Assembly (NCBI GenBank): GCA_964019135.1
Contig: OZ025258.1
Location: 31,552,186 to 31,616,185 of the forward strand
DNA: 64,000 nt
Source of the DNA: Arenicola marina
Lineage: Eukaryota > Annelida > Polychaeta > Arenicolidae
Direction: 5' to 3'
A program made the position numbers and the translations under genes. Below the pieces are notes generated by a model. The model was not told the DNA's origin and ran no database searches. It saw nothing but the letters and a program-made list of their open reading frames with translations. The first letter of the stretch is position 1, and each line of letters starts with the position of its first letter. Positions 1 to 64,000 of this stretch are shown here, piece by piece.

Positions 1-587
1 TCTTGTGCATGTCTGTCTCCTGTACTCCACAAACCTTTAATGACAGACCAAAGCCCCCACCTGTCATGTCCGGTCATGTCTCTGATCGAAGAGGGAACAG
101 TCCCAGAGAAACTTCCTCTGTTGTCCAAATGACTGCACTCTCCTGTCGTCCCATTTGTTTTGCAGTCTCGTAAATTATTGCTACCGGCTTAAGACGCCCA
201 CTCTTTACATATAGACTGGGCGGTGGCGCCCCCTGGGACCAAGAGGTGGTGTCTATCTATTTTTCTCTATCCCCGGGTAGATTTTCACGACACAGACAAG
301 GCTCAGTTAAAGAGTCCTAAGTGAAGTGACAATGGACTATATGGCCTCATGTGCTCCGTAGTCATGGCAAAAGATGGTATTTATATGGGCCCTCTGTGCG
401 TCTATGCCAATGCGACACAGTCCAGCATATAATAGCGGTTCGGGTATCCCACTGTTATCGGTTTATCATCCTCCAAATACGCTTGGAAAAATACTATAAA
501 GAACGGAAGTTCTTCCTCAAGGGTAAGCAATTATTGACGAGATATTCCCGCCAGACCATTGCAAGTCAATTGGAAATATCCGCGATC
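1..587. other. non-coding flank, no gene seen
   Basis: I see no splice-consistent coding exon here. The stretch contains one CTCF-like sequence at 224-238 and leads into the 33-bp minisatellite. Confidence 0.5.
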
Positions 588-1845
588 AGTTCTGTGAAGC
601 CTGCCGATATCTGGTCCCACCTGTCTGTGAAGCCTACCGATGTCTGGTCCCACCTGTATGTGAAGCCTACCGATGTCTGGTCCCACCTGTCTGTGAAGCC
701 TACCGATGTCTGGTCCCACCAGTCTGTGAAGCCTACCGATGTCTGGTCCCACCAGTCTGTGAAGCCTGCCGATGTCTGGTGTCACCTGTCTGTGAAGCCT
801 ACCGATGTCTGGTCCCTCATGTCTGTGAAGCCTGCCGATGTCTGGTCTCACCTGTCTGTTAAACCTGCCGATGTCTGGTCTCACCTGTCTGTGAAGCCTG
901 CCGATGTCTGGTCTCACCTGTCTGTGAAGTCTGCCGATATCTGGTCCCACCTGTCTGTGAAGCCTACCGATGTCTGGTCTCACCTGTCTGTGAAGCCTGT
1001 CGATATCTGGTCCCACCTGTCTGTGAAGCCTACCGATGTCTGGTCCCACCTGTATGTGAAGCCTACCGATGTCTGGTCCCACCAGTCTGTGAAGCCTACC
1101 GATGTCTGGTCCCACCTGTCTGTGAAGCCTGCCGATGTCTGGTCCCACCTGTATGTGAAGCCTACCGATGTCTGGTCCCACTTGTCTGTGAAGCCTACCG
1201 ATGTCTGGTCCCACCAGTCTGTGAAGCCTACCGATGTCTGGTCCCACCAGTCTGTGAAGCCTGCCGATGTCTGGTCTCACCTGTCTGTGAAGCCTACCGA
1301 TGTCTGGTCCCTCATGTCTGTGAAGCCTGCCGATGTCTGGTCTCACCTGTCTGTTAAACCTGCCGATGTCTGGTCTCACCTGTCTGTGAAGCCTGCCGAT
1401 GTCTGGTCTCACCTGTCTGTGAAGTCTGCCGATATCTGGTCCCACCTGTCTGTGAAGCCTACCGATGTCTGGTCTCACCTGTCTGTGAAGCCTGCCGATA
1501 TCTGGTCCCACCTGTCTGTGAAGCCTACCGATGTCTGGTCTCACCTGTCTGTGAAGCCTGTCGATATCTGGTCCCACCTGTCTGTGAAGCCTACCGATGT
1601 CTGGTCTCACCTGTCTGTGAAGTCTGCCGATGTCTGGTCCCTCATGTCTGTGAAGTCTGCCGATGGCTGGTCCCACCTGTATGTGAAGCCTACCGATGTC
1701 TGGTCCCACCTGTATGTGAAGCCTACCGATGTCTGGTCCCACCTGTCTGTGAAGCCTACCGATGTCTGGTCCCACCTGTCTGTGAAGCCTACCGATGTCT
1801 GGTCTCCCGTGTCTGTGAAGCTTACCGATATCTGGTCCCACCTGT
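588..1845. repeat. 33-bp minisatellite, about 38 copies
   Basis: Tandem unit of 33 bp whose core reads GTCTGTGAAGCCTACCGATG. Because 33 is a multiple of 3, the array stays open over more than 400 codons on both strands; the + frame reads as an 11-residue repeat (SVKPTDVWSHL). Unit differences are a mixture of silent and replacement changes, so I do not call it a gene. A block of 11-12 units is duplicated with an offset of 495 bp (15 units): for example, the rare GTTAAACCTG variant lies near 857 and again near 1352. Confidence 0.93.
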
Positions 1846-1860
1846 TCATTCATGGAGTTT

Positions 1861-2203
1861 TGATGTGGCTAGACGTCATCGTAATGTGCTAGGGTACGTC
1901 ATAACCTAATGCCCGGATGTGGCTAGAGACGTGACGTCACTGTGAACACGAGCGTGGGAGTACGTTATATCAGGTCGAGGTATTAGGCCTAGGACCCGGA
2001 TGTAGCTAGAGGTGTGACGTCACTGTGAACACGAGCGTGTACAGCACGTCATATCAGGCCGAGGTGGTAGGACGTACCACGGCCAGGCCTAGGAGCTGGA
2101 TGTGGCTAGAGGTGTGACGTCACTGTGAACACGAGCGCGTGCAGCACGTCATATCAGGCCGAGGTGGTGGGACGTACCACGGCCAAGTCTAGGACCCGGA
2201 TGA
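1861..2203. repeat. 83-100 bp repeats carrying CRE palindromes
   Basis: Three clear copies begin near 1914, 1998 and 2098, with a diverged fourth near 1861. Each clear copy carries a perfect TGACGTCA (1932-1939, 2015-2022, 2115-2122) followed by CTGTGAACACGAGCG. The second and third copies have a period of 100 bp. Confidence 0.85.
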
Positions 2204-3600
2204 GCTTTACATGAACGTCACATCCTATGATCTACACGTGTACCCTTGGGGGAAGACTCTGGGAGTCGGTATATAACAAACAATCCGTTGTTCTCCCATT
2301 TCCCCGACATCCCGGAGGACCATGGCCAGACAGCCCTCACACTGGCATTACGGGACATCCTTCGTCGGCTTTCACTCTCTTTTTTCTCTTTTTGGTCCAC
2401 ACCGACCATCCGGTTACATTCACTGCGGGACATGCCTGCCGTTCCATCACTGTGGAGACGAAGGGGTCAGGCCTACGTTAATGAGGGTCTAGCCGGGCAC
2501 TGTTTGTAAAAACAGTTAATGGTCCCTATAGACCCTACCTTCTTTATACCCCGCCTCTGCCCACTACTCCTGGTCTGGCGGTCACTCCGATGCCCCCCCG
2601 CCCCCAACCCCATACGCGATCACTCGCCGCCACCCCCCAGGCCCATGTATCCCTCTCAGCTTCAATTACAAGGTCCACTCTGTTTTTTGGATAGAAAAGG
2701 CTGATCGATCTCCTGAAAGGCGGATTTGATCTTACCAGCAGCTCTGGAGTTCCTCTCGGCACCCCACACACGGACCCCTCCTGATATACCCAACCCTCAC
2801 CCCACCCCCTCGACCCACACAACCCTCACCCCACTGCCTCAACTCACCCAACCGTCACCCCACCCCCAACTATACCCCACTCAATTACCTCCTTCCCGCC
2901 ACCCCTGGGGGATATAGACCCCGTGCCCTCCTCCTGATTGAGGCTGAGCAAGGAGCCCCTGTATTAGTTACTACTTTAGCTTTGCCTCTCGAGTCTGACG
3001 AGATCTATGGATGACGTCTTCTCATTCACTCTCATCCCGCGGCCCAAGATCAGCGTGGATACTCCGCCACCTAGCGGATGGTTCATGCACCATTCATCAA
3101 TTAAAATTTAAATTGCAAAACAGGTCGGATTTCTTTTTAATGCAATGCTTTCTTGTCAAAATAAATATGAAATGGGAATCTGTCATTTAATCCTGTACTA
3201 ATACAACATCTTAGAATGCAATGTATTTGTGTCAAAAAAAGTTATTTCGTGAGAAATGAAACATTCGGAAACATATATATGAATTGGTACAAAAGAACTG
3301 CCACAAGTATACAACAATGCACCATGCAAATATTAGCTGATATTTCGCTGAATTTCAAATAAGAACACAAATTCGCCATTCGTGTGAGTTTTCCACGCTC
3401 CTATCATTTTACATGGCACACGACCAATCTCTCACCTATGGAACATGCCTGTCATTTCGTGAATCCAGTCACTTCAGAAATGTTTATCGCTATGTGATAA
3501 AAAATATCGAATTTCTTTTTAGGGTACTTCTCGGAAATCGGATATCGTTGTGGGACGCTTCTGTAATGGTACCACATCTCAAGGTCAAGTTAATGTCATC
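2204..3600. other. C-rich then AT-rich intergenic DNA
   Basis: A strand-asymmetric C-rich tract lies at about 2580-2900 and ordinary AT-rich DNA follows. No exon is supported. A CTCF-like site (CCGCCACCTAGCGG) lies at 3064-3077. Confidence 0.5.
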
Positions 3601-3659
3601 TCTCTACACTCAAGACATCCCGGAAGGCTGCAATGACCTTGGAGAACATCGATGAGGAC

Positions 3660-3790
3660 AAATTGGATAACTTCGTCTGCGTGACACGCGCACCCGTCTA
3701 GGAGGCCCGCCATTTTTGTATTCTATCTGCGGCCCAAATGTAGGTCATTGCTAGTTATTGGCGTCCAGGGACCGCAGGAAATCCAAGATG
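3660..3790 (+). promoter_or_regulatory. probable promoter/5' UTR of gene A
   Basis: The segment just upstream of the gene A start is GC-richer than its flank. It ends in CCAAGATGGCG, which overlaps the start codon and matches the YY1-type element often found just downstream of metazoan transcription starts. No TATA box is evident. The exact transcription start is not determinable from sequence alone. Confidence 0.45.
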
Positions 3791-3900
3791 GCGTCCCTTT
3801 ACTCCTCGGAACTTACGTCTAAGCTTTCCTACGTCGACTTCCCCCCTCAGTGCGCAGGCGCGGGCAGCGTTATCTGTGCACCCGACTACGAGCGATTCGA
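3788..3900 (+). CDS. gene A exon 1
   Basis: Codes residues 1-37 plus two bases of codon 38. It starts at the ATG in AAGATGGCG and ends TTCGA|GTAAGT. It holds the entry of repeat 1 (SYVDFPPQ). Confidence 0.75.
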
Positions 3901-6900
3901 GTAAGTATCTATTTCCTGCCTCCTAATTCTTATGTCAGATCGTAAGACAATCGTTCATGAAATGAAATTCATGTAAAACTCGTGGTTATATGTGTTTTCA
4001 ACTTACAACTTTACATCAGACGGTTCACAGTAAAATGGTATCCTAATTGGACGTCTGCAAGGGATTTCAGTTGTGTTTGGCAGATTGGCTGGACCTACAA
4101 TTTACAATGAAACTCACCCGGGGGGCGGGGGGGGGGCACTATTATACAAAAATCTGGTGGAGGGTGGTTTCGCGGATGCCTCAATGCCTGAGAGAGCCGA
4201 CATTTGTGACACCAACACCTTACCGACGTACAATATGCAGAAAAACATACGACGCGCGCCACCTAGCGAATGGAAGAGTAACGCAGTTACTACCGCAGAG
4301 CAGAGCAGCCTTGTCACGCCTCCGTTGTTACTTAATGACTAAGGGTTTACACTGATTGGATCAACCACTGACAAATGTGTCCCCTGCTCGAAAGGGATGT
4401 GAGCCGGCAAGAAGCAATTTGGAAACTCAAAGGGTGATAATGGACTGCAAGTTCAGAAATGCATGGCACATATTGAGCTCTCCTGTCGCAATTACTATGC
4501 TATTTGTAAGTACCCCAGGGGGGAGTGGGGGTGGGGGGGGCTTGATACTGTGGTAGGTTCGGAAGGGTTCTGTGGTCACGCCCCTTTTCACCGTCAAAAT
4601 CACCTCCGAAAGGTTACATCACTTCCAAAATCAGCTCGAAAGGGGTCTTTTTTTGCCCCGGACCGGCTCTATGCCGCCAATCCGATACAGCAGTTTTTGC
4701 GCAGGAAATTGACCCCTCCATCGGTAAATTTTTTTCCTTATCTCGGATATCCAATGGTGCTAAAATGTCAAATTCTTAGAGCTTCGTTATCACTCGCGAG
4801 CCAGATGGGCTATTCCAGTCCCTCATACCAAACAGCCAAAGTCGCAGTCAATATGATATTAATCATGCGCTAAATGGCGCTTACAAAAGCTCTGGCTCTG
4901 TATCTGGCTCTGGCTCTGGCACAATGAAATGAAAGCCAGAAGAAACATTCGCCAGTCACGTAGCGGGATGTGGGGTGGGTGGGTCACTACGGACTGAGCT
5001 ATGGGGGGGGGGGTCATATGTTATTGTGACGGGCCGGCGGACTGGGGTGGGGGTGGTGGGCGTTGAGGGGGAGGGGGGTGGGGGTGGGGGTGGCGGGCAT
5101 TGAGTGGGAGGGGGTGCCTGGTGGGCGTTGAGGGGGGGGGCAGGCCTTGTAATGGCCTTGAAAGCGTGTAATGAATGACAACCAACATCGCCTGCGGCAC
5201 AATCTCCAAATTACCCCCCAACGTCACGCGCAGCACCACAGTACTCACTCTGTCTCACCGCAAATGGCGACCCCTAACGCTGTTCAAGCCCGCCAGCTGC
5301 CCCACCATCCCACCCACCCCATCTCAAAGCTTTCTGGTAATACCCCCCCTGCCCACCATTCCATCCCTCAGGCTCCTCCCACCCCAGCCCAATTACCCCC
5401 AAACACACGCTGAAGTCCCCCCACACCAACAAAACCCATACACCGGGCTTTGTTCCCACCTTGCCTCCTGATACAACCTTCCGTTTCAACCCTATATACA
5501 ACCCCTCCCCCCCCCCCGCCCACCCATACCAATCACTGCATGTCATCCCCACCCCACCCGCACCCCCAACCTCCACCCCACCCCCAAACTCCAACCGCCA
5601 ACCCCTATCCCTCCCCCATTACCTCCCCCATCCTCCCACCCCCATCCCCCATTCTACATCTGAAAAGCCACCCACGGCAGAAGAACAGTGTTTCCGCGGG
5701 TCGGAAGGGGATCTGAGGGAGACCACTAAGCTTGGGTTGTCAGCTGAATGTTTCATAAGGCGTCGGCCGATAGGGGGACGATAGGGGGACGATAGGGAGA
5801 CGATAGGGGGACGATAGGGGGACGATAGGGGGACGATAGGGGGACGATAGGGGGACGATAGGGGGACAATAGGGGGACGATAGGGGGACGATAGGGGGAC
5901 GATAGGGGGACGATAGGGGGACGATAGGGGGACGATAGGGGGCCGATAGGGGGACGATAGGGGGACGATAGGGGGACGATAGGGGGACGATAGGGGGACG
6001 ATAGGGGGACGATAGGGGGACGATAGGGGGACGATAGGGGGCCGATAGGGGGACGATAGGGGGACGATAGGGAGACGATAGGGGGACGATAGGGAGACGA
6101 TAGGGGGACGATAGGGGGACGATAGGGGGACGATAGGGGGACGATAGGGGGACGATAGGGGGACGATAGGGGGACGATAGGGGGACGATAGGGGGGACGA
6201 TAGGGGGACGATAGGGGGACGATAGGGGGACGATAGGGGGACGATAGGGGGACGATAGGGGGACGATAGGGGGACGATAGGGGGACGATAGGGAGACGAT
6301 AGGGGGACGATAGGGGGACGAAAGGGGGACGATAGGGGGACGATAGGGGGACGATAGGGGGACGATAGGGAGACGATAGGGGGACGATAGGGGGACGATA
6401 GGGGGACGATAGGGAGACGATAGGGGGACGATAGGGGGACGATAGGGGGACGATAGGGGGACGATAGGGGGACGATAGGGGGACGATAGGGAGACGATAG
6501 GGGGACGATAGGGGGACGATATGGGGACGATAGGGGGACGATAGGGAGACGATAGGGGGACGATAGGGGGACGATAGGGGGACGATAGGGGGACGATAGG
6601 GAGACGATAGGGGGACGATAGGGGGACGATAGGGGGACGATAGGGGGACGATAGGGGGACGATAGGGAGACGATAGGGGGACGATAGGGGGACGATAGGG
6701 GGACGATAGGGAGACGATAGGGGGACGATAGGGGGACGATAGGGAGACGATAGGGGGACGATAGGGGGACGATAGGGGGACGATAGGGGGACGATAGGGA
6801 GACGATAGGGGGACGATAGGGGGACGATAGGGGGACGATAGGGGGACGATAGGGGGACGATAGGGGGACGATAGGGAGACGATAGGGGGGACAAGGGTGT

Positions 6901-9900
6901 GACGGCGCTGCACGTGTAGGGATTACCTTCCTAAGACGGTCCATTTTCCATGTAAGAACCCACGACATGTATTATTGTTGTAAACGTTAGGCGTGAGTAA
7001 TACGTGAGCTATGCTGAAACAATGGCTCGCCCTTACAGGGAAGAACAACCTCTAAGAGCCTCCACAATGCCTTGACCCGCTCGGTCTCTGAAGGGACAGG
7101 GGATCCGCCGTCCTATAGCCTAAACACCTACCAATGCCGATTGAATGTCCCCTCAAACATCACTGCTATCCCAAGATGACATTGCTTAAGCACGACGTAC
7201 CTCCGAAATGGTCCATAAAAAGTGTGCAAATAGTACATGGCGTGCACCTACGTCTCAGGCTTCAACTCGCATTTTTTTCATGTCTTTGTGGAACAATTTA
7301 TGGTGCCCCCTCCCCCCTTTCAAGAATTCTTACACACGTCCCTGCACAAGGGCTGGATGACCGGGCAGTTTACGGTTATGAAGCTGGCATTGGGATTCAC
7401 CGTAGGTTTCATCGATATGTCAGAGGCTATCAGCGTTATCACTGAGGTGGTCACCCCCAGGGGGTTCAATGGCACAGCAGCACTTGTCGGGTCTTCCTGG
7501 CAACTTATGCGTATTTTGCGGATGCCACTGCACCCCGGTCACGGTTACCAATCTCTCCCGCTCCCGCTCCCGCAAGGCGGCGCTAGGCGTCACTTCTGTT
7601 CGCGCAATATTGATTTCAGTTCTATTCGTGGACAGCCCTAACTTCGTTACCACGCAGCCCATACCCTCCCCCTCCTCACACACCCTCACCCGTGGCCTGC
7701 TCCCTCAGTGCTTCACGAGGCGGCATACCTCCCCCAATAAGCGCGCCCACCACCACCCCTCCTTCCCCTTTGACATTGAGCAAGAGCCAATTTATCCCGT
7801 GGACCGGAGTGTCAGCCTCCATTCGTTGTTGCAATTATTGCGTCTGCCGACTGGTAAGCGGCGTGGACTGGGCTTCAAGCCTCCAGCCACACACTTGTCT
7901 CCGGGGAGTTTTCATCTCCTCGTTCCCCACCGGTTGTCCCCTGTGACCTTGAAACTCCCCGAATCCGCAGCCTTGAGATATTGCGAAATCGCGTACTTGT
8001 AGCGTCCGTGAAAGGTCAAGGTCGCGGTACAAAGACTCGCGGTCGCTCAAGTATTCAAGGAAGGAGCGCCACCTAGCGAGAGGAAATCTCTCGCAGGGCT
8101 CCAAGGCGCCCGAGCCTCGTTACAGATGCACGCTAACGGCAATTGGTGGTGACGCAATAAATATCTATAAATATTCATGAGGCCATACGTGTTCGTCCAC
8201 TCACATGCCAAGCGGCATCTCCATTTTGATTCGACACAAAAGTAAAGACGCCTGATTATTCATATCATGTGGTTCATACAGCGGGATTGATACCTCGTGC
8301 ATAAAGTGAAATAAATTGGTGTTTTGGGCCGCTGTTGTACACACACGGGTTAAACTGGGCCGAAGAATCTACCTCGTGTATGACAAGATATGCAGAGATT
8401 ACCGCATGTAACACACGCGTTGGAACAAACCTCAAAAGTGTCACATAAAGATATCGATTACAGCTTCTGCTACCACCCAGAATTATTTGGCCCAGAGTTG
8501 CTTTGATTTTGAACCCCAGTCGCTTTGTATAACTCTGAGATTGTTAAACCTTAAAGGCCTTCAACATGACTTCCAGTACTGTCTGGAAAACGTCGATGTC
8601 TACGCCATCGAGCCACACGAGAGCAATAACGGGGATATTGCTTTTCCTCTGAGCCAACTCCCACCTTATCTCTAAGGTATCCATCCTCCCGGAAACGCGT
8701 ATGAATATCACACCATATCGGCGTTATATTTCCGACAGTCTACCGACAGTTTTCGTTTTGATATCCATGGGCAACGCGCTAAATCATGTAGTCAGAGCGA
8801 CGGAATCTGACATGGCGGCCCATGCTACCCGACCGGAAGTTAAGATTCAATGGCACACAAGTGCAGATATCCACAATATCTTCAAGCTTCGAAGACGCCG
8901 TGGGGAAATCTACGGTATCCCAGTCGTGGATTATTTAGTAGAGCTCCATGAAATTAATGCCTACCTTGAAGGAACCTTTTCCCGTTGCTAAGGGAGAAGG
9001 GAGATGATTGATATAGGTCCGCTTCCCAGGGACCTCGACCACCGCATAAAGAAGCATTAGGGAGTCAATGATATGGCAGACACTCCAGGGGGGGACACAG
9101 GGAGGGGAGGGGGGGGGGGGTTAAACATGACGCATGCCGTGTTCTGGTGGTACATACAACCCTACCCATACCCCACGCTATTTGCCAACCGACCTATCAC
9201 AAGAAGACCCCTTTCGCTATAGCACCCATTATACTATGCCACCCCCCTCCCCTGCTCCCGCCCCGCCCCCCGGTGATTAAGGGCCGATGTGGGGACGCTA
9301 GGGTGAATTCCGGATTATATCGATTTTCTTTCTCAAAGTGTTAACACCGGTCTCAGCGCGCAAAAATCCGCGTTAATTGAGTAGATAAAGAAGATAGAAT
9401 TACTAGCGCCACGCTATGTGGGCGGAAGGAGACTAATTGACGAACCCCGGACCGGTACCGGGTTATAACAGATCTCTGCCCCCTGACAATCCAGCCGCCT
9501 GGCAACTCCCGTTGACGCAGATTACAGGGGGCGTACAGTGTCTCAGCAGTGGCAGGGAGCGTACCTATCTATCGCGACACCTGGGACGGTCATAATATAA
9601 AGTGTGTATATCTTATCTACCATCGTTCGTCCAGCCTTCAACTTTGGCGATACAATACTGTTAAATTACAGTTATGTGGCCTTGCCTTCTACCGCCTATA
9701 CTGGTATGTGTTATTATCAGTGCCCTTATTATCGCCACAGCTATAGTTCTTCTCTGAGAAGTCGTAAACATATATCTTGTAGTGGTTGGGAAGAGTATTA
9801 TTTCTGAATATTGCATCGCGCGCTTTCACGGGTTTATAATAGTTAAATTCGTTCCACATTGTATATTGGCTGGTCGCCATGCACTCAGAAACACAGCCCT

Positions 9901-12900
9901 CCCACTGCCAACTAGGAACATGAAAAGCAGTAACAATGTTAGGCTCATGTAACGTGCGTTATATGGCCTGTGATCCAATCACATGGTCCTCCTCCACGGG
10001 AAAAGATTAACCGGATATGAATTGCTTCATGGCGCATAATACATCCGACCTATTGCACAGCAGTAGTTTTATGGTATCGGCAAAACGTCGTGCATGTAAC
10101 AGATTTATTGCCCAAGTCAATTCATTATAAATTTTTGCCTTGTTGTTCCATGATTGCATTAGTTCATGGCAGTGAGTTCCATTCAGTGGCAAGCGCCACC
10201 TGGCGGCAAATGCTGGTACTACGTACGGGCGCTAATCTCACTCCAGGCGAGTCTTGTCGGAGATACCACTTGACATTCTGACATTGGGTATCGATAATAT
10301 TTTCGAAGTTATGAAGACGTTTTAAGCAGCCTACTTACATGCGCCATCTTACCTTTAACATTTTGGAATCAAGAATGAGTCTGTAAAACAACAATTTCAA
10401 CATAAAACTGCGCGGACTAATTTATCGCGCGCGGACGTCCTAGCGAGCCGCGGTCGACATCAAACAGAATACCGAACAGCGAACAGGCGCGCATTGATAT
10501 AAAGCCGGGCCACCAACTTCTGCTCCGGTGAACAAATTTGCTTCTCACCGGATAGCCCGCAGCTTTTCAGGATTTAAATTTAAGGCAGATTATACTTATT
10601 TTACATGGAAAAGAGATTGGTAATATAAAAAGTACAGACCATATTGCTTTAACAATGTTTATTATTCCTTTGTATGAGAAATGCGAGTTATTACGTCATG
10701 TGCTAATCCGCATTATCGTCGTCACACATGCTGATGACCCTTGTGGTTGCTCCCTGTCGTCTGTCTCTGTAATGGTGGGCGTCCAGGGCAGTCACGTGGA
10801 CTGGGTGAACACTATAGTACGCATCCAACGACCAGTGTACCGAGCTACCTATAACTGGGCAAAAATGTCACGTACAGTACCAGTTCTAACAGAGCACAAT
10901 GGGATTGGGGTGGGCGCGGAGATGGGGTGCTAAGGGGATTGGGGTGGGCGCGGAGATGGGGTGCTAAGGGGATTGAGGTGGGCGCGGAGATGGGGTGCTA
11001 AGAGGATTGGGGTGGGCGCGGAGGTGGGGTGCTAAGGGAATTGGGGTGGGCGCGGAGATGGGGTGCTAAGAGGATTGGGGTGGGCGCGAAGATGGGGTGC
11101 TAAGGGGATTGGGGTGGGCGCGGAGATGGGGTGCTAAGGGGATTGGGGTGGGCGCGGAGATGGGGTGCTAAGGGGATTGGGGTGGGCGCGGAGATGGGGT
11201 GCTAAGGGGATTGGGGTGGGCCCGGAGATGGGGTGCTAAGGGGATTGGGGTGGGCGCGGAGATGGGGTGCTAAGGGGATTGGGGTGGGCGCGGAGATGGG
11301 GTGCTAAGGGGATTGGGGTGGGCGCGGAGATGCGGTGCTAAGGGGATTGGGGTGGGCCCGGAGATGGGGTGCTAAGGGGATTGGGGTGGGCGCGGAGATG
11401 GGGTGCTAAGGGGATTGGGGTGGGCGCGGAGATGGGGTGCTAAGGGGATTGGGGTGGGCGCGGAGATGGGGTGCTAAGGGGATTGGGGTGGGCGCGGAGA
11501 TGGGGAGCAAAGGGGATTGGGGTGGGCGCGGAGATGGGGTGCAAAGGGGATTGGGGTGGGCGCGGAGATGGGGTGCTAAGGGGATTGGGGTGGGCGCGGA
11601 GATGGGGTGCTAAGGGGATTGGGGTGGGCGCGGAGATGGGGTGCTAAGGGGATTGGGGTGGGCGCGGAGATGGGGTGCTAAGGGGATTGGGGTGGGCGCG
11701 GAGATGGGGTGCTAAGGGGATTGGGGTGGGCGCGGAGATGGGGTGCTAAGGGGATTGGGGTGGACGCGGAGATGGGGTGCTAAGGGGATTGGGGTGGGCG
11801 CGGAGATGGGGTGCTAAGGGGATTGGGGTGGGCGCGGAGATGGGGTGCTAAGGGGATTGGGGTGGGCGCGGAGATGGGGTGCTTAGGGGATTGGGGTGGG
11901 CGCGGAGATGGGGTGCTAAGGGGATTGGGGTGGGCGCGGAGATGGGGTGCTAAGGGGACTGGGTTGGGCGCGGAGATGGGGTGCTAAGGGGATTGAGGTG
12001 GGCGCGGAGATGGGGTGCTAAGGGGATTGGGGTGGGCGCGGAGATGGGGTGCTATAGGGATTGGGGTGGGCGCGGAGATGGGGTGCTAAGGGGATTGGGG
12101 TGGGCGCGGAGATGGGGTGCTAAGGGGATTGGGGTGGGCGCGGAGATGGGGTGCTAAGGGGATTGGGGTGGACGCGGAGATGGGGTGCTAAGGGGATTGG
12201 GGTGGGCGCGGAGATGGGGTGCTAAGGGGATTGGGGTGGGCGCGGAGATGGGGTGCTAAGGGGATTGGGGTGGGCGCGGAGATGGGGTGCTAAGGGGATT
12301 GGGGTGGGCGCGGAGATGGGGTGCTAAGGGGACTCGGGTGGGCGCGGAGATGGGGTGCTAAGGGGATTGGGGTGGGCGCGGAGATGGTGTGCTGAGGGGA
12401 TTGGGGTTGGCGCGGAGATGGGGTGCTAAGGGGATTGGGGTGGGCGCGGAGATGGGGTGCTAAGGGGATTGGGGTGGGCGCGGAGATGGGGTGCTAAGGG
12501 GATTGGGGTGGGCGCGGAGATGGGGTGCTAAGGGGATTGGGGTGGGCGCGGAAATGGTGTGCTGAGGGGATTGGGGTTGGCGCGGAGATGGGGTGCTAAG
12601 GGGATTGGGGTGGGCGCGGAGATGGGGTGCTTAGGGGATTGGGGTGGGCGCGGAGATGGGGTGCTAAGGGGATTGGGGTGGGCGCGGAGATGGGGTGCTA
12701 AGGGGATTGGGGTGGGCGCGGAGATGGGGTGCTAAGGGGATTGGGGTGGGCGCGGAGATGGGGTGCTAAGGGGATTGGGGTGGGCGCGGAGATGGGGTGC
12801 TAAGGGGATTGGGGTGGGCGCGGAGATGGGGTGCTAAGGGGACTCGGGTGGGCGCGGAGATGGGGTGCTAAGGGGATTGGGGTGGGCGCGGAGATGGGGT

Positions 12901-15900
12901 GCTAAGGGGATTGGGGTGGGCGCGGAGATGGGGTGCTAAGGGGATTGGGGTGGGCGCGGAGATGGGGTGCTAAGGGGATTGGGGTGGGCGCGGAGATGGG
13001 GTGCTAAGGGGATTGGGGTGGGCGCGGAGATGGGGTGCTAAGGGGACTCGGGTGGGCGCGGAGATGGGGTGCTAAGGGGATTGGGGTGGGCGCGGAGATG
13101 GGGTGCTAAGGGGATTGGGGTGGGCGCGGAGATGGGGTGCTAAGGGGATTGGGGTGGGCGCGGAGATGGGGTGCTGTTCCCGTTTAGGATGCCTTTGGGC
13201 GACTAATAGTGATTGGTCATTAAAGTCGGCCCGGTATGACAGACACTGTAACTCTGCTGGTATATCTAAACACGTAATATATCAATTCAACCAATTTTTT
13301 GCTGTGCCTAAATGTCAACGAGGCGCTCGTGCATTAACAATTCTGTCCGATCTGGAAATAACTACTCCCATACCCCGTCCACCCCCCCCCCCCTCCCGCC
13401 ACCCCACCCCCCAAACAGATCTGCTTCACTGTTTGCTAGCTGTTCCCATGGTTCTCTGAGGGTAAATAATGATGTCAAATTCTAGTTCCATTACGAGCGG
13501 CGTTGCGGAAATTTAAATTAGGATGCAACGCGAACGAGTTGACTACAAGCCGGAACGTAAACGTCCTAAATTACATACCATTTTTTTCGAACGCTGCGGC
13601 AAATGCAGCAAGGCGAACGCGGAAAACTGACGTGAGGCGAGTTACCGTGCCACTGGGGCTCCCTTGGGGACTGTTTCTAACATGTGTTCCACACTGACAG
13701 GCTTTCCGTCACTTAAACATATCTCAGTGCCTCTCACCCCCTCCCCCCCCCGGCAAGAGATCAAATGGTCGGATATTTCGGATATTGTCGGATATTTCCG
13801 CCCCCCGCCCCCCCAAACTAAGACGCACGAAGGACGCTGAAGGTTCACTAACGATAATAGGGAACGTGCTGTTAAAAGAAAGCGACAGAACTTCCGGCAG
13901 CCCCTGAACCGAGACGTATGGACCATGGTTTTGCAGGAAGGCAACGAGCCATAATGATCCATGGTTGAAACAGGTCCTCGTGGGGCATCCAACAGCTACT
14001 AACCCCCCCCCGCCCCCTCCCCCTCACATGGAGGGGACACCGAGAGAGCTGCGGGTGGCGGGGGGGGGGGGGGGTGGGGGGAGGGTGCATTGCGCAATGG
14101 CGCGTCACAGGCTTTTAGACCGCACAAGATTGGAGAATATTTCATCTATTATCGTGAGGGAAACGGGAATGAAACTGCCGGGAGCGAAGTGTGCCGTTTT
14201 CGTTATGTCCAAATGTGGCTGTGTGAAATAATCCGACAACAGTGATATCGGTATCACTGGCAACAAAACATGCATGGTTCTTGTTTCTTACAAGTCTGAT
14301 CGTTAAAACATGTTCCCAATCATAGGTCGAGTGGCATATCGGTTGTGGGTGCGTACTATAGCAGTTATCCGCGGGGGTACGTACTATAGCAGTGACCTGA
14401 GTGGGTGCGTACTGTAGCAGTTACCCGCGTGGGTGCGCACTATAGCAGTGATCTGAGTGGGTGCGTGCTATAGCGGTTACCCGCGTGGGTGCGTACTATA
14501 GCAGTGACCTGAGTGGGTGCGCGCTATGGCAGTGACCCGAGTGGGTGCGTACTATAGCAGTTACCCGCGTGGGTGCGTACTATGGCAGTGACCCGAGTGG
14601 GTGCGTACTATGGCAGTGACCCGAGTGAGTGCGTACTATAGCAGTTACCCGAGTGGGTGCGTACTATGGCAGTGACCCGAGTGGGTGCGTACTATGGCAG
14701 TGACCCGAGTGAGTGCGTACTATAGCAGTTACCCGCGTGGGTGCGTACTATGGCAGTGACCCGAGTGGGTGCGTACTATAGCAGTTACCCGCGTGGGTGC
14801 GTGCTATAGCAGTGACCCGAGTGGGTGCGTACTATAGCAGTTACCCGAGTGGGTGCGTACTATGGCAGTGACCCGAGTGAGTGCGTACTATAGCACTGAC
14901 CCGAGTGAGTGCGTACTATAGCACTGACCCGAGTGAGTGCGTACTATAGCAGTTACCCGCGTGGGTGCGTACTATGGCAGTGACCCGAGTGGGGGCACGT
15001 GGCTGCCCTGAACGCGTCATAACAACCAGACAAACGATCGACCGGGTTATTTTTAGCATGTTTTACGATGCTAGTTTTGACCATCATACGCAGGAATACA
15101 CCCAAGGCATGCCGTACCGTACGCGGTACGATGCGAGAGAACCTGACATTTCCTTTAACGACATAACGATAATACCACTGGCGAACGCGGATATAATGGA
15201 GATCACAGTGCCGACTCGAGTTACGCAGGGCGTATGACTCAGGGCAAATGCCGGCTTCTGGGAAATGTATCTAAACCGCGACAATCATAAGGGTCAAGAT
15301 AGTGTGGAAGAACGCGTAGGAATCAGCGGATGTTTTAGTTGAAAATATTATGTTTAACATCACCGTAACGGACAATGACACTATCCTGCAATGCCTATAT
15401 ATGCATTGTAAATTTTTAAAAACCTATATACTGCCGTAGAGACACTTATAGCATCAAAACGTGGAACCAGCCAGCCCAATTATAGGAGACCCCATCTGGG
15501 GTTCTCGGTGAGTGAAGTGCTGCCACCTAGTGGGGTCTCTTGGAGATAGCATTGAGATGCTTATCTGACACAAACATAGCCCCAGTTCCATGGCTGTAGG
15601 ACGGAAATACAAATCTGATTGGGAGGCCGTTCCGCGGGTGCCTTGATGCCTGAGAGAGGGGATATTTGTGACGAAAAGGATACCCCTATAGAGCGGATAT
15701 TGTGTAACTTGCCACCGGCGAGTGGCTCTGAAAATGTGCGCTTGCCGCAAAAAATTCCCCTTCCGAGCGGATTTTGGCGGGGAAAAAGGGGGAACTTACC
15801 GCGGAACACCCCAAACCCAGCAACGTATTGTTAACCCCCCCCCCCCGGGCCCCCACCCATTCCAATAAAATGACCCCTCCCTGCTGCACCCCAGCCATCC

Positions 15901-18900
15901 CCACGCGCCAGTGCACATCTCACCCGGTGATCTCTCTTCCAGCGTGCTGGTGCAGCGGGCCAATGAGTGGCTGCGGACCAAGGGGTCAGGGGTCAAGGTC
16001 AAGACCTGCGAGAGCATCGAGATCAAAGGTCGCCTGGATGGCGTGGTAGACACCAACAAAAGTTGTTTCTTCGAGGCCGACCACTCCAAGCGGATGATGC
16101 GTAACATCTACATCCGGGCTCTCAGGTAAGACGCTCGGGAGGAATTCGTAAAAAGGATCCTGGGCGGATCCAGGAATTTAAAAAGGGAGAGGTCCACTGG
16201 AAAATTGCGACCTGTGTGGTGAACGGGGTCGTTATGATTATGTTCCATGTGCCCGGTAACGTTATGATAAATATAGCACTTCCCTCGCATGTCCCTCATA
16301 ACGCCTCCCTGACTCCCCCTATAGGTTGTGGGTGGTACGGAGAGAGCCATGTGACCCCCCAGAGTCCCAGCAGATCGGCTACGTCAACGTGGTGCCCGCC
16401 AGGAACGAGGGCGGGGTCTTCGACAGCTTTGGGGATACGGTGCGAAAGTTCAACATTCACCTCCGGCAGCGCCCTCTCCAAGGTGAGTGTACAACACAGC
16501 AATGGCGGGCCGCAACAGCAAAGAACGTTACCCCTGCAAGGTAAGTGAGTAATGACGTGACGTAACAACAAAATAATTTTCAGCTTTCTGCCCCTACCCA
16601 CCCAGACCCCCTCTTCTCCCTCTCTCTGGATCTGCCCCTACCCACCCCGACCCCCTCTTCTCCCTCTCTCTGGCTTCAGACGCAGGCCCGACAGCTCAGT
16701 GGGTTAGAGCGCTCGCCTTGAGGGCTCTGGCCACCTAAGAGACTAACGGCACGTAGGTTGGTGGTTCGCGCCCCGCTATGGCCATGTGTGTGTGGTCGCA
16801 GGATAAAGATCCCATGTCCTTCTTCGCTAAGAGTAGGGGGTTACCCCGGGGACATGGCTCTACTCTCCCTTTCTTCTCCCATTGAAGCGATATGAACAAA
16901 GTGTTTAAAGCGTCATGAATATACAACAAATCTTTCCGGATCCAGGTCGCGTGTTGAACGTGGAGTCCCAGGAGATGAAGTTCCACGACTGGGGCGTCGG
17001 CGTCGATCCGGACGAGTCCTGCTGGGTGGAGAGCGTCAAGTTCAACATCTCCTTCCTGGTGGTTATCCGGCTCTTCTACGAGATCGGGATCCCCGCATAC
17101 GAGGAAATAGGTCAGTCTCCATGGCAACCTGACCGTCAGCACTACTCATCTGTTACACTCTTCTCTTTTTGTCTTTCTGCTTCACTGCTTTAAGCAGATA
17201 TATGATTTGATTGTGTAGATGAGATATGGGTAACTGAGTTATGTGTAACTGAGATATGTGTAACTGATATATGTCTAACAGAGATATGTGACTCATATAT
17301 GTGTAACTGCGATATGTGTAACTGAGATATGTGTAACTGAGGGTGTGTAACTGAGATACGTATGAGATATGTGTAACTGAAATACCTGTGACTGAGATAT
17401 TTGTAACTGAGACCAAGGGACATCTATCACAGAATCAAACCGCTGCCACTGTCAATCCGTGTTAAATGATCACTTGTGCAGTAGCTACCATCCAAAGACC
17501 GGTAGACACCGAACCCTAACCTTCTCATACGTGTCTTCCAACCCCCCCCCCCCTCCTCTCACCCCACCCCCTCACCCCCCTTGCAGGATGCGCGGACTTC
17601 GTCCCGGGTTGCCTGGACCACGGATCCCAGTTCGCCGGGGCCGCGGAGTTTGAGAGTTTCGGTGAGGTGATCCAGAAGGCCAACAGCTGGGTCCGGCAGC
17701 AGACCAACATCAGGATCACCAACGTCCAGTCCATCGACTACAAGCTGCCTCACGGCGCGGGTGGGTAGCCAATACAGGCCAGGTTATACCTGACATCTCG
17801 GCAGTAAGTGGCACAGTCAACCTTTAATGGTCGACAGTAAATGTGATGAAGAGAACTTTGTCAGATGTAAATGTGGCTTGATGGAGTATTTCAGACATGA
17901 GCATTTGGTTTTATCAATTTCAACAATTGGTGTTCGTCTTATTGCTGTCGAGAGAAGATATGCGTTAGGATGTTTGTAGGAATAGGTTGATAAGAGAGGG
18001 TAACCGTTTCATAGCTGGCTCAGTGGGATGGGGATTTAGGCCCCCCCCCCCCCCAGGCTACCTCGCTGGCTCCGCCACTAAAATCTGAAAGCAAAAAATT
18101 ATAGACATACTGCTTATGTATTGAGTATATATTCTGATATGGACAATATCGATGAGGTGTCTGCAAATTACTTTTTTTCTTATCACAAATTTTTTTATTA
18201 TCCCGCAATTATATGGTCCAGAATCCTAAAGTACGGAATGTCGATATGACGGTTCCAGAGTCGGATTACGTAGACACCCAGCGTTCCTTCTACGTTGAGT
18301 CCGGCCGCTTCACCACGCGGTATCTCCGGATCTTACGGATCTGCTTCGCCAGACCATTCCACGGGTCACCCCTTCGATTTCTCAAGTCGCCATTCCTCAA
18401 CTACGTGACCTTTGAACCCGTGATGCTCAGTTCAGGCGGGGTCATAGGTATCCCGGCCTTCGAGTCCATGGCTGATACCATGAGACGTGCCATGCGCTGG
18501 CTGCTCAAAACGCGACCAGGTGAAGTCTCGTCATATCTCGTTAAGTCTCGTCAAATCTCGTCAAGTCTCATCCAATCTTAAATCTCGTGAAATTTCACCA
18601 AGTTTCGCCAAGTCTCGTCATATAGTTTCATCGATAGTCCAAATGCCGATTATTTTAATATAAATGATTTAAGCAATATTATTCGAAATCTGAATAGATG
18701 CCTTATATTAGATCCGTGTCCAAGCAAATATGTTGGATTAATTTGAATTAATATCTATGACATTATACATATGTCACATGTTTTTTCTCATTATTTTTCA
18801 TTTTATGCTGCCATTAGCTGTTTGCTTCCACATCTTAGTGACACAAACCCAGTTTCCTGCCAACATGTAATTTCCTATATAGCATGAGTTTTACAATGAA

Positions 18901-19153
18901 AGTATTTTCGCCTCGCTTTCTCGCAGATCTGAGAGTCATCTCTGCTGAGACGGTTCCAGTGCGCATGTTCAGCGGCAACCAATACGGTAACCATGAGATC
19001 ACCTACACGTGGAACCGAGGCGAACAGAAGGAGTTCTGGCTCCTCGTCCTGCGAATATTTCTCGACGGAGACTTCGAGGATCCGCCACCGGAAATGCTTC
19101 CTCCGCCATTGCTGGAGGACAAAGGCGGGACTTCCTGTTGCACGATTGTTTAA
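3788..19153 (+). CDS. gene A: four-repeat CaaX-tailed protein, unknown family (7 exons)
   Basis: Spliced exons 3788-3900, 15943-16125, 16325-16482, 16946-17110, 17587-17760, 18232-18519 and 18927-19153 join with matching phases (2,2,1,1,1,1) into 435 residues. Six donors are GT and all acceptors are AG. Four divergent repeats start near residues 15, 118, 208 and 322. Each has a V-x-F/V-x-P entry, an F/Y-E/D-x-F/M helix-like stretch (YERFDVLVQRANEWLR, FDSFGDTVRKFNIHLR, FESFGEVIQKANSWVR, FESMADTMRRAMRWLL), a V-x-x-x-E/Q-S/T strand-like stretch and a closing LRL/IRLFY/LRICF/LRIF motif. Residues 411-423 are acidic/Pro-rich and the C-terminus is C-C-T-I-V, a CaaX-type signal with a second Cys that could be palmitoylated. 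No signal peptide or membrane segment is seen, so a cytosolic, membrane-tethered protein is inferred. I do not recognise the family. Confidence 0.82.
4113..4248. repeat. dispersed repeat family 1, copy A
   Basis: Shares GGGCACTATTATACAAA, then a TGCCT(T/C)(G/A)ATGCCTGAGAGAG core and a CATTTGTGA segment with copies near 15608 and 25314. It is the shortest and most diverged of the three copies. Confidence 0.7.
5766..6890. repeat. 11-bp G-run minisatellite, about 102 copies
   Basis: Unit GATAGGGGGAC, with GATAGGGAGAC as the common variant. Three minus-strand frames stay open (PYRPPIVPLSS-type repeats) only because the unit lacks stop codons in that direction. Every unit carries a run of five G, so the + strand could form G-quadruplexes along the whole array. 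Confidence 0.95.
6948..7055. repeat. dispersed repeat family 2, copy A
   Basis: AGAACCCACGACATGTATT ... GTGAGCTATGCTGAAACA ... GGCTCGCCCT is shared in order with 27965-28070, in the same orientation. Confidence 0.7.
8701..8991 (+). other. open stretch with promoter-like motifs, unassigned
   Basis: A 96-codon open frame inside gene A intron 1. It contains CATGGCGGCC at 8811-8820 and an ETS-type CCGGAAGT at 8833-8840. The C-terminal part (LRRRRGEIYGIPVVDYLVEL) looks protein-like, but no splice context or family supports it. It may be an internal promoter or a chance frame. Confidence 0.2.
10905..13172. repeat. 34-bp G-quadruplex-type minisatellite, about 66 copies
   Basis: Unit core GGGGATTGGGGTGGGCGCGG followed by AGATGGGGTGCTAA. 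Each unit holds four G-runs of three or more with short loops, which satisfies the usual G-quadruplex pattern. Higher-order structure is visible: the GGGGACTCGGG variant recurs near 12328 and 12838 (510 bp, 15 units), and a TGGTGTGCTGAGG variant recurs 170 bp apart (5 units). Confidence 0.95.
13173..14334. other. intronic DNA without recognised features
   Basis: Short C- and G-runs (for example near 13383 and 14060) sit in otherwise unremarkable sequence within gene A intron 1. Confidence 0.4.
14335..14995. repeat. 28-bp minisatellite, about 23 copies
   Basis: Unit GTGGGTGCGTACTATAGCAG followed by T(T/G)ACCCG(C/A). Two unit types (GCAGTTACCCGCG and GCAGTGACCCGAG) are interspersed. Confidence 0.93.
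15520..15533 (-). promoter_or_regulatory. CTCF-like site in gene A intron 1
   Basis: CTGCCACCTAGTGG, reverse complement CCACTAGGTGGCAG, equals the classical CTCF core. Confidence 0.5.
15608..15845. repeat. dispersed repeat family 1, copy B
   Basis: Contains ACAAATCTGATTGGG, GTGCCTTGATGCCTGAGAGA and ATACCCCTATAGAGCGGATA, and ends in AACCCAGCAACGTATT plus a C-run, matching 25314-25530 almost end to end. It lies just upstream of gene A exon 2. Confidence 0.75.
15943..16125 (+). CDS. gene A exon 2
   Basis: Acceptor CTCTTCCAG, donor CTCAG|GTAAG. It codes the helix-like part and end of repeat 1 (VLVQRANEWLR ... YIRALR). Its first base completes an Asp codon with exon 1. Confidence 0.85.
16325..16482 (+). 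CDS. gene A exon 3
   Basis: Acceptor CCTATAG, donor CCAAG|GTGAGT. It codes LWVVRREP, then the first half of repeat 2 (FDSFGDTVRKFNIHLRQ). A second strong donor-like site (GCAAG|GTAAGT) lies 59 bp downstream and could give a frameshifted alternative. Confidence 0.85.
16584..16673. repeat. tandem duplication of about 46 bp, pyrimidine-rich
   Basis: Two adjacent copies of CTGCCCCTACCCACCC(A/C)GA followed by CCCCCTCTTCTCCCTCTCTC, in gene A intron 3. Confidence 0.85.
16686..16930 (+). mobile_element. tRNA-derived SINE in gene A intron 3
   Basis: A tRNA-like head carries box A (CAGCTCAGTGGGTTAGAGCG, 16694-16713) and, about 45 bp on, box B (GTGGTTCGCGCCCC, near 16760-16775). A tail of about 150 bp that is not tRNA-like follows. 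The acceptor stem does not close and there is no mature tRNA 3' end, so this is a tRNA-derived element rather than a tRNA gene. The 3' border is approximate. Confidence 0.65.
16946..17110 (+). CDS. gene A exon 4
   Basis: Acceptor GGATCCAG, donor AATAG|GTCAGT. It codes the second half of repeat 2 (RVLNVESQEMKFHDW ... VVIRLFYEIGIP). Confidence 0.85.
17216..17405. repeat. 15-bp AT-rich repeat, about 13 degenerate copies
   Basis: Degenerate units of CTGAGATATGTGTAA in gene A intron 4. It does not touch either splice junction. Confidence 0.8.
17587..17760 (+). CDS. gene A exon 5
   Basis: Acceptor CCCTTGCAG, donor GCGCGG|GTGGGT. It codes the start of repeat 3 (CADFVPGCLDHGSQF, FESFGEVIQKANSWVRQ, ITNVQSIDYK). 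Confidence 0.85.
18232..18519 (+). CDS. gene A exon 6
   Basis: It codes the end of repeat 3 and the start of repeat 4. The donor is CCAG|GTGAAG. The phase-compatible acceptor is CCTAAAG at 18230-18231; the stronger-looking TCCAG 10 bp upstream would break the frame, so the 5' edge is less certain than the other borders. Confidence 0.75.
18520..18625 (+). repeat. decayed repeat starting at gene A exon 6 donor
   Basis: Immediately after exon 6 the intron reads GTGAAGTCTCGTCATATCTC, then GTTAAGTCTCGTCAA, GTCAAGTCTCATCC and GTGAAATTTCACCAA. Degenerate units of about 15-20 bp each begin with a donor-like GT(G/T/C)AA(G/A)T, so the true splice donor is unit one. Confidence 0.65.
18927..19153 (+). 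CDS. gene A exon 7 (terminal)
   Basis: Acceptor TTCTCGCAG. It codes the second half of repeat 4 (LRVISAETVPVR ... LVLRIFLDGDF), the tail DPPPEMLPPPLL and the C-terminal CCTIV followed by TAA. Confidence 0.85.
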
Positions 19154-19427
19154 CAACCCCTCGCACTTTCTCTCCCACCTCATTATAAACATGATATTGT
19201 CATATATGTCGTATTTTTGGCAGGAAAAAAATCACGTTAAATATTATATAGGTTTCGATATTTCATTATATTTTCTACTTCCGTATGTTTTATATTCAAT
19301 CGTCACTGTTGAGAAATTTTAGAAGTATTACAGATTGAAGGCTCCGACAGTTACTTCCCGGAGATCTGTGCTTCCGATACTTAACTTGGTGATGGGTCGC
19401 ATGCGGTCTCAACCACTTACGTAAAGA

Positions 19428-19433
19428 AATAAA
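19428..19433 (+). terminator. candidate poly(A) signal of gene A
   Basis: AATAAA 275 bp after the gene A stop. Further AATAAA hexamers at 19640-19645 and 20148-20153 could define longer 3' ends. Confidence 0.45.
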
Positions 19434-20343
19434 TCTATCGGCCGCCATATTGTAAATATATCCTACGCAATGCTCCTTTTTATGATTGGACCAAAGTGTC
19501 GCAAGGAAACTTGTTCCGCCAAAAAAGGAATCACGAATTCACACAGAGAATGTGTGTTGATTGCGCCAAGTCGATTTCCAGGTAAACGAACCCACGACTT
19601 TAAAGCTATTCACAGCTATTTCCCGTCAAAGTCCGGCTTAATAAATGTAACATGTTATGGCCTTATTATTGCCAGAATTATTAAGTTTTGTCGTAAAATT
19701 ATTGCCTGAAGCCTGCATAACAGTTTTGTCGTACAACAAACACACATCAAGCAGCTGTCCGGCAAAAAAAAAATTCTCTGCCATCTATTTACCATTTCAT
19801 TTGAAGCAAATGTTACGGTTTTGTTAAATGTGAATACTAATCTTTTATTGCAGCATAATATGCCAATTTTGTTTAATTGGCGGGAAATATCTGTATAAAC
19901 GACTTTAAGGTTTTTGTTACAATAGCATTGTGAGTACTGCTGTCCTTAAACTTGTCGTTGTGCGAGAAGAAGACTTACCCTGTACAGTGTGTACCGTTTG
20001 ACTTGAGTACACGACGTGTGTGGATGGCGAGTGAATGACACGATTTCCTGATACTTTATTGTTATTAATCACACACGTCACGATTATAGTATCTGGTGTA
20101 TATGATTCAATGTTATACATTGTTGAACTTTTAAACAATGCATCAAGAATAAAGACTTATTACAGTCTGCACCTCGGATGTATGTTATATTCCACAAAAA
20201 TACCGTGTATTTTGCGCCAGGTATCGTTTTTTTTTTTTTTTTTTTTTAATTAGTCAGGAAAACTAAACCCCCCCCCCCCATTTTACAACCGATCTTCAGC
20301 CCATTTGATGCCAAGCAAAGTCTGGACACATTTTGTAAGTTTC

Positions 20344-20349
20344 TTTATT
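20344..20349 (-). terminator. candidate poly(A) signal of gene B
   Basis: TTTATT on + (AATAAA on -), followed on the minus strand by a G/T-rich stretch. Its use would give gene B a 3' UTR of about 2.1 kb. Confidence 0.4.
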
Positions 20350-22473
20350 TGTTCCATTGATGCAGTACAAACTAGTGCCATGGTAGTGAAAACGTCTCAT
20401 ATGTTGTCAACAGTATCACGGCGGAACAAATACTACCTCACGGTCACGTGACATATACACAATATGCCAGACTACACACGACATATGTCATTATACACCC
20501 TATATATGGACTACCCTAGGGTCTTTCTAAGCTCGCTGAGGACAACAATGATAACATAGACAACATTGCATTATTTCCTTTGCCATGATCACTTAGTATG
20601 TTTCTATAAATCTTGCTTAAAGGTTGCGAAATCGATGGAGCATGGATTATTTATATTGAATCGACCTTTTCTTTATATTCTTTATATTATATTATTGCAT
20701 TGCCTGGTTATATTATTGCAATATTGAGTTTGGCTTGGAGTCTGTTTTGATTGATCCGTTAACATTGAGATATATCCGTCTACATCGAGTTTATATAATC
20801 ACGTTGGCACGGAATGATAATTGTACGCCAAACTTTAAATTTGCATTATGGCTACTTTGACAGGCAAACAATACAATATTCTACCTACTTTGAACAAAAT
20901 CTGTACACGGTCTTATACAAGTATTTATAACAATAAACACATAACAATTTAACATGCCAAACGCACATGGTGTCAGGCTTGCCACACCGATGTCACCAAC
21001 AGTTTTAATGTGCGTTAACTAAACGTCGATATCAAACCGTGCAACAAACGATTCACTTCGTGCGAAAAACCTTTCTGTAATACAGAACGAACAAACAAAA
21101 CATCAACGACGATATCTTTAAAGCTGTTTGAACATTTCCTATCGAAATGGTCAAGTGATTTGTGAAAGCTGCGGCCATCTTGTGTGACGGGTAGATATAA
21201 CCGTCTAATATTTCCCGCGTACCGGTTTTCACATCACTCGGTAAAAACCCCAAAGAAACCCCACATCTTACTCCATAAGAAAAGCTCTGAAGTACCTCAC
21301 ACAGCTCCAAACTAGTCACACAGTGACTTAAATAATAAACCTGGACATGGTATACATTACGCACAAGGAGCCCATTAAGGCTATTAAACAATGACAACTA
21401 CATTAAATACAGCCTTTCGTATACAAAGTAGATATAGGCACAAATTACGTTTCCGATATAGCGACACATGTAATGACTGCCATTAAAGTACTTGATTGTT
21501 TCAGTAGAAAGACGATCCACCTAAAGCAATGTGGTATATATGGCGCACACTGACAGTATACATTATGACCATACACCAAATCGAAACAAGACCTATAGGA
21601 CTATCAAGCAACGGGAAACCCCGAGACATGCATGGCTAGATACTGCTTCATGTTAGACAAAATGTGTTTAAGTCCTATATTTTTAGGTATTCCTAATAGC
21701 AATATTACTAACAGCTATAGAAGTCAAAAAACGTTTTAAAAGTCTGAAGACAGAGAAGTAACAATGAAATAAAGTCACAAAATAACAATAATAGCTATGT
21801 TACTTTTCTCATTCCAAAAGTGATTTTTTTAATCAAGCTTTTAGCTACCATAACGTCATTTGGTCTAGCAACATAACTTTTGTTTTATATGTCTATACAA
21901 GTGAAATAACACACATCAACAATACCAGCCACGTGTTGCTGTATATAGCATGGCGCCCATATAGCATGGGTGCCAACCGACCCCGTGCGGCTCGACTTGT
22001 CCCCACTATACCAGCCTCATATTTATATATATATATATATCAATATATGTACTTCTCCTGCCATGTTCGTTTTGTCTCAAGCGGGTTCCATACAACGATA
22101 ACGGTCGTCAGTCGTTGCGACGCCCAGCTTCTTGCGGCCATTTTACAGCGATGCGCATGCGCAGAGAGTCGCGACATCGCGCAGCTTCTACTGAAGGTCA
22201 TTGCGCAGCTGTTTAGCTGTTTCTCTCAGCATCTCATTATGGTGGTGACACCAAATAATATCGCTTTTCCCTCTGACAATATGACACTTAGCTTAAGTAA
22301 GAGGGCCCGTAAAAGCAGTGTGCCACATCGTTGGCAGTCACCGAGGCGTACTGACAAAAGCCGACATCCAATCACGCCTCTGGAAGTGTCTCGTCGGCGG
22401 TTACTAAGTTTTCCCGCCCGATGGAGCCACTGTATGGATTCACGGTCATTCCGTGGTCCCTGGCGTTGTATGG

Positions 22474-22572
22474 TCAGACTGGTTCCCCAGGACTTCCTAG
22501 TTCCGCCTCCACTTTCCCGTCCACAATGGCTTTCTGCGTATCCCTCCAGGGAGTGGTTAACAGTGTCAGGCG
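22474..22572 (-). CDS. gene B exon 13 (C-terminal tail)
   Basis: Acceptor TTCCTCCAG. It codes [20 protein letters not shown] followed by [12 protein letters not shown] and TGA. The RLxLLTTPxxD start after GTFRE is the usual SLC6 tail form, and the phase matches. Confidence 0.8.
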   Translation of the reverse strand, partial: RLTLLTTPWRDTQKAIVDGKVEAELGSPGEPV

Positions 22573-25500
22573 CTGGAGGAACGAAGTTCAAAGCTCATGA
22601 TGCGAAATTTAATATATCTTTGAAAAAGAGAACAAAATGTGATGTTTACTCAGAATATGTTATGGAAAAGATAATGTTCACTCGGATTACGCTATGCACA
22701 AGACAAAATATGTTCACTCAGAATATGTTATTCACAAGATAAAATATGATGAAAATATGTTATGCACAACATCAAATATTATGAAAATATGCTATAGAAA
22801 AAGATAAAATATTATGAAAATAGGCTATGGAAACGATAAAATATTATGAAAATATGCTATGAAAAAGATAAAATATTGTGAAAATGCTACGGAAAGAATA
22901 AAATATTATGTTCACTGAAGATTTTATGAAGATAAAATACAACGAATCTACTGATTTGCATGAATAACAAATCAATGGTATGTAACAACCATTGACGACC
23001 CCTCGATTGCTCCATTTAGACTCCATCATCACCCCACCTGTGACCTTTGACCCGTGACGTACCTCCCTGAAGGTGCCCTTGGCCCGCACTAGTTGGTAGA
23101 CAGCGAACCCTGGGATGCACAGTATGGAGGAGAGGGCCACGCACCACCCCATCACATTGGACCACGTGGGGAATATGTACTTGTCCAGCGTCAGCGGCTG
23201 GTAGGAGCTGAAGCCGAATATCACCACGGCCTACGCACGGAAATAATGGTAGAACAAAATGAACAGTCAGCGGCTTGTAGGAGCTGAAGCCGAATATCAC
23301 AGCCTACGCGCGGGAATAAAGGTAGAAAAAAATGAACAGTCAGCGGCTTGTAGGAGCTGAAGCCGAATATCACCACGGCCTACGCACGGAAATAAAGGTA
23401 GAACAAAATGAACAGTCAGCGGCTTGTAGGAGCTGAAGCCGAATATCACAGCCTACGCGCGGGAATAAAGGTAGAAAAAAATGAACAGTCAGCGGCTTGT
23501 TGGAGCTGAAACCGAATATTACCACGGCCTACGCGCGGGAATAAAGGTAGAACAAAATGAAGTCAGCGGCTTGTAGGAGCTGAAGCCGAATATCACAGCC
23601 TACGCGCGGGAATAAAGGTAGAACAAAATGAAGTCAGCGGCTTGTAGGAGCTGAAGCCGAATATCACAGCCTACGCGCGGGAATAAAGGTAGAACAAAAT
23701 GAAGTCAGCGGCTTGTAGGAGCTGAAGCCGAATATCACCACGGCCTACGCACAGAAATAAAGGTAGAACAAAATGAACAGTCAGCGGCTGGTAGGAGCTG
23801 AAGCCGAATATCACCACGGCCTACGCACGGAAATAAAGGTAGAACAAAATGAACAGTCAGCGGCTTGTAGGAGCTGAAGCCGAATATCACAGCCTACGCG
23901 CGGGAATAAAGGTAGAACAAAATGAACAGTCAGCGGCTGGTAGTAGCTGAAGCCGAATATCACCACGGCCTACGCGCGGAAATAAAGGCAGAACAAAATG
24001 AACAGTTAGCGGCTTGTTAGAGCTAAAGCCGAATATCACCACGGCCTACGAGCGGGAATAAAGTTAGAACAAAATGAACAGTCAAGCATACGATTTCGAC
24101 TTTGCATTAGTAAAAGCCAGAAACATCTTTGGTAAACAAGGAAAGAAGATAATTAATATCAAGGCGCAAAGACAATGGCCGATGACATGCCATGTGTAGT
24201 TTGTGCGACAAGCCATTAGAAACGGATCCCTATATCATTACAAATAGCTCCAGACCGATGCATTTACGATATGTCTTCATCAAAACGTCCAATAAACCGG
24301 TATAAATGGTAGTTAACGTTTTCCTTTTTTTAGCAGTTAAGCTGTTTATTGTGTCCACATTAGAATCAAAATCGTATGACGTGATATTTTTATATAAGAT
24401 TACGAATATTTATTATGATGAATGACAACCATGGCATTGTAGGAACATGGGGCAAAATGACCCATCGGGGTCAAATGGCCCACCACAATATCGCGCACTT
24501 GCGGTGCTGCCACCTGTATTGAAGCGTTTTATATTTGTTCCTGTTTGTTACGTGATACCTTAACAAATATACATGGGCGCTGAAGCAGACAGCTGACCTT
24601 CGTTACCGAAGTAAAAGTTTCTGGGCTGTTGCCATCTATGGTAAACAGTGGAAGAAAGTAGAGCCCAGTGGATACTAGCTTGGGGGAAAATGTTGATAAA
24701 TTAACACGATCAAAGATAAGTCCAAGTCAAGCCCCAAACGTAATTCAGATGCGGAATATACTGCGCCGTATTTTTCATACAGCGATCAAATGTTAAGGTT
24801 ACTAACAGGGGCAAAATGACCCACGCTGCTTGGGGCAAAATGACCCAGTGGGCCGTTTTACCCACATAATATGTAATAATATGTTTTACCCACATAATAT
24901 GTAATAATATGTATACTCTAAAAGAAACGATTATCTTTAGCAAACTGGATGATATGTCCACTGAATCGGAACATCTTTGATGATCATGAATGTGCTTGAA
25001 GAAGAAAACGATGTGCGTCACAGGGAGCTTGAAGAAGGGAGAGTTGTGCGCCCCTGGGAGCCGGAAGCGTTGATTGAGGCAGAGCCAGGCGGCACGCGAC
25101 ATCGTGTCTCCATTCGATACATGCGCACTCCCAAAAGCTACTAGACTTTCAGTTAGAAAGATAAAGCCAAGTAACAGGCAATGTCCCGCTACGGTTCCCA
25201 CCAACAGAAAGAGTGTGGCAAGGCCCGGCTGATTTCGAGAAGTCAGAAACCTCGGATAAACTAAGGGTCATTCCTTCCATTCCTTCCAGCAGCTCGTCAG
25301 GATAAGACGCAGATGGGGAGGGGGGGGGGCACTATTATACAAATCTGGTTGGGGGGTTCCACGGGTGCCTTGATGCCTGAGAGAGCGGATATTTGTGATG
25401 AAAAAGATACCCATATCAAGCGGACATTTATGAAGATACCCCTATAGAGCGAATATTTAAAAAAAAAGGGGGGCTTTACCCCGGAACCCCTCAAACCCAG

Positions 25501-28500
25501 GAATGTATTATTTACCCCCCCTCCCCCCCCTTTCCCTAAATCCGGGGGGGCTGTTTCAGGGTCGGATCCAGATATGTTGGATAGGGAGGCCGGTAAATGG
25601 TATAAATTATATACAGTTCCGCCCTAAAAAGGGCGCCGCTTGGATCCGCCCCTGCCCCTGGGTCTGTTCAACAGTAGGACTTCGCATGAAAGCTGAGTTC
25701 CGCGCCTCAGATGGCCTAAATTTTGCACTAAAAAATGGCAAAAAGTGAGGGAAGGGGGTGTCACCCCCGCCCGATCCGCCTCTGCTGACGTAAACGTTAT
25801 TTGTAATTTATATGTGTGATCCTTCTGGGTCAAACTGTTCCAGAGAGTTAGGAGTTTGCCTTCTTAGGCTGTTCAGTTCACTCATTAACATGCTGACATA
25901 ATGCGCTGACCATTTTGCCCCATTAGCACAAAAAACATGTTTTTTGTGCTAGTAAAAATTTTGTTCATGTCACTCGCATGTATCCAAGCTATGTTATTCA
26001 CAATACTACTGTTGTCAGTTTACCAAAATTTGGCTTTTTTTATAGCACTGCTGGTCCTCCAAAAAATACAAATAAAGTTAATTTGGTCATTTTGTGGTCA
26101 TTTTGCCCCATGTTCCCCTATATATCGGTGCAATTCTAGTTCAGCAATTTAATTAGGCGAGACAGACACGAGACAGGTTTGGTGTTTAGTGTGTTAGTCA
26201 GCAAGGTTGGATCCAGATATGCTGAATAGGAGGGGGCGGGGCCGTTTCGAGAGAATAAGGCAACAAATATCAGCTTAACTTCTTGAAGGCACTTCAAGTT
26301 AAACTCCATTCCAAATTTAGCTGCGACTTACCAATAAGGAAATTGGGGCGAAGAATTTCCAGCACAGCCTCCAGTAGATTCCTGGCCTGAAGCCCAGCAT
26401 GGAATGGATGTCGTCGGCGAACCGGTCAACACCTGGTGGAGAAACCAAGAACTAACCTGAGCCTTGGTCATCAAGTTGGTCTGTTACAAATCTCTCTGTG
26501 CCGCTTAAATGTTAGCCGCCATCGTCTTCATGTAGCTAGCCGCGTAAAGTATGTTTGCCAGAATGCCCTAACACCTGGGCATTTTTGCCAATGGAAGTAT
26601 TTTACATATAAGTTTTCCCTTTGGTTCACCCCTATAATTCGTGCAACATTTCACTGCTGTACTCAATGTGCTAAGGGACTTGCAACGGGCCATATCCACA
26701 AGCTGGCGCCCGGGTTCGGGGTAGCCAGTTATTGGAAGGGGACACTAAGATGCCCCCTCTCTCTCCAATCTGCATCGGGGGTGGGGAGTGAGGGGTGGGG
26801 GTGGGGCAGCTGTGCCACGTGCTTTGCTCACATCGATGTCGAGGAATTATCTCGACGATTAAAGCATTGAGTGACCTACCGTAGAGCCAGCCTATGGCGA
26901 TTGACTCGAAGAACACAGCCATCAGGATGGAGTAGCCGGCCGCGTACGTGTCCAGCAACTGTACCACGTAGGCCCCGCCCTGGAGAGTACAATACAGGGT
27001 GGTGCAAAATATCACATCGTTACTGTACCACGTAGGCCCCGCCCTGGAGAGTACAATACAGGGTGGTGCAAAATATCACAACGTTCCTGTACCACGTAGG
27101 CCCCGCCCTGGAGAGTACAATACAGGGTGGTGCAAAATATCACATCGTTACTGTACCACGTAGGCCCCGCCCTGGAGAGTACAATACAGGGTGGTGCAAA
27201 ATATCACAACGTTCATGTACCACGTAGGCCCCGCCCTGGAGAGTACAATACAGGGTGGTGCAAAATATCACATCGTTACTGTACCACGTAGGCCCCACCC
27301 TGGAGAGTACAATACAGGGTGGTGCAAAATATCACAACGTTACTGTACCACGTAGTCCCCGCCCTGGAGAGTAAAATACAGGGTGGTAAAAAATATCACA
27401 ACGTTACTGTACCACGTAGGCCCCGCCCTGGAGAGTACAATACAGGGTGGTGCAAAATATCACATCGTTACTGTACCACGTAGGCCCCACTTTGGAGAGT
27501 ACAATACAGGGTGGTGCAAAATATCACATCGTTACTGTACCACGTAGGCCCCGCCCTGGAGAGTAAAAGACAGGGTGGTGTAAAATATCACAACGCTACT
27601 GTACCATATGCCAAATGTAACGAATAATTGCTTAGATAGTACTAAATTAATTTAAATGTAAGTCATGTGTAAATTCAAGTACGTCGTTATTTCCGTCGCG
27701 ACAACTATACATTGCATTATAGCATGATGGCAGAAAAGCTGTTATGGTAAAGCGAATGCCCATGTAACAGTACATTCTTGAAAAAGAATGTACGAGGCGC
27801 AAGCCGAGTAAATATCTTTTCAAGAATGAACTGTTACACTGGTATTCTCTGATTTAAAGTACGGTGAGCCTCACCTGTTCCCCGTGGCATGAATAGAAGT
27901 CCTTTTAAAATGTACATTGGATCTCTCGCTTCCGAAACCAATAAAATAGCTGACTGAAGTCAGTTCATATTCTATCTGAGAACCCACGAAATGTATTGTT
28001 GTAGCAATGGTAAACTTGAGTCATATGTGAGCTAAGCTGAAACAGTGGTTCGCCCTGACATGTAAGAACGTCGGACGTTGCAGCCACAAGTCAGTTTAGT
28101 TGGCAAAAATGAAGTCGTGTTTCGCATCAAGGCGCGTAGGCTACTTCGCATGGATTATGTGTCATTATACAGACGATAATGGTCATTTGAATGTGGAATA
28201 TGATGCAATCGTTAAAATTATTGGATACTGAAAGGATATGATACGCAGCAATGTTGCCATGGTGTTTGAAACAATAGGATATGCTTTGCAAACCAAGCGC
28301 GTATTTGATTATGCGCGCGGAGTACCTCGATCACGACGCCTTGTAAATCAAACAGTGAAAATCGTGCCCCGAGCGTTGCGTCACGTGATCAATTTCACCG
28401 CGCCGCGTGCTCTCGGTTTCCAGCAGGGGCAAAAGGATTTCCAACATGGCGTCAAAGGAACTGCCCAAGTGGATCGTTTCACTTGCAATTACGAGCTCGC

Positions 28501-31500
28501 AACCGTATCTTTTACATGCTAATTTAACGAGAGATCGTAAGTTTACGAGCAACGAAAATAAGCATCATACTAATATTATTAATATTACTAATATTATACC
28601 CCAATATTATTGGGGCCGTTATTATTGCGGCCATCTTCCTGCAATTTATTTTCTAGCAATATTATTCAAAAACCTGTTTGCCATATATTTATGATAAATT
28701 GAACATTTTTCGCTTCTCTTCGAGCGGGCAATTCATTTGTTTTTTATATTTTACGAGAAAAAGTTCGAGATCTTAGTGAAATGACATCCACAGAGCTCCT
28801 TCGTCGGCCATGTTGCTGTCAGAGAACGCGGATTTCACGTTTGAATATCAGACACACGGAACTTCAAAGGCACCCTGAGTTTCGTGGGATTCACGAGAAA
28901 GAGAAATTCTAGTGTAATTATAGGATATAAGGAAATATCAGTATGTATTTTGCATATGAATTACATATGATCTCAAATTTTGTTTCTAAAAGTGGATTTT
29001 GTGATCTACGCTTGTTTTGATGACAAATTTGTATCTGTTTTTGCTGGGGCTTTCCATCGGGCGTCAAGTTTCCAGTTCATCATCCATTTTGGTTGTGACC
29101 TGTTTCACACAAGCTCACTTTTTGCTCATGATTGACATTGACTGCGATTGTCGATTCCGTAACAGAAGGACGATTGTTCAACAGAAAAATTTGTTGGTCT
29201 CCTTGAGTCAATCGCAATTTATTAGCTTGCTAAAACATTACATTCGTGAAAAATAATATACAATTTGGACAATAGACTGACGTCATAGCAGTACTTTAAA
29301 GATTAATAATGAATATTAATTCATTGTCCCATGGCTGGTGCAATCTATGCATTAGATAAGGAATGAGTTGTAGGTCGTTGTTGAGATCGAAGAACTTCGA
29401 GGCGTAGCCGAGAAGACTTTCGACCAACTCTGAGAAAATAATGACCTCCTGCTCATAGTCCGCAGGTCCTTACCGGCAAAACACGACTCCGAGGAAACAA
29501 TAGAAGTATGCATTAAGTGCCTATAATCTACAATTAAGAGCCTCGTTCTCACCTCCGTACAGCTGGCCAGACCCACGATGTAATAGAAGACGAAGAGTAT
29601 ACCGACGAAGATCTCTCGGTTCTTCTTGATCCAAGGGTACTCGTCACCCAGGGCTGTAATAATGGCCTCCGACCCTCCGAACTGACCACAAACATCGGTT
29701 GAAACATATTATTATTTTGCAATTGGCAATCAGGCAAGGCCCATAACAAATTCCTGTTGCAGAGGTACATAAACTCAAAATTGTTGAGAATATAATATTT
29801 CAAATAATTAGGTTATCTAAACCAGGGTATCAGTAGTTGTTTACACACATAAATTAAATTAATGCCCTCACACAGGGTGAGCCACAGAAAGAAACATGGC
29901 CACGTATATCTTTAGATGATGTGTGTATTTCGATTGTTACTGTATGCGAGTTTGACATGTTGTAATGGTCATGTTATATGATATCTGTCGGTATATAGAT
30001 GTTAGCGTATGTATACACAGCGCAAAAATATCTATACGCCATGAAAATGCACTTCTGATCTTTCCTAGAAGCGTCTTAATAAGAATATCTAGCGAAAACT
30101 TACGAATTGTGGGATACTGCATGCACTTGTCCGTCATAATAAATATTGTCGGCTAGTATGCAATATATTGTGTACGCATATTATGAATTCTTGTTATGGC
30201 TAATATTAATAGGCATGCCTTTTTTGCACAGCACATTGTACTGTGACAATGGTAAAGCATGGAGTCACTCACCGAGCTGTCCAACCCGAGCGTCAGTAAC
30301 ATCATAAAGAATATTAACGACCAGAAGGTGGAGGCCGGAAGTGTCGCGATGGCTTCTGGGTAGACTACAAACACCAGACCCGGACCTGAAATAAATGGAG
30401 CGGTTGTTATGTCGTTACAACACAGAATATGCGTCTCGCACCTGCAGGAATTGCAGGTTAGTGTCATATCACCTTAGCGATTCCAAAATAAAAATGTGTT
30501 TAAACTAATTAGGATATTATCCACCACATATCCAGGCAGGACGAGCGTAGACTCACCTTCCGTGGCGACTTTGGATATATCTTTGCCGGTTTTCTCTGCC
30601 ATGTACCCGAGGACTGCGAAGATGACGAAGCCAGCCAAGAAGCTGGTCAGACAGTTGATGAGGCTGGTGGCGATGGCGTCACTGTAACCACAGACACACC
30701 ACGTGGTGTCATTGCACTGGAAACCCATGCTAGACCCACCGATAACTATCGCTTCCCCAATTTCATAAAATTATAATTGTTAAGCCATTAAATATCAAAA
30801 CACGACGATAACTATATTAGTTACAGCTGGTCATGAAGTATTCTTCATATATATCGCATGAACATGTATCTTTTATTTTTTATCAGTTTACTCGGCATAA
30901 TGTGTACATTTTGTTTGTGTAAAATGCTATAAAGGCTTTCTTTGTTTTCTGTAAAGTTATCTTGACTTGGTTTTGCAGCAAATGGGACTGATTTTCAAAA
31001 TGTACTATAACATCATATTTCATATATTTGCCTATGCCTGTCTAGCAAAGTCATAACAGGGACCCCTTCTTTTTCTGCTTTATACCTATTGTATTAATTA
31101 GGCGATAAATGTACCATAAAGATACCATGAAGTAGGTTCTACAATGGCGTTGATGTACCGAAATAATGAACAGATTTTCTATTTATAAAGTTTCAATTTA
31201 CAAGAGAAAAGCATCTACCCAAATTAGCGATATTTGTAACCGAACAACAAAAACAATTTCATGCCAAGATGTCGGATATTTTTACGATGTATGAGCCAAC
31301 ATTGCTCTCATATTTTACAGGGGAAGACCTCTAATAACCTAAGTTATATCGATAAAATATTGAGAGAATTACACCGATTTATTGGTATCAAGCTTCCTGT
31401 TATTATACTTGTATCATCATTACACTAAATAGCTTCTTGACAAGCGATCAACAGCTAAATGTGTTGTTCGGTAGCCTTGTGCGATTATTGTGTTTCATTA

Positions 31501-34500
31501 GTTGGAGCACCAGGGTGATCTGACTCCTGCTGGGACCAAGGGCGGGAGAGCACCAGGGTGATCTGACTCCTGCTGGGACCAAGGGCGGGAGAGCACCAGG
31601 GTGATCTGACTCGTGCTGGGACCTGGCATCGAGGCGCTTGACATCGATAGCAGTTCGATATTGATCGGCACCGGCTCATGTTATGTCAGGCTCATAATGT
31701 GGAGTCGTTATTCGGAGTCGTTATTGCCGTGGTTCCTTCAATAGACCCGGGACCCAGTGGGGTGCCGCCCTGTCAGCCAGCCACCACCCTGCCGCGCTGC
31801 CACTCCGCCACCCAGCCAGCCAACCAGCCACCACCCTGCCGCACTGCCACCATGCCACCCAGCCAGGACCCGGCCACCCTGCCAGCATGCCAGCCCTGCC
31901 AGCAACCCTGCCACCCTGCCACCACCCAGCCACCCTGCCAGCCAATCATTTGGGATGGGGGTAGGTAGGCAAGCACCGCGCGAGGGCAATGGGGTACGGG
32001 CGGGCGTTGGGTGGCGTTGGAGGTACCGTCATAAGGCGACTAGGGATATAAGCGATTTAAGGGTGAGTGCACGCAGAGAGGAGTTACTTTGACCAGTCTT
32101 CACTTACAAGCCGTATAATAGATTCTTTAAGTTGACGAGGAATTAAAGAGAGTCATTCACGAGAAGGGAGCCAAAAAGCGGCGACATCTAACCAATAGCC
32201 GTTGTAGGTTTGGCCTCTCTCTCACCGCGGGGACCGCAGCACCGGAAATGCCTCCGCCCAGGAGGGCCGATCGATCGCGTAGGAATACAACGAAGTTACA
32301 TTTGCATGTGGCGCCGGCCTATAATCTCCCCGCCCAACGGCCGCTGAAAGCTTTCTCTCCGGGTGGACTCTTTTCTTGCGGAATCAAAGGCGCGGCTGGG
32401 GAAACCCCATTTCATCTTCTGTCCCTTTTCAGTTCTCATTCCGTTTCGCTTCACACCGTTTCTGCGTGTGTATTCCATTAATGTTTCTCCTCCTCATTCA
32501 TATTTTTGTCTTTCCTTCTGTAACTTCTCTCTTCTTGCCCCCATTCTTGCCCTCTTTAATGTTTCTTTCTGCTTTCCCTCTTTAGTGTTTATGCCTCTTT
32601 TCTCTTTCCCTATTTTCCTCTTCTCTGTTTCCTCCACCCCCATCTCATCCAACATTACCCCCTACAGACACATCCGTCAACTCCCAGGATGTAACACAGT
32701 GCATAGCTATTGCGTTGTGAACTAAATAGGGAAGACAAGACACTTCAAGACACACCATCATCCGGCCCAAATCACGGAACCAAAATAACTTCTTGACCTA
32801 CTTAAGCCACAGCATCGATGGTTCCAGAAACTTCACATTTAACATGGAATAACGTTGCAAATTGTAACCCTACTGATGTTGTCTGTTTCCTGAATAAAAG
32901 ATTTGTTCCCAATAAGTACCTTATAACTACCTGCCCCATCCACCTGAGCCTAAGCCTATACACACGCCACCCTACATCCACAAGTCTATGCTTGAGGGCA
33001 CATAGTGGGGAAGCCTACCAGCACGTCCGTTAGCTAAAGTGATTAATACATAAGCGCCCGCAGACATATCACGTCAGAGAGTCTTATATATATTCTATAT
33101 ATATATTCCATACTCACTAATACACATTGTTGTGGAACTTGTTGTAGCTGGCGAAAGCCAAGAGCACTCCAAATCCTGGACCCAGCGAGAAGAACACCTG
33201 AGTGGCGGCATCCGTCCACACCTGTAACCATGGCAACACAAGCACGTGGTTATATTAATATATATATATATATTATAGGTTAGTATGATGTAATATATTA
33301 TTAATTTACATAAATATGCAATCCCCCTTGTTTAATCGCTGTTACTAACCTACTAGCAGGTACTAACCGGTATGACCTTGACGATTTACCCTGACTAAGC
33401 TACAATGGCGTTGTATTTCGTTTTGTGTAGCCTTGATCTTGACATATATTTATTTTCGACCTTGACACAGACCGTTAACCTTAACACCTATTCATCTCCA
33501 GCTTGCTTGACACATACTACGCTGCCGTGACCTTGACACAGAATAAGCTTCCTTGACCTTAACACTTATTCATCTCCAACGACCCTGAAACATACTATGA
33601 TGCCGTGACCTTGACACAGTCTATGCCACGACGACCTTGACACAGACCAAACTCCAGCGACCTTGACACAGACCAAGCTACGGCGACCTTGACACAGACC
33701 AAGCTACGGCGACCTTGACACAGACCAAGCAACGGCGACCTTGACACAGAATAAACGCCAGCGACCTTGACACAGACCAAGCTACGGCGACCTTGACACA
33801 GACCAAGCTCCAGCGACCTTGACACAGACCAAGCTACGGCGACCTTGACACAGACCAAGCTACGGCGACCTTGACACAGACCAAGCAACGGCGACCTTGA
33901 CACAGATTAAACGCCAGCGACCTTGATACTGACCTCGGACGAGGCGAGTCTGCTGAAGTCGGGAGTGATGTAGTAGTTAATCCCGATGGCCGCTCCAGAC
34001 AGCGTCGTGCCTCGCACCAGCAGGATGAGCAGGACGACGTAAGGGAAGAGAGCCGTGAACCAGACTACCTGCAATACACGGACCGAGGCTTATAGTCCCT
34101 GGTCATCACGTACAAACATTGACATGTATATTACAATTGACCTTATTCATTATATTACGGTGCCATTGTACGGTTTCACTTTTGAAAGTTAGGTATCATC
34201 CTACTATATCTATATATAGATGTGCGCAAGATGCTTGACGTATGGACGCCCCCCTGGTATTATGGACGTCAGTACCCACCTTGTCTGACGTATAAACGCC
34301 CCCCTAGTATTATGGACGTCAGTACCCACCTTGTCTGATGTATGAACGCCCCACTGGTATTATGGACGTCAGTACCCACCTTGCCTGACGTATGGACGCC
34401 CCCCTAGTATTATGGACGTCAGTATCCACCTTGTCTGATGTATAAACGCCCCCCTAGTATTATGGACGTCAGTACCCACCTTGTCTGACGTATGAACGCC

Positions 34501-37500
34501 CCCCTAGTATTATGGACGTCAGTACCCACCTTGTCTGACGTATGAACGCCCCCCTAGTATTATGGGCGTCAGTACCCACCTTGTCTGACGTATGGACGCC
34601 TCCCTAGTATTATGGACGTCAGTACCCACCTTGTCTGACGTATGGACGCCCCCCTAGTATTATGGACGTCAGTACCCACCTTGTCTGACGTATAAACGCC
34701 CCCCTAGTATTATGGACGTCAGTACCCACCTTGCCTGACGTATGAACGCCCCCCTAGTATTATGGACGTCAGCACCCACCTTGTCTGACGTATGGACGCC
34801 CCCCTAGTATTATGGACGTCAGTACCCACCTTGTCTGACGTATGAACGCCCCCCTAGTATTATGGACGTCAGTACCCACCTTGTCTGACGTATGGACGCC
34901 TCCCTAGTATTATGGACGTCAGTACCCACCTTGTCTGACGTATAAACGCCCCCCTAGTATTATTGACGTCAGTACCCACCTTGTCTGACTATAAACGCCC
35001 CCCTAGTATTATGGACGTCAGTACCCACCTTGTCTGACGTATGGACGCCCCCCTAGTATTATGGACGTCAGTACCCACCTTCTCCGACGTATGAACGCCC
35101 CCTAGTATTATAGACGTCAGTACCCACCTTGTCTGACGTAAAAACGCCCCCCTGGTATTATGGACGTCAGTACCCACCTTGCCTGACGTATGAACGCCCC
35201 CTAGTATTATGGACGTCAGTACCTACCTTGTCTGACGTATGGACGCCCCCCTAGTATTATGGACGTCAGTACCCACCTTGCCTGACGTATGGACGCCCCC
35301 CTAGTATTATGGACGTCAGTACCCACCTTGTCTGACGTATAAACGCCCCCCTAGTATTATGGACGTCAGTACCCACCTTGTCTGACGTATGGACGCCCCC
35401 CTAGTATTATGGACGTCAGTACCTACCTTGTCTGACGTATAAACGCCCCCCTAGTACTATGGACGTCAGTACCCACCTTGTCTGACGTATGGTCGCCTCC
35501 TGGTATTATGGACGTCAGTACCCACCTTGTCTGACGTATAAACGCCCCCCTAGTATTATGGACGTCAGTACCCACATTGTCTGACGTATAAACGCCCCCC
35601 TAGTATTATGGACGTCAGTACCCACCTTGCCTGACGTATGGACGCCCCCCTAGTATTATGGACGTCAGTACCCACCTTGTCTGACGTATAAACGCCCCCC
35701 TAGTATTATGGACGTCAGTACCCACCTTGTCTGACGTATGAACGCCCCCCTAGTATTATGGACGTCAGTACCCACCTTGCCTGACGTATGGACGCCCCCC
35801 TAGTATTATGGACGTCAGTACCCACCTTGTCTGACGTATGGACGCCCCCCTAGTATTATGGACGTCAGTACCCACCTTGCCTGACGCATGGACGCCCCCC
35901 TAGTATTATGGACGTCAGTACCCACCTTGTCTGACGTATAAACGCCCCCCTAGTATTATGGACGTCAGTACCCACCTTGTCTGACGTATGAACGCCCCCC
36001 TAGTATTATGGACGTCAGTACCCACCTTGCCTGACGTATGGACGCCCCCTAGTATTATGGACGTCAGTACCCACCTTGTCTGACGTATAAACGCCCCCCT
36101 AGTATTATGGACGTCAGTACCCACCTTGTCTGACTTATGGACACCCGCTAGTATTATGGACGTCAGTACCCACCTTGTCTGACGTATAAACGCCCCCCTG
36201 GTATTATGGACGTCAGTACCCACCTTGCCTGACGAATGAACGCCCCCCTAGTATTATGGACGTCAGTACCCACCTTGTCTGACGTATAAACGCCCCCCTA
36301 GTATTATGGACGTCAGTACCCACCTTGTCTGACGTATGGACACCCGCTAGTATTATGGACGTCAGTACCCACCTTGTCTGACGTATAAACGCCCCCCTGG
36401 TATTATGGACGTCAGTACCCACCTTGCCTGACGTATAAACGCCCCCCTAGTATTATGGACGTCAGTACCTACCGTGCCTGACGTATGGACGCCCCCTAGT
36501 ATTATGGACGTCAGTACCCACCTTGTCTGACGTATAAACGCCCCCCTAGTATTATGGACGTCAGTACCCACCTTGTCTGACGTATGGACGCCCCCCTAGT
36601 ATTATGGACGTCAGTACCCACCTTGTCTGACGTATGGAAGCCCCCCTAGTATTATGGACGTCAGTACCCACCTTGTCTGACGTATGGACACCCGCTAGTA
36701 TTATGGACGTCAGTACCCACCTTGTCTGACGTATGAACGCCCCCCTAGTATTATGGACGTCAGTACCCACCTTGTCTGACGTATAAACGCCCCCCTAGTA
36801 TTATGGACGTCAGTACCCACCTTGCCTGACGTGTGGACGCCCTCCTAGTGTTATGGACGTCAGTACCCACCTTGTCTGACGTATGGACGCTCCCTTAGTA
36901 CTATGGACGTCAGTATCCATCTTGTCTGACGTATAAACGCCCCCCTAGTATTATGGACGTCAGTACCCACCTTGTCTGACGTATAAACGCCCCCCTAGTA
37001 TTATGGACGTCAGTACCCACCTTGTCTGACGTATAAACGCCCCCCTAGTATTATGGACGTCAGTACCCACCTTGTCTGACGTATGGACGCCCCCCTAGTA
37101 TTATGAACGTCAGTACCCACCTTGTCTGACGTATAAACGCCCCCCTAGTATTATGGACGTCAGTACCCACCTTGTCTGACGTATGGACGCCCCCCTAGTA
37201 TTATGGACGTCAGTACCCACCTTGTCTGACGTATGAACGCCCCCCTAGTATTATGGACGTCAGTACCCACCTTGTCTGACGTATAAACGCCCCCCTAGTA
37301 ATATAGACGTCAATACCCACCTTGCCTGACGTATGGACGCCCCCCTAGTATTATGGACGTCAGTACCCACCTTGTCTGACGTATGGACGCCTCCCTAGTA
37401 TTATGGACGTCAGTACCCACCTTGTCTGACGTATGGACGCCCCCTAGTATTATGGACGTCAGTACCCACCTTGTCTGACGTATGAACGCCCCCCTAGTAT

Positions 37501-40500
37501 TATGGACGTCAGTACCCACCTTGTCTGACGTATGGACGCCCCCCAAGTATTATGAACGTCAGTACCCACCTTGTCTGACGTATAAAAGCCCCCTAGTATT
37601 ATGGACGTCAGTACCCACCTTGTCTGACGTATGAACGCCCCCCTAGTATTATGGACGTCAGTACCCACCTTGTCTGACGTATAAAAGCCCCCTAGTATTA
37701 TGGACGTCAGTACCCACATTGTCTGACGTATAAACGCCCCCCTAGTATTATGGACGTCAGTACCCACCTTGTCTGACGTATGGAAGCCCCCCTAGTATTA
37801 TGGACGTCAGTACCCACCTTGTCTGACGTATAGACGCCCCCCTAGTATTATGGACGTCAGTACCCACCTTGTCTGACGTATAAACGCCCTCCTAGTGTCA
37901 TGGACGTCAGTACCCAACTTGTCTGACGTATGGACGCCCCCTTAGTACTATGGACGTCAGTACCCACCTTGTCTGACGTATAAACGCCCCCCTAGTATTA
38001 TGGACGTCAGTACCCACCTTGTCTGACGTATGAACGCCCCCCTAGTATTATGGACGTCAGTACCCACCTTGTCTGACGTATGGACGCCCCCCTAGTATTA
38101 TGGACGTCAGTACTCACCTTGTCTGACGTATGGACGCCCCCCTAGTATTATGGACGTCAGTACCCACCTTGCCTGACGTATGAACGCCCCCCTAGTATTA
38201 TGGACGTCAGTACCCACCTTGTCTGACGTATGGACGCCCCCCTAGTATTATGGACGTCAGTACTCACCTTGTCTGACGTATGGACGCCCCCCTAGTATTA
38301 TGGACGTCAGTACCCACCTTGTCTGACGTATGGACGCCCCCCTAGTATTATGGACGTCAGTACCCACCTTGTCTGACGTATGGACGCCCCCCTAGTATTA
38401 TGGACGTCAGTACTCACCTTGTCTGACGTATGGACGCCCCCCTAGTATTATGGACGTCAGTACCCACCTTGTCTGACGTATGGACGCCCCCCTAGTATTA
38501 TGGACGTCAGTACCCACCTTGCCTGACGTGTGGACGCCCTTCCACAGACTGAAGTAGCAGATGACGTAGACGGCGAGAAGACACAGCGCCATCTGCCAGC
38601 GAATCTGCCCCAGACCGTCGATGCCCGTCGACTCGTGCATTCCCAGCATGCCGCGCCTGTGACGTCACCAGGACAAGGGTCACGTGTACATTACATGCCA
38701 TATATAGACACAACTGGAAGTCCGTTCAACAAATAAATATTACTTTCAAAGACGTTATTTTTTTAAACATTCCAACAAAACATTCCGACAAAATAGTCAT
38801 TATTCCGCGGATGTCATATCTTCTATTTAAGGAAGTTTTTATCTGAATTTAATAACAGTCAGAAGATAACAAGCATCAGATATCAATTTTATGACTGAAC
38901 TTTCCTTCAGTTTCAATGTATATACTATATTAGACAACCCAGACATATGATCCTTACTGGACAAACGTTTACTTTTACTAACCAAAACCGGATTTTTGTA
39001 CTTATTTTGTAGATATTTCATCATTATAATTTAGTACATGGGTCTGCGTACACAATGAAGTAAAGTTCATAATATGTATATATATATGTATGTATATGTA
39101 GGTTCCTTGGGCTTTGACGTGACCAGTGCGTGATGAGCCCCTGAACGTGAAGTGGGGTACCTCAAAACATGTTATGCATCATAAGATATATTCCTAAAGG
39201 CTCGGACAGTATAATGAGAGACTCGAACCACTGCCGGATGCATAGATCATCAATGTTATCGGCATTTTAAGTCCTTATTTGAATGAAGGTGATTGTCGTA
39301 AAAAGTTCCACGTTCATACAACAACGGAGAGAGGTGAACAAAGGAAGATCGCTCAATAAGTGTGTTCATTTGACCGTCCGAACGCGACTATCAATGACAA
39401 TGAAGAACACAAAAACATAATAATAATACATTTTATAGTATATAAAGTAACCGAACTACCCATATTTTTTCATGAGAAATACCATCGATACCAAGTCTGT
39501 GTTATGTATGTATGTATCATTGACATGACACTGCCTTGAAAGAAAATATTTTAATTCCGTGCAAAAATGCACAAAACTACAGTATCCAGGTGCTACCTAC
39601 TCGTAATACTCCAGCGCGGGGGACTTCCGGGTGTCCTCAATGGCCGCCGTGACGTTGCTGGCGTTGAGCCCCGTGGCTGACGTCACTGCTGAGATGGCGT
39701 CGACCAGGACCTCGCCGCCGCCCCGCGCCGCGCTGTACGCCGCCCCGGCCCCCGCCGCCAGCGACCCGTTGGCCCAGGAGGACCCGTTGCCCCCCCAGGT
39801 GTCGTTACCCCCCTCGTCCCCGGTCAGGTAGCCGTCGAAGCAGTCCGGGGTGTTCCAGGTGTTGTTGCAGGAGATCCAGGGTAGGCGGGAGGTGAAGGAC
39901 GAGATGAAATAGTGCAGCGCCCAGGCGATCACCACATTGTAGTAGAAGTCCGTGTAAAAGGCGATCAGCACGACGGCGTAACCCACACCTGCGGGGGAGA
40001 TTCAGGGGCGGGCGGGGGGGGGGGGGTAGGGGGGGGGTCAGGGTAAAAAACGTAATTATAGAAATAGACTTTCTCAATAATGAGAGTTGTATTGCCAAAT
40101 TATCCCTTAGATATTGTGTGGATAAACGCATGTTTGTTATCTTATCTAGAAATTTGTTGGTTCTATATACGCTCTGCCCGGACAGATATATATATATATT
40201 TACATATTCTGCATAGAATTATGGGAATGAAGCTGGATCACGACCTCCCTCCTAATAGAGCTGATGGAGTATGGCTGTATCAGCTGGTGATCATAGCTAC
40301 CCGGCGGCCAGGTGTGGTTTAGACGGCTATTGGGGAATCCACACCGCCATCGATACACTTGAATCAATTTTTATATATGGATGGTGATCGACTGGCAGCA
40401 CACCTAAATGGACATCAGCAGGCCCACTGGAGCATCACCCCTCTTAGACTATATCCACCACCACCCTCTCACCCAGCCCGCACCCCTCTTAGAATACTCC

Positions 40501-42313
40501 CCCCTCCTCCCCCAGCCCCACCCCGCTTAGACTACCCCCCCTCACCCAGCCCCAACCCCTCTTAGACTATAACCACCACCCCCTCTCACCCAGCCCCACC
40601 CCTCTTGGACTACTGCCCCCCCCCCTCACCCAGCCCCACCCTCTTAGACTACCCCCCTCACCCAGCCCCAATCCCTCTTAGACTACTCTACCCCCAGCCC
40701 CCCGTCACCCAGCCCGCACCTCTCTTCACATTCCCATCAATTATTGCACACCTAGCGACCGTTTCAGGTACCGCACAGCACGTTCACCTCAGCTCGAGGC
40801 GCTCACACCCGCTGTTACAGAGATATTAGGTCAAACATCAGTGTATGATAGACGGATAAAGCGTCAGACTGTCATCAGAACCACTAACCCATACAGATCA
40901 TTACCCCAGCCCAGTTCCACGCAGCGTCACCTCCTCCAAATGTAACCCACTTCATCCCAGGCGCGTCACCCCAACACACCCACCCCATTTCATCCCATCC
41001 CACCCGACCCCACCCACACCGCCCCACCTCACCCCAACCCGCCATCCCCACACACAACCCCACCCAACCCCACCCCACACTACTACCAGTAAATGTCACC
41101 TCAACTCACCCCACCCCACCCCACCCCACCCCACTCCTGGCTCTGTTTTGCCTCACGCCATCCCACCTTTAAAAATGTCACCACAGCCCTCCACAGAAGG
41201 CCTACACCCTCCCCCCCCCTCACCCATCTTTTCTACGGTTCCATAATAATCCCAAGCTCCCCCACCCCTCCCCACCACACCCCCCCCCCCACCACCCCCA
41301 CCCCCTGCCTACTGTCCCAGTGCTTACCTCTGAAGAGAGGACAGATCCTACCCCAGCATGTGATGGCCCCTTTCCTGTTGAACTGGCCAAGCTCCCCCAC
41401 CCCTCCCCACCACACCCCCCCCCACCACCCCCACCCCCTGCCTACTGTCCCAGTGCTTACCTCTGAAGAGAGGACAGATCCTACCCCAGCATGTGATGGC
41501 CCCTTTCCTGTTGAACTGGCCCAGAGCCAGCTCCATGTAGAACAAGGGAATCCCGCCCAGCAGTAATATCAGCGTGTAGGGAATCAGGAAGGCACCTGCA
41601 GAGAGATCGTCGCCAAGGTATATAGTACAATAATACGGTCATCTAACACACAATTATGACCTATGATTACCTGGTAAATGCGTAATACAATTTCATAAGA
41701 ACATGTCACAGCTATGGAATTTATATATACATGAAATATTTTATATTTTGAAAACAATTTGAAATCTGATTTGGTTATTTTTCTCAGATTACTGCCGTTT
41801 AAGATTCATTGGTTGAAGCTGTGCACTGCATATAAATCACTTCCGCTGACTCCATTAGACCATGTAGCATGAGATCCTTCGATGATGGCACAACCAGAGC
41901 AGACCCACTGAATAAACATCAGCACATGACAAGAGGCCATTCAAGATCTATTTCGCTCGACAGCGTTAAATACTGAAAAAATGACCTGATGCCTCAACTA
42001 TATCTGCGTACCCATAACCCAACCCGGAATGCCCTGAGATAGCGTCAGGATTAACACATTGCCAGACACAGCCCACAAGCACTCCAGCGTGAGCCACTCA
42101 TACCTCCGCCATTTTTGTAGCAGTAGTAAGGGAACCTCCAGACATTTCCGAGGTCCACAGCGAATCCGATGACGGAGAGCAGGAAGTCAGCCTTCTTATC
42201 CCACGTCTCGCGTCCGTCATATCCCGACCCGTTGCCAAGGGCAACCTCCTTCCCGTTCGCATGTGTGACGTCATTGGCCAACTCGACTCCTTCGTCGCTG
42301 AGATTTTGTTTTT
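22474..42313 (-). CDS. gene B: SLC6 monoamine (serotonin/dopamine-type) transporter, 13 coding exons traced
   Basis: Plasma-membrane symporter expected to take up a biogenic amine with Na+ and Cl-. Exons on the minus strand: 42313-42104, 41595-41461, 39988-39601, 38656-38518, 34068-33934, 33221-33118, 30681-30557, 30385-30273, 29681-29553, 26979-26880, 26432-26332, 23230-23063, 22572-22474. All junctions are GT/AG and phase-consistent, giving at least 648 residues (human SERT is 630). Visible hallmarks: TM1 [14 protein letters not shown] with the amine-binding Asp (D98 in human SERT), the EL2 Cys pair ([10 protein letters not shown]), TM6 [22 protein letters not shown]8 LGLDSS with the sodium-site Asp-Ser, and TM10-12. 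TM6 is closest to SERT; the Phe in GFAVD and the EL2 end EYYERG resemble DAT. EL2 is unusually long. The initiator Met must lie in an unseen upstream exon, because the frame runs to a stop near 42354 without an ATG. Confidence 0.93.
22655..22925. repeat. AT-rich repeat of about 32 bp, about 8 copies
   Basis: Degenerate units GAAAATATGCTATGGAAAAG followed by ATAAAATATTAT, in the last intron of gene B. Confidence 0.8.
23063..23230 (-). CDS. gene B exon 12 (TM12)
   Basis: Acceptor GTGCGTAG, donor GGGAG|GTACGT. 56 codons: [20 protein letters not shown] ... [12 protein letters not shown]. Its first 41 bases and acceptor are the template of the adjoining 68-76 bp minisatellite. Confidence 0.92.
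23188..24083 (-). repeat. 68-76 bp minisatellite containing gene B exon 12 splice acceptor, about 12 copies
   Basis: The first unit is the real start of exon 12 with its acceptor. Each further unit repeats, on the minus strand, TTTATTTCCG(T/C)GCGTAG|G and 35-41 exon bases (encoding the VIFGFSSY region), joined by about 30 bp ending TGTTCATTTTGTT. Some units lack 4 bp at the exon start (TAGGCTGTGATATTC). Confidence 0.92.
25314..25530. repeat. dispersed repeat family 1, copy C
   Basis: GGGCACTATTATACAAATCT, GGTGCCTTGATGCCTGAGAG and AACCCAGGAATGTATTATTT match copy B (15608-15845) in the same order. It is nested in the 1.7-kb TIR element. Confidence 0.75.
25557..25654. mobile_element. hAT-like MITE, 98 bp
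   Basis: Ends CAGGGTCGGATCCA and TGGATCCGCCCCTG form an inverted pair of about 14 bp. The interior (GTAAATGGTATAAAT) is shared with the element at 49736. CAGGGGCGGATCCAG-type ends are typical of hAT elements. A clean 8-bp target duplication is not visible. Confidence 0.6.
26332..26432 (-). CDS. gene B exon 11 (TM11 start)
   Basis: Acceptor CTCCACCAG, donor TTATTG|GTAAGT. It codes [20 protein letters not shown] and [13 protein letters not shown]. Confidence 0.92.
26880..26979 (-). CDS. gene B exon 10 (TM10)
   Basis: Acceptor CTCTCCAG, donor CTACG|GTAGGT. It codes [20 protein letters not shown] and [13 protein letters not shown]. Its first 19 bases and acceptor are the template of the adjoining 64-bp minisatellite. 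Confidence 0.92.
26961..27606 (-). repeat. 64-bp minisatellite containing gene B exon 10 splice acceptor, about 10 copies
   Basis: Each unit on the minus strand reads TGTACTCTCCAG|GGCGGGGC then CTACGTGGTACAGTAACG, i.e. acceptor plus the first 19 exon bases (GGAYVV codons), then about 45 bp of intron. The array starts inside exon 10 and extends into intron 9. Two linker variants (ACATCGTTAC and ACAACGTT) partly alternate. Confidence 0.93.
27755..27846. mobile_element. 92-bp hairpin MITE
   Basis: AATGCCCATGTAACAGTACA (continuing TTCTTGAAAA) is matched by an inverted copy ending at 27846, an imperfect 30-bp stem. A second perfect 10-bp stem with a 4-bp loop (GTACATTCTT/AAGAATGTAC, 27770-27793) is nested on the left side. 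Confidence 0.6.
27965..28070. repeat. dispersed repeat family 2, copy B
   Basis: AGAACCCACGAAATGTATT ... GTGAGCTAAGCTGAAACA ... GTTCGCCCT matches 6948-7055. It lies in gene B intron 9. Confidence 0.7.
28071..29552 (-). other. gene B intron 9, distal part, no feature recognised
   Basis: AT-rich. A short inverted repeat (CCCCAATATTATTGGGG, near 28599) is the only structure seen. Small open frames near 28240-28550 show no family resemblance. Confidence 0.4.
29553..29681 (-). CDS. gene B exon 9 (TM9)
   Basis: Acceptor GTGGTCAG, donor CGGAG|GTGAGA. 43 codons: [20 protein letters not shown] ... [11 protein letters not shown]. Confidence 0.92.
30273..30385 (-). CDS. gene B exon 8 (TM8)
   Basis: Acceptor ATTTCAG, donor AGCTCG|GTGAGT. 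It codes [20 protein letters not shown] ... [11 protein letters not shown], including the sodium-site Asp-Ser. Confidence 0.93.
30557..30681 (-). CDS. gene B exon 7 (TM7)
   Basis: Acceptor GGTTACAG, donor GGAAG|GTGAGT. It codes [20 protein letters not shown] ... [17 protein letters not shown]. The tyrosine codon spanning the junction restores NNVYYDA. Confidence 0.93.
31505..31622. repeat. 43-bp tandem repeat, three copies
   Basis: GAGCACCAGGGTGATCTGAC then TC(C/G)TGCTGGGACC, at 31505, 31548 and 31591, in gene B intron 6. Confidence 0.9.
31755..31955. repeat. C-rich degenerate repeat (CCACCCTGCCAGC type)
   Basis: Short degenerate units of CCACCCTGCC and CAGCCAGC in gene B intron 6. Open frames on both strands are by-products of composition. 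Confidence 0.75.
32400..32660. repeat. polypyrimidine tract
   Basis: About 260 bp of strongly C/T-biased + strand sequence in gene B intron 6 (purine-rich in the transcript). No splice function is apparent because the gene runs on the other strand. Confidence 0.6.
33118..33221 (-). CDS. gene B exon 6 (TM6)
   Basis: Acceptor GGTTACAG, donor GTATTA|GTGAGT. It codes [20 protein letters not shown] and [14 protein letters not shown], nearly identical to the SERT substrate-site helix. Confidence 0.93.
33370..33933 (-). repeat. 26-bp minisatellite starting at gene B exon 5 splice donor
   Basis: The first unit is the donor itself: GTCAGTATCAAGGTCGCTGG follows exon 5 directly, and the units that follow read (G/A)TCTGTGTCAAGGTCGC then CGTAGCTTG. 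About 13 clear units lie at 33600-33933 and more degenerate ones continue toward 33370. Confidence 0.88.
33934..34068 (-). CDS. gene B exon 5 (TM5)
   Basis: Acceptor ATTGCAG, donor CCGAG|GTCAGT. Exactly 45 codons: [20 protein letters not shown] ... [12 protein letters not shown]. Confidence 0.93.
34231..38540 (-). repeat. 50-bp minisatellite containing gene B exon 4 splice donor, about 86 copies
   Basis: Each unit on the minus strand contains GGCGTCCATACGTCAGACAAG's equivalent of the last 21 bases of exon 4 (codons for GVHTSDK; the exon itself has GVHTSGK), followed without a break by GTGGGTACTGACGTCCATAA and a TACTAGGGG end. The array abuts exon 4 and fills 97% of the 4.45-kb intron 4. Every unit therefore holds a complete AAG|GTGGGTA donor. 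Confidence 0.96.
38518..38656 (-). CDS. gene B exon 4 (TM4)
   Basis: Acceptor GTCACAG, donor GGCAAG|GTGGGTA. It codes [20 protein letters not shown] and TM4, ending [12 protein letters not shown]. The last 21 bases and the donor are the template of the adjoining 50-bp minisatellite. Confidence 0.92.
39060..39100. repeat. TA/TATG microsatellite
   Basis: ATATGTATATATATATGTAT-type simple repeat in gene B intron 3. Confidence 0.7.
39601..39988 (-). CDS. gene B exon 3 (TM3 and expanded EL2)
   Basis: Acceptor CCCGCAG, donor TACGA|GTAGGT. It codes TM3 ([20 protein letters not shown]), [18 protein letters not shown] and a Gly/Ala/Ser-rich stretch of about 60 residues with several N-glycosylation sequons (NNT, NDT, NGS twice, NAS, NVT) before ALEYYE. 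Confidence 0.92.
40430..40730. repeat. C-rich degenerate repeat (CTCACCCAGCCCCA...CTTAGACTA)
   Basis: About nine irregular units of CCCTCTTAGACTA joined to CACCCAGCCCCACC in gene B intron 2. It is not adjacent to a splice site. A further C/A-rich stretch (CCCACCCCACC) follows at 40890-41130. Confidence 0.8.
41252..41520 (-). repeat. tandem duplication of about 133 bp copying the 3' half of gene B exon 2
   Basis: The blocks 41252-41386 and 41387-41520 are nearly identical apart from C-run length. The downstream copy holds the last 59 bases of exon 2 ([19 protein letters not shown] codons) and its donor at 41328-41327, but no acceptor and no 5' half. The functional exon is the complete one at 41461-41595. 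Confidence 0.93.
41461..41595 (-). CDS. gene B exon 2 (TM2)
   Basis: Acceptor TCTGCAG, donor AGAG|GTAAGC. It codes [20 protein letters not shown] and [16 protein letters not shown], then GRICPLFR. Its 3' half plus adjoining intron is duplicated in tandem. Confidence 0.92.
42104..42313 (-). CDS. gene B exon 1 traced (N-tail and TM1)
   Basis: Codes [14 protein letters not shown] ... [20 protein letters not shown] and [14 protein letters not shown]; the donor is GGAG|GTATGA. The 5' edge uses the acceptor CCAAACAG at 42315-42314, after a T-rich tract. CTCAG a few bases downstream is an alternative. No Met lies upstream in frame, so this is not the first coding exon. Confidence 0.85.
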
Positions 42314-43520
42314 CTGTTTGGCCAACAAAAAGAAATACATTATTAGAGAGTAATTACGAATGGGTTTAATGACAAAAAACAATTGGAAGGTTATATCGAC
42401 AGTAATACTTTACCTGATTGGATAACTGGAAAATCACGTGAGCACTGAACTAACAACTCTCAAGCTATTGTGACCTCCCTGGGGGACTGTCCGTCATTTG
42501 TACCGCCATCACCTAGCGTTAAATGCCCCTAAGCGTGATATTAACCCGCATATCAACCTGCAACTTCCGAAAAAATTTCCCCATGTTTTCTTTCATTGAA
42601 AAAAACATCCCCCAGACTGCTAGTGTTAATGAAAAAAAATCCCCGACATCGCTTGGCCGCTGAACCCCCTGGAGGCAATTCCTTCATGCACAGAACCTGC
42701 CAAAGAGGAAAATATTTTATCTATTTTTATCGCATAGCGAACCATTTCCCACCATAGATCATACGGGCCAGCGCCATTTCCGCTCCGCAGCTACGGTCTG
42801 CTGGCTGCGCACGCACGCTACCGGAACCATGGCTGGGTCCCCGGCCGATAGTAGGTTGGGAACCGGCGAAAGAAATCCCCCCCGTAATTTGAATATGAAA
42901 GCCCCTCAGTCGCCGGTTCGCTCTGGCTCTTTCATTCATTGGGGGAGTATGGAAGCAGGGCTTCTGTGGATTTCCGTTCACTCAAGCTTGCCGTAAACCT
43001 CAAGAGGGCATCAATGCTGTAGCATCTCAACAGTAAGTTATGCATTTACTTTGATAATATCCATACGATGCAAATGTCCCGAAATACGTGTTATGTGTTA
43101 AAGGAACAGTTTTCCTTCGACTGTACCAGCCATAACAGTATTGAGCCAATTATTAACGTTATAGTCTACAGCGAATTCACAGTTATTCGCTCTTCACTTT
43201 AATATACGGCATCGAATGTTTTCGAGTTTCGCGTTTTCTTAAAAGGCGAGGAATGTCAATGTTACTGAGAAATATCGATGTAGTTTCCCAGTACAATAGA
43301 AATATATTTATGTTAATTAATCCGTAAACTTAAGTCCTTATGTAATGCTTCATAGATTTTAATGGAAGGTTTCTTGGGATCCATGCTAAATATGTCAAAT
43401 TTACTTGAAGCTGAGGTCATCAGAAAGAACCACAAAATATTTCCAAAAACTGTTTTTGCTAGAGACCCAAAATCAGAGGTGGCACACACGGAATGAAAGT
43501 GGAGCCAAAGTTGACATAAC
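42314..43520. other. region upstream of the traced gene B exons
   Basis: Must contain or precede the first exon(s) and promoter of gene B, but no ATG exon ending in phase 1 could be chosen with confidence. Confidence 0.35.
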
Positions 43521-44350
43521 ATGGCGGAGGCCCGCCTTGTGTCAGTCAGTAGACATGGGAATGATGCGAATTCTATAGCGCCCTCTGGCGATTAGCCGGT
43601 CGATGACGACCGGAAGTCATCTAATGTATGTTGCTTTGTACCTCTCAGATTGAAGAGTCGTGTCGTGGCGCACGAGGGCGGTGTCTAAATAACGGGGCGT
43701 CGCTCCCCAGCCGGCGCCCCGAGGGGGGAGGGGAGGGGTGGGGTGGAGTAGGGACGCCTGGGGGGAGGGGGGGGGGTACGGCCGACCAGGGAGTGGATGG
43801 CTGTATACCATGGGGTGCAGAGACTGTCCCGGTGCTCCGGGCAGTTTTATAGCGTGTCAGTCGATCGGGTTCCCCTTAATTAAGCCTAGAGGTAATGTGT
43901 CTCAAATGGGGAAATAAACGTAGTGAGACCTGCCGTCATCGGCTCTCAGTAGTAGTAGAGTAGAAGCATAGCCGGCTCTGGTTCAGTGAGAGGAGTTCAA
44001 TCTTTGGATGCTTAAGTCTAAGTTATCATTAAATCATTCCTTGATTTGAAAGGAGGCGACTTATTTAGAATAAATCAAATAATGCATGATACGTACTAAG
44101 TCCTAATCCGACGAATAAACTCGCCACCTAGCGACTTTAAACATATTTAATATTGCGCGAATGACATTGCACGGCCTCCTTTGATGGCAAGATTCTAGGG
44201 TAGCGTCAATCGAAATGACGTCCCAATCAACGTTGGAAACATTTATGTGATGAATACCCAATGTTGTCATGGTAACCATTTAAAGAAGGCTTTTATTACG
44301 GCCATCATGCAACACCGGAAGTGGATAAACATGGCGCCAACATCGTTATG
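43520..44350. promoter_or_regulatory. promoter/insulator-like cluster (ETS, CTCF-like motifs)
   Basis: ETS-type CCGGAAGT at 43610-43617 and 44315-44322, ATGGCGG and ATGGCGCC boxes at 43522 and 44331, and CTCF-like motifs at 43576-43590 (TAGCGCCCTCTGGCG) and 44122-44133. A G-rich tract lies at 43715-43780. Candidate regulatory region upstream of gene B, with no transcript support. Confidence 0.3.
43576..43590 (-). promoter_or_regulatory. CTCF-like site
   Basis: TAGCGCCCTCTGGCG, reverse complement CGCCAGAGGGCGCTA, fits the bilaterian CTCF core. Confidence 0.45.
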
Positions 44351-45720
44351 TGCGATGTCTAAAGAGTTCCTACAAACGCACCCGATAGTGTGATTATATT
44401 TAATACAAGGTATATGGTTATATATCTATAGCGACCTATGTATCCAGAAAATCTATAGATATGTCAGTGTGATTCGAGGAGAGGACACAGAACGTCTGTG
44501 GGAATGTTCGTAGTTTGAATAAAACCAAACCCTTCGATGATAGTTCAATGATGCATCTGACTTCGACGCCAGCGCTACCACCCGGGTAGTGCCGGTTAAT
44601 GGAACTCTACAAATTCCCCGCACGGTGGCGCTACGAAGCGCTTTTACCGCTGCTGTCGGCCGAGGGCACATTTTAAGATTCTTAAATAACGGTCAAATCA
44701 GTTGAAATTTCTGGTAGCATTATAATTATCAAGAATAAAGCATCAAAATAACGCACTTTGTGTATCTAATACAGCAAAATACTTATTGTACCATTTTGAA
44801 AATGATACCGACAGCTGATATCGTGTGTGTTATTAGGCTTAGGCTGGGACCCCGGCACTAAGTTGTAGAAATGCGTGGCGCATTGGTCCTATCAATTTGC
44901 GCAGCGCCGCCCTGGCGAGCGAGTGGGAAAAACATTGAGGAAGTAGGCGACAATAGAGATATAATGGAGCCCTGGCGGTGTGAGTCGAAGGCAGAGAGTG
45001 GGAACTCTGTAGAGGTACTAGTGACCCAGGCTGGTGGCATCACGTTGCATGGCAAGTACCATGCTTTTATCTTGGAAAACGAAGTCATGCCAACAAAATT
45101 TTAGTTCTGTTCTGACAGAAGTCATTCAGTATTTAACAAATGCTTTGTTTATCGGGTGCGTTAGTACGAAGATGAAGGTGGGGGAGGCTGCTTTGGTTGC
45201 AAAGCTGAAACTTTCGAGGCACGTGGCCTCGTTAGCGAAGCTGAAACTACGTCCGAGCCATTGACCCGTACAATGGTCACGCTGCAGCCGGTAACTATCA
45301 TGAGGCTGGATCGCATGGGTAATCTGTGTGACCCCAATGGGCCCGGTGATAGGCTAAATGTTTCATGTCTTCGGGACAAAGTATTGGGAAAATCTTTTGC
45401 TACGTGTGAATACAATGTGGGTGGATATATACGAAAGTCTTCTACCCGTACGATCCGTAGTTAGCAACAACTAGAAATTGAAGGCCGGCGTCATCCTACT
45501 GCGGTCTGCAAAGGTGTGGGTTCGACAATAGGAGTTGGGCAAAACCCGGAAATTTCTTGTTTGCGGTCAGTTGAGCCAATGGTTGCCGGCTCTAACCGTT
45601 GCCGTTCAGGCAATTGGCACATATTTATGAGCGCCTAGTTCCTAACGGAATTAGGCGCGCTTTTTTTCTTTTTTCTTTTTTAATTTAAAATTAAGTTTGA
45701 ACACTGTTTGATATATCGCG
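44350..45720. other. no convincing gene
   Basis: A short open frame at 44871-45104 (+) with some protein-like sequence (MEPWRCESKAESGNSVEVLV) has no family or splice support. A T-rich stretch lies near 45660. Confidence 0.35.
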
Positions 45721-45724
45721 CGGC

Positions 45725-46165
45725 TACTTACTTGCGGGTGAGGGTAGTTACTGGCGGGCGCGGGTATTTGCCTGTGGGCGCGGGTAGTTTTCAGCGGGAC
45801 GGGTAGTTACTTGTGAGCGCGGGTAGTTACTTGTGGGTGCGGGTATTTGCCTGTGGGCGCGGGTATTTGCCTGTGGGCGCGGGTAGTTACATGCGGGGCG
45901 GGTAGTTACTTGTGAGCGTGGGTAGTTACTTGTGGGTGCGGGTATTTGCCTGTCGGCGCGGGTATTTGCCTGTGGGTGCCGGTATTTGCCTGTGGGCGCG
46001 GCTAGTTACCTGCGGGGCGGGTAGTTACTAGTGAGCGCGGGTAGTTACTTGTGGGAGCCGGTATTTGCCTGTGGGCGCGGGTATTTACCTGTGGACGCGG
46101 GTATTTGCATGTGGGCGCGGGTATTTGCCTGTGGACGCGGGTAATTACATGCGGGCGCCGGTTCT
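45725..46165. repeat. 20-bp minisatellite, about 22 copies
   Basis: Units GCGGGTAGTTACTTGTGAGC and GCGGGTATTTGCCTGTGGGC, two interspersed types. Confidence 0.92.
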
Positions 46166-46507
46166 AGCGCTCACTGTGTATCGCTGAGGTGCATTAGCGT
46201 ATCTTGCAACGTGCTTGTTCCCATTCTATAAATAAGCCCGCATATTATATGACCTTTCCCAAAGTAGTTGTAACGTTACTACAACTGTTGTAAAGTACAA
46301 ACATATGTCAGCACACTGGAGTGTCTAACATGTTTCTCATTAACTACCCGGCGCGGATCACGTACATTGCGCATAAGCCCATCCAGCCATCCATCCATGT
46401 CAGGTCTTGCTGGCCGGGCAGAAGGCAAGTCTGGCTGCGTGGATGTGTACACTATTGTTGATCCGAGACTACGGAAGCCCCGAAACTTTCGTCGGAGAAA
46501 TGTTATT

Positions 46508-47078
46508 TTAACTACGCCTGCCATTAGTGTAACAGTACATTGCAGTCTCGGTACATTACAGTCAAGGTACATTACAGTCAAGGTACTATACAATCACGGT
46601 GCATTACAGTCACGGTACATTACAGTAGCGGTACATTACAGTACGGGTACATTACAGTATCGGTACATTACAGTAGCAGTATATTACAGTAGCGGTACAT
46701 TACAGAAGCGGTACATTACAGGTAGCGGTACATTACAGTAGCGGTACATCACAGGTAGCGGTACATTACAGTAGCGGTACATTACAGTAGCGGTACATTA
46801 CGGTCGCGGTACATTACAGCAGCGGTACATTACAATAGCGGTACATTGCAGCAGCGGTGCCTTACAGTAGCGGTACATTACGGTCGCGGTACATTACAGC
46901 AGCGGTACATTACAATAGCGGTACATTACAGCAGCGGTGCCTTACAGTAGCGGTACATTACGGTCGCGGTACATTACAGCAGCGGTACATTACAATAGCG
47001 GTACATTACCATAGTGGCACATTACAATAGCGATACATTACAGTCGCGATACATTTCTATCGTTGTACCTTACAAAGC
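46508..47078. repeat. 16-bp minisatellite, about 35 copies
   Basis: Unit GGTACATTACAGTAGC with scattered variants. A 79-bp block (CGGTCGCGGTACATTACAGC ...) recurs at about 46800, 46880 and 46960. Confidence 0.93.
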
Positions 47079-48144
47079 ATAAGTATCAGCTTATTCATAA
47101 TCGATTATAACTGTCACCGTATAATCACCTGGCAATATACCAAGTGCCCCTGTAAGTGGCAACCTGGGATTACGCTAAGCCATTCTGTGACTGATTAGCT
47201 ATTATACCATATCATATATATCTATATCAAATAATTCATATCATTCGAAATAGCCGTCTCGATTTGTCCAAAAGGAACAACTGAAACTAGTATCCGAAAA
47301 GTCCAGTCCCTTAATTTTTAACTGAATCGAATTGACCCAGAGATACTTGAAAAATCGACATGCGACATTGACCCCCAAATTCCGACACTGAGAAAAATCG
47401 ACATCGACAGAAATAGTGGCATTTAAAAAACAAAAAAAACACTGAATATAACCCAAACACTGGAAACTGGATCCCTCCTTCCAGACCCTTTTGCCTGTAC
47501 ACACGGAAGAAAGTTCGTTATGTATGGTAGTCATCAACATTTTACTTTACCAAGGGGAAAGGAATTTGCAGCCGTGGCCTGTTTTTTTTTCCCCCGGGGA
47601 AGGACTTGGGGAATATGAGAAAACCCTTCCTTGAATATCTTACACAATGGATACGCTTGATCTTGTTGTTATTATAGAGGTAATGGACCCCGTCTTGAGC
47701 TGTCCCCGAATCCACATCAATAGAACGTGCAGCCCTATCAGTTGTTGTGAGTACTAAATGGGCTACGTGGGTGGTTGATCTCAAGCGCCACACCTCGCCG
47801 CCCCAGGCGCTCTCTCCCTCCCTTCCTTCTCACAGTCACGTTCCTGGTATCACCCCAGGCTGTGTGGGGGGGGGGGGGGGCTGCGAGTCACGTGGTCAAG
47901 TGCGGCTAACGCGATAGAAGTGCGTAATACGCGAGATGTGAAGGAAGGGATGGTAATGTTGTGATGGAGATCTGTGGGTCTGGGTTCAGTGTGCAGGAAG
48001 ACAGCGGGGTGGGTCTGTGGGGTACGGGTGTGTCCCTGGGTAAACACACTCTGAGTGTGTTACATATCCGCCAGGCTGAGTGAGGAGAGGGGGTTGGGAA
48101 GTAGAATGCAGCGCCACTCGTGCCACATGACTCGACAAAGAACC
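47079..48144. other. no gene recognised
   Basis: Ordinary sequence with a G-run near 47868. Short open frames on the minus strand (47241-47540) have no supporting context. Confidence 0.35.
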
Positions 48145-48385
48145 CTGTGGTCTAAATTACTCCACATTACTATCTGGGCCACATTACTCCATGGCCCACA
48201 TTACTATGTGGGTCACATTACTATCTGGGCCAAGTACTCTATGGCCACATTACTATCTGGGCCACATTACTCCATGGGCCACATGACTATGTGGGCCACA
48301 TTACTATCGGGGCCACAGTACTCTATGGCCACATTATAATCTGGGCCACATTACTCTATGGACCATATTACTTTACGGGTCACAT
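48145..48385. repeat. degenerate repeat of about 19 bp, about 12 copies
   Basis: Units of GGGCCACATTACTATCT and the variant GGCCACATTACTCCATG. Confidence 0.88.
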
Positions 48386-49735
48386 TGCTCTAAAAATGAG
48401 GTCTTTAGCACCTCAACCTCTCATGACGAACAAAGGACCCCCCCCCCCCCCACGGGGGTCTGACATACTGCATAACCTTAAAAGAAAACCTTATTTTTCG
48501 CTGTACATTTCAACTTATATTTTCGATACCGCGTCTAAGCAATTTCCTATTAAGGCACACATAGACAAAACATCGATTTGTAAGTATATATATACTGGGA
48601 TATATAAGATATCTTAACCAGGCTGGCACACAGGCAGCGCTTTGAAGCAGTTTTGAGCTAGGTGAAGATTCATCGTCAGTAGACTATTCTCGTTTATTTT
48701 TTGCCAGGGTTGATTGGCATCTACGTAATATATATCACTAGACTTAAAACGTGGCCAAAAAAAATAACGGGGGCTTCTATATTAATATTGATCCGTCTCA
48801 CCGGTGTCAGCGGTGGTCCTGTACTGGATGGTGTCAGATCTATGTGGCATCTCACATCCCGTGTCTTTCACCAAAGTCAGGTAATTTAGATATCTTTGCG
48901 AATGGCTTAATGGATAAGTCAGGAGGTGGGGGGGAGGGGCTTTTGGGAATTTATAACGCGCTGCACTGACAATATTCAATTTCGCGCCGCTTTTGTTGTG
49001 GCAGACGACATCCGGAATTTGCTGCGAGCTTGATGTCGTGGCGTCAACAGCGACGCGCGCCGAGGTGCGTTGCCGACGTCGCTCAGTGTCCACGAGGGTC
49101 GCGACGCGACAATAGCCACGCTCTTCTTTCAAACCGGTGTCACCGAGTCGTTACTCATAACACAGCGCATAATCAACGGTCATAAATAGAACATTGCGGC
49201 ATACAGGAGCTGAAGAATAAACCCTGGGTGGATCCATTATGTGCAATGTCAGCGATCAACATAGGAGTAAAAGTGTCTTTATCCGTATGCGGCCCTACGT
49301 AATATTAACGACCACTTTACGAGCGCTACCCGAGTAAAAGAAATGGCAAATGCAGTAATTTCATTGGCGCGTCATGTTAAAAAAATATCGCCAAATGTGC
49401 AGCGTATGCCGGAAGTGCAAGATAGTAAGTCACACACCGTGTCGGTGATAGATTTTTTTCCTATACGATTCCTTTGCAGCTATTATTTTATTATGGTTAT
49501 TTTCGCCTTGATGTTAAATAACCAATAATTTCGCTGTTCGGAGGATAAGCCGGAGAAGCTAACACCGAGACCAAAAGATTATCTCTCGCCTGCGAAAATG
49601 TCGAATTCTTCATTATCGCACACAGTTCAGCTCCAAGCGTTACTTTCAAGACATTAATTCTAATACAATGCTCCATCAGAATAAAACAGCCGTTGATTTT
49701 ATTCAGGAGCACTATTAGAAGTGGTTACCATTATC

Positions 49736-49842
49736 AGGGGCAGATCCAGAAAATCTGGATAAGGGGGGCCGGTTTTAATGTTCATATGTTAAATGGTATA
49801 AATAATATAAATTTCGCCCCTCCCCCCTGAATCCGCCCCTGA
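49736..49842. mobile_element. hAT-like MITE, 107 bp
   Basis: TIRs CAGGGGCAGATCCAG and CTGAATCCGCCCCTG; interior TTAAATGGTATAAATAATAT is related to the element at 25557. ATTAT abuts both ends, which may be a shortened or slipped remnant of an 8-bp duplication. Confidence 0.7.
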
Positions 49843-50990
49843 TTATGCCACATGACGAGTTAAAACATCAAAAAATAGTCAGAGGCGATCATTCGACGCT
49901 TGGTGGCGCAAACATAGATTTGAATAGCTGGTGCGCTGTCTACGGGAGATGGACAGTCATTTCTACAGTTAAATACTTCGTTATAATTTATCGTCAAATT
50001 ACTATTCCAGTTGCTATGAAATCAACACATTGAACACCTACAGATTACCTCCTTTCTCCAAAATATCACCTGCCTATAGTTAGCATGATCAACACTTATA
50101 CCGAAACCTGCATCTACGTCGCTTGGTGCGAAAAATACGCCTTTGATCGTTCAGAGTTGATACCCGACACCAGATGTCGTGAGTAAAGGTGACACACTTA
50201 CCTAACTATGAGCCATATATTTTGCACAAACTCCCAGAATGCTTCAATATATACTCGTCTATGGGTATATTATATTATTTTTACGAATTAATGACGAAAT
50301 TACACACAAGCTGGTCCTTAACGCTGAACCAGCAAGGTGCGAACTTATATTTAAATCACTCTTATAATGTAATATGAGAGTTTCTGTATGTATCTCAAAC
50401 GGCTATTTCTCAATGTGAGAACACCTACCTCACCGGAACTATTGGCGGATACTAACGAATAAATACTTGAAACATGCGATTAATACTTAACCATTATTAT
50501 ACGCTGTAGTAGCATGCCCGTTTAAGCATGACGGTTTAGGCTGAAGGTGGGAGATTGGGGAAATTTGGATATTTATGAGATGACATACATCAGTATAACA
50601 TGGGAGCAAAAAGAGTTCGGAGCGGAATATCGACGATGTGAAATTGGGGGTCAGGGTCATGAGAGTTTAAAACCCCTTGTGACGCCCTAGCGCCCCATCC
50701 ACGTCGGACTGTCGGACAGAGTGATGAGTGGGCGGTGAGTTTAATTTGCGGTGTAAACAAAAATGCATACTACCATCTAAAATAACATTGAGGTTACATC
50801 GACTCGCATTTATCCATCAAGTCCGTCTAATTTTGGCGTGGCGGTGTATTAATTCGTTCATGTATCCAACGAGAAATATACTGAATTTGATAGCAGTCTA
50901 ATTTATTCTAAAACTCTAAAATATATATATATATATAATGGACTAAGAGAATTCTCGAACTAAACGATTTGATACAGGAAGCTCAGAGAG
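49843..50990. other. AT-rich intergenic DNA
   Basis: Nothing recognised apart from a TA microsatellite near 50920. Confidence 0.4.
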
Positions 50991-50999
50991 TATTTCACT

Positions 51000-51239
51000 T
51001 CCGGTCTATTCGTACCTGCCAGCGCGATATCATTGGTCGTGACGTCATTAAATTCAGCTTGTCCGCCTCCATTTCGGCCCCGACTTCGGCGCATCTTGGA
51101 TCCTTTCAGCCCCATGGCGCTGTTTGTTACGTCCCGTGCCCGCTAGGGGCAGCACCGTCTCTCAGCCTTCAAGGTCTGGCGTGTGGGCGGCGAGAGTACT
51201 CCACTCACTTCACTCCGGACAGTAAATAAACGCCGGCAG
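51000..51239 (+). promoter_or_regulatory. candidate CpG-rich promoter and 5' non-coding exon
   Basis: An inverted CCAAT (ATTGG, 51032-51036) and a perfect CRE (TGACGTCA, 51040-51047) are followed by CpG-rich sequence, a CTCF-like CCCGCTAGGGGCAGCA and a good donor, CCGGCAG|GTGAGC at 51239/51240. This resembles a + strand first exon without long coding potential. No downstream exon was identified within the window. Confidence 0.3.
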
Positions 51240-52342
51240 GTGAGCATCAAGAGCTTGGATAATGTTGGCGGCTAATATTCATCCTTGCGCTTCTTTTTAA
51301 CTGACAAAAAAGCCTTCCAATCGGTCGTATCACGTCTGTCCGCAGCGCTCAGAACTCGCGCTTATCGGGTAACTCCGCTTGTTTTTGGCAACTCGACTCG
51401 ACTATGCTCTAATTTGTGGTGCAATTGTTTTAGCGTCTGTTGATGATATGTAAGGTAAATAATGTGTTTTGTCTTGGTTTGTTGAGGTTTTCCGCGCGTT
51501 GTTGATAGCGACTTGGTAGCCGGACAACTGAACTAGGTCTCAGGGCTGGTTTCCTGGCCGCATGACTGGGGCATTATCTTGGCTGCATTCCGAGAAGGTC
51601 AGCGGAAATCCCTTTGCGAGGAAGACTTTTGGCTGTATCCAGGACGGTGTACACGCTGTATCCATGTCCGGCCTTTCAACGCTTCTCGCAAACAACGTCA
51701 TATGTTTTTTTCTTTTTTCGCTGGCAGATACGTACGCGAAATAACTGTTAACTGCCACGCACGCAAGTTAGTTGAAAATCTTTACCTAGCATCTGGAGGC
51801 AGCGATAATACGGAACTGGGGCCAGCGTAGCGCGCAACTCGCACAACCCACGCCTTTCCTCACCCTTCGCGGTACAGCGACCCTTGTCCATGGTTCACCG
51901 CGCCCAGCAGATATCTTATCCAAGCTTGGTTAGTTGATATTCATATCCAAACTAGCAAGCAGCAAGCCTTTTTTTCCAATCTGGGGGTTAACTTTGAAAA
52001 GAAATGGCGCGTGGCAATGGCATAGCCGCTGGTGGCACACCGCCACGCTCAAGTCAAATCGAGGTGTGGACTCCGACGGCGACAAAGTTTGACGGCAGCC
52101 TGGTTCCAGGGGTTCCTAAGTTGTCGCGATGGTGGCTGGTGGCTGGTGGCTGGTGACAGTGCTCCACGCTGAGCCGCTTCCTCAGGCTGTGGCTTCCGCT
52201 AGTCCCCCTCGCTGGCTGGACGGTAAAGCTGCTGCTCGATAATCATACATTAGGCGGCTCCCGGGTACCTTGATTACGATTGCCCGGCTTCCAACAACCG
52301 ATTGGCTCTATTTGCCCGCCAAAGTCATGCTTCCACTGTCTC

Positions 52343-52356
52343 CCACCAGGGGGCAC
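52343..52356 (+). promoter_or_regulatory. CTCF-like site
   Basis: CCACCAGGGGGCAC, a near-perfect match to the CTCF core. Confidence 0.5.
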
Positions 52357-52665
52357 GGTAATTCAGGCGAGTCTGTACAGATTCAAGGTGTAATTCTATA
52401 CATTACCATTACTTGATTACCTCGGGTTGTTAGCTCCACCCGTAGACAAAGCACCTTGCTTCTTCGCAGCATAAAAGCCAATATTTGCCAGTCATGCAGA
52501 AGGATTGACCATCGACTTAATTATATGGAAATGCAAAGCTTTTTAATTCGGGGAAAAAAATCCACGGTCGGTGCCGTACAGCTCCCCCAGCCCTTGTGAT
52601 CAGTGCTACTCGACAGGCAATTACGAAAGGTGGTTGTTAGCCCCATCAGGCACTCGACCCGCAAG

Positions 52666-52679
52666 AGGTGGCGCCACCT
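52666..52679. promoter_or_regulatory. palindromic double CTCF-like core
   Basis: AGGTGGCGCCACCT is a perfect 14-bp palindrome joining two half-cores head to head. Confidence 0.35.
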
Positions 52680-54944
52680 ATTGGCGCCTGCCGCTGTTAT
52701 CCAGCCAGGGTGAAGGAAGGCCATTCAACCACACTAACCTCCATGGGGTTACACGAGAGGTTGGCCGAGAGTCGCAGGGAGCGAGACTTTGTTTGTTTAC
52801 TACCACTCGTGCTTTGTCTGTGTTTGGATGTGTGTTTGTGCTTATGTTTGGTCTGTGTAAACGCTTTCACTGCGGCTCCTAGCTACATCCACATGTTCCC
52901 AGTTGGCGCCTCTTCCTCAAATCTGACAATGTCTGACATGCAATCAAAGCCAGCGCTTCACTTTACGTGTAACATGTAAGTGCTGCTTCATATGAACATT
53001 CAGGGAAAACAAAATCGACATTTGCGAACACATGTTATAATGATAAATAAATTGACTACATATTGCGTCAGGGGTCTGTAAACACTAAATAACCGTAAAA
53101 CTAGGGACGACCAGCATCAAAGCGAGCACCGACATGGGAGCATATTAATAAATTACACATTTAGTGATAAAATATCAATAAATCTTCTTCTTCTTGGTTT
53201 TCTTCTTCGAACCAAGCAACTCCAGCCTTAACTTAAGTAAGTGAGATTCCACTACATTCCACGGTTCGTCTCCGGCATCTGTATTTTATTTACAATGGAG
53301 TAACTTCATTTCAAGCGAAGTGAAATGATCTGAAAAGAAGCTTCGGCTTCATCACATGTCGTTAGTACGAGACCTACAACAGAAAACCAAGTTGCGTGTT
53401 ACAGGAAGTAGACGATTTATTTGACCTTTAGTCTCCTCCACAGCCCCCCGCTGCGTGGCCAGCTTACTCAGATTGAGTCTGTACACGGCTTAATTCACCG
53501 TACGGAATTTCGTACAGTGACGTCACAAAAAACCCATCAGCCTCCGCGGCATCTCACCAACAAAGATGGTGAGAGCTAGTGGTCGACATAAACATTTCGC
53601 TGCAAAGCTGTATGGCGCATGGCGTAAGAACACACTAATGCGTCATTACACTACACGATAAAGGTAAAACAAGACCGTTTTGATGTCTTCGTATCACTTT
53701 TTGATCATGACAAGACAAAGTTTCTTTATTCTTCGTAACTTTACATTCGGCTTCATCGGTGGTTTACTGGTGAAGGTACCAACTCAGTAAAAAAAGTCGC
53801 AAACCCGCTGAGCCTGAGGGGCGGACCATTTAATTCCAAGGGCGAGAGAGGGCGATGGGTTTGTTTCACTTTTAACTCACTTTTAAGAAATTTGGAAGCC
53901 GATCTTTTTTTGCGGTCAAAGGGTTGTAATGTAAAGAATCAATTTAGATGTTTCAAATCTAGCCACACCTAGGCACCGTAAAGCGACGGAGAGAGTGGAA
54001 AGGGGATAGAACTATTGGGTGACTCCCCTGGCCAGTCCGCTGTGAACCGCGCTGGAGCGGGCTCTCTCGTCTCCGTATCGTGTGAGGTCAAAGAGGCATG
54101 TTTCACGACTAGGGTAAGAGAGGGGGGCGGAGTGCGAGCATGCGACCCGTGGCCACCCCCCCCCCCCCCTCCAACCGGCCACCCCGCTGAACTGGAAAGT
54201 AAACATTCTTAATTTTCGCGACATTTGATCCAAAACTCGTTCACTTTCTCAAAAACTTTGTCAACGGCGGCCATAATGCATCGCACTCAGTTAGCACAGC
54301 CAATGAGAATATTCGAAAGAGGCAGAGCGCGTTGACCCTATTGACCAACCTCTGGCAAGCTTAGATTAGCCGTTTACAGCCTCACATGGAGCGCGCGGAG
54401 GTGGGACGGTGGAAGAGCCTATGCGACCTTTAGGTAATACACCAACATGGTCTGACCTTTAGGTAGTGCACCAACATGTCTGTGCAGATGTGAGGATTTC
54501 CAGCAAATAGCCAAAAGGAAGTCCCTATGTTGTCAAGATTCCGTTGCTCATTGCCGTCATCGTCATGGTAACACCTCCCCTGCCTGGGGTTCGCTGACGC
54601 AGGAAGTAGGGGCACGGGCCACTTTTACTTCCGGAGCTCGAAGATTCCTTAAATTGCGTTGGTTTAGACCTTTACCTTGGGATAAATACGAACCAATTGT
54701 AACCTCAGAGGTCATTTCGTTAATACTTTGATTGCTAGAAAACGTTGCCCACTTTACCCTTCCACCTCTATTTTAACAACAGGTTTGAGCGAACCCTGGT
54801 GGTGGGAACCGACATCACATGACCTTATTATCTAGTAATTATGTCACTTGGAAGCGGAAGGGCTGAGTTGAGGGGTGAGGTGGAGGGCGGGGGGTGGGGG
54901 GGGGCTCTAGTCCCTAGAGGGAGTTGTTGGCGGACTGACAGATC

Positions 54945-55195
54945 CAGGTGACGAAGTAGACAGAAAGATTAAGTGAATAAAGTAGATAGACAGATGCAGT
55001 GGATGAAGTAGCCATACAGATGCAGTGGATTAAGTAGATAGACAGATGCAGTGTACGAAGTAGATCGACAGATTCAGTGGATGAAATAGATATATGCAGA
55101 GGACGAAGTAGCCAGACAGATGCAGTCCATGAATTAGACAGATGAAGTACACAGACATATGCAGAGTATTAAGGAAACAGATAGATGCAGTGGAT
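54945..55195. repeat. degenerate 28-bp repeat, about 9 copies
   Basis: Units of AGATGCAGTGGATGAAGTAG followed by ATAGACAG with many small indels. Confidence 0.8.
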
Positions 55196-55977
55196 GAATT
55201 AGACAGATAATGAGAGACATGAATACAGATCTTAATGCTGAGACTGGAGCAGGAACCTGAATGACTGCGCTTGGTGACGTCAACAGACGCCACATTGTGT
55301 TGGCTCTAAGTACTTGTTCACATGTCCTACACCTATAAGTGCCGCCAGTGATGAGCAGGCAGATGCTTTAGAATCGGAGAAATTTTTCGGGTTGGTGTTT
55401 TAGGGGCCTTGTGGGTCGGGGGATGGTGGTAACACAAACGGATGGCACTAAAAAAAACAAGACCATGAGGTTGACGCCAGGGGGTGACGCTAGAGGGCGC
55501 TTGTCGATATATCGATGATATTTGGCGCTAATAGAGACACTTAAGTAAACTTGCGGCGGGAGTTGGTAGTCACGTTGACGGCACGACCCTGGTCGCGATA
55601 AGGGGGGGGGGGGGGTGATTGAGGTGTGTGGGTTGGGGTGGGGGATTAGGAGGTATTGGTGTTGGATCCATATGCTGCCTCAGCGCTGGATCTTGGATGG
55701 AAGAGGCGGGCAGCATAGAACCTGCCCCTCACGTGATCGAGAGTGTGGATTGGCATTGTGAGTGAGACTTAGACACCGGGAGCAGCGTGACGACTGGTCG
55801 CGCTGGGGTATTACTATGGTGTTAGACATGGGCGGGCGAGTCCTGGGGCTGGGAGGGGGGCAGGGACGGGCTCGAGGAATGGGTGGTGGCAGGGGAGAGG
55901 GGGGTGGGGGGGGGGCAGGGAACAACGAACAGTGATGATGTTTCTGTGGCTGGTAGATCTAAGAGGGTGGGAGTGAA

Positions 55978-56265
55978 GAGGAGGAATGATCGAGGGCAAT
56001 AAGAGGAGGAATGATAGAGGGCAATAAGAGGGGGAATGATAGAGGGCAATAAGAGGAGGAATGATAGAGGGCAATAAGAGGAGGAATGATAGAGGGCAAT
56101 AAGAGGAGGAATGATGGAGGGCAATAAGAGGAGGAATGATAGAGGGCAATAAGAGGAGGAATGATAGAGGGCAATCAGAGGAGGAATGATAGAGGGCAAT
56201 AAGAGGAGGAATGATAGAGGGCAATAAGAGGAGGAATGATAGAGTGCAATAAGAGGAGGAATGAT
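55978..56265. repeat. 24-bp minisatellite, about 12 copies
   Basis: Unit GAGGAATGATAGAGGGCAAT followed by AAGA. A multiple of 3, it keeps several minus-strand frames open (SIIPPLIALYHSSSYCPL-type). Confidence 0.93.
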
Positions 56266-56376
56266 AGAGATAGATGATAGATGTATCCCCTCGAAATATC
56301 TGAATTAATAAATATACGCTCGCATTTTTTATGTAGCACCTATCCATATTATAAAAGAGTGAAGCGCAAGCGAGGA

Positions 56377-56492
56377 ATGACAGGGTGAAATGGAAGGGTG
56401 AAAGGGGAGGGTGAAATGAGAGGGTGAAATGAGCGGGTAACTTGAGAGGGTGAAATGAGAGGGTGAAATGGAAGGGTGAAGTGGGAGGGTGA
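56377..56492. repeat. 13-bp repeat, about 9 copies
   Basis: Unit GAGGGTGAAATGA with point variants. Confidence 0.88.
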
Positions 56493-56984
56493 AATAAACG
56501 TGAGAAACAAGTGTGGAGCTAGCATTTACAATTTGAATTTGGAATAGCGGTGGAATATGAGGTTGGAGTGGAAAGGTCTGATGCCTGATTCTTCCGCCCG
56601 CCATGAAGATATCGCATTGTATCACTACCCTATACACGTATCGACTGAACCGACCATAACGCAAAATGTTAACGCTTTAGGCACACAGCAAATATTCTGC
56701 AATTTTCGGCGAACCCTCATGTTTTTACGTTGTGATACTCATACCATTCCAGTGCAGCATATGGTTCCCTACACCCTGCACAGCTTGCAGGTGGCTATCG
56801 TTAAAGGTGGCACGGATGGGGAGTGGTTGGGCCGTAGTGGGGGGCTGCGATCATGGAACCCGCTAACTCCACAAACCACCCTTTTACGGGCAATAGCCGA
56901 GCGGAAGGATACGGTGTGGAGAGCAGTAGTGATGAGGTTCCCGACGAGAAACGCGCGTGATCGCGGAAGGTCCAATCAAGGTCA

Positions 56985-57200
56985 ATTACTCTCTCTCTCC
57001 CCTGAGGTTGTGGATCCGATGAACCTGCCGGGTCGGGTCGTAATACCCTGGGGTCAGCCCCGCCGGTGTCGCACTCACCGACAAGTCGTCGCTTGGAGCT
57101 GTGGTCACTGCCGTATATAGAGATAGCGGAGCCTCGTGGTCGTATGACATCTCGCCCTTCCAAACCGCCTTCGCCAGGTACGCGTCTCGGGTTAATGTGG
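56985..57200 (-). other. possible exon-like open stretch, unassigned
   Basis: A minus-strand frame reads WATLTRDAYLAKAVWKGEMS ... SDDLSVSATPAGLTPGYYDP. It has protein-like composition and an acceptor-like TGTACAG just upstream, but no GT donor at the natural end and no recognised family. Confidence 0.2.
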
Positions 57201-58960
57201 CCCACCTGTACACAGCTAATTGAATAAAAGTAGGATTTCTCCCAGATTCCACGGGATGTGAGCTGGAAGGGAAAGCCCCTCACTCCACCCACCCACCCAA
57301 CCAACCTCCACCCTCTATGTTTCGATTCACAGTTTTTAATCCACAACCATTCCACAGAATTTGATATAAACACTGAGGGTTACCTTCTACCCCTTCTCCC
57401 CGCATCTTCACGGAAAAGAAGCATGAGTCTTTCTCTGGTGGAATGCTGAACGCCAACTCAAAGCAAAACCCAATGAATTCAGGGCAGACTTTTTATTCCG
57501 CTCAGAAACCTCTTCGATCTTTTGGATGCACAATAATATAAGTACACACTTGAAGAGCAAATGAGCACGCTGCTTAAAACGTGTGTTTGCTAAACTGGTT
57601 CATTCCGTGTGTGATAATGTAGCTTTCCTTTGTATTACGTCAACATAATTTGTCATCGCTTCTCGTTTTTACGCTTTAAAATAAAGATAATATTGTACAT
57701 TCTTCATGAAGGCAATGGAAATCACTTGGTGGAAATGTTTGCATAACTTGGTTAAGTATTGAGTTGTCTTCAAACAAGCAAACGACAAATGCGCCACCTC
57801 GCGGTCACTCACATGTAACCCAAGATACTGGAAGATAATAAGCAACGCATTATACTAAAGAAACATATTGTTCAGTACAGCTAAACAAACATATGAACTA
57901 TTTTTATCAACGGCGATTTAAACTGCTTACTTTCCCTCGATGCCTTTCAAACACGTGATCCTGATGACCTGATATCATTGGCTGCCCACAAGGACTTTAT
58001 ATTGGAAGGTCTCTGCTACCCATGCCAAGGCTTTGATTCAAGGTTAAGTGATGGCACCATATCACGCACACCCATTGAGGCGCTGTGTGAGAGCGGGCGG
58101 GCGGGAGGAGCGACCACATGTACCAGGCACAGTGAAGGACATGCTCAGGGGACTGGTTCCAGAGAAATGTAAGTGACACAAGCTATCGATTCCCAATCTA
58201 TAACGGACTGCCACATTCAGAGCGCCTGCACCCCGCCAAACCGCCACACGTGGGAAGTTGTTTCAACGCCATTGCAGCTGCAGAAGGGTAGAGGAAAAAC
58301 CAAAGGAAATCATACAGTGTCGTTATTTTTTTTTTTTACATTATTTTAAATGTTTCATTTACGTGGAACCTCTGTTGTTTAAAAAAATAAAAAATAAGTG
58401 TGGTCACTAATAATAATTGTCATTGCTACCGTATTCGTAGTAGAAGAATTCATCAAGAGATATATAACAATGATGATACTATAAAAAGACAAACAACGAG
58501 TGAGGTCCCAATGTTTTTTGTTTTTTTGTGTGTTTTTTTTTATTGTATCTATAACAGTACAAAATAAATGCAACGTTTCACAATACGGCGACTAAGGTCC
58601 CAAATTTGATGACGTAGTACACAAGACAAATCCCAAAGGGAGCACCGACCTGGCAAAATAGGGGCAAATGTGCTATATGCGTAATTTTGAAGATACTCTT
58701 ACAGCAAGTTTTCACATAATTTTCGAAATATTTTGGAAAAGTGTTCTGGATATATTATCTGACCTTATGAATGTTAACTCGCTGAATGATGTGTCATCAC
58801 ATGCTGATTTTGATGACATCATACACAAGAAATTATTTTTTCCCAGATTAGATGCATTATTTTTTTTATTTCATTGGGTACTTATACGCTAAGAATATTA
58901 ATACATCATTTCCAGTCGAAACAATTTTTAAGCTAAAAACTATTACTGTATGAGTAACTT
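57201..58960. other. AT-rich intergenic DNA
   Basis: Nothing recognised beyond a CTCF-like site at 57791-57804 and T-runs near 58327 and 58520. Confidence 0.4.
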
Positions 58961-58965
58961 GAAGT

Positions 58966-59155
58966 CATTCACACAAAAGTGCGATAGATCATTCACACAA
59001 AAGTGCGATGGATCATTCACATAAAAGTGCGATAGATCATTCACATAAAAGTGCGATAGATCATTCACATAAAAGTGTGATGGATCATTCACATAAAAGT
59101 GCGATAGATCATTCACACAAAAGTGCGATAAATCATTCACACAAAAGTGCGATAG
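58966..59155. repeat. 24-bp minisatellite, 8 copies
   Basis: Unit GATCATTCACATAAAAGTGC followed by GATA. Open on both strands because 24 is a multiple of 3. Confidence 0.93.
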
Positions 59156-59821
59156 ATATGGTTAAAACCGTTATAAGACATGCGACACATTGTCATTTTG
59201 GAGCAGATATGGAGCGATCTTACTCTGAATACATGGCGATTGCACAGTTAGATTTCGCGGCCAAATAATGGCACATATTTGCGCCTCTTTGAAGACCTAA
59301 TCAACGTGTTGATGAGCCAATAGGACACGACATTTTAAACTAAACGTAGCTTTGAGCAAGGAAGGAAGCAAGAAATTCAACGGGGCATCGCCGCCAGGGA
59401 CACGCGCCGGCCCGATCGCCCGGCAGAGGGCGTTCCGCTTAAGCTATAGTCCCTCTGCCCCACGTCAAACTTAACCATTAGAATTATGCTTCACACGCGA
59501 AAATTGAAAATTCGTCAAATGGAACATACATTCGCAGTGTTGCATCAAACGCATCACTGTTTAGCATTTACGGGGCTATTGGTACCGCACTGAACGAATT
59601 CATTCCATTTTGATTAATTAGAGGACACATTTCTATCGAACTATGTTTCAAGTTCGATCGAGGTCAAAGGCGTGAAGCACTTTGAACCTTGACCCCGTGT
59701 TATTTTGAAATGTTTTTTTTTTCGCGTAACTTTTTCATTGTGATCGTACAACAACGAATGCCTATATTTCTAAAATTCTGCATTGGTGGTTACGAGGGGA
59801 AGAGGTGATAGCAGCGACAGC

Positions 59822-59940
59822 AGATGCTGGCAGAGTGGCGCCGGCCATGGCAGAGTGGCGCCGGCAGAGTGGCGCCGGCAGAGTGGCGCCGGCCATGGCA
59901 GAGTGGCGCCGGCCATGGCAGAGTGGCGCCGGCCATGCAT
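59822..59940. repeat. GC-rich repeat of 13/19 bp, about 6 copies
   Basis: Units GCAGAGTGGCGCCG with or without a GCCATG extension. Confidence 0.9.
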
Positions 59941-60939
59941 CGGTGATAAAATCTGATGTAGTCATGGCTGCCGCAGAAATGAGGAACGCGCATGCGTGAA
60001 GCTTGATACGTCATAACTCTTACGTTGCTACCGACAAACTGGGTGCAAAAGGCTCTGCCGCTTCACACTCGCGGCGAAATAGCAGACACCATTTTTATCC
60101 GGACATCCTACACCAAACTCACTATCACCGGGTCATTTTGAGGTTATTTAAGCTTGCAAGGTCAATCAAACGCGCTGTTGACGATTAGGAGCCCCAGTTC
60201 TTCCGCTGGTGCCTGGAGTTTCCTTATGTAGTCTACATATAACTAGATACCTGCCCCCCATTCCTCATCTCCTACCCCCGACTGGCCCTGTCACGCCATG
60301 TCAACCGGCACCAATGCCATGGTCAAGCCCAACATGTCATGTGGACATTGACTTGGCTGGGGTGGGGCGGTCTGGAGATGGCGGAAGGTCGGGGGGGGGT
60401 GGTGGGCTTTGCGTGGCGGGAGGGGTTGGTCGCCAATGATCTGGATGTTGTTTGATTTATCCTACACCCGCGGTGATCATGGATAGATGGAGGGCTGTGG
60501 GTATATAATGGCGGTGTGGTGTAAATGCGAGGTACACAGGGTGATGCGAGCGGGGAGCGGGCATTATATCGAGTTGTATCAAACTGACTGCGCAGCGCGT
60601 TTCACGCTAAAGTAAATGAAAAGTCATTAATATCGGCCAATAAATGCTGTTCCCGGGGACAGAAGGAGACAGTTGCTCTGTGATCGGCTCGGGAGTCACG
60701 CATTGTGCGGCCTGCCCACCGCGCCAGGATATCTCATTTGCATTTCTTTTTGTCGGCGGCACGCCTGATTATAAGGCCATGTCGCACGCCGGACTGGCGC
60801 ACTTTGGAAAGTCACACCACTCAGGTGGGGCGGGGGGGGCGAGGGGGGAGGCTAGGGCTTGGAACCACGTGTTTAAATCTAAAGGGGGAAGGAGGCACGG
60901 GGTGGGGGGCTGGCCCGGCTTAGTTACCTCTGAAGGTAC

Positions 60940-61165
60940 AGGGAGGGAGGGAGGGAGGGCGGGAGAAGGGAGGGCGGAAAGGGGGTGGGGTGTTGTGATC
61001 GGGGAGAGGGAGGGCGGGAAGGGGGTGGGGTGTTGTGATCGGGGAGAGGGAGGGCGGAAAGGGGGTGGGGTGTTGTGATCGGGGAGAGGGAGGGCGGGAA
61101 GGGGGTGGGGTGTTGTGATCGGGGGAGAGGGAGGGCGGGAAGGGGGTGGGGTGTATAAGATCGGA
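60940..61165. repeat. 40-bp G-rich minisatellite, about 5 copies
   Basis: Unit GGGGAGAGGGAGGGCGGGAA followed by GGGGGTGGGGTGTTGTGATC. Multiple G-runs satisfy the G-quadruplex pattern. Confidence 0.92.
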
Positions 61166-61634
61166 GAGAGGGGGGGGGGGTGCGAGGTGAGTAGGTAGCT
61201 TGGTGACTTCCTCGGATCATTGCTGAATATCGATCAGTCAAAGAGTCGAACGAATCAAACTGATCCGCTGTAGCGACGACGCAGGAAGGCAATATCGATC
61301 TCAGCTTTTGAAGGTTGCTGCGCTGCGGGGGTTAGCTCGGCTTTCATTGCTCGGGGGTGACTTGTGCCTGGAGCCCGTATGGGGGGGGGGGGGGGCGGGG
61401 AAGGATAGGGGAGGGGCGGTATACTGAGAAGGGGGAGGGAGCGATTCCATCAAGGTGTGTGGTACATCGGGAGAGTGTTACCGCTCGGACGTTTTACGGG
61501 ATGCTGAAGCAGAGGGCGGCGAAGATGAGGCTCAGCTTGTCTCTATAGTTACAGCCACCTGCATACTCCGCACGCCACCAGCGGTTGCCAAAGACAGTAT
61601 CCCCGTGATATGCCCTCCGAAAATGTGGGGATCC

Positions 61635-61705
61635 CGGCTGTCTGATCCGTGGCGCGAACCCACGACTCTCCGTTCACCGACACGCTAGCTCTTGGGCTGC
61701 AAAGG
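61635..61705 (-). mobile_element. possible tRNA-derived SINE fragment
   Basis: The minus strand reads CAGCCCAAGAGCTAGCGTGT ... GAGAGTCGTGGGTTCGCGCC, i.e. a weak box A about 35 bp before a good box B (GGGTTCGCGCC). Borders are uncertain. Confidence 0.4.
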
Positions 61706-64000
61706 AATATCCACAAACTAACCACTAATTAACTGTGACCGATAAACCACAGCTTTTATCGCTAGGCGGAGCCACATGCCGATGTCGTCCATTTTATGAC
61801 TTCCGTGTATATTTGTGGTGCTGTTGTACGATTCGCGCTCTCTGCTTCTGACGTTAGCTGACTAACCTTGACATAACAGAATGGTGTATTTTGTCCTTCT
61901 TTAGCCATTCGCAGCAAAAAGGCCAGAAATGAACATGTAGGAGGCACAAATCATGAAATAATAAATGGTATATTTTATATTCATTAATATCAAAAATAAA
62001 AACAACGTTAGCCGGGGGTGGGTGTGGGTGGGGAGACAACGATATATCTATTGCAGATAGCAGACGAGGCAAAGTAATAAAATGTGTCAAATAGTAATAG
62101 ATTGCAATGGCTAACAATGGCATTAGACCAAAGTTTGAATCCGCCCAGTAAGAATAATGGAGGAGGGGACAAACAAATGGAATAGAACAAAACCGTTTGT
62201 TGGGACACCAGTGAGCAAAATATCATGTAAATAGAAGCTACCGAGCATCGGCAAAGTCATTATTTCTCTAATTTTATGCTGACGGTAGCAAACAAAACGA
62301 CAAAATAAAATTGCCTTATGAACTAAGGGACAGGTACACGCCGTTCTCAGGTCCCTAGCTGTTGTGTACGGAGACGAAGAGAGCGCGACACGGAAAAAAT
62401 TAAACAACACTCTTCTGCGCGTCAGATATGGAGATTCGTTTGAGGCGACCACTGCCACGAAAACACGTGAACCATCTCAGCACTTTCAAAGCGAAATCAA
62501 GCAAATATTAGTTTTGCATGCTAGAGGGCCTTTCGACTTTTCAGCCTTTCAAGGGGCTTTCGTTTTATAAAATCCATCGATTTCTGATCATGTCGAAGTT
62601 GTGATGGGTGTTTTTTTTTTGCTGTTTTTTCACTTATTTTTTACGGAACGCCTAAAGTCATTCACTCCATATCCCATCGCACCCACAAGGATCCCGAATA
62701 GCTGGCTAATATCAACCCACAGCTACAAACCGGCTCCCTGGGCATGTCGCGGCGTCGGAAACCCAATGGTTTTACTCGGTCAACACTCGCCCGAGGCCTT
62801 AATGGGGTTTGCCATACTTCGCACACCCGCGTGGATTTGCGAATTGTGTCACGTGACTAGAACTGTGGTGGAGCGAGCGACACTAATGGACAAAAAGGCC
62901 AACGACACATTATTTGATAACACTGATTAGCAAATTTCCTCAGAAACTTGAAACATGCTTTGAATGTAAGTTATGTACCCGGTATATAGTTTCTTATTGC
63001 ATGAGTACACATACATGTCTTGCAATAAATAGTTCACTTAGGCACTTTTCTTTGTCAAAATGACATCTCATGTGGGAAACCGATGTCTGTATTCGCACAT
63101 TGCTGCATACCTTTTTCGTACCGAGTTTTTTTACCAGGACACAATCAGACGATGTATCCAAGAGGTTTGTTCAAAATATCTTGAAAAATCATATTGCAAG
63201 TGGAGCATTGCTGTATGATCAATAAATTCAATGAAATATTCATTTATCGTTATACACTACGGTTTAGGACACATGGAATACATCTTTCTCTAAAGGTTTT
63301 TTTCTGCAACCAATTAATAATATTATATCATGGTGTATGTTGCTGGGCGATATCATTGCTGAAATTGCAAATTGGCGATATAAGTGTTGCGTGACTAACT
63401 CTACGATAAAAATCACGTTCGGGCCACCCGTAACCCCGCGTTCGGGAATCCTATGGTAGGTATGCCGATTGAATTAGGAGGCTGGCGAAGGATGTCCCAG
63501 CTGCGACATCACATTTCCTCGTGTTGGCGAAATGTGGCGTTTGGTGACCGTGAACTACCATGGGGTGACTACTCATGTATCCACAAGATATAAATTGGAT
63601 TTATGTTAATATTAATGTCATACATAGCAGTTGTATTGTAAAACAAACCACGTAGCAAGCTGCCGATTTGGGCTAGCTTGGGTTCAATTGCTGTTTGTTG
63701 CCCTTGGCCCATTAAGTTGACCTCTGTGGTTATTATAATACAAGACAAATGAATGCATCACATAAGTCACACTTGGTCACGTACTTAAAATACGCCATAC
63801 CGAATTGTCTTTCGAGAATATAAAATTATATTTGTACGATTAGGAGCTGCGATGGGTAGATCGCACTCCTCTCGTTTTCGGACGAAAGGAAGTCATGCTC
63901 CCCTATTATCGCTCCTCTGGATGCTGAATTGCGGAGCCACCTAATCACACGGACCTGTACCGTGGATGTCCCTCCCACTCATTTTTACACCCCTCACGGT
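61706..64000. other. AT-rich intergenic DNA, no gene recognised
   Basis: Open frames such as 62601-62930 (+) carry no recognised domain or convincing splice context. Confidence 0.4.

Follow-up and report, generated by a model that had tools for sequence, protein, structure and literature searches.

The name mirages, for minisatellites that take in an exon border, was reportedly coined in a 2002 paper on amphioxus Adh. Such arrays have been described in the lancelet genes Adh3, BflGb6 and BflGb9 (globins), troponin C and PGBD5, and the available parts of these reports describe regular splicing of Adh3 and the globins despite the mirages (PMC3087553, PMC3902484). A further trait of mirages is that their length is unstable, in somatic tissue too. 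In human segmental duplications, variable internal tandem repeats include minisatellites that overlap exon-intron boundaries; according to the accessible text, these alter transcripts and make novel introns (PMC2812944). In an earthworm metallothionein gene, minisatellites with monomers averaging 178-181 bp were found in the first intron, together with untranscribed duplications of exon 4 (PMC12783039, as far as its available text goes).

Here we describe arrays at the exon borders of a gene of the SLC6 family, gene B, and of its relatives in the same genome. As in lancelets, the tandem units take in the exon-intron border, arrays occur at donors as well as at acceptors, and many copies keep the AG or GT (PMC3087553, PMC3902484, in the parts available). 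The gene B arrays are thus mirages of the lancelet type, a kind already published, and their likeness to the lancelet arrays had been correctly recognised in the preliminary description. They differ in scale: the available accounts give lancelet mirages 2-7 copies and units of 10-160 bp, whereas gene B has up to 86 copies and four border-spanning arrays. With the human repeats they share their position over exon-intron boundaries, but they appear, as judged from the gene model, to be silently spliced out (compare PMC2812944, available text). The earthworm gene is likewise an annelid case of intronic minisatellites, with duplicated exons that the final transcript lacks; unlike for gene B, the accessible part of that report describes no border-spanning array (PMC12783039). 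Our search of the open-licence literature, in the text that it makes available, found no such array in an annelid.

The DNA had been assigned to a lancelet, an assignment that we had to abandon. The first 800 bases of the mitochondrial contig (C762; 15,942 bp) carry trnF-trnE-trnP-trnT-nad4L-nad4 on a single strand, which we take to be an annelid and not a lancelet order. The four tRNA genes were assigned by their anticodons, those for Phe, Glu and Thr being also called by Rfam and that for Pro being read by eye, and nad4L and nad4 were matched by Pfam (E 3.9e-14 and 1.6e-8). A search of the genome for the GFP family, a lancelet marker, gave no matches, but neither did its controls, and it was given no weight. 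The host is very probably an annelid.

Tandem repeats (score >=100) occupy 24.7% of the window, by which we mean the whole 64,000-nucleotide stretch of DNA analysed, and 37.7% of gene B. Their share is 43.9% (bootstrap 26.7-61.6%) in 18 sampled 10-kb pieces (L002-L019), one from an arbitrary position on each chromosome-scale contig (18 of the 36 contigs sized exceed 33 Mb), and three of the pieces consist of repeats throughout. If this sample is fair, the genome is swollen by minisatellites. Such a share, if true genome-wide, would be unusual beside the earthworm Amynthas aspergillum, for which the available text gives 2.65% of the genome as minisatellites and 3.44% as longer satellites (PMC12130307). 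Elsewhere in the window, at 531-1868 (minus strand), a 33-bp repeat in 38 copies (591-1845) lies within open frames on both strands; read on the minus strand, it gives an 11-residue repeat resembling that of apolipoproteins (PF01442, E 8e-17, a match that falls short of Pfam's cut-off). A 34-bp repeat in 67 copies with 97% matches fills 10901-13175, a stretch in which Pfam scans found no family. Gene A (15943-19153, plus strand), with six exons from a codon-usage scan, encodes a protein without a Pfam match, and one of its arrays (18523-18620) begins 3 bp into the fifth intron.

Repeat arrays at the exon borders of gene B

Gene B is a dopamine-transporter-like SLC6 gene on the minus strand, running from 42313 to 22474, of which 13 exons with 24 junctions were mapped by hand from splice signals and reading frame (Table 1). 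The model begins at exon 1 as mapped, with the start codon on a further upstream exon outside it. The frame comprises 648 codons including the stop, and the SNF domain is present along the protein of 647 residues (PF00209, E 5e-231). Its best match among solved transporters is Drosophila DAT (E 1.9e-252), with entries for human NET, DAT and SERT lower in the ranking. The alignment to Drosophila DAT forms two blocks (residues 31-172 and 236-628), separated by the region known as variable extracellular loop 2. Each of the 12 internal junctions belongs to one of these blocks, and no junction coincides with a gap. Intron gain by tandem duplication finds no support in gene B, as the arrays sit in introns between exons that align to DAT without interruption.

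Table 1. Exons of gene B (positions in the window) and repeat arrays at exon borders of gene B and of other SLC6 loci; exons of the other loci are numbered as in gene B
Feature	Positions	Strand	Basis or repeat
Exon 1 (first mapped)	42104..42313	-	splice/frame map and DAT homology
Exon 2	41461..41595	-	splice/frame map
Exon 3	39601..39988	-	splice/frame map
Exon 4	38518..38656	-	splice/frame map
Exon 5	33934..34068	-	splice/frame map
Exon 6	33118..33221	-	splice/frame map
Exon 7	30557..30681	-	splice/frame map
Exon 8	30273..30385	-	splice/frame map
Exon 9	29553..29681	-	splice/frame map
Exon 10	26880..26979	-	splice/frame map
Exon 11	26332..26432	-	splice/frame map
Exon 12	23063..23230	-	splice/frame map
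Exon 13 with stop codon	22474..22572	-	splice/frame map
Exon 2 donor array	41252-41521	-	133 bp x2; unit 61 bp exon + 72 bp intron; 98% matches
Exon 4 donor array	34236-38539 (4.3 kb)	-	50 bp x86; 22 bp exon overlap
Exon 5 donor array	33478-33934	-	26 bp, ~17 units; starts at final exon base
Exon 10 acceptor array	26958-27606	-	64 bp x10; 22 bp exon + 42 bp intron with AG
Exon 12 acceptor array	23190-24084	-	76/73 bp x12; up to 41 bp exon per unit; AG in 12/12
L021 exon 3 donor array			38 bp x37
L021 exon 8/9 donor array			61 bp x25
L024 exon 3 acceptor array			100 bp x4.9
L028 exon 3 donor array			65 bp x1.9
L029 exon 5 acceptor array	L029 1621-2165		75 bp x7
L029 exon 11 donor array			28 bp x20

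Tandem Repeats Finder, read against the hand-mapped gene model, placed repeats at all five borders of gene B where they had been noticed. These had been said to include or begin at an exon border; four arrays do span the junction, and the one at the exon 5 donor only begins there. The spanned junctions, 4 of the 24 mapped, are two donors and two acceptors, which bears out the view that both sides are affected. The unit in each combines exon end, splice site and intron; that of the exon 4 array consists of the final 21 bp of the exon and 29 bp of intron, with the donor AAG/GTGGGT (the slash marks the border). The exon 5 array takes in no more than one base of the exon, and the donor in its units is degenerate (GTCTGT-like); it was therefore counted as abutting the border and not as copying it. 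The other six arrays of gene B (score >=80) lie inside introns. The sequence shared at the seam measures 2 bp for exon 2 and about 4, 9 and 15-16 bp for exons 12, 10 and 4 (by eye; for the long arrays, an incomplete terminal copy would look no different). A polarity towards the exon was considered as a general feature of the arrays and rejected, being clear for exon 5 only: Spearman's rho against distance from the exon was 0.15, 0.69, 0.67 and 0.13 for the arrays of exons 4, 5, 10 and 12, and 0.15, 0.81, 0.61 and -0.12 when the end copies were left out.

Related arrays in other SLC6 loci

Searched for the SLC6 family, the genome (867 Mb in 762 contigs) gave at least 98 matches, counted exon by exon. 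Ten loci were picked from the match list for compactness, before their repeats were seen, and the gene B protein was aligned to them with our own spliced aligner, tried first on exons 1-6 of gene B. The resulting set was curated by hand, with poorly aligned exons left out, and holds 72 introns and 142 junctions; 3 of its 31 arrays, which lie upstream of the first mapped exon, were dropped and 28 kept. Two borders were moved after reading the DNA (L020 exon 4 and L028 exon 3, the latter still one base off in the count). An array near exon 4 of L020 was rejected as spanning, the likely acceptor lying 15 bp past the array end, where it gives an exon of 139 nt, the length found in gene B.

In these ten loci, picked without regard to repeats, arrays span 6 of the 142 junctions (Table 1), and border-spanning arrays are therefore not peculiar to gene B. 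They recur in the SLC6 genes of this genome with the same anatomy, so that the idea of a repeat-border overlap extending beyond one gene holds at this scale. Together with those of gene B they make ten spanning arrays, at six donors and four acceptors. It could be argued that such structures are artefacts of assembly or collapse, as assembly of long arrays is difficult and the exact copy numbers given here may be off. However, the copies differ among themselves, the exons are intact, and loci on other chromosomes carry separate arrays of like anatomy; for the lancelet PGBD5 repeats, the available text reports that re-examined and new sequence data upheld them (PMC3902484). We consider an artefact very improbable.

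Decoy copies and the choice of splice site

Splicing presumably uses the copy that adjoins the exon body, as homology suggests: the protein built from the exon-proximal copies can be aligned to Drosophila DAT through every one of the 12 junctions. The remaining copies would be decoys. Counting the authentic copy, the GT or AG is kept in both copies at exon 2, in 84 of 86 at exon 4, in 9 of 10 at exon 10 and in all 12 at exon 12. Use of a decoy would bring in a premature stop in 84/84 cases at exon 4 (copies with GT), 1/1 at exon 2, 8/8 at exon 10 (copies with AG) and 10/11 at exon 12, where the remaining decoy, 73 bp away, shifts the frame without a stop. At exon 4, the motif AAG/GTGGGT is found in the authentic donor and in 74 of 84 decoys; since these are nearly as good as the authentic site, the splice signal alone cannot decide the choice. 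Exon definition would be a natural explanation for it.

The 86 exon 4 copies vary as much at the donor positions (0.0168) as in the rest of the intronic unit (0.0172), and so give no sign of selection on the decoys. At two positions of their exon part the copies divide 41:45 and 56:30. An A stands in place of the G of a Gly codon in 71 of the 86 copies, and this Gly is found also in Drosophila DAT. The exon 4 decoys thus look, from their sequences, to be drifting without coding constraint.

Across the ten spanning arrays, GT or AG is still present in 175 of 189 decoys, as might be expected if extra splice-site copies were kept as an aid to splicing or for its regulation. Against such a selected function, using the decoys would break the protein, the donor motif is conserved no better than the remaining unit, and in 2 of the 10 arrays no decoy has kept its GT or AG. 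These are at L028 exon 3, with a single decoy lacking GT, and at L029 exon 5, where the six upstream copies have CAC or CAT for CAG and the exon-proximal copy keeps its AG. A selected function therefore seems to us scarcely credible. The unit length is not a multiple of three in 9 of the 10 arrays, and the exception is the 75-bp unit of L029 exon 5, with its dead acceptors, a coincidence that is suggestive and not significant.

Frequency and origin of the border-spanning arrays

The border repeats of gene B had been judged too many for chance. What stands of this judgement is a weak excess, once repeat density and the short ancestral introns are taken into account. In our null model, arrays were collapsed to one unit and this founding unit was placed at random in the shortened intron. 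Of the 11 arrays of gene B, 4 span a border with 10 bp or more to either side of it, where the model predicts 0.82 (P 0.004). Asking for 10 bp on the exon side only raised the expectation to 1.05 (P 0.011), and with an overlap of at least 1 bp there were 5 of 11 against 1.35 (P 0.0037). With a coarser choice of unit and other score cut-offs, 1.39-1.60 were expected, with P(>=4) of 0.029-0.054 and P(>=5) of 0.004-0.010. All of these P values are optimistic, because gene B was picked after the fact, for its repeats. At exon 4 the chance of straddling is large, as the ancestral intron would have had only about 217 bp. In gene A, the only non-SLC6 gene examined, none of three arrays spans a border; for genes A and B together, 4 of 14 arrays do so against 0.93 expected (P 0.0075; four gene A borders are off by one).

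In the ten independent loci, 6 of 28 arrays span a border against 3.24 expected (P 0.080), or against 2.65 if one 206-bp unit is left out (P 0.036); including arrays within 5 bp of a border, there are 9 of 28 against 5.26 (P 0.051). Pooled with gene B, with its after-the-fact choice, the count is 10 of 39 against 4.30 (P 0.0047). The excess of spanning arrays, roughly two-fold, is modest, and we cannot call it proven. Spanning arrays are also longer: in the independent loci their median length is 557 bp, compared with 267 bp for the others (P 0.022; P 0.0012 for all 39 arrays). Their units are longer, too (64.5 against 31 bp); the difference in copy number is not significant (P 0.16).

We think it probable that these arrays are minisatellites of a minisatellite-rich genome that came to lie over splice borders by ordinary tandem duplication and expansion, and were tolerated there. 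A short local tandem duplication, involving a few bases of microhomology, would have happened to straddle an exon border; the exon 2 array, with its two copies 98% alike and its 2-bp seam, looks like a recent duplication of this sort. The extra copies in the intron would then have expanded and been homogenised by slippage or unequal exchange, as the arrays suggest. Under exon definition, only the copy beside the exon body would be spliced, and the others would leave with the intron as decoys. The gene would keep working because splicing uses the exon-adjacent copy only, and border overlaps may be common because of the high density of tandem repeats. The two-fold excess over the geometric null and the greater length of the spanning arrays count against this reading, and a modest extra bias of arrays toward borders is possible.

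Seeding at splice junctions, perhaps tied to breaks or R-loops, had been the original proposal. Of this, the straddling is established and the seeding is not, and nothing observed suggests breaks or R-loops at the borders. The wider form of the idea is that exon borders promote duplication or array growth through breaks, stalled replication, R-loops or co-transcriptional processing. The overall excess would fit it, as would the higher rate of spanned junctions in gene B than in its paralogues (Fisher P 0.039) and the additional arrays whose start lies no more than 5 bp from a border, at gene B exon 5 and at three paralogue junctions. It would also fit that, when the 14 arrays of genes A and B are ranked by score, those that span a border take the first four places (conditional P 0.0077; ranking by copy number gives 0.11). 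However, gene B was chosen for its pattern, and the independent loci alone give P 0.080 (0.036 without one array). R-loops in particular gain no support, because the sense-strand G/C skew is inconsistent among the five gene B units (+0.53 to -0.13), and the division between donors and acceptors shows no strong preference. We therefore regard border-biased seeding as unlikely. Tentative, and less likely than not, is the proposal that mirages arose independently in an annelid, that borders are truly favoured, about two-fold, for the founding or keeping of arrays, and that minisatellite-rich animal genomes therefore produce mirages in general, lancelets being no special case.

Border arrays can mislead gene prediction, as our own aligner placed spurious exons inside arrays of two loci (L021 and L027). 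The exon 4 donor of gene B, presumably spliced correctly in the face of some 83-84 near-identical decoys, would offer a natural test of exon definition. Mirage anatomy outside the lancelets would tie mirages to repeat-rich genomes and not to one lineage, and a second phylum would make testable the published idea that mirages are raw material for new introns.
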